DNA of 64,000 bases from Caprella mutica (lineage: Eukaryota > Arthropoda > Malacostraca > Amphipoda > Caprellidae): NCBI GenBank assembly GCA_947561585.1, contig CANNZV010001051.1, positions 62,001 through 126,000 of the forward strand, in the 5' to 3' direction. The notes under the pieces were generated by a model. The model saw only the letters and a program-made list of their open reading frames with translations. It searched no databases and was not told where the DNA came from. Shown one piece after another: positions 1-64,000 of this stretch. Every line of letters starts with the position of its first letter. Positions within the stretch are counted from its first letter, which is position 1. The translations under genes and the position numbers were made by a program.

Positions 1-900
1 CACTCACCCACGAGTGGACTGATGATCTTTCGCCACGACATAAGATTGTCGAACGATATGGCACGATGAGCACTATGTAGTGTGAGTGTAATTGCTCATC
101 ACACGATATGACATCAGTCTGAATGAAGATCTCACAGATTGAAGATCTCAAAAATTTCCACTATAAATCGTCTGCGCCTTTTGTTCCTACTTTTCCAAAC
201 ATCTTCAAAAAATTATTGATTCAAATGAAGGATATTTTGAAAAAGGAGGATACTTTTTTAATTCAGTTTAGGTTATAAATAGAAAGATCAAAAAGTTCAA
301 TGTCTTTGTTCAATAAATGCTCTGTGAAATAGGCGTAATGTTAATTAGTGTTAATATCTTCACCGATATCCAAGACTGCAAATCATTGGTGATCCATTTA
401 CTAATGCTACTTGGCACTAGGTAATTTGACTCCCAGTAATTTTATCCCTGGTAATTTGCCCTTACGGTAAATTTAAACACCGTAATTTGACTCCTGTTAA
501 ATTAAAATGAAATATAACGGGAATGTTCTAATAAAAAGAACATATTATAACCCTTATTAAAAAGCGTACAGAGTGCTCCCTTCCAGAGTCAAAACAAATG
601 ACTATAAAAAGTACACATTATACACAATATAAAATGCACGAGTACTACCCTATTTCAAGATTAGAAGAAGATAACATAATAACGATGGATATTATAATTC
701 ATTTGACTCATGGTTTCTAGCTTTGTTTCTCTACTTTAACACTCAATAAGGAGAAGAAACTGCAGCAGTTGTCTTTTGGAAAGATTTGAAGAGTCCAGAA
801 AATAGAGTTACGAAACACAGTAGACAGAGTTTGTGTTGTAGCGATTTCTCAAAGAGTCAAATCAAAGTTTTCTAATTTGCTACTATTTTCAAATTCTATA
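1..900. other. AT-rich DNA without recognised genes
   Basis: No open frame or RNA signature is seen. A loose series of gtaattt motifs occurs at 415-500 (actcccagtaattttatccc, ctggtaatttgc, cggtaaattt). Confidence 0.5.
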
Positions 901-1040
901 AATTTGTCATCGTCTACCCAGATCAATTTTTAAATATCAACAAGCATTACAATTTGTTTATTTTATTTTTATTTTAATTTGTCATCGTCTACCCAGATCA
1001 ATTTTTAAATATCAACAAGCATTACAATTTGTTTATTTTT
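900..1040. repeat. Direct duplication, about 64 bp twice
   Basis: The stretch starting atttgtcatcgtctacccag occurs at 903 and again at 977, near-identical, about 75 bp apart. Confidence 0.9.
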
Positions 1041-1310
1041 GGAAATGTGAAATTAGTAAAGTGTGAAAGAATCATTACAGACACACGTTTCTTTGACTTG
1101 ACACAGTATGTAGTGAAGATGTTAAAGGTAGAGCCAATCTTTGCATGTAGGTCATTTGTATTTAAAAAAACATTGATTTTACTTCACTTGGTGAAATAGA
1201 GTGAAAAAAACACTCTTCTGATTAATTATTCACTCGAGTTTAATTATTTTAGTGAAACTGAATATTGATTAGCTTTATTTGAGTGAAAAGACAATTAGTG
1301 ACATGAACAG

Positions 1311-2455
1311 GCTAGACTAGTGTTATCACACTAGTCTAGTGTTAACACACTAGTCTAGTGTTAACACACTAGTCTAGTGTTAACACACTAGTCTAGTGTT
1401 AACACACTAGTCTAGTGTGTTAACACACTAGTCTAGTGTTAACACACTAGTCTAGTGTGTTAACACACTAGTCTAGTGTGTTAACACACTAGTCTAGTGT
1501 TAACACACTAGTCTGGTGTCGACACACTAGTCTGGTGTCGACACAGTAGTCTGGTGTCGACACACTAGTCTGGTGTCGACACACTAGTCTGGTGTCGACA
1601 CACTAGTCTGGTGTCGACACACTAGTCTGGTGTCGACACACTAGTCTGGTGTCGACACACTAGTCTGGTGTCGACACACTAGTCTGGTGTCGACACACTA
1701 GTCTGGTGTCGACACACTAGTCTGGTGTCGACACACTAGTCTGGTGTCGACACACTAGTCTGGTGTCGACACACTAGTCTGGTGTCGACACACTAGTCTG
1801 GTGTCGACACACTAGTCTGGTGTCGACACACTAGTCTGGTGTCGACACACTAGTCTGGTGTCGACACACTAGTCTGGTGTCGACACACTAGTCTGGTGTC
1901 GACACACTAGTCTGGTGTCGACACACTAGTCTGGTGTCGACACACTAGTCTGGTGTCGACACACTAGTCTGGTGTCGACACACTAGTCTGGTGTCGACAC
2001 ACTAGTCTGGTGTCGACACACTAGTCTGGTGTCGACACACTAGTCTGGTGTCGACACACTAGTCTGGTGTCGACACACTAGTCTGGTGTCGACACACTAG
2101 TCTGGTGTCGACACACTAGTCTGGTGTCGACACACTAGTCTGGTGTCGACACACTAGTCTGGTGTTGACACACTAGTCTGGTGTTGACACACTAGTCTGG
2201 TGTTGACACACTAGTCTGGTGTTGACACACTAGTCTGGTGTCGACACACTAGTCTGGTGTCGACACACTAGTCTGGTGTCGACACACTAGTCTGGTGTCG
2301 ACACACTAGTCTGGTGTCGACACACTAGTCTGGTGTCGACACACTAGTCTGGTGTTGACACACTAGTCTGGTGTTGACACACTAGTCTGGTGTTGACACA
2401 CTAGTCTGGTGTTGACACACTAGTCTGGTGTTGACACACTAGTCTAGTGTTAACA
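1311..2455. repeat. 19-bp tandem array, about 60 copies
   Basis: Three subfamilies lie in order: ttaacacactagtctagtg (first and last copies), tcgacacactagtctggtg (most), and ttgacac versions (2160-2440). Units hold CACTAG-T-CTAGTG hairpins or GTCGAC/GTTAAC palindromes. Confidence 0.97.
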
Positions 2456-3196
2456 TATTAGACTGGAATTAACAAATTAGTTCATCACCACAAAGAAATC
2501 ACTGCTTCAATGCCTGAAACTCTTTCAGCAAATTCGTGTCCCCGATTAAAACGCTTTCAACCGCCCCATCAAAGTTTGTGCAACGTTTAATCACCGCCCG
2601 GGCAATGCTGGCGAAGCAACGGTGGTCCATCATTTAAGATTTCTGCGTTGGCTTTGCGGACCCAAACGTCCACGAAATTGCGTCTAATGGTGTCCAACTT
2701 TGACTGGGCATTGTTGGGTGGTGATGAACTTCGTTGAGCGGAAACTACCGCTCCTCAACGCTCGTAATATTTTGTGCAGTTCAAAGCTTTCGGAGCAGTA
2801 GGAGTGAACATAAGCAGTGGTCGAGCGTAATCGACGTGGCTTGAACGGGAACCAACTTCTGGTTCCTCGTTTCAGGAACTATCCACTAAAGTTCCTCCAG
2901 TGTGACCGGTCCTGAAATTGATGAACTTCAACTATCGATTTACATCAAAAATATATCAAAATTTCAGATAGATTTCATCCACTCAGCTCCGTAGTCAAAA
3001 ACACTATACCGCTATACCAACTTTTAACCCCCGCCGAGCTAACGCCCACACATGTAGAAGGCCGCTCCAACAACGCTCGCGTTACCATGATTGGTGTTCC
3101 CTTTTGTGCGAAGTAACGAGCGTTGTCGAAATTCAGTTTATTCTTCCTCCGTTCAAGGAACGCTCCGACAAAGTTCAGGCAATGTGACTTAGGCTT
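2456..3196. other. GC-richer segment with inverted ends
   Basis: It is less AT-rich than its surroundings. caatgcctgaaactct near 2503 and its inverse agttcaggcaatgtgac near 3172 suggest inverted termini; acaacgctcgcgttac and gtaacgagcgttgtc form an internal palindrome near 3070-3128. Possibly a degenerate DNA transposon; no coding frame is seen. Confidence 0.35.
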
Positions 3197-5512
3197 GAGC
3201 ACGCTATTCAGACTGTCAGTTAGCACACTATTCAGACTGTCAGTTAGCACACTATTCAGACTGTCAGTCAGCACACTATTCAGACTGTCAGTCAGCACAC
3301 TATTCAGACTGTCAGTCAGCACACTATTCAGACTGTCAGTCAGCACACTATTCAGACTGTCAGTCAGCACACTATTCAGACTGTCAGTCAGCACACTATT
3401 CAGACTGTCAGTCAGCACACTATTCAGACTGTCAGTCAGCACACTATTCAGACTGTCAGTCAGCACACTATTCAGACTGTCAGTCAGCACACTATTCAGA
3501 CTGTCAGTCAGCACACTATTCAGACTGTCAGTCAGCACACTATTCAGACTGTCAGTCAGCACACTATTCAGACTGTCAGTCAGCACACTATTCAGACTGT
3601 CAGTCAGCACACTATTCAGACTGTCAGTCAGCACACTATTCAGACTGTCAGTCAGCACACTATTCAGACTGTCAGTCAGCACACTATTCAGACTGTCAGT
3701 CAGCACACTATTCAGACTGTCAGTCAGCACACTATTCAGACTGTCAGTCAGCACACTATTCAGACTGTCAGTCAGCACACTATTCAGACTGTCAGTCAGC
3801 ACACTATTCAGACTGTCAGTCAGCACACTATTCAGACTGTCAGTCAGCACACTATTCAGACTGTCAGTCAGCACACTATTCAGACTGTCAGTCAGCACAC
3901 TATTCAGACTGTCAGTCAGCACACTATTCAGACTGTCAGTCAGCACACTATTCAGACTGTCAGTCAGCACACTATTCAGACTGTCAGTCAGCACACTATT
4001 CAGACTGTCAGTCAGCACACTATTCAGACTGTCAGTCAGCACACTATTCAGACTGTCAGTCAGCACACTATTCAGACTGTCAGTCAGCACACTATTCAGA
4101 CTGTCAGTCAGCACACTATTCAGACTGTCAGTCAGCACACTATTCAGACTGTCAGTCAGCACACTATTCAGACTGTCAGTCAACACACTATTCAGACTGT
4201 CAGTCAACACACTATTCAGACTGTCAGTCAACACACTATTCAGACTGTCAGTCAGCACACTATTCAGACTGTCAGTCAGCACACTATTCAGACTGTCAGT
4301 CAGCACACTATTCAGACTGTCAGTCAGCACACTATTCAGACTGTCAGTCAGCACACTATTCAGACTGTCAGTCAGCACACTATTCAGACTGTCAGTCAGC
4401 ACACTATTCAGACTGTCAGTCAGCACACTATTCAGACTGTCAGTCAGCACACTATTCAGACTGTCAGTCAGCACACTATTCAGACTGTCAGTCAGCACAC
4501 TATTCAGACTGTCAGTCAGCACACTATTCAGACTGTCAGTCAGCACACTATTCAGACTGTCAGTCAGCACACTATTCAGACTGTCAGTCAGCACACTATT
4601 CAGACTGTCAGTCAGCACACTATTCAGACTGTCAGTCAGCACACTATTCAGACTGTCAGTCAGCACACTATTCAGACTGTCAGTCAGCACACTATTCAGA
4701 CTGTCAGTCAGCACACTATTCAGACTGTCAGTCAGCACACTATTCAGACTGTCAGTCAGCACACTATTCAGACTGTCAGTTAGCACACTATTCAGACTGT
4801 CAGTTAGCACACTATTCAGACTGTCAGTTAGCACACTATTCAGACTGTCAGTTAGCACACTATTCAGACTGTCAGTCAGCACACTATTCAGACTGTCAGT
4901 CAGCACACTATTCAGACTGTCAGTCAGCACACTATTCAGACTGTCAGTCAGCACACTATTCAGACTGTCAGTCAGCACACTATTCAGACTGTCAGTCAGC
5001 ACACTATTCAGACTGTCAGTCAGCACACTATTCAGACTGTCAGTCAGCACACTATTCAGACTGTCAGTCAGCACACTATTCAGACTGTCAGTCAGCACAC
5101 TATTCAGACTGTCAGTCAGCACACTATTCAGACTGTCAGTCAGCACACTATTCAGACTGTCAGTCAGCACACTATTCAGACTGTCAGTCAGCACACTATT
5201 CAGACTGTCAGTCAGCACACTATTCAGACTGTCAGTCAGCACACTATTCAGACTGTCAGTCAGCACACTATTCAGACTGTCAGTTAGCACACTATTCAGA
5301 CTGTCAGTTAGCACACTATTCAGACTGTCAGTTAGCACACTATTCAGACTGTCAGTTAGCACACTATTCAGACTGTCAGTTAGCACACTATTCAGACTGT
5401 CAGTTAGCACACTATTCAGACTGTCAGTTAGCACACTATTCAGACTGTCAGTTAGCACACTATTCAGACTGTCAGTTAGCACACTATTCAGACTGTCAGT
5501 TAGCACACTATT
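3197..5512. repeat. 24-bp tandem array, about 96 copies
   Basis: The motif cacactattcagactgtcag repeats every 24 bp. Substitution blocks (ttagcac at both ends and at 4788-4860; three caacac copies at 4180-4235) show local homogenisation. The period is a multiple of 3, so both strands have long open frames (SVSTLFRL / TDSLNSVL), which I regard as artefacts. Confidence 0.97.
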
Positions 5513-5609
5513 GTTTTATTTTGTCGGTCTCCTCTCATTTTCTCTCGTTAATTACCAGTGATTTACTCTTTCATTTTAGTGATTGATGGCATCGATCGAG
5601 TAGCCAGAA

Positions 5610-6240
5610 CTTGCATGGAGTGCCTGAGAGAGACACTTACTAGCCAGTAATGACATGGAGTGCCTGAGAGAGACACTTACTAGCCAGTAATGACATGGAG
5701 TGCCTGAGAGAGACACTTACTAGCCAGTAATGACATGGAGTGCCTGAGAGAGACACATACTAGCCAGTAATGACATGGAGTGCCTGAGAGAGACACTTAC
5801 TAGCCAGTAATGACATGGAGTGCCTGAGAGAGACACTTACTAGCCAATAATGACATGGAGTGCCTGAGAGAGACACTTACTAGCCAGTAATGACATGGAG
5901 TGCCTGAGAGAGACACTTACTAGCCAGTAATGACAGAGTGCCTGAGAGAGACACTTACTAGCCAGTGATGACATGGAGTGCCTGAGAGAGACACTTACTA
6001 GCCAGTAATGACATGGAGTGCTTGAGAGAGACACTTACTAGCCAGTAATGACATGGAGTTCCTGAGAGAGACACTTACTAGCCAGTAATGACATGGAGTG
6101 CCTGAGAGAGACACTTACTAGCCAGTAATGACATGGAGTGCCTGAGAGAGACACTTACTAGCCAGTAATGACATGGAGTGCCTGAGAGACACTTACTAGC
6201 CAGTAATGACATGGAGTGCCTGAGAGAGACACATTTATCT
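5610..6240. repeat. 40-bp tandem array, about 16 copies
   Basis: The motif tgacatggagtgcctgagag repeats every 40 bp. On the minus strand each unit reads gctagtaagtgtctctctca then ggcactcc, i.e. a GTAAGT donor and a pyrimidine-tract CAG acceptor 17 bp apart. Confidence 0.95.
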
Positions 6241-6560
6241 ACTACTAACTGGACCTGTGAAAATTCCACGGAATTGTGAAATCAACAACTATGATTTGGT
6301 CTTAAAGATGTATGTCTTAGTCTGTTTGACACATTTTGCGCCGGCCAGACAGACTGACACGGCTTATTTTACCGTATTATGTTGATTATCATTTATAAAT
6401 ATCCTCTTTGGCACATTACTTTGATTTATACCAACTTTATGAGGTGTTATTGACAGAGTGTCTATTTAACGTATTTTGTGATGGATATAATCACCATACA
6501 ACTTTTTTCTAAACCAAGTTATATTTAGCTTCTTTCTCCTCTCTTATTTTCTCCTACCCT
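6241..6560. other. AT-rich spacer
   Basis: No feature recognised between two arrays. Confidence 0.5.
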
Positions 6561-6561
6561 C

Positions 6562-6880
6562 ACATCCACCACCTACACTTCCACCACCTACACTTCCACC
6601 ACCTACACTTCCACCACCTACACTTCCACCACCTACACTTCCACCACCTACACTTCCACCACCTACACTTGCCCAAACTTCCCTTCCCTCACTTTCACTT
6701 TCCCCATAGACACTTTCCCCATCGACACTTTCCCCATAGACACTTTCCCCATAGACACTTTCCCCATAGACACTTTCCCCATAGACACTTTCCCCATAGA
6801 CACTTTCCCCATCGACACTTTCCCCATCGACACTTTCCCCATCGACACTTTCCCCCATAGACACTTCCCTCACCTTCTTT
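6562..6880. repeat. Two adjacent 15-bp arrays
   Basis: 6562-6670 has the unit accacctacacttcc (about 7 copies). 6699-6868 has cactttccccatagac-type 15-mers (about 11 copies, tag/tcg variants). Both are pyrimidine-rich on the plus strand and share CACTT. Confidence 0.93.
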
Positions 6881-7369
6881 TCTCCACATTCATTTCCCCC
6901 ATCTTCACCTACCCCTTCCGACTCATCCCCTTCTTTCACGTACAAACAAACTACTCACTACTCTAGTAAAATAAGGCGAATACAAACGATAATAAAATGT
7001 TTAGTTTGTGGTGTCATCCATACCGAATTTGTTTACATCTAATTACTGAAAGCGTAATGGACAGACTCACTATGGAAGGAAAAAGCAGAATTATAATACG
7101 ACTAGTGTATTTGCCCGTTGAAAATAACGAGTCTTCAATAGTAATTTATTACCCGTTGTTAGGTCATTTTCAGTGAACTCAAATAAAATTTATTTTTCTA
7201 CATAAACTGATACTTTTTCATAGATAAAAATATTTAAAAATTGAATAAAAACAGGGGAATTTTAATACCAAGTCAATATATTCCTGTGCGTATCATAGTT
7301 ACATTCTTTATGTTTAATACCCGTCGAGTGAAACCGGACACCAAATAAATAAACACACGAGGGAAATTT

Positions 7370-7835
7370 TTAGTATAGATGTCTAGTGGGTACCCATGCA
7401 AAATGCATAGTAACGTGCATATATTACTATATATTTTTTAATATTTAAGGACTTTACTTATTGTGTTTGTTCATACACACTACACATCCCGTTTTCCATT
7501 ACATTTCATAAGAACAAATAAAACAAATCAATAGCGTTCTGTAGGACCATAGGACGAAGGTTCCCAGAAAATGTCAGCCCATTGTGTTGGATAGTTTCTG
7601 AAAATATCCTGGAAAGTATGTCGAATTAATTCCTATGTGTCCCATTATAAATCAAGTATTAATAATATAAAAACAGTTTGATATACGAAATATCCTTTTA
7701 ACACGTTAAATTTGACACGACTTTCTAAAAAGTTGTAAATTTTCAAGTCTCTAGGTTTAACTGTTTGTGAGTAATATTATTCCAAGTAACACACGGACAG
7801 ACACGCAGACAGATCTAGCGTTTTATATAATAAAA
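7370..7835 (+). mobile_element. Dispersed repeat, copy A
   Basis: It shares long matches with 53355-54475: gggtacccatgcaaaatgca near the start, ttctgtaggaccatagg, atatcctggaaagtatgtcg and a tail acagatctagcgtttt followed by AT-rich simple sequence. The tail resembles a non-LTR element or SINE 3' end, but the class is not established. Confidence 0.6.
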
Positions 7836-7869
7836 ATAGATAGAAAATTGATAGATAGAATAGATAGAT

Positions 7870-8868
7870 GGGTGACAGGACAACTCGCAGCCAGATAATT
7901 CACCGTGGACAACTCGTTGCTAGGACAATTCTCCGCTAGGACAATTCGCCGCCATAAACACTCGCCATGTGATTCTAGTTTTACCAGCGTCTACATCATT
8001 TATATATGAATAAATATTATAAATATATACTGCGTGTTGTGAATTAATTATAAAATTTTCTTAGCCCTTTTCGAAAAAGCTTCCTTTTCCATTTCAAAAG
8101 TCAAATGAATTTTTTTTATATACACATATAATCTAAACTATTATAAATATAGTGTATGTTGTAAATTAATTATAAAAATTTCTTCGCTCATTTTGAAAGT
8201 ATTTTGCTAAAATAATTTGTTAATGGAAAGAAAATAAGTTCTGGTGTCTCCTTCATACGTTTTATGACCTGTGAAAATTACTTAGGTTTAAAACTGCTAC
8301 ATCAGGGAAAATAAAATATTCGTTAAATACAAGGTTTTAGATTTTCGTGTTAGATAGGTTAATAGGTTACATTTACTATCACCTCTTCATTTTCCTCTTT
8401 TATTTGTGTGTGCAGGCAGTGCAGCCACCGATGTTGGAGTCTCTTTTCATTTTATTCCTTGGTAAGTGACAGCATTCGTGGAGTAGCTTTTCTGCATCCA
8501 TGAGCATTGTCACCAACTGATGGTTGAAGCCTTTGTTCAAAGAGCCACTTTGCTTTTAATTTTCTCAACGTGAACGACAATGCCCTAGGTTTCGAAACAG
8601 ACGTTTAACCCTCTACTAAATTTAAATTAATACCCGAAATATTCTCACAGAGAAATTAAGGCAACAAAAGAAAATAAAAAGAAATTTTGTCAACTACTGT
8701 TTTACGTCAGTCTTGCGCGTATAGAAATATATCCTCGTTTAAATTTATATTATTTTAAATATTTGCAATTGTTGTATACGTCGGTAAAGCATAAATAACG
8801 CGGCGAGTTGTCCTAGTAGCCGAGTTGTCCGCACGTCAAATTGTCTGGCACCGAATTGTCCTAGAACC
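7870..8868. mobile_element. Element with subterminal GGACAA(T/C)TCG repeats
   Basis: The left end carries ggacaactcg, ggacaattc and related copies; the right end carries the inverse (cgagttgtcc, gaattgtcc). About 1 kb, non-coding. The same termini occur at 37681-38080. Superfamily unknown. Confidence 0.55.
8365..8525 (-). repeat. Dispersed coding-like repeat, minus-strand copy
   Basis: Its reverse complement matches 46600-46720: atggatgcagaaaagctact, and aggaaaatgaagaggtgata with atagtaaatg. Frames are broken here. A third degraded piece (atgcagaaaagctactgcgt) is at 42723. Confidence 0.6.
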
Positions 8869-8910
8869 ATTGTGATGATAAGGATTAGTTGCTAATAGTA
8901 TTAATGAAGA

Positions 8911-9217
8911 ATTGAAAAGTTACCCGAGGCTTACCTGTAAGGTGAAGGGTGACTGCAATTACTTTATGGACGTTCTTCTTCTTCAATGGAGCCGGTTCGA
9001 CAGAGACAACTTGTGAGATGTTCCGCTAGTATTTGGCTGGCTTATAGGATTCAGTATTTAAAGTTTGAGTCGACCATCTGATCAACTTCATGGAGGTGTT
9101 CGGGCGGGCAATCGGTCGGGAGGGAAAGAACACCTCCATTGAAGAAGAAGAATGTCCATAAAGTAATTGCAGTCACCCTTCACCTTACAGGTAAGCCTCG
9201 GGTAACTTTTCAATTAC
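8911..9217. repeat. Long inverted repeat (hairpin)
   Basis: The left arm, attgaaaagttacccgaggc onward to about 8991, is matched by the inverse from 9132 to 9217, about 80 bp each. Inside is a second palindrome, ggaggtgttc / gaacacctcc (9091-9136). Confidence 0.9.
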
Positions 9218-9417
9218 TTATAGACGTTCTTATTCTTCATGGAGCCGATTCTACAGAGACAACTTGTGAGATTTCAAAGCATCAGATTGTCGATGAAAAA
9301 GGGGATCTCTCAAAACGCCTTTGTCTTATCGCAGTATCTCTAAAAAATTTAGAGTTAGTCCAACCCGCAATTTTTAGGATCTCCTCCATAGGTTATTGTT
9401 ATTATGTGCTGCTCTAG
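9139..9417 (+). CDS. Weak 92-codon open frame overlapping an inverted repeat
   Basis: The frame begins in the right arm of the hairpin. LLIDVLILHGADSTETTCE vaguely recalls an ankyrin repeat (L-x-HGAD), but there is one unit only. Related DNA is at 8950-9050 and inverted at 15285-15380, so it belongs to a repeat family. Probably not a functional gene. Confidence 0.15.
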   Translation: MKKKNVHKVIAVTLHLTGKPRVTFQLLIDVLILHGADSTETTCEISKHQIVDEKGDLSKRLCLIAVSLKNLELVQPAIFRISSIGYCYYVLL

Positions 9418-9419
9418 TA

Positions 9420-12400
9420 ATATGTGCTTTAAACACAGGAACTGCAATACCAGCTTCCTCCATAGCCGTTAGTAACCAGAGACTGATTGTTGCTTTCGAG
9501 ACTGGCTCATAAGGCTTTTGTTAACTAATAAATTATTGATTAGAGTCCCCTCTCAAAATTCAGTGTGATTGATATAATCACACAAAATATTTCAACTCCT
9601 TTACATTTTACATATAGTTATTTGAAATAAATTATTTCAACAATAGTATTGGTATAACTACCATAACATTCGAAATTTTAATGAAATTTTATCAAAAGAA
9701 CGCAGTAAAAGATGAGACAACCAAATTCCAAGTACGATTTTCGGAGACCATTAAAAAGTTGTAACGTTGGCTCAGCCTTCGACCTTTAATATCGTTAATG
9801 AGAATTTTATGGTTTTAAGAAAGAAGAGGCGGCTGCTGCTGCACGAGTGCAGAGATTAAAATTAGCAGTGATGATTCCTGCCTCTCCCATAACTACTTAT
9901 TTTTGAAATAGATAGGTAGCTGCTGCTTTGTAAGATTTTCGGAAATTTACAGAGTTAATTAGACTCTCTACGAATTCTAATTCAAGTACTATTTTGAATA
10001 TTAAATATAGAAAAAAATTGTGAATTGACGTTAAAATACTTCATATAATCAGGAATTTATTATTTCCCGCACGTGATTGTATAAGTAATTAAAAATAGAT
10101 TCTTTCATGGTACAAAATCTTTACACATCCTAAGCTTTAATATTGCTTAATGCATAGAGGATTGTCCTTGTAACATATCGCATTAATAGGATAAAATTCT
10201 CAAATCAAAATCTTCAAGAGGGAAATAATTTTCAAAATTAAAAAAAAAAAAAAACATCCCAAATCATTTGTATGTGGGTATGGGTAGTCTTTTTTTTATC
10301 GGTATCCAGGATACTAGCACTAATTCAAAAAAACTTTTTCATTATATATAATCCAGCAGTATTAATTAAAAAACTAATTATGAAGGATAAATCCATCTTC
10401 AGAGCTATAACCACTTCCGGTCACAAGTGAACAATTTATATCAATAGCATTAACAATTTGAATTATATTAGCAGTTACGATTTAATTTTACAATAACAAT
10501 TTACCTCATTGAACTGCATGGGATCAATTTTCTTGTCTCTTCAGAAATTATACCACTTTTAATCTATATTGTTTATATAGCTTTGGTGGAAATTCTACAC
10601 CAAAAACTCATGATACTGATTTTGTGCCGCAAAGGGGTAATGAACATTGTTGGTCTTTATGAATTTTACTTAAACGTTAGATATCAGCTAGCTTTCGGTA
10701 ATCCTATCAAAAACCTACTAGCATTATTAGCATGATTCTTTTGACACAGGAAAAACGGAAAAAATAGTCTTCTAACAGACGTTGTCAAGTCATTTACTAA
10801 TACGAGATAAAGACTGAACATTTGTAGTCTTGACGATTAATATTTTGATGTGGACATAAAAATATATCATTTAAAAGTCATGCAAACCGCATAAAAATGA
10901 CCTTCAGCTCTAGTACATTAATGCGAAAGGTAGACTCTATCATATATAATCCATCGACCACCAATGGTTTAATTCAATAAATAATTAAATAAATTAATAA
11001 CAAATGCATCAGTGGTAGCTAAGTACAATACTTTGAGAATTATGGTTTATGCTAACGAAACTATATATGTGATAGCGAGTTATTAATTTAAGCTGGATAA
11101 TCATCAATTTCCATTCTTTTTGAAAGTCACCTTAAGCAATTTCAAGAGAGTCAATTTTAAAACGTTCTAAAATTATAAAGAATAAACCTCCCTGTAAAAT
11201 CTTGGAATGCTGAGAGTCAACACTCCGATAAAAATAAAATCCTCACAATGAATTGAAATTCGCTCAAATTTGTTGCATAAATTAAAAAAATAAAATTAAA
11301 AATAATTTCTTTCTAATGATCAGGAAGAGATAATATAGTCATAGATCAAAAAATTGAAAGAACCAAGAAATGTCATTTCTTGTCTGTAAACGGAAATAAA
11401 TTCTTTTCATTACTAACGACAACAGCTCTCTTGCTCTCTCAGTAACAGTTCTGGTGTTAGAAATACATTTTCAGTTCATTCATTTACGAAATCATCTATC
11501 AATAGAAAGTAAATTAATTAGTACGGAGACCAGTAACTTTCAGTTCTTAATTTTGCCAATATAGAATTCATGATTTAAGTAAACTGCGTGATTCACAAGT
11601 AGAGCCTTTAGATCTAAACTTAAGTTAGAAGTGTTTTTCAACTCTACAGAATTTCAAATATCTACGTAATTATTCTCTATATTTACAGAATAAATAGAGG
11701 CAATGAGAAAAGTATATTCCATAAAACCAACTGCAGTTCTTCACTGTTCCAATTAATAACGTTCATAATGGATATACAGATTTAATGACTTTAAATTTTT
11801 AAATAAATGAAGGCCTCCACGTTTTTAGGAATGAGAAAACGTAACGAAAAATAATCTTCTCAATGACCAATCTTCATACCTATAGACAAGAATTTTGAAT
11901 TTCCAAATTAAGAAATAATTTGAAAGAGAGGTTTTATTAACTATGTTTACCGAATTTCCAGTTGAACTAGTTATTGCTCTAGTGCAGTCACGTAATTACA
12001 GGGACAGTCTTCAACTCTTGGTCAATTCTCTGAGTCAGGGAAGAAAGTAGCTACAGAGGAAAAAATCCTATAGCTTAATTAGGGTGAAGTAGGTATATTG
12101 CGACACATAGTTAACTGGTCTACTAGAAAAACTGTCATTAAAGTTAGTTAATTCTTTAAAAAACAATTATCTGCAGTTACTTATTTATGTCACTTTGAGT
12201 CAGAATTTTTAGAAGCTAAAGTACATTTAGTATATTGTTGAAATGAAAGTTAAAGTAAGTTTTTTAAGTATTATAAACCATACTATTTGTGCGTCTTTGA
12301 TAGATCCAAAATAAGCTAGATCAAGAATTCTTCTCGGCCTAACTAGATGTTCTAGCCACGAATTCATATGAACAGTCTTAAATCCTAGCAGGAGGTTATA

Positions 12401-12940
12401 ACTGGTTAGTTAAATGGCTTATAAAAATATTATAGCAAAATTTATATTGTAGTACTAGACTTAGATATGCAAATGTAAAACTTTTCAGTAGTGTTATTTA
12501 CAATCTGTACTTGTTAAGAATCAAATATTGCTACTTGAGACTAAAGTTCAGGTTTATCGGAAGTTTTTTCCGAAAATTTAGAGCCTGACTTCGACTGCAC
12601 CTGTTTCTTAACTTTAGCTTCTGTTTAACAGGATCATTTTTAAGCGTTTCAGAAAAAATGACCGCCATTGTAAACCTGAAACAAGTACCATAATTAACAA
12701 TTAAAAAATTTCGCTAGTTTCATTGGAAATTTTTGTTTAATAAATAACTAATATTCTCAACAAAAATTAATCACAAATCATGATAAATGGTATAGAAATT
12801 CCGCATTTTTATTAAAACTTTAATTTGAAACATTTTAATTAAAAACTTTAATTTGAAACATTTTAATTAAAAACTTTAATTTTGTCAACAAGAACAAAGT
12901 AACTCAAAATAGCCATGTGATTATCGATAAATCCCCTTGT
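9420..12940. other. AT-rich DNA without recognised genes
   Basis: No convincing exon or RNA on either strand. Small repeats only: aaaactttaatttgaaacat three times at 12815-12885, and a solitary end gggtgaagtaggtatattgc at 12082 that matches the MITE terminus at 14451. Confidence 0.55.
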
Positions 12941-12944
12941 TACT

Positions 12945-13355
12945 CAAATATGGCCTGTGGTTATCGAAATTCTACTTTAGTACAATATGGCCTGTGGTTA
13001 TCGAAATTCCACTTTAGTACAATATGGCCTGTGGTTATCGAAATTCCACTTTAGTACAATATGGCCTGTGGTTATCGAAATTCCACTTTAGTATAATATG
13101 GCCTGTGGTTATCGAAATTCCACTTTAGTACAATATGGCCTGTGGTTATCGAAATTCCACTTTAGTACAATATGGCCTGTGGTTATCGAAATTCCACTTT
13201 AGTACAATATGGCCTGTGGTTATCGAAATTCCACTTTAGTACAATATGGCCTGTGGTTATCGAAATTCCACTTTAGTACAATATGACCTGTGGTTATCGA
13301 AATTCCACTTTAGTACAATATGACCTGTGGTTATCGAAATTACACATAAGAAACA
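12945..13355. repeat. 37-bp tandem array, about 11 copies
   Basis: The motif gtacaatatggcctgtggtt plus atcgaaattccacttta repeats. A further fragment, ggttatcgaaattccact, is at 14394-14411 beyond the Harbinger-like element. Confidence 0.95.
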
Positions 13356-13394
13356 AACCGCAAGCACATCTTTCTTCAAATATTACAGTGCTAA

Positions 13395-14388
13395 AGGGCC
13401 GTACACACGTAGGGTTTTTTAAGTCTTTCCACCGGACTTTTTTCTCCGCTTTTCCACCAGACTTTTGATTCAAAAGTCAATAGCGTCCACACGTGGATTG
13501 ACTTTTTAATCTCGTGGATTTACATGTCGTGCAATTAACTACTCATATCAGCGACATAAGCCCTCCTCTATTTTTTTAAACTAGGTAACTAACCTAGGTA
13601 GTTAGTAACTGTTAATTACCTAGGATAGTTAAAATTACTAATTACCTGGGTTAGTTATTTACTAATTATATAGGTTAGTTACTTTTACCTAGATTAATTA
13701 ATTACTAGAGAACTACCTACCTAGATTACTAAGATTATTTAGTTACTAATTAACTTAGGTAGTTTGATAATTTTTATGAAGTTTATTACAATATTTAGTA
13801 ATAAACTAACCGAGATTATTCTCGCTTCATTTGATATAATGATTAACCTAATCCACTCAACAAAAGTAATTTAGCTATTATATAAAGTTTAGGTAAAAGT
13901 ATTAATACGTATAGGTACTAGGTACAATATGTATTGCGTTATAATAAATAAAATAAAGGTATTAGCTAATAGGTAATATGTTGAAATAAATAAACTAAAA
14001 TAAAGATAGTAATATTTATTTTACTAAAATATACTATACTAAAAAAAAGTTTATAGAAACATTACTAGGTATTATCAATTTTACTGGCAGTCTTTTATAA
14101 AAAGGAAAATATGAGAATTCTTTACCTCAAGGTAAAGAAATGAATGGAGCAAAGATTGGTTAAAAATGAACACCAATCGTGTTATTACAATATATTTTAT
14201 GAGTTGACAGTAGCTATACGAAGATTTCCAAAATTGCACCTCTTGATTGGGGGAAAATAATAGAACATGTAGGTTGTTGAAAAGTCTCGGACTTTCGGTG
14301 CAAAATTTAAGTCTCGTGGAAAAAGTGGGAGGAGCTTAGCAAAAAGTCCGGTGGAAAGACTGAAAAAACCCTGCGTGTGTACGGCCCT
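13395..14388. mobile_element. PIF/Harbinger-like non-autonomous element
   Basis: Termini agggccgtacacacgtaggg (left) and, reverse-complemented, agggccgtacacacgcaggg (right) continue as about 45 bp of inverted match (gtctttccaccggactttt). TAA flanks both sides (13392-13394, 14389-14391), the target-site type of PIF/Harbinger. 994 bp, AT-rich inside, no transposase frame. Confidence 0.85.
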
Positions 14389-14450
14389 TAAAAGGTTATC
14401 GAAATTCCACTAGATTTAATTAAAATTCAATTAAGTTACAATTGCAGTTA

Positions 14451-14679
14451 GGGTGAAGCAGGTAAATTGCGTCCATGTAGCTAACTGCGGCCTTCAATCA
14501 CAAAACACTAATAAAAATAGTAGCTACAAAGTAAATACACAATAAACTAGAAAAAAAGCGAGCATTGAACTTCTTTTCATGTGCAACATTTCAATATGAA
14601 TTAGGTTCAGCAAGCTTTAGAAAAATTCTTGCGATGGCCGCAACTGGAAATTAGGGGCCGCAATTTACCTGTGTGACCC
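14451..14679. mobile_element. MITE with TA target duplication
   Basis: Ends gggtgaagcaggtaaattgc and gcaatttacctgtgtgaccc are inverted, continuing as taactgcggcc / ggccgcaactgg. TA flanks at 14449-14450 and 14680-14681. 229 bp. Confidence 0.8.
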
Positions 14680-14689
14680 TATAAAGGCC

Positions 14690-15282
14690 GAGAATCTAAA
14701 TAAATCTAATCAAAAAGCGGAGCATTTAAAAAAAAATTAAACTAATTTGAAACAATTGGTTTGCTCTAAAAATACTAGACTAAGTGATTAGTGGAATTAA
14801 ACTTCTTCATTAAATATCAAATTTCGTTTTTGAGTTAAGTATTTAATTAACAACTGTACCTATTAGGCTATTAACATATGGTAAGTGTATTGGACTACTA
14901 AGAAGTCATAGGAAACCACAATATGGAAACTATTAGCATTTGGTTATCAAAATTCCAAAACTTAAAAAAAAAGTAAACTAGAGGTTTCATTTCATAGTAC
15001 TAATTTGTAGTACCAGGTATGCACAAATTAGCAAAACCCTAACTAGCAAGTGTACGTTGATCAAAAAATTAACTACGCGCAATCGTAGTTAACATCTATT
15101 AACCAAAAGAGCAAACAGAACCACATATTATAGCACAATTAAGAAAAAACATTGCACAGATAATTAGTATATAAATGTAAACAAACTATTCAGCGAGCTT
15201 TCACCAAACCCTCGAGAAGAGAAGCACTTCACACCAAGAACACAGGAGCTGCGCACATGTTAACCAGCCAAATATAACTTAA
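14690..15282. other. AT-rich DNA
   Basis: Nothing recognised on either strand. Confidence 0.5.
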
Positions 15283-15381
15283 GAACTGAATCCTATAAGC
15301 CAGACAAATAGTAGCTGAACCACAAGTTGTCTCTGTAGAACCGACTCCATGAAGAATAAGAACGTCTATAAGTAATGTAAC
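15283..15381 (-). repeat. Inverted copy of the 8950/9200 repeat
   Basis: gaatcctataagccagacaa and acaagttgtctctgtagaac match, in reverse complement, ggcttataggattc and cagagacaacttgtgag at 8998-9053 and 9253-9271. Confidence 0.75.
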
Positions 15382-15795
15382 CTTAGCTTATGTCTATGTG
15401 ATTGACCTTAGCTTATGTCTATGTGATTGACCTTAGCTTATGTCTATGTGTTTGACCTTAGCTTATGTCTATGTGTTTGACCTTAGCTTATGTCTATGTG
15501 ATTGACCTTAGCTTATGTCTATGTGATTGACCTTAGCTTATGTCTATGTGATTGACATTAGCTTATGTCTATGTGTTTGACCTTAGCTTATGTCTATGTG
15601 TTTGACCTTAGCTTATGTCTATGTGATTGACCTTAGCTTATGTCTATGTGATTGACCTTAGCTTATGTCTATGTGATTGACATTAGCTTATGTCTATGTG
15701 ATTGACATTAGCTTATGTCTATGTGATTGACATTAGCTTATGTCTATGTGATTGACATTAGCTTATGTCTATGTGATTGACATTAGCTTATGCAT
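15382..15795. repeat. 25-bp tandem array, about 16 copies
   Basis: The motif gaccttagcttatgtctatg repeats every 25 bp; variants are cattag versus ccttag and tgtttg versus tgattg. Confidence 0.95.
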
Positions 15796-15924
15796 GACTT
15801 TTAACTTTAAAAAAATGACATTAGACTACATTAATGACCACATTCCACTGTATGCAACTTTTTCCAGAGTGCCACACGTTAATATACCAATGACACTACT
15901 AATGCTGTCATTCACATATCAATG

Positions 15925-16575
15925 TGCAGGTAGACCCCGCTTTTATTACACTCCGCTCTTATTAAAAATAAAAATAAGAGTGAGGTATGACTCAAATTAT
16001 AATGTAATTGTACCTCTTTAAAGATTTTATTTTCTATGAATTAAAATAAAAAGAAAACGGGTTTGAAAGCTCGACTTAGCGTATATTGAAATGATGACAG
16101 CGCAAAGTAGCGAATGAGTTGACAATGTTATAATTCAACCATAGATTAGCTCTCATTCAGTATAGGTGAGTAATTAGTTTGATACATTGATTTAATTATA
16201 TACCTGCAAGTATCATGAACACCAATTAAAACAAATGTTAAATAATTAATATTTTATCCATTCATTGCGCGCCCGAAAATATAGAACCAACCAATAACTC
16301 GGAACTATTCTTACTGTATAGAATTACTGTTTCAAAGTATCAAATTAATTACTCACCTATATTGAGTGAGAGTTAAGCTATGATTGAATTTCAATACTTT
16401 TAATTCATTCGCTACTTTGAACTTTCATCACAGAATATTTAACTAATTCTGGCAACAAACACTGCATAAGTTAAGTCGAAACCTCTAAACCATTTCATGT
16501 TATTTTATTAATGAAATGTTTAATTGAGTCACACCTCGTTCTTATTAACATTTTGTAATACATCTGAGTCGTTAT
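15925..16575. mobile_element. Large palindromic element, about 650 bp
   Basis: tataggtgagtaattagttt (near 16159) pairs with aattaattactcacctatat (near 16343); gcaaagtagcgaatgag pairs with cattcgctactttgaac; outer arms aataagagtgaggtatgact and agtcacacctcgttcttatt. About 200-bp arms, imperfect. Non-coding. Confidence 0.65.
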
Positions 16576-17261
16576 TTATTTCAGTAACCTAATTATTTAA
16601 ACTGTGATGTCATGCACGCTAATGTTTGCAATTTCAACCTTGTATGTCTCTTATAAGTTAGAGGGGCTTATTATTAATGTGTTGATGTTGAAGGCTCACC
16701 TTGTAGAGCCCTGATATCTCTTCTGAAGACTGTCAGTAGTTCACATTTCTCTCACTAGCTTCAGCATGTCGCCACAGTCGCCTCAACAGTTTACTGTTTA
16801 TCACCCTTATCATAAGAATTGCAATAATTAAGATTTACCTATCGCTGCAAATATTAATAGAAGCTGAAACAATTAATTAAGCAATGGCATTCCAAAATGA
16901 TTACATATTTGAAATCAATATAATTTTATTGCAGTGTAGTTTCTGTTTCCAGTACAGACTCTATTTTCAAAACTCATATAATTGTTTTTATTAGTTTAAA
17001 AATATGTTCAAAATATCAATTATCTATTGATTTAATTTTCTTTATTTCATACACTGCCCATCAATTAAGTTTTGAAGGACTTCAAGAAGATTGCAAAGGA
17101 AAGAAGAAGAGTTAAAATTATTTACATCATTTTTATAGGGTACGAACTTATCGCATAGGAGAAACAATAACTCTTACACGCATAGTTACGTACATTTTTA
17201 CATTGTAATTACATATGTACATCACACATCACATCTTTAGCAGGTGAAGTGCCCACTGAGT
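16576..17261. other. AT-rich DNA between palindromic elements
   Basis: No feature recognised. Confidence 0.5.
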
Positions 17262-17645
17262 ACAGGCGGGCCTCGCTTTTATAAAAGCTGATTTTATTGC
17301 GAGGCGCGTCTCGAAGTTATTACAGTACGAAGTCATAGAAAAGTGAGACCATTTTTGTGCTGTTTATTTCACAGTAACTACAGCAAACATCAATATTATC
17401 ATTAAGATGAGGTTATTAGAAGCAATTGGTTCTGAAATAAGTTTATACATCATAAAATGCTTTCAATTCATTCGTTAATTTGAACTTTCATCACATAGCT
17501 TTTATCAGCTGATTCTACCAGCTAAATCGAGCACTCGAAACCATTTTCTTTCATTCATATTCTTAGAAGATGAAATGTTTAAGGAAATACAATTATATAA
17601 TAACTTCGAGTCATTTCTCGCTCTTATTATCATTAGAAATAAGTC
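17262..17645. mobile_element. Related palindromic element
   Basis: Left gtacaggcgggcctcgcttt and ctcgaagttattacagt; right ataacttcgagtcatttctc and gctcttattatcatt. It shares cgttaatttgaactttcatc with the 16408 region, so it belongs to the same family as 15925-16575. Confidence 0.5.
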
Positions 17646-19414
17646 TGAGTCATGATTTTAGTAATAAATGCAGGGCTTTCTTGTACAGTGGTAATGGGAC
17701 TAGAAAGCCATTAGGCAGAATTACATTACTCTACCCAAGCTTCGATTAATTATGCTTGAAAAAATGAGTAAAATAGTAAATTTTTCTATGAATTAAATTA
17801 TACATCATTGTATTTATTATTCTCTATGGTTACATTAACCAGAGTAACTTCAACAAAGTCACTTTCTTCATATTGTCTTATCTTTTTGATGGCTTTTCAC
17901 TCTTTAAAATTCCGTTGCAAACCGCCAATCATTCAATGTGAAGAGTACATATTTTGTGATAAATTTCAATATTAATAATTACGATGACAATAGTAATAAT
18001 GACAATAACAATAATGACAATAACAATAATGATACTGACAATATTAATACTGGTGCAATATCACTAACGCTGATATTGCTATGAAGAGAGCTCCACTCAT
18101 CTCTTTGGTAATTAATTAACTACCCCTACTTTATTCACGGTAATTAAAAGTTCTAGCGTCCAATCACCGCTAGTGTCCATTGTCGTAAATCACTAAAACT
18201 CTACCAATCGCGCTAACCATTGCCACTCTCTACCAAGCCACTGTTTTCGCACTCCATTGAAGGACCGTCACGTGATGGGTCTTACGTCATCCTCTCTATT
18301 ATCGATCACATTATATTTATGTTTTTTTCACTGGAGGGCGAGTAGTTGTACCTACCGTGACACCCAAACAGAGACTGAAAGTCACGCTCACGCACCACTC
18401 ACGAGTGGGGGAGATGTAGGGGGGGGGGTGAGTACAGGTGATGCCACAACATTGGAGGCGTTATGGCCACCTTTCGATTGTGTTTCCGTAACTTTAATGA
18501 AGTTGTTTTAGGGATACAGATTTGTATAATATTTTTTAAATTCATATAAAATTAAATAAAAAAATACAACAAGTGCTGGCACTCGTAGAACGCAAAACTT
18601 CACCCCGCTACATGTTTTGTTCATTTTGACCTTGACCTTTTGAGCTATAAATGACCTTGCCCTTCGAACCGATCGCTTCCAAAATCAAATGAAATGGTTT
18701 CTCGACAATGTCTAATCGACAAACTAAATATCAGACAATTTTGTTGAATAATTTTTGAGTTCTTCGAATAACAAGATTACAAATAAATAAATAGAAATAA
18801 TAATTACCAAGTTTTTCATACTGGGTTATTCGTAAGCCGATCAAAACAAAACCTTCCACAATTTTGCAAAGGAAATTAGTGAAAATATTAGAATGAAATT
18901 AATCAGCACCACAGAACACAAATGAGATGCTAACTCTTGATCGTTCCAGTGTTGATGAAAAGTCACTTAACTGAATAGTTAAATGACTTTACAGAATGAT
19001 GAAGTGTTAATTGGTGCTATTATTGCAGTATTTAAATACTTTAAATGTTCAGCAAAAGCGTTATAAAAGTGACGATATGAAATACATTTGATGTTTCTGA
19101 AGAGATAGCAAAGTCACAAACCTTTTTTAATATTCAGTCAGCTGTTATTTTTCATCTTCACCAGTAATATCATTTAATAAATTTCGATGCCTGCCATTTG
19201 CCCTTTTAAGGAAAATTTACTCGGTTTTTACTTTTTGATTTTGTTTAGTGGTGGGTGAACTTTTCACCACACTATGAAGGTGGTCAGATGTTCACTCGAT
19301 GGAGATGAAAAGCCACTATTGGGACCTAAACTTAGGATATATCGAACACATTGCATGGTGTTGAAATATCACCGCAAGTTAATATAATCACTTAACATTT
19401 AATAATAATTATTC
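17646..19414. other. AT-rich DNA with simple repeats
   Basis: An imperfect aataatgaca repeat lies at 17985-18050, and a G-run at 18420. An 84-codon frame at 18257 has no protein-like features and was not called. Confidence 0.5.
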
Positions 19415-19515
19415 TCTTTGCATTTTATTACCATTATTCTCTTTGCATTTTATTACCATTATTCTCTTTGCATTTTATTACCATTATTCATTATTTTATT
19501 ACCATTATTACTGTT
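19415..19515. repeat. 28-bp tandem repeat, about 3 copies
   Basis: ttattctctttgcattttat with taccatta repeats three times, then degenerates. Confidence 0.9.
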
Positions 19516-19918
19516 TGCTTTATTGCTCTAAGTTCTTAGAGGCTCTTCCTTATCTTCACGTTATGTTCTAAGTCTAAATAACCAAGAGACGGAAGAGAGA
19601 TTACCCGTAACGTGAAGTAACTGAAATATTCTACTTAAACTCCGTGGATTTTTTTTTACAAAAATTTGGTGAATGAAAGAGCGGTTTCTATGAATATTTA
19701 TTGTTTCTATAGTTGCTAATGTGATATATGAACTTATATACAGAGAAGCACAGGCTAAAATGTACAGGTTATTAATTTAAACATGTACATAATTTACAGA
19801 GTGGCCCGATGTATCGACTTGACCAAAACATATCAACTAAAGTGTGCACATATTGTATTTACAATAGTTTGCATATAAGAACAGAAGAAAAGCATCACTA
19901 GTGTGCTAGAAGCGACTA
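19516..19918. other. AT-rich DNA
   Basis: Nothing recognised upstream of MITE copy 1. Confidence 0.5.
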
Positions 19919-20132
19919 GGGTAAGTTCTTAATTATCGGTCAGTTCCACATTTCCGGACACATAAGAAAAAAATATATAATGATTATTATTTGACTTTAA
20001 TTTTAATTGGTATCCTTGATACATACAGGTATAATGGATACCAATTAAAATTAAAGTTAAATAAAAATCATTATATATTTTTTTCTTATGTGTCCGATAA
20101 TGTGGAACTGACCGATAATTAAGAGCTTACCC
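19919..20132. mobile_element. MITE, GGGTAAGTTC family, copy 1
   Basis: Terminal inverted repeats gggtaagttcttaattatcg / ttaagagcttaccc extend into a nearly full-length palindrome of 214 bp. TA duplications at 19917-19918 and 20133-20134. Tc1/mariner-like by target site. It is the best-preserved copy. Confidence 0.88.
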
Positions 20133-20489
20133 TAAATAATAATAGCGAGGCATTAGTGGGTATCAAACAAGCAACACTACGCATCAACCAAACAAATACA
20201 AAAAAAGGTAAAAAATAGGAATGTGACGCATCTGGTAAAACAAAACAAAAATATTATGTTGTTATTATTTGTAATGTTGTTATTATTTGTAATGAATTTT
20301 GAGCAGCATAACAATAGACAAAGTAATGATTGTTACAATGATGAGTGACACTAGTATATAACCAATGTGTTACAAAATACTATTACTTCATTATCTAAGT
20401 TTTTATTTAACTTATTTATTTCATTTCTAAATAACGTGACACTTGATGTTATAAATTCAGACCTAATAACATATCACAAAGTATATTAG

Positions 20490-20756
20490 GGTATCCGAGT
20501 AACAGTTACCACATGGTAATTATAGTCAGGGTAACAGTTACCACATGGTAATTATAGACTGAGTAACAGTTACCACATGGTAATTATAGTCAGGGTAACA
20601 GTTACCACATGGTAATTATAGTCAGGGAAACAGTTACCACATGGTAATTATAGACTGAGTAACAGTTACCACATGGTACTTATAGTCAGGGTAACAGTTA
20701 CCACATGGTAATTATAGACTGAGTAACAGTTACCACATGGTAATCATTTATCTGTG
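20490..20756. repeat. 32-bp tandem array, 8 copies
   Basis: The motif aacagttaccacatggtaat recurs at 32-bp steps from 20501. Many units contain GGTAAC-A-GTTACC and TACCA-CA-TGGTA inverted repeats, so a transcript could form short hairpins. It lies in the inferred PDZRN 3' UTR. Confidence 0.95.
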
Positions 20757-20849
20757 TTACCCCATAGCCTCTATATTCCATCCATTGTTTTACCATATGA
20801 TGTATAATTTACTCAACAGTTTGGTGAATATTCTAACTATACCCTAACA

Positions 20850-20999
20850 CGTGACGTCACAGTAGCACATCGTGACGTCACAGTAGTACATCGTGACGTC
20901 ACAGTAGCACATCGTGACGTCACAGTAGCACATCGTGACGTCACAGTAGCACCACGTGACGTCACAGTTGCACATCGTGACGTCACAGCAGCACGTTAC
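20850..20999. promoter_or_regulatory. Seven-copy CRE (TGACGTCA) tandem array, 21-bp period
   Basis: The palindrome TGACGTCA, the consensus for CREB/ATF bZIP dimers, starts at 20852, 20873, 20894, 20915, 20936, 20957 and 20978, exactly 21 bp apart. The unit begins cacatcgtgacgtcacagta. The first and sixth copies have CACGTG (an E-box) overlapping. All copies lie 50-180 bp past the PDZRN stop codon. Function is inferred from the motif alone; the array may simply be a minisatellite. Confidence 0.6.
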
Positions 21000-21032
21000 G
21001 TTAATTTACTCTAGAGGCTACCACCGCAATTT

Positions 21033-21449
21033 TCAAACAGTAGTGACTGAGAGTAGCCCTACTCCCCCCGCGTTGTTTTGGGGTGGAGGACATGAGGGTG
21101 GGGGAGGTAGGAGTGGTTGTGGGGGTCTCTTGGAGCTCACAACCACACCCATTGGACTGTTGGGTGAAGTGGGTGTGGTTGACTGTTGGTTGCTTTTGTG
21201 ACTAGATTGGTTGAAGTTAGTGAGTTTGCGGCTAGAGTTGATAACGGGGGGAATATTAGTGGAGGATTTCCTGTAACGGGGGTCCCTCCATAGCTCCTGG
21301 TGGCTGGAGTTATCCACAGTGGCTGTTGTTCTGGTGGGCGTCACCCCGATGTTGTTATTCACTCTTATCACCTCTTCTTTCCTCTTTCTCTGTTCTCTTT
21401 GCCTCTCCAAGTGTCGTTTGCGATCTTCTTTCGACCAGAAGCGACCAAC
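21033..21449 (-). CDS. PDZRN3: PDZRN exon l: C-terminus with PDZ ligand SVTTV
   Basis: The acceptor ccttgtgttgcag precedes GTTGGTCGC; the stop TGA is at 21033-21035. It encodes [20 protein letters not shown], the counterpart of GRYWSKEERKQHL in PDZRN3, then an Asn/Ser/Pro-rich region with a proline run ([11 protein letters not shown]), and ends GLLSVTTV. The terminal T-T-V is a class I PDZ-binding motif shared with vertebrate PDZRN3/4. The Pro-rich middle is lineage-specific. Confidence 0.94.
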   Translation of the reverse strand, partial: VGRFWSKEDRKRHLERQREQRKRKEEVIRVNNNIGVTPTRTTATVDNSSHQELWRDPRYRKSSTNIPPVINSSRKLTNFNQSSHKSNQQSTTPTSPNSPMGVVVSSKRPPQPLLPPPPSCPPPQNNAGGVGLLSVTTV

Positions 21450-24400
21450 CTGCAACACAAGGAAGCCAATTAAAGTAAATAGAACAAACATTTTCCCCTC
21501 TTATCACTTAGTAAAAGGTCTTAATCTGAGACACACAGTCTTAATCTGAGACACACAGTCTTAATCTGAGACACACAGTCTTAATCTGAGACACACAGTC
21601 TTAATCTGAGACACACAGTCTTAATCTGAGACACACAGTCTTAATCTGAGACACACAGTCTTAATCTGAGACACACAGTCTTAATCTGAGACACACAGTC
21701 TTAATCTAAGACACACAGTCCTAATCTGAGACACACAGTCCTAATCTGAGACACACAGTCCTAATCTGAGACACACAGTCTTAATCTGAGACACACAGTC
21801 TTAATCTGAGACACACAGTCTTAATCTGAGACACACAGTCTTAATCTGAGACACACAGTATTAATCTGAGACACACAGTCCTAATCTGAGACACACAGTC
21901 TTAATCTGAGACACACAGTCTTAATCTGAGACACACAGTCTTAATCTGAGACACACAGTCTTAATCTGAGACACACAGTCTTAATCTGAGACACACAGTC
22001 TTAATCTGAGACACACAGTCTTAATCTGAGACACACAGTCTTAATCTGAGACACACAGTCTTAATCTGAGACACACAGTCTTAATCTGAGACACACAGGT
22101 TCCAAGTTCTCCCTGTAAGCTTTGGTCTGATGAAAGGCACTGAAGTGCATCAACTGTAATTTTGATACACTTATGTGGTGCAAGAGGTTCAAAGTGTTTC
22201 AGTGCGATGCACTTTAGTGTCTACTAAATTACTCTCATCATTTCTACGAAGGATGATTCGAGGCACTAAAGTGCATTGCACTGAAACACTTAAGTACATC
22301 TAAATTATAATTAATGCACCTAAGTGTCTTGCTTTAGAGACTAAGCTAATAGGGTGAACCTGAGTGTCTCAGAATTATTTTGAGTGTTACTAAAATAATA
22401 TTATAGACTTATGAATATTTCAGTCTGTTCATAAGGAATGTATATGAATTTATTTAATTTATGACAAAATACAAACTCTTTCTGGAATTATTCTACATCA
22501 TCAGTTTTGGAGATCAACATGTTATTGTTTGATAATCACATTTTATATTCCTACTCTAATTCTTAATTAAAACAAATATAAACTGTAAGTATAGACAACT
22601 GAAGCTGCCTTTACCCAAGTTGTCTACGGCAACCAATTGCAGTCGCTAATTTTATCTATTGACTTATTTCATAAAATCTTCATTCAATCTCTAACAACAT
22701 ACCAACCAACCTACAACCAAAGTAATGTCAAGAGAATCGGGGTAACAGTCTCTACAACCAAAGTAATGTCCAGAGAATCGGGGTAACAGTCTCTACAACC
22801 AAAGTAATGTCCAGAGGCCATACTAAAAGTCTAGCTACTAGTCCAGGCATATGAAGTCTCACCACTAAATTTTTACCATAGTAAACAGAATAGTATAGTA
22901 CCCCAGTTCCATGTATTATTTAAATTTATTCTGGGTAGGCTGTGACATTATGTATGTAAACAAGAGGTCACGTCATAGTAAACAGAATTGCTGTGGGTCA
23001 CGTGGAATAGAGAATTAAGATGGCGGCCAACATGACCGATCTGACTAATGATCTAATTATCTTGAATAAATCGTCTTCAAGACTAAAAATTTGTTACTAT
23101 TTTGGGTGTAAAAAGACCAGTAGCAATTTCATCAACAGTCATTTTTTTAGTTTTCGTCCGCATGAATATAAAGATTAGATAATAGCATGCGGTAATGTGG
23201 AATTAAAAAAAATATCACAGAAAACGTTATTTAACAAAAGTTGGGTGTGTTGCAGCCATCTTTTGTGTTTGTACTGTACGTACAAACGTACGCACCATTG
23301 TTGACATGTGACGTCACAGCCTACCGGGACACGCGTAATATCCCCCCTATAGCTCTGGGATACTATATATTCTCTGTACTGTGTTTTTACCATCATTTAT
23401 ACTGTCTGTAGAACGTCAGACTGCAGCAGAGTGTTCACTGTCACCCAATATCTTATCACACGTTTCTCTCGACACTTTCAAAATACTTCTCATTATCCTG
23501 TTTTTTTTCTAGCGTTTATTTATTACTTTCAATTTTATTGTGTTTAATCAATTTCCACATGTGGGTGCCATAGTTGAATGTTCGGCATATTGTATGACTA
23601 ACATGAAAGTAAATAGATTACCTTTAGTTCAGATATGTTGTCATCATCTGTAGTCATTCCTCCCCTCTCTGCATTGATTCTTAGTGCTCTCTCGCGGCGA
23701 CTTTCTCGCCTTCTCTCGCTGTTTACATTACGGCGAGTGATGTACCTAGTGCCGTCTGGTCGAACTTTCACCTGAGTAAAAAAGTGGTGATGAGAATGAA
23801 GTCAAATTAAAAAAAAATTGCATTGCGTAAAATTTTCATACTAGAAAAGTATTGAGTAATAACATACCTTCCATTCCATCCTAGGTATTTCGTTTGCTAT
23901 TAAATGTTCACATTCATGATTATTACAACAATTAGAGGCGCCATTTTGTCTGTTCTTGCAAGGAGTGCCGCCATTTTGTCCGTTTCTGTATGGTTTGACT
24001 AAAGACTGTTGGAATATCTGTTGCTGGAGCCATATCGTCTGCTGAAGGTTGGCTGGGTCAGTATAGACAGTTTGTGAGTTGTTAGAGTAGTACTGTTGAC
24101 TGCTGTGCTTTATATTGCAGCAGGGAGTTGCCTTGACTTTAGCTGCAAAGCCATGGTGCATAGTATGGCTGAACTGCTGTGGAGTGGGAGTCATTCCTTG
24201 AGAAATGGCTGACAGTCGGCCAGCCGAGTGAGAGGTGGACATTAGAGGCATTTTCGGGTGGGGGTTGCCTTGCTGATGGCTGATATTGTTACGAATGTTA
24301 TTCTGAGAGACATTGCGATGATTCCTATGCTCACAACATTGCTTTGGACATGAATTGGATATCTGTGGAGCAGAAGAAGACAAATAGTCAAAGAACAGCC

Positions 24401-27400
24401 ACTATCAAACAACTGTTGCAATATTACATGCAATTACATTGTATGTGTCCTAAGAAATCTCACCTGTTCGTTACTAGGAGCATTAAGAGTGAGAGTTGAG
24501 GCCTGTAGACTAGGGTCTGACTTCAAACTAAGTCTTAATGGAACAGGCTTAATAATCACTGGTTTGCTAGGCTCAGTAACCTAAAATAGAAAACAATTAC
24601 TCATTGAGTGGATAATTTTGTTAAGTAATATATATTATTATATAAATAGAGATCATTTATACAATATTTAAAGTTAACTTCAGTACTTTTATACAGCTAA
24701 GTTATTTAGTCTCCAACCTGGTGGTTGCTGCCCGTACTCTCCCCGGTGTTGTAGGCGGAGGAGGAATCTCTGTGGTCGCACGTGCAGTCCTCCCCCATCA
24801 AAGAATTATTCTCCACCACCCACTGCTCCACCGACTTCCTCTTCTCTCTATCACAGGACAAGGACTTTGACTCCCGCATGCTCCTGGAAGTGTTCCCCCG
24901 GTTGAACTGGTTGGTAGTGCTACCGGTGGAAGAGTTGCTGCTCTTGCTGCCCCGGGTGCCCCGTGGGTCGCTTGGTGAGCGGGTCATTTTGTTATCACTG
25001 TTCTCAGTGCGAGAGACACAGAAGGAGTTGGAGTGCTTCATAGGCACCTTAGAGGCTATCCTTCTACCAGTCTTACCAGCCTCGTAAGGCATGCAGTAGA
25101 TTGGCTCATCGGACTCAGTGATGTCTGGAATAGACTCGTAGATGTGATCTGAGTCAGTGGCGTTGGTGAGAGAGGGTAGAGTCATGGGGGCTCTCAGGAG
25201 CCTCTTCTTGTCTATCTTATTCTTGAGGGAATCTTTACTCCCTGTTACTTTGTAGACAGAAATGCCTGTCTCCTCCAACTGTCTACATTCCTTAACCACT
25301 TTCTCCATCTGTCTGTCTATGGATACCAGCTCTCTGTCTATTGTGTTGAGACCCTTATCATCTGTGGGGGAGTGCGCAGACTCTGTCACAGTAGACTCCT
25401 CTTTGGGAGTGGTGCTCTGTTCTTCTCCTCCACTCTCCTCAGTCTCCTCCATCAGACAACTGATGGTGTTGGTGGGAGGAGCTACTGGTTGAATCCTGTA
25501 GAAACTGTCATAGAGAGAGAATTGTCACTGACGTCATTTGAAAACATGAGCTTGATGGCAATTAGCTTATTGCAATTTATTGTCGTGAAACAGTTTTAAA
25601 ATCACTTTCATTGAAGATATAATTATTTTATTATTTAAATAGGATTTTTTTAATACACAGTTTATTGTAAGGTAAATTGATGCTACTCTGAGTCCCTGTA
25701 CTAAAAACAAAATTCAACTCATTTGATTATTATTGATATTTAGTTAACTGCAAGGTAATGAAGCAGAGTGATACATTTAACATTTTTATTCACAGAAGAA
25801 TGCTTTTGTTACTTCTTTCGATATGAAACTTTAAGCTAGTTGAAGCTAATTTGTAAAAAAGAACTTCAATCACCTGGTAGCACTGAACTACCAGCACTCA
25901 CCTGGTAGCACTGAACTACCACCACTCACCTGGTAGCACTGAACTACCACCACTCACCTGGTAGCACTGAACTACCAGCACTCACCTGGTAGCACTGAAC
26001 TACCAGCACTCACCTGGTAGCACTGAACTACCAGCACTCACCTGGTAGCACTGAACTCCTCATTAGCGTCTGACATTCCACACTCCTCACTCTCCACAGC
26101 CAACTCATCCTCCAGTAAGTCACCCTCCTCTAGATCATCCTCATCCTGCAAAGATAAATCACATCAGTAAATCAGAGGGTGTAACGTCTGCTGCAACTGT
26201 TACGGACTTTAGTTCAAAATTAATACAACTAAGTATTTGTACAGTAACCTCTAAAATAATAGTTTCACAAGAGTCTCGAATGTTTTAATTAATATTTTTT
26301 GTTTCGTTAACCAAATAGCCCAAACTCTCAAATACCGCTTAATACTTTGGTTCTAGGGGAGTTGCCACGGGGCGAATTGCCACTGTTTGAATTGCCACTG
26401 TGGGAACTGCCCATTTGGGTGAATTGCCGCTGGGTGAACTGCCCATGTGGGGGGATTGCCACTGGGTGAATTGCCCATGTGGGAGAATTGCCACCGGGGA
26501 ACTGCAAATGTGGGGGAATTGCCACCGGGGAACTGCAAATGTGGGGGAATTGCCACTGGGTGAACTGCCCATGTGGGGAATTGCCACTGGGTGAACTGCC
26601 CATGTGGGGAATTGTCACTGGGTGAACTGCCCATGTGGGGAATTGTCACTGGGTGCCGATGATACCTTAAACTGTTAAACCCTTGAAAATATACAGTGAT
26701 AAAGTTCCTTTCAATATGTCCTTATTTGATATTCGTGCTATCTTTATCCATTATTTTCGGCTGTGAAGCGCCCCTCCCCCCCACTTATATTGGTACACCG
26801 ACAATTGGGCCCAGGACAATTGAGCCCTACGACAATTGGGCCCCAAAACAATTGAGCCCAGAAAAAATTGGACAGAAGACACAATCAAGTAGTGTTACTT
26901 TTTATTACTAGAGCAGTGACAATATTATCTTTGAAATATGCTTTATAGTCTCTATCTTTTTAAATTATAATCCGAAGTCCAATTGTCGTGGGGCCCAATT
27001 GTCCTGGGCCTCAATTGTCCTAGGCCCAACTGTCGGCGGGGCCAATTGTCGGTCCATGCTTATATTAAAAGGGGGGGGGGTACACCTAAACACACGGGGC
27101 GAGTGTGTTTTTAGTTCATCCATCTTGTGTACGTAGTGATGCAGTCAGTGAGAGTTGTTTACCCAGTGACAATTCACCCAGTGGCAATTCACCCACATGA
27201 GAAGTTCACCCAGTGGCAATTCACCCACATGAGCAGTTCACCCAGTGGCAATTCGCCGTGCACCAATACTTTCTTCCTAAATCCATATGTATGTTATTCA
27301 ATGTATAGGCCTAGCCATTAAATGTGGCGATAGTACCTTTGATAGGCCTATAGGATATGTCAGAGAGAGCACTTTTCTCTGGCAGAACTGGCTGAATACC

Positions 27401-30400
27401 GCCATATTTGCTAAACAGTGTATTTTCAAATTTGTGTCAATAAAATCATAACCGGTTGTTACCCACTTCTATTTTCTGTATAATTGATAGACAATAATTA
27501 AATCAGTTACTAAATTATGGAAATAAAGTAATGAACAATTTATTCCGGAGTGATTAGTTCACATATAAATCTAATCCCATTAAAGCAGAAGTCTAGCGTC
27601 AATTCTCAAACCCCAGACGTGGTCATAAGACAACCAGAAGCCTCTTTCCTGACGTCAAAAGGACACAAAATAGCACAGAATATTTACGAACAGAAGGAAA
27701 AGTAAAGTGAAATTTGTCAAGTGATAGTGATAGTATGGTTTACGTAACACTGTGTTAAGTGATAGTATGACTTACGTAGCACTGTGTTAAGTGATAGTAT
27801 GACTTACGTAACACTCTGTTAAGTGATAGTATGACTTACGTAACACTGTGTTAAGTGATAGTATGACTTACGTAGCACTGTGTTAAGTGATAGTATGACT
27901 TACGTAACACTGTGTTAAGTGATAGTATGACTTACGTAACACTCTGTTAAGTGATAGTATGACTTACGTAGCACTCTGTTAAGTGATAGTATGACTTACG
28001 TAGCATTGTGTTCGTGAGACTAGTAGCGTTACTTTCAGTTTACAGCTCTTGAAGAGATCTTCTGTTTGAACTCTCGTGGAGAGCTCCGTCCCATCCATCT
28101 GAAACACAAGAAACACTCAGTATTGTCATCTGAAACACAAGAAACACTCAGTATTGTCATCTGAAACACAAGAAACACTCAGTATTGTCATCTGAAACAC
28201 AAGAAACACTCAGTATTGTCATCTGAAACACAAGAAACACTCTGTATTGTCATATGAAACACAAGAAACACTCAGTATTGTCATCTGAAACACAAGAAAC
28301 ACTCAGTATTGTCATCTGAAACACAAGAAACACTCTGTATTGTCATATGAAACACAAGAAACACTCAGTATTGTCATCTGAAACACAAGAAACACTCAGT
28401 ATTGTCATCTGAAACACAAGAAACACTCAGTATTGTCATCTGAAACACAAGAAACACTCAGTATTGTCATCTGAAACACAAGAAACACTCTGTATTGTCA
28501 TATGAAACACAAGAAACACTCAGTATTGTCATCTGAAACACAAGAAACACTCAGTATTGTCATCTGAAACACAAGAAACACTCTGTATTGTCATATGAAA
28601 CACAAGAAACACTCAGTATTGTCATCTGAAACACAAGAAACACTCAGTATTGTCATCTGAAACACAAGAAACACTCTGTATTGTCATATGGAACACAAGA
28701 AACACTCAGTATTGTCATCTGAAACACAAGAAACACTCAGTATTGTCATCTGAAACACAAGAAACACTCTGTATTGTCATATGAAACACAAGAAACACTC
28801 AGTATTTTCATCTGAAACACAAGAAACACTCTGTATTGTCTTATGAAACACAAGAAACACTCAGTATTGTCATCTGAAACACAAGAAACACTCAGTATTG
28901 TCATCTGAAACACAAGAAACACTCTGTATTGTCATATGAAACACAAGAAACACTCAGTATTGTCATCTGAAACGCAAGAAACACTCAGTATTGTCATCTG
29001 AAACACAAGAAACACTCTGTATTGTCATATGAAACACAAGAAACACTCAGTATTGTCATCTGAAACACAAGAAACACTCAGTATTGTCATCTGAAACACA
29101 AGAAACACTCTGTATTGTCATCTGAAACACAAAAAACACTCAGTATTGTCATCTGAAACGCAAGAAACACTCAGTATTGTCATCTGAAACACAAGAAACA
29201 CTCAGTATTGTCATCTGAAACGCAAGAAACACTCAGTATTGTCATCTGAAACGCAAGAAACACTCAGTATTGTCATCTGAAACGCAAGAAACACTCAGTA
29301 TTGTCATCTGAAACGCAAGAAACACTCAGTATTGTCATCTGAAACGCAAGAAACACTCAGTATTGTCATCTGAAACACAAGAAACACTCAGTATTGCCAT
29401 CTGAAACACAAACAAATATTAAAGTAGGTAGGTATTTTCACTGTAAAAATAGTTTAGAAAAAATAAAGTTGAATTATGAGATTCTTCTAATAAATGAAAA
29501 GTTAATTTAAGTTAAGTTAATTCAATAATATTTACTCTCTGGAACTTACTGATTTTATATTCAAAATTCTTTAGTGTAAAATTGAAAATTGTAATAATCA
29601 TACATGAATTACGTTGAAATAATGAACTAGATTACCTGCAGAATTTGATCCCCTATTTTTATTCTACCATCTCTGGCTGCAGGTGAGTTAGGCTCTATTT
29701 GCGACACCAGAACTTCAGTCAGGTACTCAGGCTGTAGCTGAGAAAAGAAATACTTCAGTCAGTCTCTAAAGGCGAGAGTTAGTTTTCTATGAACTACCGT
29801 GATGTTTAAAGGGTCACTAGAGAAGAAATGAGTTTGTCTCTGTTTAATTCTTAGGGAATTCATTTATTGTTCAATTGAATGTTAACACAAAGTGACACTC
29901 TTAGTAGTACCATAAAAACTCTGAACACTATTTCAAGTTATGTTAATGTTTCATTAAATAATTTCTGGCAAATAATAAAGAAATTCCACCTGCTTGTTTT
30001 TGGTCTTCTCTTCCTCTTGCTCCGTCTTCACCGGTGAAGCCGGAGGCTCCATGGAGGAATTGGCAGCAGCTCCCCGGGGGTTGTAAAAAAGGGTGAGGCC
30101 TAATTTCTCCTCCATTGAACTCCTCTCCAATATTATTTCCTAGAAAAGAAGCAATTAAAGTTGAAAAACAACTGGGAAGAATCTCAAAAAGGAACAATTT
30201 AATGATATTTGAAATGACTCTTGTACTAATACACTAATGGAGTTCACCACACCTCTAGTCAATATCTAGTGATAGGAACAAGTATCACCATATCAGTTAA
30301 CTATCTGATAGCTTACTAATGTTTCTAATTTTTGTCACCGAAATCTTATAATAAAATTAGTTGCCTTCAGTTAGAAATAAAGTTTCAGTTCTTTTTATAA

Positions 30401-33400
30401 TATAATAGTTATGTACTTACAAATATGTTTGAATGTTTCCTTTGCTTATTCAAATATAGTATGTCATACAGAAAAGAAAATGATGTAATTTATTAGCATT
30501 GCATTAAAATAGGACATAAGTATTTTCTTATTTAAGAAAGCGTCACTATATTAAACTATAATTAATGGCTATATTAAAGTACCAGTAACCACCACATGGT
30601 TGCTAAGTACCAGTAACCACCACATGGTTGCTAAGTACCAGTAACCACCACATGGTTGCTAGAGTACCAGTAACCACCACATGGTTGCTAGAGTACCAGT
30701 AACCACCACATGTTTGCTAGAGTACCAGTAACCACCACATGGTTGCTAGAGTACCAGTAACCACCACATGGTTCACTGACTACCAGTAACCATGCTAAGT
30801 TGTTTACAATGGTGCACGTGCCCTGACGATCTGTTTAGAGCTGAGTAGGGAGCTTTTCCTGTTGTTTACATCTAGGCGCTACATCACAGTGTGTGTTTAC
30901 TCTGCTTCACTCCTCCACAGCTTCACATTCTGCCACTCTGCTCACTATGCAGATAAGCTTTTATATTGCAGTCATTTTCACAGTGAAGAAATGCACACAC
31001 ATTGAAATTGATTCACTCTATCAAATAGTAGCAGCCTTTTCTCCACAGTGTGGCGCAGTGAGTTGGTGAATATGCGCCACTGCCTTGTAGACAGTGTGGC
31101 GCAGTGAGTTGGTAAATATGCGCCACTGCCTTGTAGAGAGTGTGGCGCAGTGTTAGCGTAAGCGGATTATCCGCTGCACACGAAATCACCTGCAATATTG
31201 CGCCTACGAAAGCCTATAGCAGTCACATCTCCATTTGATCGGGTTAGAGTCAATGGAATGCATATTAAAGTACAAATCTGATTAAGACTACCTATACATT
31301 TCGTGTGATAGCTAATATTAATATACTGAATGCATGTGATAGAGCATCTATAGACTATTCCGTCAGAAATTGAAGGGAAAATAAATAATAATGGTTACAA
31401 AATTGATTTAGAATCCAGCGTTTCGAAAATATAAAGAATATCTATTTTTTAAATTATATGCAAAATTTACCTTTTTCAATAAGTGAAAAATATTGAAAAT
31501 AAAAGCTTCTAAAGAAAGTGTTCAGTATTTAATGTCACGGTGCATTAACCGACGAGTATAGTTAGTAATAGTTACATATTAACTATATGTCAAGCTATAG
31601 GTTATACTTGCCATAAAACATGTGATGAGTGACGATATCGTAAGAAATGTATCGGTACTCTCCCCACTTCTCTCACCTCTAATCACTTCTCTCACCTCTA
31701 ATCACTTCTCTCACCTCTAATCACTTCTCTCACCTCTAATCACTTCTCTCACCTCTAATCACTTCTCTCACCTCTAACTACTCACCTCTAATCACTTCTC
31801 TCACCTCTAACTACTCACCTCTAATCACTTCTCTCACCTCTAACTACTCACCTCTATGTCTATCTCTTGCTCCAGGTACTGCGAAAGACTCTGCGGTAAG
31901 TCACCGGGGAAGACGTAGTCACCCTCGGGTGAGGAGTTCGGGGATGGGGGGAGGAGGGGCACCTCGGGGGAAGTCAGTGGGGAATGCACTCTACTCCCCT
32001 CTCCTGTAATGGGGGAAACATATCAATGGGGCAAACATCTTAATGGGGTAAAATCCCAATGGTAACATAGGTTTATAATCTTCACAATAGTTATCTGTTC
32101 AAACTACCAAAAGTTCACAGTTTTTCTCACCAATGGGACTCCTTCTATCCACAGCCACAGCAGCAGCTGAGATGATAACACTATCCTCGGGTGAGTTCTC
32201 TCCCCCCGGGGGGTGGAGTGGTGGGTAGCATCCCCCCACCCACCCCCCTTCAGATACCATCCACACCCCAGTCAGCAAAGACATCTGCGGAGATGAGAAT
32301 ATTATCACCTTCTGCATTTAGTATACATATAGCCTAGTATTGGAGAGGTAAGAACTATTATCACCTATATAATGTATTTATGTACATAAATTTAGCTCAA
32401 TTTTTCAATTTGCACAGTCTCGAGAATGCGCTGCACGTTTTTTACCCCTTTAACCCCTAATGCCGAGCCTTCTGAAGTTGAATACTAATAAATGTGTATA
32501 TCATTATTATATAACCCCCTGCCAGGTCATGAAACAATCATGAATTGTGCACTACAACAAACTTTAGTGTGGACATTACGCCAATGGACATTACGCAAAT
32601 GGACATTACGCAAATGGACATTACGCCAATGGACATTACGTAAATGGACATTACGCCAATGGACATTACGCCAATGGACATTACGCCAATGGACATTACG
32701 CAAATGGACATTACGCAAATGGACATTACGCCAATGGACATTACGCAAATGGACATTACGCCAATGGACATTACGACAATGTACATTACGCCAATGGACA
32801 TTACTCCAATGGACATTACGACAATGGACATTACGCCAATGGACATTACTCCAATGGACATTACTCCAATGGACATTTGGCCGAAAAACAATTGCGCATG
32901 TACTATTAGATAGGAATTGTTGAGAAGAAATCCTTAGAGTCTAACCCATCACTGCGTGGTGTATCATATGTACTATAATCAAATGAATATAAAAATAGAG
33001 CAGAAAAACTTAATTTCACATTACATATGAAATCTTTAGTTAGGAAAAATTATTTCTCGCACTTTTGAACTTAATAAATTTGTATGTTAGATTAATATTC
33101 AAAAATTCCTCTCTAATTTCAAATTTCATTCCCAATAATTGTATATTCTCAAATGATTTTGTTTCTGTTTAAAAATACAATACTTTCCTATTAAATATAA
33201 ATGAATAATTATCTCATTTGATTGAAATATCTGTCGTGAAACACCTTCATTTATTGCAAATAAAGTGCCTGAAGAATTGCAAATAAAAGTTCTTATGAAT
33301 GTATTCGATAGAATGATTAATAAGTCCAATATACAATATATATGTCCAATGTCTTCCTAACACTTACACAGAGTTTAATACAACCTAAAATAAACCAAAA

Positions 33401-35276
33401 GTTGACTATTGAGTAGTTCAACTGTGCCACATATGTACCACTGCACTACAGTCAGATAAGAGTATATATTGCACCCATCTGACTGGTATGTTAAACACAC
33501 ATCATATCAATACTAGCCAATAGAGATGTGTGCCCTAACGCTATTACCAAATTACAAGCTAGCTACATGTCAAAGGCAATCATTACTGAGCCAAACTATG
33601 TTACACATGGCTATTAGAGCTGTAATGACTTCAGTTGATGAGTAACTATTGGTAACTATTGGTAGAGAGGTGTGAAAGATACCTTGTAACTATTCTGTTA
33701 CTCTTTACTCTTTCTTAGTAACTATTCTGTTACTCTTTACTCTTTCTTTGTAACTATTCTAATACTCTTTACTCTTTCTTTGAAAGGTATTTGGCACCCT
33801 AATGTTGACTCTTTTCCTGAAGGGTTAAATAACTCCATTTACCAACAAAATGAGCCACAAACAGCAGTGTCAACATTCAAATGCAGTGATGAGTTATGCC
33901 CCTAACTGAGGCAATGCAAGTAATGTGACAAATAAAACAGAAACTACAATGAAAAATATAGTGGTGAGTTAACGCACTTCACAGCTACTCACTCACCATA
34001 ACTAGAGAGTAACTCACTCACTCTAACTAGAGAGTAACTCACTCACTCTAACTAGAGAGTAACTCACTCACTCTAACTAGAGAGTAACCCAATCACTCTA
34101 ACTAGAGAGTAACTCACTCACTCTAACTAGAGAGTAACTCACTCACTCTAACTAGAGAGTAACCCAATCACTCTAACTAGAGAGTAACTCACTCACTCTA
34201 ACTAGAGAGTAACTCACTCACTCTAACTAGAGAGTAACCCACTCACTCTAACTAGAGAGTAACTCACTCACTCTAACTAGAGAGTAACTCACTCACTCTA
34301 ACTGGAGAGTAACTCACTCACTCTAACTAGAGAGTAACTCACTCACCATAACTAGAGAGTAACTCACTCACTCTAACTAGAGAGTAACTCACTCACTCTA
34401 ACTGGAGAGTAACTCACTCACTCTAACTAGAGAGTAACTCACTCACCATAACTAGAGAGTAACTCACTCACTCTAACTAGAGAGTAACTCACTCACTCTA
34501 ACTAGAGAGTAACCCAATCACTCTAACTAGAGAGTAACTCACTCACTCTAACTAGAGAGTAACTCACTCACTCTAACTAGAGAGTAACCCACTCACTCTA
34601 ACTAGAGAGTAACTCACTCACTCTAACTAGAGAGTAACTCACTCACTCTAACTGGAGAGTAACTCACTCACTCTAACTAGAGAGTAACTCACTCACCATA
34701 ACTAGAGAGTAACTCACTCACTCTAACTAGAGAGTAACTCACTCACCATAACTAGAGAGTAACTCACTCACTCTAACTAGAGAGTAACTCACTCACCATA
34801 ACTAGAGAGTAACTCACTCACTCTAACTAGAGAGTAACTCACTCACCATAACTAGAGAGTAACTCACTCACTCTAACTAGAGAATAACTCACTCACTCTA
34901 ACTAGAGAGTAACTCACTCACTCTAACTAGAGAGTAACTCACTCACTCTAACTAGAGAGTAACTCACTCACTCTAACTAGAGAGTAACTCACTCACTCTA
35001 ACTAGAGAGTAACTCACTCACTCTAACTAGAGAGTAACTCACTTCAGTTTGTGTCTCCATGCCAGTTATTTTCTCCCTTCCTCCTCCATTCACGATGTTG
35101 TTGTTGTTGTTGTTGTACTCTGGCTGTACTTTTCCACCGGGTGAAGGGGGGTTCTCCCCCACAGGTGTGTCCCCCACTCTCCTCTTAGTCACTTCCACCA
35201 TTATTGGTTCGTTGGCAGAGTTGAAGACTGAGACAGCTTCGTCATGGGAGAGGCAGCTAACGTCCTCCCCATTCAC
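21033..35276 (-). CDS. PDZRN3: PDZRN3/PDZRN4-like (LNX3-type) E3 ubiquitin ligase, 3' part, 12 exons
   Basis: Twelve exons with GT-AG junctions join in one frame: 35276-35043, 32284-32131, 32003-31852, 30139-29990, 29737-29636, 28098-28000, 26145-26042, 25495-24718, 24580-24464, 24362-23868, 23771-23622, 21449-21033 (stop TGA). They encode 983 residues. Order: second half of PDZ1, linker, PDZ2 ([10 protein letters not shown] to LLVSR), acidic segment, coiled-coil-like segment ([17 protein letters not shown]), SAYNTGES, and the C-terminal block RMEWK / PDGTRYIT / MTTDDD / GRFWSKE, ending SVTTV. From family knowledge, vertebrate PDZRN3/4 share these blocks in this order and also end in SVTTV; they are cytoplasmic RING ligases (PDZRN3 acts on MuSK and in Wnt/Dishevelled signalling). 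The RING and zinc-finger N-terminus is not in the exons found, so ligase activity is inferred from homology. Most introns over 0.5 kb hold tandem arrays or transposons; most others are about 100-250 bp. PDZRN3 versus PDZRN4 cannot be decided. Confidence 0.93.
21520..22099. repeat. 20-bp tandem array, about 29 copies
   Basis: The unit is agtcttaatctgagacacac with scattered single changes (cctaatc, taatcta). It starts about 70 bp upstream of the acceptor of the last PDZRN exon. On the minus strand each unit reads gactgtgtgtctcag, a pyrimidine-rich run ending in CAG like a splice acceptor. Confidence 0.97.
22187..22299 (+). other. Imperfect hairpin, about 30-bp arms
   Basis: The arm aagtgtttcagtgcgatgca continues to actttagtgtct and pairs with aggcactaaagtgcattgca plus ctgaaacactt. 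The two non-Watson-Crick positions are G-U wobbles if the plus strand is transcribed. The loop is about 45 nt and holds a further TCATC/GATGA stem. It could be a small hairpin RNA or a MITE core. Confidence 0.4.
22695..22815. repeat. 39-bp tandem repeat, about 3 copies
   Basis: The motif acaaccaaagtaatgtc is repeated three times, with agagaatcggggtaacagtc between copies. It lies in the last PDZRN intron. Confidence 0.85.
22870..23391. mobile_element. P-element-like insertion with 8-bp target duplication
   Basis: TTTTTACC flanks the element on both sides (22870-22877 and 23384-23391). The ends are imperfect inverted repeats: the left reads cagaatagtatagtacccca from 22885, and the right, reverse-complemented, reads agagaatatatagtatccca. 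A second matching stretch, ggtaggctgtgac, occurs further in on both arms (22929-22941 and 23318-23330). An 8-bp duplication fits the P and hAT superfamilies; the internal THAP-like frame points to P (P transposases start with a THAP domain). At about 506 bp it is non-autonomous. It lies in the last intron of the PDZRN gene. Confidence 0.65.
23020..23226 (+). pseudogene. Broken THAP-domain reading frame
   Basis: An ATG at 23020 opens 52 codons: a hydrophilic start, then [16 protein letters not shown] and [13 protein letters not shown], followed by TAG at 23176. CYYFGC matches the C-x(2-4)-C start of a THAP zinc finger and FFSFRP its following Phe/Pro motif. Past the stop the same frame reads [11 protein letters not shown], as expected after the conserved Trp of THAP domains, so the TAG stands where TGG (Trp) is expected. 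A further Cys-Cys-Ser-His segment occurs in another frame near 23250. The ATG sits in AAGATGGCGGCC, close to the TISU initiator/YY1 motif. It is antisense to PDZRN inside the P-like element, probably a transposase N-terminus remnant. Confidence 0.6.
23392..23621. other. Intron remainder between P-like element and PDZRN exon k
   Basis: AT-rich intron sequence with no recognised feature beyond the donor at 23621-23620 (minus strand). Confidence 0.5.
23622..23771 (-). CDS. PDZRN3: PDZRN exon k: conserved C-terminal module
   Basis: The acceptor ttttttactcag precedes GTGAAAGTTC; the donor is CTAAAG/gtaatc. It is 50 codons, phase 0. It encodes [16 protein letters not shown], an Arg-rich stretch ([13 protein letters not shown]) and [24 protein letters not shown] and MTTDDD are near-identical to vertebrate PDZRN3, which makes this the most diagnostic exon. 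Confidence 0.95.
23868..24362 (-). CDS. PDZRN3: PDZRN exon j: Gln/Asn/His-rich linker ending RMEWK
   Basis: The acceptor ttctgctccacag precedes ATATCCAATT; the donor is GGAAG/gtatgt. It is 165 codons, phase 0. The sequence is low-complexity and rich in Asn, Gln, Cys and His ([29 protein letters not shown]). It closes with IPRMEWK, the start of the conserved C-terminal module of PDZRN3/4. Confidence 0.92.
24464..24580 (-). CDS. PDZRN3: PDZRN exon i: linker
   Basis: The acceptor attttag precedes GTTACTGAGC; the donor is GAACAG/gtgaga. It is 39 codons, phase 0 at both ends. It encodes [20 protein letters not shown] and ends APSNEQ. No domain is seen. It was placed by open frame and matching phase; the introns on either side are 137 and 101 bp. 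Confidence 0.82.
24718..25495 (-). CDS. PDZRN3: PDZRN exon h: coiled-coil-like and Ser-rich linker
   Basis: The acceptor acagtttctacag precedes GATTCAACC; the donor is CACCAG/gttgga. The exon has 778 bp, phase 2 in and phase 0 out. It encodes [10 protein letters not shown], an acidic Ser/Thr-rich part, a probable short coiled coil ([19 protein letters not shown]), [18 protein letters not shown], an [15 protein letters not shown] stretch, a Ser/Asn-rich region, and SSAYNTGES near the end. SSAYNTGES is a signature block of PDZRN3/4. The first exonic ATG is at codon 15, but no start is needed because the frame continues upstream. Confidence 0.93.
25496..25867. other. Intron between PDZRN exons g and h, non-array part
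   Basis: AT-rich intron sequence. The acceptor for exon h is at the 25496 end. A single TGACGTCA occurs near 25530. Nothing else is recognised. Confidence 0.5.
25868..26057. repeat. 28-bp array copying a splice donor, 7 copies
   Basis: The motif cacctggtagcactgaacta starts at 25871, 25899, 25927, 25955, 25983, 26011 and 26039. On the minus strand each unit is TTCAGTGCTACCAG/gtgagt, i.e. the last 14 exonic bases of PDZRN exon g plus its donor. The last copy (26039) is the real junction; six decoys follow in the intron. Confidence 0.95.
26042..26145 (-). CDS. PDZRN3: PDZRN exon g: acidic segment after PDZ2
   Basis: The acceptor ttatctttgcag precedes GATGAGGATG; the donor is GCTACCAG/gtgagt. 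Phase 0 in, phase 2 out (104 bp). It encodes [18 protein letters not shown] and ends NEEFSATR, with the Arg split across the junction. It parallels the acidic stretch after PDZ2 in vertebrate PDZRN3. Its last 14 bases and donor are copied in the 28-bp array downstream. Confidence 0.88.
26354..27265. mobile_element. Inverted-repeat element with repeat-built arms
   Basis: The left arm (26354-26655) is built from gaattgccactgggtgaact and cccatgtggggg variants. The right arm (27168-27262) contains the reverse complement, cagtggcaattcacccacat. The left arm is expanded relative to the right. A second inverted-repeat element is nested inside at 26796-27053. It is a non-autonomous DNA element by structure; I cannot assign a superfamily. 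It lies in the PDZRN intron between exons f and g. Confidence 0.6.
26796..27053. mobile_element. Nested MITE with GACAATTGGGCCC terminal repeats
   Basis: The left end has several copies of gacaattgggccc/gacaattgagccc. The right end carries the inverse, ggcccaattgtcctgggcct and ggccaattgtcggt. About 258 bp with AT-rich centre. Its position between the arms of a larger inverted-repeat element implies later insertion. Confidence 0.6.
27722..28010. repeat. 32-bp array copying a splice donor, about 9 copies
   Basis: The motif tgatagtatgacttacgtag repeats every 32 bp. On the minus strand each unit reads GTGCTAC/gtaagtcat, the donor of PDZRN exon f. The copy at 28000 is the real junction. Confidence 0.95.
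28000..28098 (-). CDS. PDZRN3: PDZRN exon f: end of PDZ2
   Basis: The acceptor cttgtgtttcag precedes ATGGATGGGA; the donor is TGCTAC/gtaagt. It is 33 codons, phase 0. It encodes [16 protein letters not shown], then [13 protein letters not shown], the alphaB and last strand of PDZ2. Minisatellites flank it on both sides: the 31-bp array begins at its acceptor and the 32-bp array at its donor, and each carries that splice site in its unit. Confidence 0.9.
28096..29412. repeat. 31-bp array copying a splice acceptor, about 42 copies
   Basis: The motif catctgaaacacaagaaaca repeats every 31 bp with variants (catatg, aacgcaag, ctctgta). On the minus strand each unit ends ttcttgtgtttcag/ATG, the acceptor of PDZRN exon f. 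The copy at 28098 is the real one. Related variants recur in a roughly three-unit pattern (cag, cag, ctg), suggesting block duplication. Confidence 0.95.
29413..29635. other. Intron e-f, non-array part
   Basis: AT-rich intron sequence between the 31-bp array and exon e. It ends at donor CTGCAG/gtaatc. Nothing else is seen. Confidence 0.5.
29636..29737 (-). CDS. PDZRN3: PDZRN exon e: PDZ2 core
   Basis: The acceptor tttcttttctcag precedes CTACAGCC; the donor is CTGCAG/gtaatc. It is 34 codons, phase 0. It encodes [20 protein letters not shown] and then [11 protein letters not shown], the standard PDZ beta3-alphaA-beta4 pattern (hydrophobic-x-x-I-x-P-x-S-x-A-x-x-D-G-R-I-x-x-G-D). This is one of the clearest domain matches in the window. 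Confidence 0.95.
29990..30139 (-). CDS. PDZRN3: PDZRN exon d: start of PDZ2 (carboxylate-binding loop)
   Basis: The acceptor ttcttttctag precedes GAAATAATA; the donor is AAGCAG/gtggaa. It is 50 codons, phase 0 at both ends. [11 protein letters not shown] is the first strand and LGLT loop of PDZ2 (compare KLGLTVCY in vertebrate PDZRN3). It continues with a Pro/Glu/Lys-rich segment ([19 protein letters not shown]), an insertion of about 30 residues in the beta2-beta3 region compared with the vertebrate protein. A longer overlapping minus-strand frame is a shadow. Confidence 0.9.
30140..30574. other. Intron c-d, AT-rich part
   Basis: It holds the acceptor of exon d and AT-rich sequence without recognised features. 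Confidence 0.5.
30575..30785. repeat. 28-29-bp tandem array, 7 copies
   Basis: The motif agtaccagtaaccaccacat repeats with ggttgctaga between. It lies in the PDZRN intron between exons c and d and shares an ACCACATGGT core with the array at 20490. Confidence 0.92.
31045..31155. repeat. 46-bp tandem repeat, about 2.5 copies
   Basis: The unit begins cagtgtggcgcagtgagttg. It contains TGGCGCA and TGCGCCA about 15 bp apart, an inverted repeat that can form a stem. It is intronic to PDZRN. Confidence 0.85.
31156..31664. other. Intron c-d, central part
   Basis: AT-rich sequence; I see no coding, RNA or repeat feature here. Confidence 0.5.
31665..31852. repeat. 19/33-bp array copying a splice donor
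   Basis: Units are cacttctctcacctctaat, alternating near the exon with actactcacctctaat. On the minus strand they read TTAGAG/gtgagagaag and TTAGAG/gtgagtag. The exon c junction ATAGAG/gtgagt is the first member. Confidence 0.92.
31852..32003 (-). CDS. PDZRN3: PDZRN exon c: linker before PDZ2
   Basis: The acceptor cccccattacag precedes GAGAGGGG; the donor is ATAGAG/gtgagt. Phase 1 in, phase 0 out (152 bp). It encodes a Pro/Ser-rich run, then [19 protein letters not shown] and EIDIE. The tyrosine-plus-acidic stretch resembles the segment before PDZ2 in vertebrate PDZRN3. The donor is the first copy in a 19/33-bp array, and the acceptor lies next to a short 20-bp repeat. Confidence 0.85.
32004..32062. 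repeat. Short 20-bp repeat at the acceptor of exon c
   Basis: Three imperfect copies of aatgggg(g/c)aaacat are seen. On the minus strand they form pyrimidine-rich tracts ending near CAG at the exon c acceptor. It is a weaker case of the junction-linked repeats. Confidence 0.55.
32131..32284 (-). CDS. PDZRN3: PDZRN exon b: interdomain linker
   Basis: The acceptor ctcatctccgcag precedes ATGTCTTTGC; the donor is CCCATTG/gtgag. Length 154 bp, entering in phase 0 and leaving in phase 1. It encodes [14 protein letters not shown], a Pro/Gly-rich stretch, and [18 protein letters not shown]. It has no recognised fold. The reading frame was fixed by the neighbouring exons. Confidence 0.8.
32565..32882. 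repeat. 15-bp tandem array, about 21 copies
   Basis: The unit is tggacattacgccaa, with caaat, taaat, acaat and ctccaa variants. The 15-bp period keeps frames open on both strands, which creates artefact reading frames. It lies in the PDZRN intron between exons a and b. Confidence 0.96.
32890..33985. other. PDZRN intron, AT-rich, with a 3-copy repeat
   Basis: Mostly unremarkable AT-rich intron sequence. At 33690-33785 a motif gttactctttactctttctt with gtaactattct recurs about three times. No exon was recognised. Confidence 0.6.
33986..35043. repeat. 25-bp array copying a splice donor, about 42 copies
   Basis: The motif taactcactcactctaact plus agaga repeats every 25 bp. On the minus strand each unit has gtgagtgagttactctctag. 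The array begins exactly at the donor of PDZRN exon a (ACTGAA/gtgagttac). Variants (accata, aaccca, ctggag) recur in blocks. Confidence 0.96.
35043..35276 (-). CDS. PDZRN3: PDZRN exon a: second half of PDZ1
   Basis: The acceptor tctcccccag precedes GTGAATGGGG and the donor is ACTGAA/gtgagt, phase 0 at both ends (78 codons). It begins [18 protein letters not shown] and continues to IMVEVTKRR, the beta4-alphaB-beta5 end of a PDZ domain. The His of SHDEAV sits at the alphaB1 position of class I PDZ domains. After the PDZ come [10 protein letters not shown], an Asn run and METQTE, which resembles TQTD after PDZ1 in vertebrate PDZRN3. The 25-bp array starts at its donor. Confidence 0.93.
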
Positions 35277-35289
35277 CTGGGGGAGAAAA

Positions 35290-35832
35290 AAAGTGGGGGT
35301 GAGATGAAAATATTATGAGAGGGGGGGGGGGGGGGAGAACAAAGTGGGGTGAGATGAAAAAAATTGGGGGAATCACTCCGGTCTATAAATTTGTGATAGA
35401 TGTATTGCCGATTACGTACATAACCAATAAAAGATATCTATCACAATCCTAACGTTACTGCTAATTAGTTTTGGTTACTCTTAGCTAAATGTGGTGCTTT
35501 ACTTTGAAGTAACCACAGTTGTTCTTTTCATTGGTGTTTTCGGGGCAGTTAAAGGGCCGCAGTTATCTGCGCTGAAAAAGCTCTTACTTGTAGGTAACAT
35601 TAGGGTGTTTGAAAGTAGCGTGAGAGTGTAGCTGTAACAAGCTGCCTAGGCCATAATGTTAATCCATTCCGTTAGATGATAGGCCTAAGGCTGCAATTAA
35701 GCCAGCCAAACAGGGGCACAGAGTGCCTGAGTGTTTTGGGTAAACAGTCTGCAATCACTTAGTTCTTTTTCGCATCCATTCTAGCGTCCATTGGGTGTAA
35801 ATAGAATCCTTATCGCAGAGAAAAACAAAACA
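35290..35832. other. Sequence upstream of PDZRN exon a
   Basis: It holds G-runs (35321-35336) and moderately AT-rich sequence. I searched the minus strand for the first half of PDZ1 and did not find it. The stretch could be the promoter/5' UTR of the plus-strand candidate gene at 35844. Confidence 0.4.
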
Positions 35833-35843
35833 CAATGGCTGAA

Positions 35844-36266
35844 GATGATACAGGTAGGGTAAGTTCTTCATTATCGGTCAGTTCAACATTTTCGGACACG
35901 TAAGAAAAAACGATATAATAATAATGAGATATTTTTTATTTTTATTGATATCCCTGATACCTGCAGGTATCAGGGATACCAATAAAAATAAAAATAAATA
36001 ATTATTATTATATCGTTTTTTCTTACGTGTCCGAAAATGTGGAACTGACCGATAATGAAGAACTTACTTTATAAATGTTTCATTTCTATTTATTCTTCAA
36101 GATAGAATTTGTTTATTATTTACATCTTCCTTCCCAATCTAATTTGACAGCAACGTACGCAGGACATCCTCGGGATATTGAACTCCAAATCCACTCATTG
36201 GCACTAAACATATCGAGGAAATGTTCAAAATATCCGGCGGGTGTCGTCACGACATTGAGAAAATAA
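35844..36266 (+). CDS. Candidate two-exon small gene with a MITE-derived intron
   Basis: A start in good context (cacaATGG) gives MAEDDTGR, ending AGG/gtaagttc at 35867. The next good acceptor, tatttattcttcaag, precedes ATAGAATTTG at about 36105. Joining in phase 0 gives MAEDDTGR then IEFVYYLHLPSQSNLTATY, GHPRDIELQIHSLAL and GVVTTLRK, stop TAA at 36264. The second part is more GC-rich and more protein-like than its surroundings. The MITE copy fills nearly all of the intron and supplies the donor. I recognise no family, and expression is unknown; it could be chance. It is antisense to and upstream of the first PDZRN exon seen. Confidence 0.25.
35857..36069. mobile_element. MITE, GGGTAAGTTC family, copy 2
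   Basis: It is palindromic almost throughout: gggtaagttcttcattatcg at the left, inverted at the right (gataatgaagaacttac). TA flanks both ends (35855-35856 and 36070-36071), which fits a Tc1/mariner-type integrase. It has no coding capacity. The last bases at the right end are diverged (cttactt). Confidence 0.85.
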
Positions 36267-36269
36267 ATA

Positions 36270-37284
36270 GAGTAAGAAATTTCCTTTGAGAGAATTGAGT
36301 TCAAAGAAAACTTCAGGAAAATAAAAACATTTATTGATGTCGATAAATCGAGAGAATTCGACTGCTTAAATTTATTTGTTATAATAACATGACTGCGATA
36401 TTACAAATAGTAGAGTACGTACATACTATCACTACATCATCACCAGGGTTGTGACAATATGCATTTATAATAATGGATCTTACGAATATCATAGACGAAA
36501 CAAAAGGAAATGGTATCGAATACTACATACCGCTGGTTTAGAACGATTCGATAGTGTTTGATTTACTCCGTCTATAATATTTTCGGGATCTATGATTTTA
36601 ACGCATATTGTCACAACCGTAATCGTCACTGCAGTGATTACCACTTTAACAAGCTACTTTAAATGTTGTGTTATCTGTTATGATTAATTACGTAAGTCAG
36701 GTACAAACTAATTTTTTTTAATAGACAGGTATGAATTCCAAATATTTTTATTCACAAAGTAAATATCTTTATTTGATAACAAGTGTATAACAAAGCATTT
36801 GATTTAGAATAACTGTTTGCACAGTAAATTATAAAGTTAGGAAAGGTTTACATTAACTAACCGCAAGGCAATTATTCTATTTTAAAGTTACGTGAGGTTA
36901 TTATCGCTACTAGTCATGCTGTACATGAGAGTTAGATGTGCCAAATGTGACAATGGAAAACTAATTAGAAAGCTAAGCTTTTCCATTTAAAGGAACAAAA
37001 CAAAAGAATTAAAGAACTTTCATAAGGTTAATTATATTGGCAACTTTAATGAATTTATTCACCATTTACTGGTGAACCTGCAATTGATATACACTTCCTG
37101 GAGAGAATTAGTAGAAGTTACTTTAATGTATAACAATGTATAAATCAATTTAGAAATAATGCTTTGAAAAAAATCATCTATACACAATAAATTATAATTA
37201 AAGAAATATGCATCCAAATACAATATAATAATCACTTCAGACCAAGCACTGAAATACAATGAATTAAATGACAGACATAGTACA
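36270..37284. other. AT-rich DNA
   Basis: No gene or repeat recognised on either strand. Confidence 0.5.
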
Positions 37285-37660
37285 GACACCGGCACTGATA
37301 TACAGAAACTGACAATGATATACAGACACTGACAATGATATACAGACACCGTACAGACACTGAAACTGGATATTCAGGCACACCAACACTATCAAATTCC
37401 ATGGAATTCATCATTTAAATCCGTGATTCCATCTCTCATTGCTTCCAATCAGAGGCCTTTGTCTCTCTGATTAAAACAGACAATGGAACCTGATTGATGC
37501 TGGCTAAACGAGTGAGGAACACGGAACAGAGGAACACGGAAAGGAAAACGGTGTGAGGAACACAATCTGACGAACATGGCCTGAATAACACGGTGTGAGG
37601 AACACGCTACAGAGGAACACGGTGATGGGAACATGATGAAGCGGAACACGGTAAGTAATA
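37285..37660. repeat. Two imperfect short repeats
   Basis: 37285-37370 has acagacactgacaatgatat-like units of about 20-22 bp. 37505-37650 has gaggaacacgg-type units with variable spacing. Confidence 0.65.
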
Positions 37661-37680
37661 TATTGACCTCTTTTTTTCCC

Positions 37681-38080
37681 GGTGTCCGGAAAATTCGTCG
37701 CCTGGACAATTCATCCCCAGACAATTCGTCGCCGATTTAATATAAAAGAGATATAAGTAAAATTGGTAAAGGTGCTTTCATTTTAGGGGTGTTAATTTTT
37801 TTTTCAACCAAAATAAGTGGTTGATATGCATTAAATCTAATAAGTTATATTTTCACTAATAAATTATAAATAAAAAATTTATTCAAAATTTTCCCTCACA
37901 TTATCAACGGAGACCAGGGAAGATGACTCCGTTCAATAATACTGTACTAAATATTTATTACAAGTATTATTAAAAGAAACATAATGGCCCAGATAAGCTG
38001 AAGCTTCTAGAAAAAATTATATCTCATTTTTTTCAATCGGTGACGAATTGTCCGGGAATGAATTATTGTCCTATCACCTT
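37681..38080. mobile_element. Short element of the GGACAATTCG type
   Basis: Left: ggtgtccggaaaattcgtcg with two more gacaattc copies. Right: gacgaattgtccggg and attgtcctatcacc. 400 bp with AT-rich centre, non-coding. Confidence 0.6.
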
Positions 38081-38233
38081 TTCCCCCGTACATTATACAG
38101 CATGAATGTCATCCTTTATTATCTCTAAACTGTGATTAGCATTTAGCAAATACCATCAGTTTGCTTGAACAACTTATTGTAATTAGTATGAATAGAAAAT
38201 ACCTAAACTGTTATTGTACAAAATATGATTTAT

Positions 38234-41200
38234 TAGAACTGATGTCAGTCACTAGAACTACTGTCAGTCACAAGAACTACTGTCAGTCACAAGAACTACT
38301 GTCAGTCACAAGAACTACTGTCAGTCACAAGAACTACTGTCAGTCACTAGAACTACTGTCAGTCACTAGAACTACTGTCAGTCACCAGAACTACTGTCAG
38401 TCACTAAAACTACTGTCAGTCACAAGAACTACTGTCAGTCACTAGAACTGATGTCAGTCACTAGAACTACTGTCAGTCACTAGAACTACTGTCAGTCACT
38501 AGAACTGATGTCAGTCACTAGAACTACTGTCAGTCACTAGAACTACTGTCAGTCACAAGAACTACTGTCAGTCACTAGAACTACTGTCAGTCACTCGAAC
38601 TACTGTCAGTCACAAGAACTACTGTCAGTCACTAGAACTGATGTCAGTCACTAGGACTACTGTCAGTCACTAGAACTAATGTCAGTCACTAGAACTACTG
38701 TCAGTCACTAGAACTAATGTCAGTCACTAGAACTGATGTCAGTCACTAGAACTACTGTCAGTCACTAGAACTGATGTCAGTCACTAGAACTGATGTCAGT
38801 CACTAGAACTACTGTCAGTCACTAGAACTACTGTCAGTCACTAGAACTACTGTCAGTCACTAGAACTACTGTCAGTCACTAGAACTAATGTCAGTCACTA
38901 GAACTAATGTCAGTCACTAGAACTACTGTCAGTCACTAGAACTAATGTCAGTCACTAGAACTGATGTCAGTCACTAGGACTACTGTCAGTCACTAGAACT
39001 AATGTCAGTCACTAGAACTACTGTCAGTCACTAGAACTACTGTCAGTCACTAGAACTACTGTCAGTCACTAGAACTGATGTCAGTCACTAGAACTGATGT
39101 CAGTCACTAGAACTACTGTCAGTCACTAGAACTACTGTCAGTCACAAGAACTACTGTCAGTCACTAGAACTACTGTCAGTCACTAGAACTACTGTCAGTC
39201 ACTCGAACTACTGTCAGTCACAAGAACTACTGTCAGTCACTAGAACTGATGTCAGTCACTAGGACTACTGTCAGTCACTAGAACTAATGTCAGTCACTAG
39301 AACTACTGTCAGTCACTAGAACTGATGTCAGTCACTAGAACTGATGTCAGTCACTAGAACTACTGTCAGTCACTAGAACTACTGTCAGTCACTAGAACTA
39401 CTGTCAGTCACTAGAACTACTGTCAGTCACCAGAACTACTGTCAGTCACCAGAACTAATGTCAGTCACCAGAACTGATGTCAGTCACTAGAACTACTGTC
39501 AGTCACTAGAACTACTGTCAGTCACTAGAACTACTGTCAGTCACTAGAACTACTGTCAGTCACTAGAACTAATGTCAGTCACTAGAACTACTGTCAGTCA
39601 CTAGAACTAATGTCAGTCACTAGAACTGATGTCAGTCACTAGAACTACTGTCAGTCACTAGAACTGATGTCAGTCACTAGAACTACTGTCAGTCACTAGA
39701 ACTACTGTCAGTCACTAGAACTACTGTCAGTCACTAGAACTACTGTCAGTCACTAGAACTAATGTCAGTCACTAGAACTAATGTCAGTCACTAGAACTAC
39801 TGTCAGTCACTAGAACTGATGTCAGTCACTAGAACTGATGTCAGTCACTAGAACTACTGTCAGTCACTAGAACTACTGTCAGTCACTAGAACTACTGTCA
39901 GGCACTAGAACTACTGTCAGTCACCAGAACTACTGTCAGTCACTAGAACTACTGTCAGTCACTAGAACTACTGTCAGTCACTAGAACTACTGTCAGTCAC
40001 TAGAACTAATGTCAGTCACTAGAACTACTGTCAGTCACTAGAACTAATGTCAGTCACTAGAACTACTGTCAGTCACCAGAACTAATGTCAGTCACTAGAA
40101 CTAATGTCAGTCACTAGAACTAATGTCAGTCACTAGAACTACTGTCAGTCACTAGAACTAATGTCAGTCACTAGAACTGATGTCAGTCACTAGAACTACT
40201 GTCAGTCACTAGAACTACTGTCAGTCACTAGAACTACTGTCAGTCACTAGAACTACTGTCAGTCACTAGAACTACTGTCAGTCACCAGAACTACTGTCAG
40301 TCACCAGAACTAATGTCAGTCACTAGAACTGATGTCAGTCACTAGAACTACTGTCAGTCACTAGAACTACTGTCAGTCACTAGAACTACTGTCAGTCACT
40401 AGAACTACTGTCAGTCACTAGAACTAATGTCAGTCACTAGAACTAATGTCAGTCACTAGAACTACTGTCAGTCACTAGAACTACTGTCAGTCACTAGAAC
40501 TAATGTCAGTCACTAGAACTGATGTCAGTCACTAGAACTACTGTCAGTCACTAGAACTGATGTCAGTCACTAGAACTACTGTCAGTCACTAGAACTACTG
40601 TCAGTCACTAGAACTACTGTCAGTCACTAGAACTACTGTCAGTCACTAGAACTACTGTCAGTCACTAGAACTAATGTCAGTCACTAGAACTGATGTCAGT
40701 CACTAGAACTACTGTCAGTCACTAGAACTACTGTCAGTCACTAGAACTACTGTCAGTCACTAGAACTACTGTCAGTCACTAGAACTACTGTCAGTCACTA
40801 GAACTACTGTCAGTCACTAGAACTACTGTCAGTCACCAGAACTACTGTCAGTCACTAGAACTAATGTCAGTCACTAGAACTGATGTCAGTCACTAGAACT
40901 ACTGTCAGTCACTAGAACTACTGTCAGTCACTAGAACTACTGTCAGTCACTAGAACTACTGTCAGTCACCAGAACTACTGTCAGTCACCAGAACTAATGT
41001 CAGTCACTAGAACTGATGTCAGTCACTAGAACTACTGTCAGTCACTAGAACTACTGTCAGTCACTAGAACTACTGTCAGTCACTAGAACTACTGTCAGTC
41101 ACCAGAACTAATGTCAGTCACCAGAACTGATGTCAGTCACTAGAACTAATGTCAGTCACTAGAACTGATGTCAGTCACTAGAACTACTGTCAGTCACAAG

Positions 41201-42302
41201 AACTGATGTCAGTCACTAGAACTACTGTCAGGCACTAGAACTACTGTCAGTCACTAGAACTAATGTCAGTCACTAGAACTACTGTCAGTCACTAGAACTA
41301 CTGTCAGTCACTAGAACTACTGTCAGTCACCAGAACTACTGTCAGTCACTAGAACTACTGTCAGTCACCAGAACTAATGTCAGTCACTAGAACTGATGTC
41401 AGTCACTAGAACTACTGTCAGTCACTAGAACTACTGTCAGTCACAAAAACTACTGTCAGTCACTAGAACTACTGTCAGTCACCAGAACTAATGTCAGTCA
41501 CTAGAACTGATGTCAGTCACTAGAACTACTGTCAGTCACAAGAACAACTGTCAGTCACTAGAACTACTGTCAGTCACTAGAACTACTGTCAGTCACTAGA
41601 ACTACTGTCAGTCACTAGAACTGATGTCAGTCACTAGAACTACTGTCAGTCACTAGAACTACTGTCAGTCACCAGAACTAATGTCAGTCACTAGAACTGA
41701 TGTCAGTCACTAGAACTACTGTCAGTCACAAGAACTGATGTCAGTCACTAGAACTACTGTCAGTCACTAGAACTACTGTCAGTCACTAGAACTAATGTCA
41801 GTCACTAGAACTACTGTCAGTCACTAGAACTACTGTCAGTCACTAGAACTACTGTCAGTCACTAGAACTACTGTCAGTCACTAGAACTACTGTCAGTCAC
41901 TAGAACTACTGTCAGTCACTAGAACTGATGTCAGTCACTAGAACTACTGTCAGTTACAAGAACTAATGTCAGTCACTAGAACTACTGTCAGTCACAAGAA
42001 CTAATGTCAGTCACTAGAACTGATGTCAGTCACTAGAACTACTGTCAGTCACTAGAACTACTGCCAGTCACTAGAACTACTGTCAGTCACTAGAGCTACT
42101 ATCAGTCACCAGAACTACTGCCAGTCACTAGAACTACTGTCAGTCACTAGAGCTACTATCAGTCACCAGAACTACTGTCAGTCACTAGAACTACTGTCAG
42201 TCACTAGAACCACTGTCAGTCACTAGAACTAATGTCAGTCACCAGAACTACTGCCAGTCACTAGAACTACTGCCAGTCACTAGAACTACTGCCAGTCACT
42301 CG
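38234..42302. repeat. 19-bp tandem array, about 214 copies (4.1 kb)
   Basis: The unit is actagaactactgtcagtc. One internal dinucleotide exists in three states (actactg, actgatg, actaatg), and the linker varies as cactag, cacaag or caccag. The order of variants is irregular, with repeated blocks. It is the longest array in the window. Confidence 0.97.
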
Positions 42303-42744
42303 AGGCATAGATTTTACTGTCCATTAATTTGCTTCTTTAGCACTAAAGTCAAGTCTTGGCATTTTGGACTTAGTTTCCTTCTGAACTATATAAGTCTGAC
42401 CCAATCTTCATGTAACTACGAAATATTCAGTATTATTCGAACATTTAAAGGAAGAAATGCAAACTTATTGAAGAACTGAAGAGTACAGAAAATATGCATT
42501 ATTTACATTAGAATAAAAATATGCATTAGATATTCTAATTAAGTAACTAAGAGAAAAGTCTAGAGAGAGTATATGTACATAGGGGGGGGAGGGGGTAAAA
42601 TACCCCAATTAGTGAGTGGTGTAAATGTGACAACAACACACCTGAGTGTGTCAGTCTGTAGTGATGTTACACTGGTAATAGTATTCATCGTATTGTGTAG
42701 TATTATGTAGAGCAAGAGAGGGTATGCAGAAAAGCTACTGCGTG
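42303..42744. other. AT-rich spacer
   Basis: Includes a G-run at 42582 and the degraded coding-like repeat atgcagaaaagctactgcgt at 42723. No gene seen. Confidence 0.5.
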
Positions 42745-42866
42745 TTTAAGTTAATATTATTCTATGATACCTACAGGTATCATGGAATTAAAATTAAATA
42801 TTAAATGTATAGTTTTTTCTTATATGACCGAAGATGTGAAACTAACCGATAATTCGTAACTAACCC
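42745..42866. mobile_element. MITE, GGGTAAGTTC family, truncated copy 4
   Basis: Only the right arm and the central hairpin (gatacctacaggtatc) remain; the right end reads gataattcgtaactaaccc. The left arm is lost. Confidence 0.7.
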
Positions 42867-43365
42867 TTTACTATATCACAGGACATGCCATTAATGAAAC
42901 AGTGCTAATTATTTTACTAAGGTTAAAATGTCTTTGCCATCATTTCGCCTGTAGTAAGTGAAACCACCAACAGTATGTCCGTCCCTCTAGAGGTACACAC
43001 ACCAGCTGCTGGCTTTCATTGCTAGCATGTGCTGTGCTAATCCTACGGAAGTTACCTAATTAATTAAAGAAAAAAAGGATGCAAAAACTAATGAATGGAG
43101 CTGTGTGATAGTACATAATAACGATCTACATACATACGGCATTACGGGGATACGTTCACTATTATTATACGAATTTAAAAATGACTTCGGTTACAAAGTT
43201 TGAATAATTTCCATGGTGATTAAATCGCCATAATCCACAAGAATAACCAACAAAATTATAATGCTTAAAAATCAGTACAATGTTATATATTTCACAGCTA
43301 AATTAATCATTGAACAATGAATATAAATATTTTTGTATTTTGGTAATTGATAACTAATGAAAAGT
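42867..43365. other. AT-rich spacer
   Basis: Nothing recognised. Confidence 0.5.
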
Positions 43366-44063
43366 GTACTGGTTAACACTGTACTGGTTAACACTGTACT
43401 AGTTAACACTGTACTGGTTAACACTGTACTGGTTAACACTGTACTGGTTAACACTGTTCTGGTTAACACTGTTCTGGTTAACACTGTACTAGTTAACACT
43501 GTAATGGTTAACACTGTACTGGTTAACACTGTACTGGTTAACACTGTACTGGTTAACACTGTACTGGTTAACACTGTACTGGTTAACACTGTACTGGTTA
43601 ACACTGTACTGGTTAACACTGTACTGGTTAACACTGTACTGGTTAACACTGTACTGGTTAACACTGTACTGGTTAACACTGTACTAGTTAACACTGTACT
43701 GGTTAACACTGTACTGGTTAACACTGTACTGGTTAACACTGTACTGGTTAACACTGTACTGGTTAACACTGTACTGGTTAACACAGTACTGGTTAACACT
43801 GTACTGGTTAACACTGTACTGGTTAACACTGTACTAGTTAACACTGTACTGGTTAACACTGTACTGGTTAACACTGTACTGGTTAACACTGTACTGGTCA
43901 ACACTGTACTGGTTAACACTGTACTGGTTAACATTGTACTGGTTAACATTGTACTAGTTAACACTGTACTGGTTAACACTGTACTGGTTAACACTGTACT
44001 GGTTAACACTGTACTGGTTAACACTGTACTGGTTAACACTGTACTGGTTAACACTGTACTGGT
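43366..44063. repeat. 15-bp tandem array, about 46 copies
   Basis: The unit is actggttaacactgt, containing the palindrome GTTAAC. It is almost uniform; open frames on both strands result from the 15-bp period. Confidence 0.97.
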
Positions 44064-44082
44064 ACCTATAACTCCCATCAAT

Positions 44083-45160
44083 GCAATCTTTTCCACCACT
44101 AAATTGGTTATCTTTTGCACCACTAAATTGGTTATCTTTTCCATCACTAAACTGGTTATCTTTTCCATCACTAAACTGGTTATTTTTTCCACCACTAAAT
44201 TGGTTATCTTTTGCACCACTAAATTGGTTATCTTTTCCATCACTAAACTGGTTATTTTTTCCACCACTAAATTGGTTATCTTTTGCACCACTAAATTGGT
44301 TATCTTTTGCACCACTAAATTGGTTATCTTTTCCACCACTAAAATGGTTATCTTTTCCACCGCTAAATTGGTTATCTCTCCACCACTAAATTGGTTATCT
44401 TTTCCATCACTAAATTGGTTATCTTCTCCACCACTAAACTGGTTATCTTTTGCACCACTAAATTGGTTATCTCTCCACCACTAAATTGGTTATCTTTTGC
44501 ACCACTAAATTGGTTATCTTTTCCACCACTAAACTGGTTATCTTTTGCACCACTAAATTGGTTATCTCTCCACCACTAAATTGGTTATCTTTTCCACCAC
44601 TAAACTGGTTATCTTTTGCACCACTAAATTGGTTATCTCTCCACCACTAAATTGGTTATCTCTCCACCACTAAATTGGTTATCTCTTCCACCACTAAACT
44701 GGTTATCTTCTCCACCACTAAACTGGTTATCTTTTGCACCACTAAATTGGTTATCTCTCCACCACTAAATTGGTTATCTCTCCACCACTAAATTGGTTAT
44801 TTTTTCCACCACTAAATTGGTTATTTTTTCCACCACTAAATTGGTTATCTTTTGCACCACTAAATTGGTTATCTTTTGCACCACTAAATTGGTTATCTTT
44901 TGCACCACTAAATTGGTTATCTTTTGCACCACTAAATTGGTTATCTTTTGCACCACTAAATTGGTTATCTCTCCACCACTAAATTGGTTATCTCTCCACC
45001 ACTAAATTGGTTATCTCTCCACCACTAAATTGGTTATCTCTCTACCACTAAATTGGTTATCTTTTGCACCACTAAATTGGTTATCTCTCCACCACTAAAT
45101 TGGTTATCTCTCCACCACTAAATTGGTTATCTCTCCACCACTAAATTGGTTATCTTTTTA
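44083..45160. repeat. 23/24-bp tandem array, about 46 copies
   Basis: Units read accactaaattggttatctt with ttgc, ttcc or ctcc endings; mixed 23- and 24-bp lengths shift the frame. It follows the 15-bp array after a 20-bp gap, and the two share TGGTTA. Confidence 0.97.
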
Positions 45161-46551
45161 TTATGCGTTAATGTGATAATTCAGTCGGAAGTGGAAGCTG
45201 CACAGATTTTTTAGTCGCTATTAATAATAACAGATAATGTTATTAACTAATTACTTTATTAGCGAACATTCGTCTGTAGGACTTAATTACAATGTGCCAC
45301 TGCATAATGCATGTAAAAGAAGTAATTTCTCTATTTAATAATGCTAAACAACAGTTTTGGCAGTGGAATATAGTATGTATTTCGTCATTAATTTTGTGAA
45401 TTAATAAATAGAAACTGTACTACTTTATATAATTAAGTGTAGAGAGCACAGTTAAGAACATAGCTATAGGAAAGCATAATTAATGATAATGTTCATTAGT
45501 GGCTTCAAAGTGTGAGCCAAATACATTATTAGTGATTAACTAATTTTCGTGTTTACATTAAAATATATCATTATTCAAGTGAACTCGCACAGCTCCATTC
45601 ATTAGTCTATTTAATTTATCTATACATAGTTTCTTCTTTAGTTATGTCTAAAAACACTAGGACTATAAAGTCTCCCATTTGGACAGTGTTCATCACCAGT
45701 GTTCACAAGCATGTAGATGTTCACTCGAGTCCCCGCAAGGTACTAACAGTAATATCTAATTTAGGAGACATCAGCTAAGGAGTAAGCAAGGCATGTAATT
45801 ACCCCTTCACATTAACAATGCAATTAACAACTAAAATACTTCAAAGATGAAGAGTTCATTTATCAGAACCAGCTGAGCTTTTACGAAAGTTTGTGTGGAA
45901 TTATTTCTCGTGTGCTAAAAAAAATGCACCACATTTACCGATTGGAGTCATAGAAAAATGAGAAATATTTTATAAACTGATTTGGGAAATTAGAGTTTTT
46001 TAGAATATTTACTTTAATATTTAGAAATATTCTCCTCCAATAATAATTGCATGCATTGAAATTAGAAGTACATTTTCTCAAACCAAACCAGTGTGTTAAC
46101 ATCTACTTCATGTGAACTATAGAGAAAAATACTATATGTAACTAGCAGCCATTGGCCAATGACAACTAGTTATGACCCCCCCCCTCCCCCGGGGGTTAAT
46201 TAGCTGTCACACACAGCAGTGACACTCATGTCAGGTGAAGTAACGTGATAGTGTGACACACTGAGGGTAAGCAAGATGAGTAACACTAGAGTGAGGGATT
46301 AAGGCATTAGTGACCTATGTGATCACTGTCACTGTGAGATGACTTACAAAAGATACTAGTAATCAATTGGTCTGTTAACTGGTACAGTAATTATCAGACT
46401 AAACTATAGACTATCTGATAGAGAGATGCACATCCACAGTGTTAGATGATATGCTACATTAATGCAATGAACTACCTAGAGACTGTCAAAAGAATTAACT
46501 TTAGTAGGGGTATAACGTCTGCTTCGGAACAAAAGGAATATCACTGACGTC
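45161..46551. other. AT-rich DNA without recognised genes
   Basis: A run of C then G is at 46176-46195. No exon or RNA was recognised. Confidence 0.5.
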
Positions 46552-46740
46552 AAAAAGAAATTAAGTAAAAGGAACTGGAAGAAACAGTCAAAAAGGAAAG
46601 TGGCAATGTGACAATGGATGCAGAAAAGCTACTTCGTGAATGCAGTCACTTATCAACAAATGATACGAAAAAGGACACAAGAAGGATGGAAGAGGAAAAT
46701 GAAGAGGTGATAGTAAATGAAGCCTACCAGTCTACCTAAC
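46552..46740 (+). repeat. Dispersed coding-like repeat, most intact copy
   Basis: The plus frame is open through KELEETVKKESGNVTMDAEK, LLRECSHLSTNDTKKD, MEEENEEVIVNEAYQST, then TAA at about 46738. Charged, helix-like. No family recognised. As diverged copies exist at 8365 and 42723, it may be a transposon or retrogene fragment, or an exon. Confidence 0.4.
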
Positions 46741-46874
46741 ACAAAAACTTAAGAGCTCGTAGTTGAAGGTTGAGTTGTCACTGCATCACCACCCATCAAA
46801 CATTTACCTCCTCAGTTCAAGATACAAGCTGAGGCACCACCTAGAGTCGTAAAGTTAAGTATTTTGAAGTTAAC

Positions 46875-48455
46875 CGCCACGCCTCTGACGCTACTCAGCA
46901 GTTAATAGCAGCGCCTATAAAGCTACTCAGCAGTTAATAGCAGCGCCTTTGACGCTACTCAGCAGTTAATAGCAGCGCCTCTGACGCTACTCAGCAGCTA
47001 ATAGCAGCGCCTCTGACGCTACTCCGCAGTTAATAGCAGCGCCTCTGACGCTACTCAGCAGCTAATAGCAGCGCCTCTGACGCTACTCAGCAGTTAATAG
47101 CAGCGCCTCTGACGCTACTCAGCAGCTAATAGCAGCGCCTCTGACGCTACTCCGCAGTTAATAGCAGCGCCTCTGACGCTACTCAGCAGTTAATAGCAGC
47201 GCCTCTGACGCTACTCAGCAGCTAATAGCAGCGCCTCTGACGCTACTCCGCAGTTAATAGCAGCGCCTCTGACGCTACTCAGCAGATAATAGCAGCGCCT
47301 CTGACGCTACTCAGCAGTTAATAGCAGCGCCTCTGACGCTACTCAGCAGTTTATAGCAGCGCCTCAGCAGTTTATAGCAGCGTGTCAGCAGTTTATAGCA
47401 GCGTGTCAGCAGTTTATAGCAGCGCCTCTGACGCTACTCAGCAGTTAATAGCAGCGCCTCTGACGCTACTCAGCAGTTAATAGCAGCGCCTCAGCAGTTT
47501 ATAGCAGCGCCTCAGCAGTTTATAGCAGCGTGTCAGCAGTTTATAGCAGCGTGTCAGCAGTTTATAGCAGCGTGTCAGCAGTTTATAGCAGCGCCTCAGC
47601 AGTTTATAGCAGCGCCTCAGCAGTTTATAGCAGCGCCTCAGCAGTTTATAGCAGCGCCTCAGCAGTTTATAGCAGCGCCTCAGCAGTTTATAGCAGCGCC
47701 TCAGCAGTTTATAGCAGCGCCTCAGCAGTTTATAGCAGCGCCTCAGCAGTTTATAGCAGCGCCTCAGCAGTTTATAGCAGCGCCTCGGCAGTTTATAGCA
47801 GCGCCTCAGCAGTTTATAGCAGCGCCTCAGCAGTTTATAGCAGCGTGTCAGCAGTTTATAGCAGCGTGTCAGCAGTTTATAGCAGCGTGTCAGCAGTTTA
47901 TAGCAGCGTGTCAGCAGTTTATAGCAGCGTGTCAGCAGTTTATAGCAGCGTGTCAGCAGTTTAAAGCAGCGTGTCAGCAGTTTATAGCAGCGCCTCAGCA
48001 GTTTATAGCAGCGCCTCAGCAGTTTATAGCAGCGCCTCAGCAGTTTATAGCAGCGCCTCAGCAGTTTATAGCAGCGTGTCAGCAGTTTATAGCAGCGTGT
48101 CAGCAGTTTATAGCAGCGCCTCAGCAGTTTATAGCAGCGTGTCAGCAGTTTATAGCAGCGTGTCAGCAGTTTAAAGCAGCGTGTCAGCAGTTTATAGCAG
48201 CGCCTCAGCAGTTTATAGCAGCGCCTCAGCAGTTTATAGCAGCGCCTCAGCAGTTTATAGCAGCGTGTCAGCAGTTTATAGCAGCATGTCAGCAGTTTAT
48301 AGCAGCGTGTCAGCAGTTTATAGCAGCGTGTCAGCAGTTTAAAGCAGCGTGTCAGCAGTTTATAGCAGCGCCTCAGCAGTTTATAGCAGCGCCTCAGCAG
48401 TTTATAGCAGCGCCTCAGCAGTTTATAGCAGCGTGTCAGCAGTTTATAGCAGCGC
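46875..48455. repeat. Mixed 32-bp and 21-bp tandem array
   Basis: The first part (to about 47480) has 32-bp units with gcgcctctgacgctactcag. The second has 21-bp units, cagcgcctcagcagtttata, or with gtgtcag. The 21-mer equals the 32-mer minus 11 bp (ctgacgctact). Open frames here (SAVYSSA) are artefacts. Confidence 0.96.
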
Positions 48456-49171
48456 AGTGTTCCCAGGTAATTTGCTTTGGGTCGCTTCCTCTGTTTCTTA
48501 CGATCTCTGTTATGGGGAATAAAATTCGGAGAGGCAAAGATGATACACTTAGGGACTTGAGGTCAATTTTGAAGGTAAATGTACAGGCCTGCAGTCACCT
48601 CAGCATCATTTTACTGCTTTGCAATAGAAAAGTAAATAGACAGCGCGTAACAGGCAAATGATACGCAAAAACTAGTAATCATTTTGGTAACTTCAAAATG
48701 TTTTTAATAGCATTGGCGGCACTTTATTTGAACATATAAACCCACGAAATGAAATTATAAAATAAATGCCGCTTTGATAAAAAACATTACAAGTTTTATC
48801 GCCCCCGTTATAATATGATACACTGATTACAGTCATTACACCAATAAAACAAGTGATAAGTACTCTCTTTGAAAGCTTTTCTGAATAGTGGTGACTATAT
48901 CAGAGCGGTAAATTAATGAGATGGTGACATCGCTATCTGTTTCTGGTGACACGAAAGTGACATTAGCAAGAGCTGTAAACGAGAGAGCAGGCCTTAGTGT
49001 GGCCTTTAGTGCCACTAATCTTGAGAACAGACCAATTAGAAAACATCACCTCTGTCAATATGTACCTTGTAGTACTACTCTTTTGAAACTACATACAGTT
49101 GTGTGTAACACTAATAAGAAAATGTCAAACATCACAGCTGAGAATTATAGAGGTAACTATTGATTATGTTT
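48456..49171. other. Spacer with an uncalled 80-codon frame
   Basis: AT-rich sequence. An open plus frame at 48921-49163 (MVTSLSVSGDTKVTLARA) has no recognised motif or splice context, so it is not called as a gene. Confidence 0.45.
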
Positions 49172-49757
49172 CAGTGTGTACCAACTGTAGTGTGTACCAA
49201 CTGTAGTGTGTACCAACTGTAGTGTGTACCAACTGTAGTGTGTACCAAATATAGTGTGTACCAACTGTAGTGTGTACCAAATATAGTGTGTACCAACTGT
49301 AGTGTGTACCAACTGTAGTGTGTACCAAATATAGTGTGTACCAACTGTAGTGTGTACCAAATATAGTGTGTACCAACTGTAGTGTGTACCAACTGTAGTG
49401 TGTACCAAATATAGTGTGTACCAACTGTAGTGTGTACCAACTGTAGTGTGTACCAAATATAGTGTGTACCAACTGTAGTGTGTACCAAATATAGTGTGTA
49501 CCAACTGTAGTGTGTACCAACTGTAGTGTGTACCAACTGTAGTGTGTACCAACTGTAGTGTATACCAACTGTAGTGTGTACCAACTGTAGTGTGTACCAA
49601 CTGTAGTGTGTACCAAATATAGTGTGTACCAACTGTAGTGTATACCAACTGTAGTGTGTACCAACTGTAGTGTGTACCAACTGTAGTGTGTACCAACTGT
49701 AGTGTATACCAACTGTAGTGTGTACCAACTGTAGTGTGTACCAACTGTAGTGTGTAC
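49172..49757. repeat. 16-bp tandem array, about 36 copies
   Basis: The unit is tgtgtaccaactgtag; a variant with accaaatatag recurs in patterned order. Confidence 0.97.
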
Positions 49758-49846
49758 CTGTAGCGGTAGGAAAGATATTATTATAGTATTGGGGTGGTAC
49801 AGAGAAATGCTAGTGGAATTACCTTTATTAGCAGTTAGGGTAATGA

Positions 49847-50186
49847 GAAACATGAGCAAGAGGTATGAGAAACATGAGGAAGAGGTATGAGAAACATGAG
49901 GAAGAGGTATGAGAAACATGAGGAAGAGGTATGAGAAACATGAGGAAGAGGTATGAGAAACATGAGGAAGAGGTATGAGAAACATGAGCAAGAGGTATGA
50001 GAAACATGAGCAAGAGGTATGAGAAACATGAGCAAGAGGTATGAGAAACATGAGGAAGAGGTATGAGAAACATGAGCAAGAGGTATGAGAAACATGAGCA
50101 AGAGGTATGAGAAACATGAGCAAGAGGTATGAGAAACATGAGGAAGAGGTATGAGAAACATGAGGAAGAGGTATGAGAAACATGAA
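49847..50186. repeat. 22-bp tandem array, about 15 copies
   Basis: The unit gaggtatgagaaacatgag with caa or gaa endings. It is separated by about 90 bp from the previous array. Confidence 0.96.
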
Positions 50187-50332
50187 TTGCATTATTCAGG
50201 GAGAGCTATTGGAAGACAGTAAAGTTTATGTTATAATTTGCTTTATTTTGACAGTAATAATTTCAATTCTCATCCTCTGATATAATATTACTGCTTTACT
50301 AAATAAGTTTACCCAACAGTTACTCTATGTTC

Positions 50333-50824
50333 CAACAGTATTCCTATGGTATACCCACAGACTATTCCTATGGTATACCCACAGACTATTCCTATGGTAT
50401 ACCCACAGACTATTCCTATGGTATACTCACAGACTATTCCTATGGTATACCCACAGACTATTCCTATGGTATACCCACAGACTATTCCTATGGTATACCC
50501 ACAGACTATTCCTATGGTATACTCACAGACTATTCCTATGGTATACCCACAGACTATTCCTATGGTATACCCACAGACTATTCCTATGGTATATTCACAG
50601 AATATTCCTATGGTATACTCACAGACTATTCCTATGGTATACTCACAGACTATTCCTATGGTATACCCACAGACTATTCCTATGGTATACTCACAGACTA
50701 TTCCTATGGTATACTCACAGACTTTTCCTATGGTATACTCACAGACTATTCCTATGGTATACCCACAGACTATTCCTATGGTATACTCACAGACTTTTCC
50801 TATGGTATATTCACAGAATATTCA
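50333..50824. repeat. 24-bp tandem array, about 20 copies
   Basis: The motif tatggtatacccacagacta plus ttcc, with actcac and attcac variants. Third of three arrays within 1.7 kb. Confidence 0.96.
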
Positions 50825-51322
50825 TCTAACCTAACAATATTTGGTGAGTTTAAGTCAATCAGTCTACTGTACATGCCTAGTCTCTAGATATTCCCTTAGG
50901 AATATTCCCAAACGTTCTCATTCCTAGCATATTCCTGTCTGCTACACACTATTTACTATTCTTTAGAGTGATAGAACATCCTGAGAATACTATCGTCCTA
51001 ACCCTTCACTGGACTATTATCAAAGTCTGATGATTGCTTTTAGAGATGATACATGTAAGTAATTTCAACATCAAATATTTACTTCAATTGAGCTTTTCAT
51101 CTCTTTCAATATTAATCTGACATTAGAATAAATAACGCGAAAAGATGCAGAAAAGTTCTATCCCTAATTTTAACCATGAAATGTTGTGGTGTTGAGTTCA
51201 TTATATTTAGGGGCTAATTTTATTTAAATTGTACCACATACCCACCTAATGGGTACGATTATCTCTCTTCAATTCATTTTCTCACTAGCATATTACCAAC
51301 CTAAATGTTAACTAGTTTACTA
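50825..51322. other. AT-rich spacer
   Basis: No feature recognised before MITE copy 3. Confidence 0.5.
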
Positions 51323-51501
51323 GGGTAAGTTCCGAATTATCGGTCATTTCCACATCTTCTGTCATTTAAGGATTGGTTGAGTAAAAACAACCCGGGTTGG
51401 GTGTTTTCAACTCAACCAATCCCAGTGAAATAAATATTATTATATCGTTTTTTTTTATAAGACCGAAGATGTGGAACTGACCGATAATTCGGAACTTACC
51501 C
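51323..51501. mobile_element. MITE, GGGTAAGTTC family, copy 3
   Basis: Ends are gggtaagttccgaattatcg and gataattcggaacttaccc, flanked by TA (51321-51322, 51502-51503). The centre differs from the other copies and has its own palindrome (ggattggttgagt/actcaaccaatcc). 179 bp. Confidence 0.88.
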
Positions 51502-51503
51502 TA

Positions 51504-52492
51504 CTGAATATTCTACACGTTATTATTGCTACCACCTGCAACTTCTCAGTCGAAAATAACTAATCACCGGATCGTCTGTCATTAGCGATTACGTTAAATA
51601 TTGATCCTATTCCATCGTAAAACATCATCATTTTTTGTTGAAAATGTCAGACGATGGAATAAAAGTGTTTTAAATTTATGATAAATTATTATTAGTGCGA
51701 ATAAAAAATTATTATTATTTCGTCTTCTTGTTTTAATGGAAAATATATTTTATTTAAATATATATTATATGATTCATGCCTACTAATTCATCATTGGATA
51801 TAGACTATCTTTTTTACTTTCGCTTATATTCCCCGCTAGAAGAGACCGTGCACTACTATTAGCGAGAAGTCTGCCACAGCAGCGGTTGTTTCTCACACTC
51901 ACACCAGAGTTGTTTATAGTGGCAACAACGTACCAGCGACAGGAGGGGAATAACCAGCCAAGTAATGACCCTCTGCTGCTAATTTGTATCGACATTCAAT
52001 AGCAGGGAGGGCAGTACGTCATTACACTGACAACATAAAGAACATAATAATGCCCTTCACTCAAAAAAGGGGAATTTTATGCAACAATTAATTTTATTTG
52101 ATCGAGTGGGACGATATCACTAAATTTATAGCGATGACAGAAAGCATTGACGGTGGAATTAGATTCTATAATGATTTCTAATAATTATTAAAAAAATATC
52201 TATTTAAATCTATCATTAGGATTTGAAACTAACGTACGATATGATGGGACTAAGGAAAGACTCCCAAATGGTGCCCCTTTCACCATTTCAGTTCTGCTCT
52301 CACCACCACCAGGCACCAACCCTCCTCTAAATTGCTGTAACTGAACACTTTGTTTGTGAAAACAATTGCAAGTCTCAGTAGCATTTGTACAGAGCAAATA
52401 AATGTTACTTACTACTTACTGCAGGCAAAGTGAATGGATATTGACTTAGAAAATAAAAGCAAATGTCAATATCATATTTATATTAAAACTTA
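51504..52492. other. AT-rich DNA with two uncalled minus frames
   Basis: Minus-strand frames of 70 codons (51995-51783) and 65 codons (52397-52200, with FRGGLVPGGGESRTEMV) have slightly protein-like composition but no recognised family or splice context. Confidence 0.4.
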
Positions 52493-52633
52493 TAAGGATA
52501 ATATCGTTGATAAGGATAATATCGTTGATAAGGATAATATCGTTGATAAGGATAATATCGTTGATAAGGATAATATCGTTGATAAGGATAATATCGTTGA
52601 TAAGGATAATATCGTTGATAAGGATAATATTGT
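52493..52633. repeat. 18-bp tandem array, 8 copies
   Basis: The unit is gataaggataatatcgtt, very uniform. Confidence 0.96.
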
Positions 52634-52694
52634 AAATAATTGGAGAAAAGTGAACTTTATTTCTAGCATTGATTAGGTCAGAAGAAATGTATTA

Positions 52695-52925
52695 ATTAGT
52701 ATTACCCCTAATAATAACTATTATTACCCATAATAATAACTATTATTACCCCTAATAATAGTTATTAATACCCCTAATAATACCTATTATTACCCCTAAT
52801 AATACCTATTATTACCCCTAATAATAGGTATTAATACCCCTAATAATACCTACTATTAACCTAGTAATACCTATTATTACCCCCAATAATACCCACTATT
52901 ACCCCTAATAATACCTATTATTGGT
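52695..52925. repeat. Imperfect 20-22-bp array
   Basis: Units resemble taataatacctattattacc. The unit is itself near-palindromic (AATAATA/TATTATT). Confidence 0.85.
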
Positions 52926-53354
52926 ACATTGTAATTACTCACACACAAAATTGAGTCTTAATTAATTGTGTCCAAAAAGACTGTAAAAGTAATCAATGAG
53001 ACTGGAGATAAAGACTGCCATTGCTTTCAATCATCAGATACCAAATCATCAGTCAAAAGATTATTTCATTAGTTAATTTGGGTCTATTTTGCAGCTGATA
53101 GAGACTTAATATATTAATTAAAAGATGGAATTGTACACTAGCGGACACTTTATATAAGATAAATATGACAAAATGATATAAATTATCATTGTAATCAGGT
53201 AGTAAATAATAAAAAAAAAATTGTGTTCAATGTACCGTATATGTCCCACAAAAAATACTCTCGACTTTTAAATTTAATAAGCTTGCTATAAATAGAAATA
53301 TATTTATGCAGTAGTCCGTATCTTTATTCCTTAATACAATGTTATTATATTGTT

Positions 53355-54475
53355 TACTAGTGTGTACCCGTGCAAAATGCACGGTAACGTTCATATATTA
53401 TTATATATATTTTTTAATACTAATATTAAAGTACATTACTTATCGTGTTTGTTCATACACATCACACGTCACATTTAGCAATACAATTCATAAGAATTAG
53501 GTACCAGTAAAGAGTAATTTTCCGTCCCGTGACGTCATCAATTTGTCTAGAATACTGTCGTATAGATCATAGATTATTATATAAGATACCTGTATAAATA
53601 ACTACATATTACTAATATTATTCAAATAATCACACTGTGAAAAATTAAAACAATTAGCTACATCGATCAGTTCGATGCTTGAAATAGAAGAAATAAAATC
53701 CACATATTTACCTAGGTAGCAGCTGATATTCAATTTATTTAAATCAATTAATATAATTATTTACAATTCGTCATAATTTGATTATGAATATTCTAAATAG
53801 AATTTATTTCGAATATTTATTCATATTCCAACCCATCAATATTAAAATTAATTATTATATTTTCAATCGTGCAAAATATGTCATTTATTTTCGTGAGAAA
53901 AAATGATAACCAGCGTAGAATTTTATTTTTCATTTTCTAATTATCGTCATATCTCGAAAAGTACTCCGAATTTCGAAAAACGGTTAACGCAGCATTTTTG
54001 TGTATCATTTTTACATATTGTAGATATTTTTTTGATTCGATTAAGGTAAATTTTATTTTTCTATTTATTTCGTATGTTACCATGTATTTCCCGATTTGAA
54101 TTAAATCCCTATGTATTCCATTAAAACTTAAAATTCGAATAATTCAAAAAACCGTTCGAATCTCGTAAAAAAAATCAATAACGTTCTGTAGGACCATAGG
54201 CCGGAGGTTTCCAGAAAATTTCAGTCCATTCTATTGGATAGTCTCTGAAAATATCCTGGAAAGTATGTCGAATTAATTCCTATGTATCCCATTATAAATC
54301 AAGTGTAAATAATTCGAAAACCCGTTTGAATTTCGAAAAATCCTTTTAACACGTTCAATTCGACACGACTTTCTAAAAAGTTGTAAATTTACATGTATCT
54401 AGGTCCAACCGTTTGTGAGTAATATTGCTCCAAGTAACACACATACATACAGACAGATCTAGCGTATTGTATTAT
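53355..54475 (+). mobile_element. Dispersed repeat, copy B (longer)
   Basis: Same order as the copy at 7370: gtgtacccgtgcaaaatgca, then about 650 bp missing in copy A, then ttctgtaggaccatagg, atatcctggaaagtatgtcg and cagacagatctagcgt. No coding frame is intact. Confidence 0.6.
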
Positions 54476-55071
54476 AGAGATATATTAATTATTATGGTTG
54501 CAAATTCTAGTGAAAAAATCACTAGAATTTGCAAGCATATTAATGAATTCATAATACAAAATACTGTATTAAAGATACAGAATAGTGGGTATACGGTACA
54601 TATACGGTACATTGAAACGACTTTACAATACAAACAATGCAATAAATCTAACTAACCAATTATAGTTATTCCTTTGCTTTTCATTTGAATCCCCTAGAAC
54701 ATCTTGTTCATCGAGTCATGGAAGATATTAGCTAGAGTAATTAATGTCCCTGTGATATCATCTTGCATCTCTCACATTCCTGCATAAAATAGAAAGGGAT
54801 ACCTAGGACACATTTCCTAACACATTCCTGTCTAACATAGATACATATATTAACTAGAGTTAGTAACTATGGCAACGCATCACATTTTTCTAGTGTAAAT
54901 CAGTCCTTTGTAGCACAGTGCAGAGCAATAGGGATTGATGAGCCAATGAGTCAACTGACACTCTGAATGACTCGAGATGACTCCTTTACAAGCTAATGTA
55001 CACTTTTTATAGAGTCTAACCTAGAGTGATATAACTCAACTACCAAAGTCGTTAAATTGTCTACTGTCTGA
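54476..55071. other. AT-rich spacer
   Basis: A short palindrome, ctagtgaaaaaatcactag, occurs near 54510. Nothing else seen. Confidence 0.45.
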
Positions 55072-55725
55072 AAGATGTTTCCAATGTTAGGAAAGATGCT
55101 TCCAATGTTAGAAAAGATGTTTCCAATGTTAGAAAAGATGTTTCCAATGTTAGAAAAGATGTTTCCAATGTTAGAAAAGATGTTTCCAATGTTAGAAAAG
55201 ATGTTTCCAATGTTAGAAAAGATGTTTCCAATGTTAGAAAAGATGTTTCCAATGTTAGAAAAGATGTTTCCAATGTTAGAAAAGATGTTTCCAATGTTAG
55301 AAAAGATGTTTCCAATGTTAGAAAAGATGTTTCCAATGTTAGAAAAGATGTTTCCAATGTTAGAAAAGATGTTTCCAATGTTAGAAAAGATGTTTCCAAT
55401 GTTAGAAAAGATGTTTCCAATGTTAGGAAAGATGTTTCCAATGTTAGAAAAGATGTTTCCAATGTTAGAAAAGATGTTTCCAATGTTAGAAAAGATGTTT
55501 CCAATGTTAGAAAAGATGTTTCCAATGTTAGAAAAGATGTTTCCAATGTTAGAAAAGATGTTTCCAATGTTAGAAAAGATGTTTCCAATGTTAGAAAAGA
55601 TGTTTCCAATGTTAGAAAAGATGTTTCCAATGTTAGAAAAGATGTTTCCAATGTTAGAAAAGATGTTTCCAATGTTAGGAAAGATGTTTCCAATGTTAGA
55701 AAAGATGTTTCCAATGTTAGAAATT
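55072..55725. repeat. 21-bp tandem array, about 31 copies
   Basis: The unit gatgtttccaatgttagaa plus aa is nearly invariant. Open frames on both strands (FPMLEKM / LETSFLT) follow from the 21-bp period and are not evidence for a protein. Confidence 0.97.
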
Positions 55726-56649
55726 AGTCACAAGCTTCTTAGCAGCAAGCTGCATCAAACAAACTATCCGAGTTAAATTCACAGACCTAATCACAGTGTT
55801 TGAACATGACACTCGAGTTATCACCAGCTTTTAAATCAGATGACAAAAGTGTCATGTCAAAATATCCCAAATAAAATTTAAAATCAAAGAGAATTAATTT
55901 ACTCTAAGCGCTATGATAAATATTTTAAATAAACTATATCCCTATCAAAAGTACAAACTTCCAAAGCTCGATAAACTCAATAAAATCCCAATGATCGTTA
56001 CCGGCAGAGTACACACAGTAGGCATTTTGTAGCTCGAGGCGACACAGTACGAGTTGTTAGGAGTTAAACCAGGACATCACTTAGAGATTCATAGGGTCCA
56101 GTGATTCAAGCTATTAAACTGCCCCCCCCCCTCCATGATAGCATCCATTAGGGGGTCGAATGAACCCATCACACTCTAATGGGCTGTGGAACGGACCCAT
56201 ATCATCCCAGTGAAATTCAGAATTCAATTTGGAACAGTTTCAACCACTCGATGAGGACAGTCAACTGAATTGGTGATAATTTCTACTTTTCAATGTCTTG
56301 CTAACTAAATAAATGATTCAATCCAAAGAGCCGCAGCAAATAACAAAGAGTTTATAGTAATAATTTAACAAGTCGCAGCAATTAGCTTGCATTATCTTCT
56401 AGTAACAAATGAATCTTCCAAAGTGTGCACTGTTTCTGTCGATCTAAGCCAAGTGATACTAAGGCAAAGAGATGACCATTTCTCTGCAGTGTATCGATGG
56501 CTAATATCCTGTCAATTACAGCCTCAGTTCTTTATAAACAGATTCATCTTCATTCTCCTTAGCCCAATAATCTAAAGCTGGTGCAGTTTATCACTAAAAT
56601 AGGCTCACAAAAAGTGATGCGTCAGCAGAAACAGAGATGAGACGAAATT
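55726..56649. other. AT-rich spacer
   Basis: A C-run lies at 56122. No gene seen; a 62-codon frame at 56387 has no recognisable features. Confidence 0.45.
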
Positions 56650-57208
56650 GAGCCAGAGGGTGCTTGATGTGAGTGTTTGATGGGCTTGATGTGAGTGTTT
56701 GATGGGCTTGATGTGAGTGTTTGATGGGCTTGATGTGAGTGTTTGATGGGCTTGATGTGAGTGTTTGATGGGCTTGATGTGAGTGTTTGATGGGCTTGAT
56801 GTGAGTGTTTGATGGGCTTGATGTGAGTGTTTGATGGGCTTGATGTGAGTCTTTGATGGGCTTGATGTGAGTGTTTGATGTGAGTGTTTGATGGGCTTGA
56901 TGTGAGTGTTTGATGGGCTTGATGTGAGTGTTTGATGGGCTTGATGTGAGTGTTTGATGGGCTTGATGTGAGTGTTTGATGGGCTTGGCGTAGGTGTTTG
57001 ATGGGCTTGATGTGAGTGTTTGATGGGCTTGATGTGAGTGTTTGATGGGCTTGATGTGAGTGTTTGATGGGCTTGATGTGAGTGTTTGATGGGCTTGATG
57101 TGAGTGTTTGATGGGCTTGGCGTAAGTGTTTGATGGGCTTGATGTGAGTGTTTGATGGGCTTGATGTGAGTGTTTGATGGGCTTGATGTGAGTGTTTGAT
57201 GGGCTTCA
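56650..57208. repeat. 22-bp tandem array, about 25 copies
   Basis: The motif gcttgatgtgagtgtttgat plus gg. Each unit contains GTGAGT on the plus strand. Two ggcgta(a/g)g variants are spaced about 130 bp apart. Confidence 0.96.
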
Positions 57209-59333
57209 TGCTATTTAATTGTTAGGTTTGATGTTAAATTTTAATTAATATTCGGATAATTTCTTCTATTTTATTCCACCACAACCCAAATTATTTCCTA
57301 AATATAAATAGAATGAACAAATAAAAATAGGAAGGCAAATGGTTGCAAAATAGTAAAATAGTTCTTGGCCAATGCTATTTTAATACTCAATTCTGACATT
57401 TAATTCAGCAGAGTTGTTAGTTGTGGAAGTGAAAAGATAGAAATAATTTAGTCGTCTCAAATAGTGACAATGAGGTAATTCTTCACTAAAGATATCATCA
57501 ATTCAAAAAATAATTATTAATCACTACGGAAAATGAAATCACAATAAATCCAAGTTCAAATATTTGCAATCCTCTCTGTCAGGCAATTACTTCACAATTA
57601 CAATATTTTAATTCGCAGTCAACAACATAAATAGCTAATCAAAAAGTCACAACGCAATGTAATTAATATAGCCACACAATGTATGCAGTGCAATTAATAT
57701 AGCAAGCATAAAAAGGAATAACTTTCGACTGTAGTAATTCAGTGACACCCCTTCTGTCTCTTTATTTCCAGAGAGTTTTCTAACTGCAGTGAATTAACAC
57801 CCCCTCCCATCTAATGCCCATTAGAGCCATTCCAATGAGAGCTGGGAATGCAAACACATTGCCATTAACAGTCGATTCCAAAGGCATTCTCAGAGCTCAA
57901 AGAGCAAGCCCTTTTCAGCCTTATCACAGCTAGTCCTGCTGGTACATTGTCTCTTGGCGCCAGCTATGCCTTCTAGAAATACCATGGCCTTAACAGTTTG
58001 AAATAACAGATGTATTTTCTAATGTGCAATAGGCCTGAAGTCATTATAAGTGGGAGTTATTTTTACCCCTCTGTGGCCTCATAAGTGAGTGTGAGCAATT
58101 GTATCAGTAATACTTTGAGTGGAGAAGTGAACTAAAGAAATTAAGCAGGGACTATTATAGTTAAAATACAGTTGTAAAAAGGCACTAATGTGCATTAACT
58201 AATTATTCTATTTGACTAAAAAATATTTATTGAAGTGAATAAATGCACAACAAAAAGTTTATCATATACAGTATAATATAAATAATAAAGTTAAAATTAT
58301 TAAACATAAAAAAATATATACTAAGAAAAAAGCATTTTCATTTAAATTCTATTCATCCCATTATAATTGTGTGGTCCCCTCTGTAGTCTTACTAGGTAAC
58401 TAAGTAAGGTAAGCGGTGGTAAATAATCACGTCAAAGGGTCACACCAGTTAAGAGTAACCTTCAAGATGACAGCACATCTCAAAATGTTCATATTTCGTT
58501 TAATTTTGTCATTCTTTACATTACGAATTAAGTTTAAATTAACTTCTTCTCAGATAAATAGGGTTAGTAAAACATAACATAATGGTATATCCTAATTCCT
58601 GGACAACATGGTGTAACAACAGAAATTATTTAATAATGAGATACAACCGAAAAATCTTCAGATCGAAAGAATAGCACCAGGACATTTCATTTTGGGAAGG
58701 CAGGGGTGGATTCATATTAGCGACACACTTGTCTCTATGAAGTGCGTGCAAATCGTTATAAAGAGGTGAAATGGAGAGTTTAGAACCCTTCATAATATTA
58801 GAAAATGTGAAAGAAGTAGGCCTAGTACTATTTATAGTTTCTTATCAGATGAAGAGATATGTTTTTTAATATTTTTCAAAGAGTATTTTACTTCTAACTA
58901 CTGAGCTTCTTTACAACCAATCAAAGTTAATTTTGATGGTATTTGATAATTGTAGTGAATGCACAATTACTCACTGAATCTAATAGTTACAAATGGAATA
59001 AGAAAAACTTAATATGAAGTTCCACACGATTATTTCAGTATAAAATAATAGAAGTTGAAGTCAACACTTCATTATATGTAAAAGGAAAATAGAAAGTCTT
59101 AAAATATAAAGACTGGAAACATATATAAACAGCTAATTTTAGCCCCATTCAGTGCTATTTTCTGTTAATTCCTGCCTATAGTTGTACGGACCTCATCACT
59201 GGTTAACATGCGGTGAGTGGTTTACTCTGTTTACAGGAAGTGGTTAACCGAACACTCTATAAATCACTCCAATAACCAGAGTAGCTATACCGATAAAATG
59301 AGCAAAAGCGACATATTGCGCTCTATGTGAGCA
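57209..59333. other. AT-rich DNA without recognised genes
   Basis: I looked for PDZRN upstream exons on the minus strand and for plus-strand genes and recognised none. Confidence 0.5.
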
Positions 59334-62300
59334 TCGGTACAATAAATATACAATATCGGTACTATAAATCGGCAATATCGGTACAATAAGTATAGGCAAT
59401 ATCGGTACAATAAGTAGGCAATATCGGTACAATAAATAGGAAATATCGGTACAATAAGTAGGCAATATCGGTACAATAAGTAGGCAATATCGGTACAATG
59501 AATAGGAAATATCGGTACAATAAGTAGGCAATATCGGTACAATAAGTAGGCAATATCGGTACAATAAGTAGGCGATATCGGTACGATAAGCAGGCGATAT
59601 CGGTACAATAAGTAGGCGATATCGGTACAATAAGTAGGCAATATCGGTACAATAAGTAGGCGATATCGGTACAATAAGTAGGCAATATCGGTACAATAAG
59701 TCAGCAATATTGGTACAATAAGTAGGCAATATCGGTACAATAAGTAGGCAATATCGGTACGATAAGCAGGCAATATCGGTACGATAAGACAGCAATGTCG
59801 GTACAATAAGTAGGCAATGTCGGTACAATAAGTAGGCAATGTCGGTACAATAAGTAGGCAATATCGGTACAATAAGTAGGCAATATTGGTACAATAAGTA
59901 GGCAATATCGGTACAATAAGTAGGCAATATCGGTACAATAAGTAGGCGATATCGGTACAATAAGTAGGCGATATCGGTACAATAAGTAGGCAATATCGGT
60001 ACAATAAGTCAGCAATATTGGTACAATAAGTAGGCAATATCGGTACAATAAGTAGGCAATATCGGTACGATAAGCAGGCAATATCGGTACGATAAGACAG
60101 CAATGTCGGTACAATAAATAGGCAATATCGGTACAGTAAGTAGGCAATATCGGTACAATAAGTAGGCAATATCAGTACAATAAGTAGGCAATATCGGTAC
60201 AATAAGTAGGCAATATTGGTACAATAAGTAGGCAATATTGGTACAATAAGTAGGCAATATCGGTACAATAAGTAGGAAATATCGGTACAATAAGTAGGCA
60301 ATATCGGTACAATAAGTAGGCGATATCGGTACAATAAGTAGGCAATATCGGTACAATAAGTCAGCAATATTGGTACAATAAGTAGGCAATATCGGTACAA
60401 TAAGTAGGCAATATCGGTACAATAAGTAGGCAATATCGGTACGATAAGACAGCAATGTCGGTACAATAAATAGGCAATATCGGTACAGTAAGTAGGCAAT
60501 ATCGGTACAATAAGTAGGCAATATCGGTACAATAAGTAGGCAATATCGGTACAATAAGTAGGCAATATCGGTACAATAAGTCAGCAATATCGGTACAATA
60601 AGTAGGCAATATCGGTACAATAAGTCAGCAATATCGGTACAATAAGTAGGCAATATCGGTACGATAAGCAGGCAATATCGGTACGATAAGACAGCAATGT
60701 CGGTACAATAAATAGGCAATATCGGTACAGTAAGTAGGCAATATCGGTACAATAAGTAGGCAATATCGGTACAATAAGTAGGCAATATCGGTACAATAAG
60801 TAGGCAATATCGGTACAATAAGTCAGCAATATCGGTACAATAAGTAGGCAATATCGGTACAATAAGTCAGCAATATCGGTACAATAAGTAGGCAATATCG
60901 GTACGATAAGCAGGCAATATCGGTACGATAAGACAGCAATGTCGGTACAATAAATAGGCAATATCGGTACAGTAAGTAGGCAATATCGGTACAATAAGTA
61001 GGCAATATCGGTACAATAAGTAGGCAATATCGGTACAATAAGTAGGCAATATCGGTACAATAAGTCAGCAATATCGGTATAATAAGTCAGCAATATTGGT
61101 ACAATAAGTAGGCAATATCGGTACAATAAGTAGGCAATATCGGTACGATAAGCAGGCAATATCGGTACGATAAGACAGCAATGTCGGTACAATAAATAGG
61201 CAATATCGGTACAGTAAGTAGGCAATATCGGTACAATAAGTAGGCAATATCGGTACAATAAGTAGGCAATATCGGTACAATAAGTAGGCAATATTGGTAC
61301 AATAAGTAGGCAATATTGGTACAATAAGTAGGCAATATCGGTACAATAAGTAGGCAATATCGGTACAATAAGTCAGCAATATCGGTACAATAAGTCAGCA
61401 ATATCGGTACAATAAGTAGGCAATATCGGTACAATAAGTCAGCAATATTGGTACAATAAGTAGGCAATATCGGTACAATAAGTAGGCAATATCGGTACGA
61501 TAAGCAGGCAATATCGGTACGATAAGACAGCAATGTCGGTACAATAAATAGGCAATATTGGTACAGTAAGTAGGCAATATCGGTACAATAAGTAGGCAAT
61601 ATCGGTACAATAAGTAGGCAATATCGGTACAATAAGTAGGCAATATCGGTACAATAAGTCAGCAATATCGGTACAATAAGTAGGCAATATCGGTACAATA
61701 AGTCAGCAATATCGGTACAATAAGTAGGCAATATCGGTACGATAAGCAGGCAATATCGGTACGATAAGACAGCAATGTCGGTACAATAAATAGGCAATAT
61801 CGGTACAGTAAGTAGGCAATATCGGTACAATAAGTAGGCAATATCGGTACAATAAGTAGGCAATATCGGTACAATAAGTAGGCAATATCGGTACAATAAG
61901 TCAGCAATATCGGTACAATAAGTAGGCAATATCGGTACAATAAGTCAGCAATATCGGTACAATAAGTAGGCAATATCGGTACGATAAGCAGGCAATATCG
62001 GTACGATAAGACAGCAATGTCGGTACAATAAATAGGCAATATCGGTACAGTAAGTAGGAAATATCGGTACAATAAGTAGGCAATATCGGTACAATAAGTA
62101 GGCAATATCGGTATAATAAGTAGGCAATATCGGTACAATAAGTCAGCAATATCGGTACAATAAGTAGGCAATATCGGTACAATAAGTCAGCAATATCGGT
62201 ACAATAAGTCAGCAATATCGGTACAATATGTAGGCAATATCGGTACAATAAGTCAGCAATATTGGTACAATAAGTAGGCAATATCGGTACAATAAGTAGG

Positions 62301-63174
62301 CAATATCGGTACGATAAGCAGGCAATATCGGTACGATAAGACAGCAATGTCGGTACAATAAATAGGCAATATCGGTACAGTAAGTAGGCAATATCGGTAC
62401 AATAAGTAGGCAATATCGGTACAATAAGTAGGCAATATCGGTACAATAAGTAGGCAATATCGGTACAATAAGTCAGCAATATCGGTACAATAAGTAGGCA
62501 ATATCGGTACAATAAGTCAGCAATATCGGTACAATAAGTAGGCAATATCGGTACGATAAGCAGGCAATATCGGTACGATAAGACAGCAATGTCGGTACAA
62601 TAAATAGGCAATATCGGTACAGTAAGTAGGCAATATCGGTACAATAAGTAGGCAATATCGGTACAATAAGTAGGCAATATCGGTACAATAAGTAGGCAAT
62701 ATCGGTACAATAAGTCAGCAATATCGGTACAATAAGTAGGCAATATCGGTACAATAAGTCAGCAATATCGGTACAATAAGTAGGCAATATCGGTACGATA
62801 AGCAGGCAATATCGGTACGATAAGACAGCAATGTCGGTACAATAAATAGGCAATATCGGTACAGTAAGTAGGAAATATCGGTACAATAAGTAGGCAATAT
62901 CGGTACAATAAGTAGGCAATATCGGTATAATAAGTAGGCAATATCGGTACAATAAGTCAGCAATATCGGTACAATAAGTCAGCAATATCGGTACAATAAG
63001 TCAGCAATATCGGTACAATAAGTCAGCAATATCGGTACAATAAGTAGGCAATATCGGTACAATAAGTCAGCAATATCGGTACAATAAGTAGGCAATATCG
63101 GTACAATAAGTCAGCAATATCGGTACAATAAGTAGGCAATATCGGTACAATAAGTCAGCAATATCGGTACAATA
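59334..63174. repeat. 22-bp array with higher-order structure, about 174 copies
   Basis: The basic unit is aatatcggtacaataagtag plus gc. Marker variants (gataagcagg, then gataagacagcaatgtc, aataaatagg, cagtaag) recur together at about 60661, 60903, 61147, 61499, 61739, 61981, 62311, 62553 and 62797: mostly 242 bp apart, with 352- and 330-bp gaps. A larger 814-bp (37-unit) period is also visible from 61.1 kb to 63.0 kb. Confidence 0.95.
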
Positions 63175-63916
63175 GATCAACACAATTAGTCAATATTATC
63201 GAAGCATTCACAATTGATGCCTGTATTTGCACTAAATATTAATAAGTGTTATGTTATTTCTATATAAGAGGATTGATAAACATTGCAAAATAAGATACAA
63301 TAAGTAGACTGGTGTTAAAGGTTCATATATTGTTATAACATTTAGGAATATACATCAAAAATCACTTCTTTTCGAGTATGCAGCCATTAAATGCTCCCAA
63401 AAACAACGGAAACTACAAAAGTATTTCCAATATTAATCCATAGAGCATCTTGTCTAATATGGAAAGGTGGACAGTTTTCATTATAGATTTTATTATGAAA
63501 GTAAATCATTTTGCAGGCGGATACAAAAAAAAAATGAATTAGATTGAGTAAAAAGTAAGAAATAACATCTAATTATACTCTGCAATCAATATTCTTCCAC
63601 CTATTAAATCAATAGTAATAGCAATTCAATAGCGAGTGGCTATTGGTGACAGTAACAGTGCTATTGCATTGCAAACCGCATACTACCCACTGTGACAAAA
63701 TGCTACCTGTGTTGTGGCACACAGGAGAGAACAGGTTAATATTATTTGCAAGTCATTGCCCTTATTATTCATATTTTGCATTCATTAACCCTCTTATTCC
63801 TAGAACCATCACTTTCCAACGTGTTATCTTGTGTCATGGGGCAGAAGTGGGTTGGCATGGTGATAATTATTCCAATGGTACATTAATGATACTTTGTAAG
63901 AAAAAAAAGAGAGGAT
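63175..63916. other. AT-rich DNA
   Basis: No feature recognised. Confidence 0.5.
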
Positions 63917-64000
63917 GTAGAACACGTGTGACAAATGTGAAACACATGCATGTGACAAATGTGAAACACATGCATGTGACAAATGTGAAACACATGCATG
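63917..64000. repeat. 24-bp tandem array, cut by the window edge
   Basis: acaaatgtgaaacacatgca with tgtg repeats at least three times and runs to the last base. The unit holds the palindrome ACATGCATGT. Confidence 0.9.

What the first reader, a model, noticed from the sequence alone, without database searches (positions are those of the whole stretch)
25868..35043. Minisatellites seeded on splice junctions of one gene
Seen directly: in the PDZRN gene, five junctions (donors at 35043, 31852, 28000 and 26042; acceptor at 28098) are the first member of a tandem array whose unit repeats that same splice-site sequence 7 to about 42 times. The five arrays are unrelated in sequence and unit length (25, 19/33, 32, 28, 31 bp), so they are not one mobile satellite. 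Inference: some process repeatedly amplifies DNA at exon-intron borders, or arrays are tolerated only where each copy preserves splicing. This would be an undescribed coupling of minisatellite birth and splice sites.
Basis: partly seen in the sequence, partly recalled or inferred. Interest (0 to 1): 0.85.

Follow-up and report, generated by a model that had tools for sequence, protein, structure and literature searches.

The report
Splice-site minisatellites in a crustacean gene
In one gene of a crustacean, five exon-intron borders are copied over and over into the neighbouring intron; the same oddity is known from lancelets as 'mirages', so this is a striking new case of a known thing rather than a new kind.

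Summary
Five tandem arrays in a PDZRN-like gene (minus strand) run across an exon-intron border (donors a, c, f, g; acceptor f), so their units repeat that splice site. Malacostracan relatives support all five joins to about a residue and show that the exon-nearest copy is the one used in the protein. In this gene 5 of 16 arrays span a junction against 0.73 expected (P = 0.0003; up to 0.016 under looser rules). That test is post hoc and covers one gene. [quoted passage not shown] The arrays probably did not create the introns: each touches one junction only. In 41 other arrays splice motifs are not in clear excess on the gene's strand. A further post hoc pattern: the four array donors are the only four of eleven that read GTRAGT (P = 0.003). 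No second gene could be tested, because the genome search did not complete (21 tries). New member of a known kind; a birth bias at strong junctions remains possible.

The parts
21033..35276 (-). 3' part of a PDZRN / slo-interacting-protein-1-like gene: 12 exons a-l, with a stop codon at the end of exon l
   Evidence: One open frame of 983 codons over 12 exons; best homologue Palaemon slo-interacting protein 1, E 3.3e-128, 37% identity over 84% of the query
33987..35043 (-). Array on donor of exon a: 25 bp unit, about 42 copies, each with GTGAGT-like donor; reaches 1 bp into exon
   Evidence: join TQTE|MSL in line with 4 of 11 homologues that cover it
31665..31856 (-). Array on donor of exon c: 19/33 bp units with GAG|GTGAGT or GAG|GTGAGA; reaches 5 bp into exon
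   Evidence: 11 GTGAG[AT] sites in 31860-31665; join EIDIE|EIILER matched on both sides by 6 of 11 homologues
28096..29411 (-). Array on acceptor of exon f: 31 bp unit with TACTGAG, pyrimidine-rich stretch and CAG, about 42 copies; reaches 3 bp into exon
   Evidence: join GDQILQ|MDGTEL inside a PDZ domain (10 of 11 homologues)
27726..28012 (-). Array on donor of exon f: 32 bp unit with TAC|GTAAGT, about 9 copies; reaches 13 bp into exon
   Evidence: join RTQCY|DEDDL matched by 10 of 11 homologues, one more in part
25870..26057 (-). Array on donor of exon g: 28 bp unit with CAG|GTGAGT, about 7 copies; reaches 16 bp into exon
   Evidence: join EFSAT|R covered by 11 of 11 homologues, one of them (P0011) unlike to its right
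32008..32052 (-). Weak sixth case: 17 bp x 2.6 array ending 4 bp from the acceptor of exon c

Best explanation
These are mirage-type minisatellites. In an array-rich stretch of a malacostracan genome (probably an amphipod), short segments straddling existing exon-intron junctions were tandemly duplicated and then multiplied on the intron side by slippage or unequal exchange. Splicing goes on because the copy next to the exon stays intact, so the mRNA is unchanged and the other copies are carried as intron. Shown: the arrays, the joins at protein level, the identity of junction and intron copies, the one-sidedness of each array, and decay of part of the copies. Inferred: the duplication route, and that inner copies are seldom used. 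Open: why five arrays of one gene sit on junctions; birth bias, selection or post hoc luck would each do.
For: Arrays overlap junctions by 1-16 bp of exon. Homologues run across all five joins without an inserted unit, and the e-f join lies inside a PDZ domain matched by KIAA1095 1wh1, E 9.8e-9, and InaD-like 6ird, E 4e-9, so the exon-nearest copy is the one used. Use of the next copy would truncate or shift the protein at four of five sites. Each array touches only one junction of its intron. In the acceptor array 9 of 42 copies lost the AG and 10 changed TACTGAG, nine of them in the same copies, as expected for dispensable copies. Amphioxus mirages show the same anatomy and are reported not to interfere with splicing (PMC3087553 passages; PMC3902484 passage).
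Against: No RNA was seen, so use of inner copies is not excluded; donor a's second site is in frame and open. Neutral placement predicts 0.6-1.7 junction arrays, not 5, and the array donors are the only GTRAGT donors, so plain neutral drift may not be the whole story. Intron ends of c-d reach the highest score of 200 shuffles.
Confidence: 0.72

Rival explanations
1. Birth bias: working, strong junctions (short internal repeats such as GTGAGTGAG, or a structure linked to transcription or U1 binding) are where tandem duplication starts, so minisatellite birth is really coupled to splice sites. It adds a cause to the mirage reading rather than replacing it.
For: 5 of 16 arrays on junctions, P 0.0003-0.016; after merging one composite, 5 of 13, P 0.00015-0.0071. 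Array donors are the only 4 of 11 with GTRAGT, Fisher P 0.003. Five of six introns over 500 bp have a junction array against none of five shorter ones, P 0.015.
Against: Post hoc, one gene. Among 41 other arrays, GTRAGT occurs in 1 (gene's strand) and 2 (other strand) against 0.56 shuffled; three GTRAGT sites of the gene span outside arrays did not become arrays. Intron length and donor strength are confounded.
Confidence: 0.17
2. Selected redundancy: many copies of a splice site are kept because they help splicing (backup sites, U1 recruitment, timing).
For: Inner donors look as good as the true one; all 41 intronic rows of array a keep the GT, and the f and g donor copies keep GTAAGT or GTGAGT. 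Human IFI6 uses two downstream repeat units as donors (sentence in PMC4526556).
Against: 9 of 42 acceptor copies lost the AG. Use of most next copies would truncate or shift the protein. No conservation test was possible.
Confidence: 0.08
3. The arrays created these introns (tandem duplication of AGGT segments giving both ends of a new intron).
For: Tandem copies carrying splice signals are the raw material of that model (PMC4974935 passages); intron c-d ends reach the best shuffle score.
Against: Each array touches one end of its intron only; in four of the five introns compared the two ends score within the range of shuffles.
Confidence: 0.03

Closest known systems
Amphioxus 'mirages' (Adh3, globins BflGb6 and BflGb9, troponin C; similar imperfect repeats in PGBD5)
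   Same: Minisatellite-like tandem repeats over an exon-intron boundary, at donor or acceptor, with splice signals in many copies and splicing reported undisturbed (PMC3087553 passages; PMC3902484 passage).
   Different: Here: a crustacean, five arrays in one gene, up to about 42 copies, 19-33 bp units; the array donors are the GTRAGT donors. No RNA evidence here.
IFI6/G1P3 minisatellite with multiple splice donors (human)
   Same: Repeat units that carry splice donors next to an exon (title of Turri 1995 seen in a reference list and one sentence in PMC4526556).
   Different: There two downstream units are used as donors; here the homologues point to the exon-nearest copy. The original paper was not held.
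Intron gain by tandem duplication (Rogers model; Zhuo 2007 seen as a citation only)
   Same: Tandem copies carrying splice signals (PMC4974935 passages).
   Different: There the copies give both ends of a new intron; here one end of each intron is repeated.
Ordinary intronic minisatellites
   Same: Unit length and near-identical head-to-tail copies, as in the 41 other arrays of the window.
   Different: These five include a splice junction.

Membership tests
Mirage (amphioxus type) | Minisatellite-like tandem duplication that spans an intron-exon boundary | tested here: met
   Five arrays overlap a junction by 1-16 bp of exon
Mirage (amphioxus type) | Can affect the 5' or the 3' boundary | tested here: met
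   Four donors and one acceptor
Mirage (amphioxus type) | Regular splicing is not disturbed | tested here: inconclusive
   Protein homology supports the exon-nearest copy; no RNA data
Mirage (amphioxus type) | Copy-number instability between alleles or tissues | not testable with these tools
   One assembly only
Intron gain by tandem duplication | Both ends of the intron derive from the repeated unit | tested here: not met
   Arrays touch one junction each; ends alike no more than shuffles in 4 of 5 introns, c-d equal to the best of 200 shuffles
PDZRN / slo-interacting protein 1 | PDZ domains and conserved C-terminal part | tested here: met
PDZRN / slo-interacting protein 1 | N-terminal RING domain | tested here: not met
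   The RING-bearing PDZRN4 P0013 matches the window only from its residue 259 on; RING exons may lie outside the window, and the best crustacean hits have no RING in their Pfam lists

The most novel reading that the evidence does not exclude
In this genome minisatellite birth is biased to working splice junctions, above all donors with the full GTRAGT consensus, so that long introns commonly carry one array grown out of their own splice site. Mirages would then be a recurrent, convergent outcome of a splice- or transcription-linked duplication process and not a lancelet oddity.
Probability: 0.17. Interest if true: 0.75.

Novelty: new member of a known kind. Interest (0 to 1): 0.42.

Why it matters
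If the pattern holds beyond this gene, mirages are a convergent feature of array-rich animal genomes. They offer natural experiments in which up to about 42 near-identical splice sites compete and the cell must pick the one beside the exon, and they would tie minisatellite birth to gene structure. As it stands it is a clear case in a crustacean; the listings of my ten paper searches showed no crustacean one, in a library that lacks most subscription papers.

Tried and rejected
Intron birth from the arrays: judged unlikely because the arrays are one-ended and the intron ends are mostly unlike (c-d is the exception). One mobile satellite: rejected because the five units differ in sequence and length. 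A general splice-like seed for arrays: not supported in the window. Over 41 other arrays (gene's strand, other strand, shuffled mean): GTRAGT 1, 2, 0.56; AGGTRAG 0, 0, 0.11; YYYYNCAG 2, 0, 0.71; TTTCAG 0, 0, 0.26; GTGAGT 0, 2, 0.28 (shuffles keep base make-up only). The two GTGAGT on the other strand are somewhat above chance. Rfam: 0 matches in the window. Genome-wide replication failed: the genome search gave no answer in 21 tries. Stretches C4:500001-560000 and C5:20001-30000 share elements with the window, so they come from the same or a close organism, but by eye they show no host gene, only a broken Tc1/mariner-like transposase, so they say nothing about junctions. In the tests with 13 loci I merged four arrays of one inverted composite (26356-27254); results with and without merging are given. 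Only the 11 best of 43 homologues were aligned.

Full report
What is there. The window holds the 3' part of a PDZRN / slo-interacting-protein-1-like gene on the minus strand. Twelve exons (35276 down to the stop codon ending at 21033) join into one open frame of 983 codons. The protein matches malacostracan relatives (Palaemon, Macrobrachium, Meganyctiphanes, Procambarus, Cherax and others; best E 3.3e-128, 37% identity, 84% of the query). A tree of 12 proteins puts the window with the amphipod Trinorchestia, split from the other ten with support 100, but branches are long and the isopod sits with krill at support 52. 'Probably an amphipod' is as far as I go. RING exons were not found: a RING-bearing PDZRN4 matches only from residue 259 on.

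The arrays. Tandem Repeats Finder lists 71 rows, which merge to 46 arrays and cover 40% of the window. Sixteen lie in the gene. Five overlap a splice junction: donor a, donor c, acceptor f, donor f and donor g, with 1, 5, 3, 13 and 16 bp of exon inside the array. Units are 25, 19/33, 31, 32 and 28 bp with about 42, 10, 42, 9 and 7 copies. A sixth array of 2.6 copies ends 4 bp from the acceptor of exon c.

Are the junctions right? At protein level, yes, to about a residue. In an alignment with the 11 best of 43 proteins found, the joins TQTE|MSL, EIDIE|EIILER, GDQILQ|MDGTEL, RTQCY|DEDDL and EFSAT|R fall where relatives run on without an inserted repeat unit. Relatives matching on both sides number 4, 6, 10, 10 (one more in part) and 11 (one of them, P0011, unlike to the right of the join) of 11. 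The e-f join lies inside a PDZ domain that matches KIAA1095 (1wh1, E 9.8e-9) and InaD-like protein (6ird, E 4e-9); that KIAA1095 is PDZRN3 is recalled. So the protein is built from the exon-nearest copy of each site. Extending the exon meets a stop within 12, 21 and 4 nt at donors c, f and g, before the next copy. At acceptor f a site one or two copies away shifts the frame, and three copies away adds stops. Donor a is the exception: its next site, 21 nt on, is in frame and open.

Is it more than chance? That the units carry the splice site follows from the array including the junction, so the test is whether arrays reach junctions. Random placement of the 16 arrays gives 0.73 on junctions with up to 16 bp of exon overlap allowed, P = 0.0003 for five or more; 28 bp, P = 0.002; 40 bp, P = 0.016; with 5 or 10 bp, 0 of 6000 trials. 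With one composite element (26356-27254) counted once, 13 loci, P = 0.00015, 0.0019 and 0.0071 for 16, 28 and 40 bp. By distance of array ends: 2 arrays within 3 bp (P = 0.04), 4 within 5 bp (P = 0.001), 4 within 10 bp (P = 0.01), 6 within 20 bp (P = 0.002). All of this is post hoc and from one gene.

The four donors with arrays begin GTGAGT, GTGAGT, GTAAGT and GTGAGT; none of the other seven reads GTRAGT (Fisher P = 0.003). Five of six introns over 500 bp have one junction array and none of five shorter ones has (P = 0.015). These facts are linked and post hoc. Of 97 sense-strand GTRAGT sites in the gene span, 94 lie in arrays and 3 outside. The 41 arrays not on junctions carry GTRAGT in 1 case on the gene's strand and 2 on the other, against 0.56 in shuffled units; GTGAGT in 0 and 2 against 0.28. 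So splice-like sequence as such is not a clear seed of arrays here.

How it works. The most likely course is a tandem duplication straddling an existing junction, multiplied on the intron side by slippage or unequal exchange, with the exon-nearest site intact and used. The route is inference. Copies away from the exon are not all kept: 9 of 42 acceptor copies lost the AG and 10 changed TACTGAG, nine of them the same copies, so a decayed unit was itself multiplied. A full TACTGAG, pyrimidine-tract and CAG module is found 23 times in that array; that TACTGAG would act as branch site is recalled consensus knowledge, not tested. Each array touches one end of its intron. First and last 150 nt of the five array-bearing introns are no more alike than shuffles in four; intron c-d equals the best of 200 shuffles. 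So the arrays probably did not make the introns.

What is known. [quoted passage not shown] PMC3902484 (passage) names troponin C and reports similar imperfect repeats in PGBD5. Human IFI6 has repeat units that serve as donors (one sentence in PMC4526556; original not held). So the kind is known. New here are the crustacean case, five in one gene, and the link to GTRAGT donors. The listings of ten paper searches showed no crustacean case; most subscription papers are not in that library.

Two other animal stretches of the assembly have arrays over 9.8% (60 kb) and 7.7% (10 kb), against 40% in the window, so this locus is rich in arrays beside those two. Errors of copy number in the assembly cannot be excluded.

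Noticed in passing
window 26356-27260; also L048:920-1044 with 1616-1690, and L044 6145-6274 with 6935-7032: Pairs of tandem arrays in inverted orientation some 0.5-0.7 kb apart (in the window nested: outer arms GAATTGCC-like, inner arms GACAATTGGGCC-like): perhaps a foldback mobile element whose arms are tandem arrays.
   Followed up: partly
window 19917-20134, 35859-36067, 51316-51508, 42786-42867; L046:6394-6480: A palindromic MITE-like family with copies in the window and on contig C4.
   Followed up: partly
window 22871-23391; L048:4247-5846: A dispersed element in the last intron, 96% identical over 517 bp to a stretch of contig C5, with two more partial matches there.
   Followed up: no
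window 20850-20994: A 21-bp array about 40 bp after the stop codon whose unit contains the palindrome TGACGTCA.
   Followed up: no
window 38234-42300 and 59333-63174: Two very long arrays upstream of the exons found: 19 bp x 214 and 22 bp x 174 copies.
   Followed up: no
G000 contigs C1-C3 (L001-L021): The assembly's contigs C1-C3 look bacterial: GC 0.44-0.65 and ORFs of 200 codons or more over 40-100% of each stretch, against 0% in seven animal stretches.
   Followed up: partly
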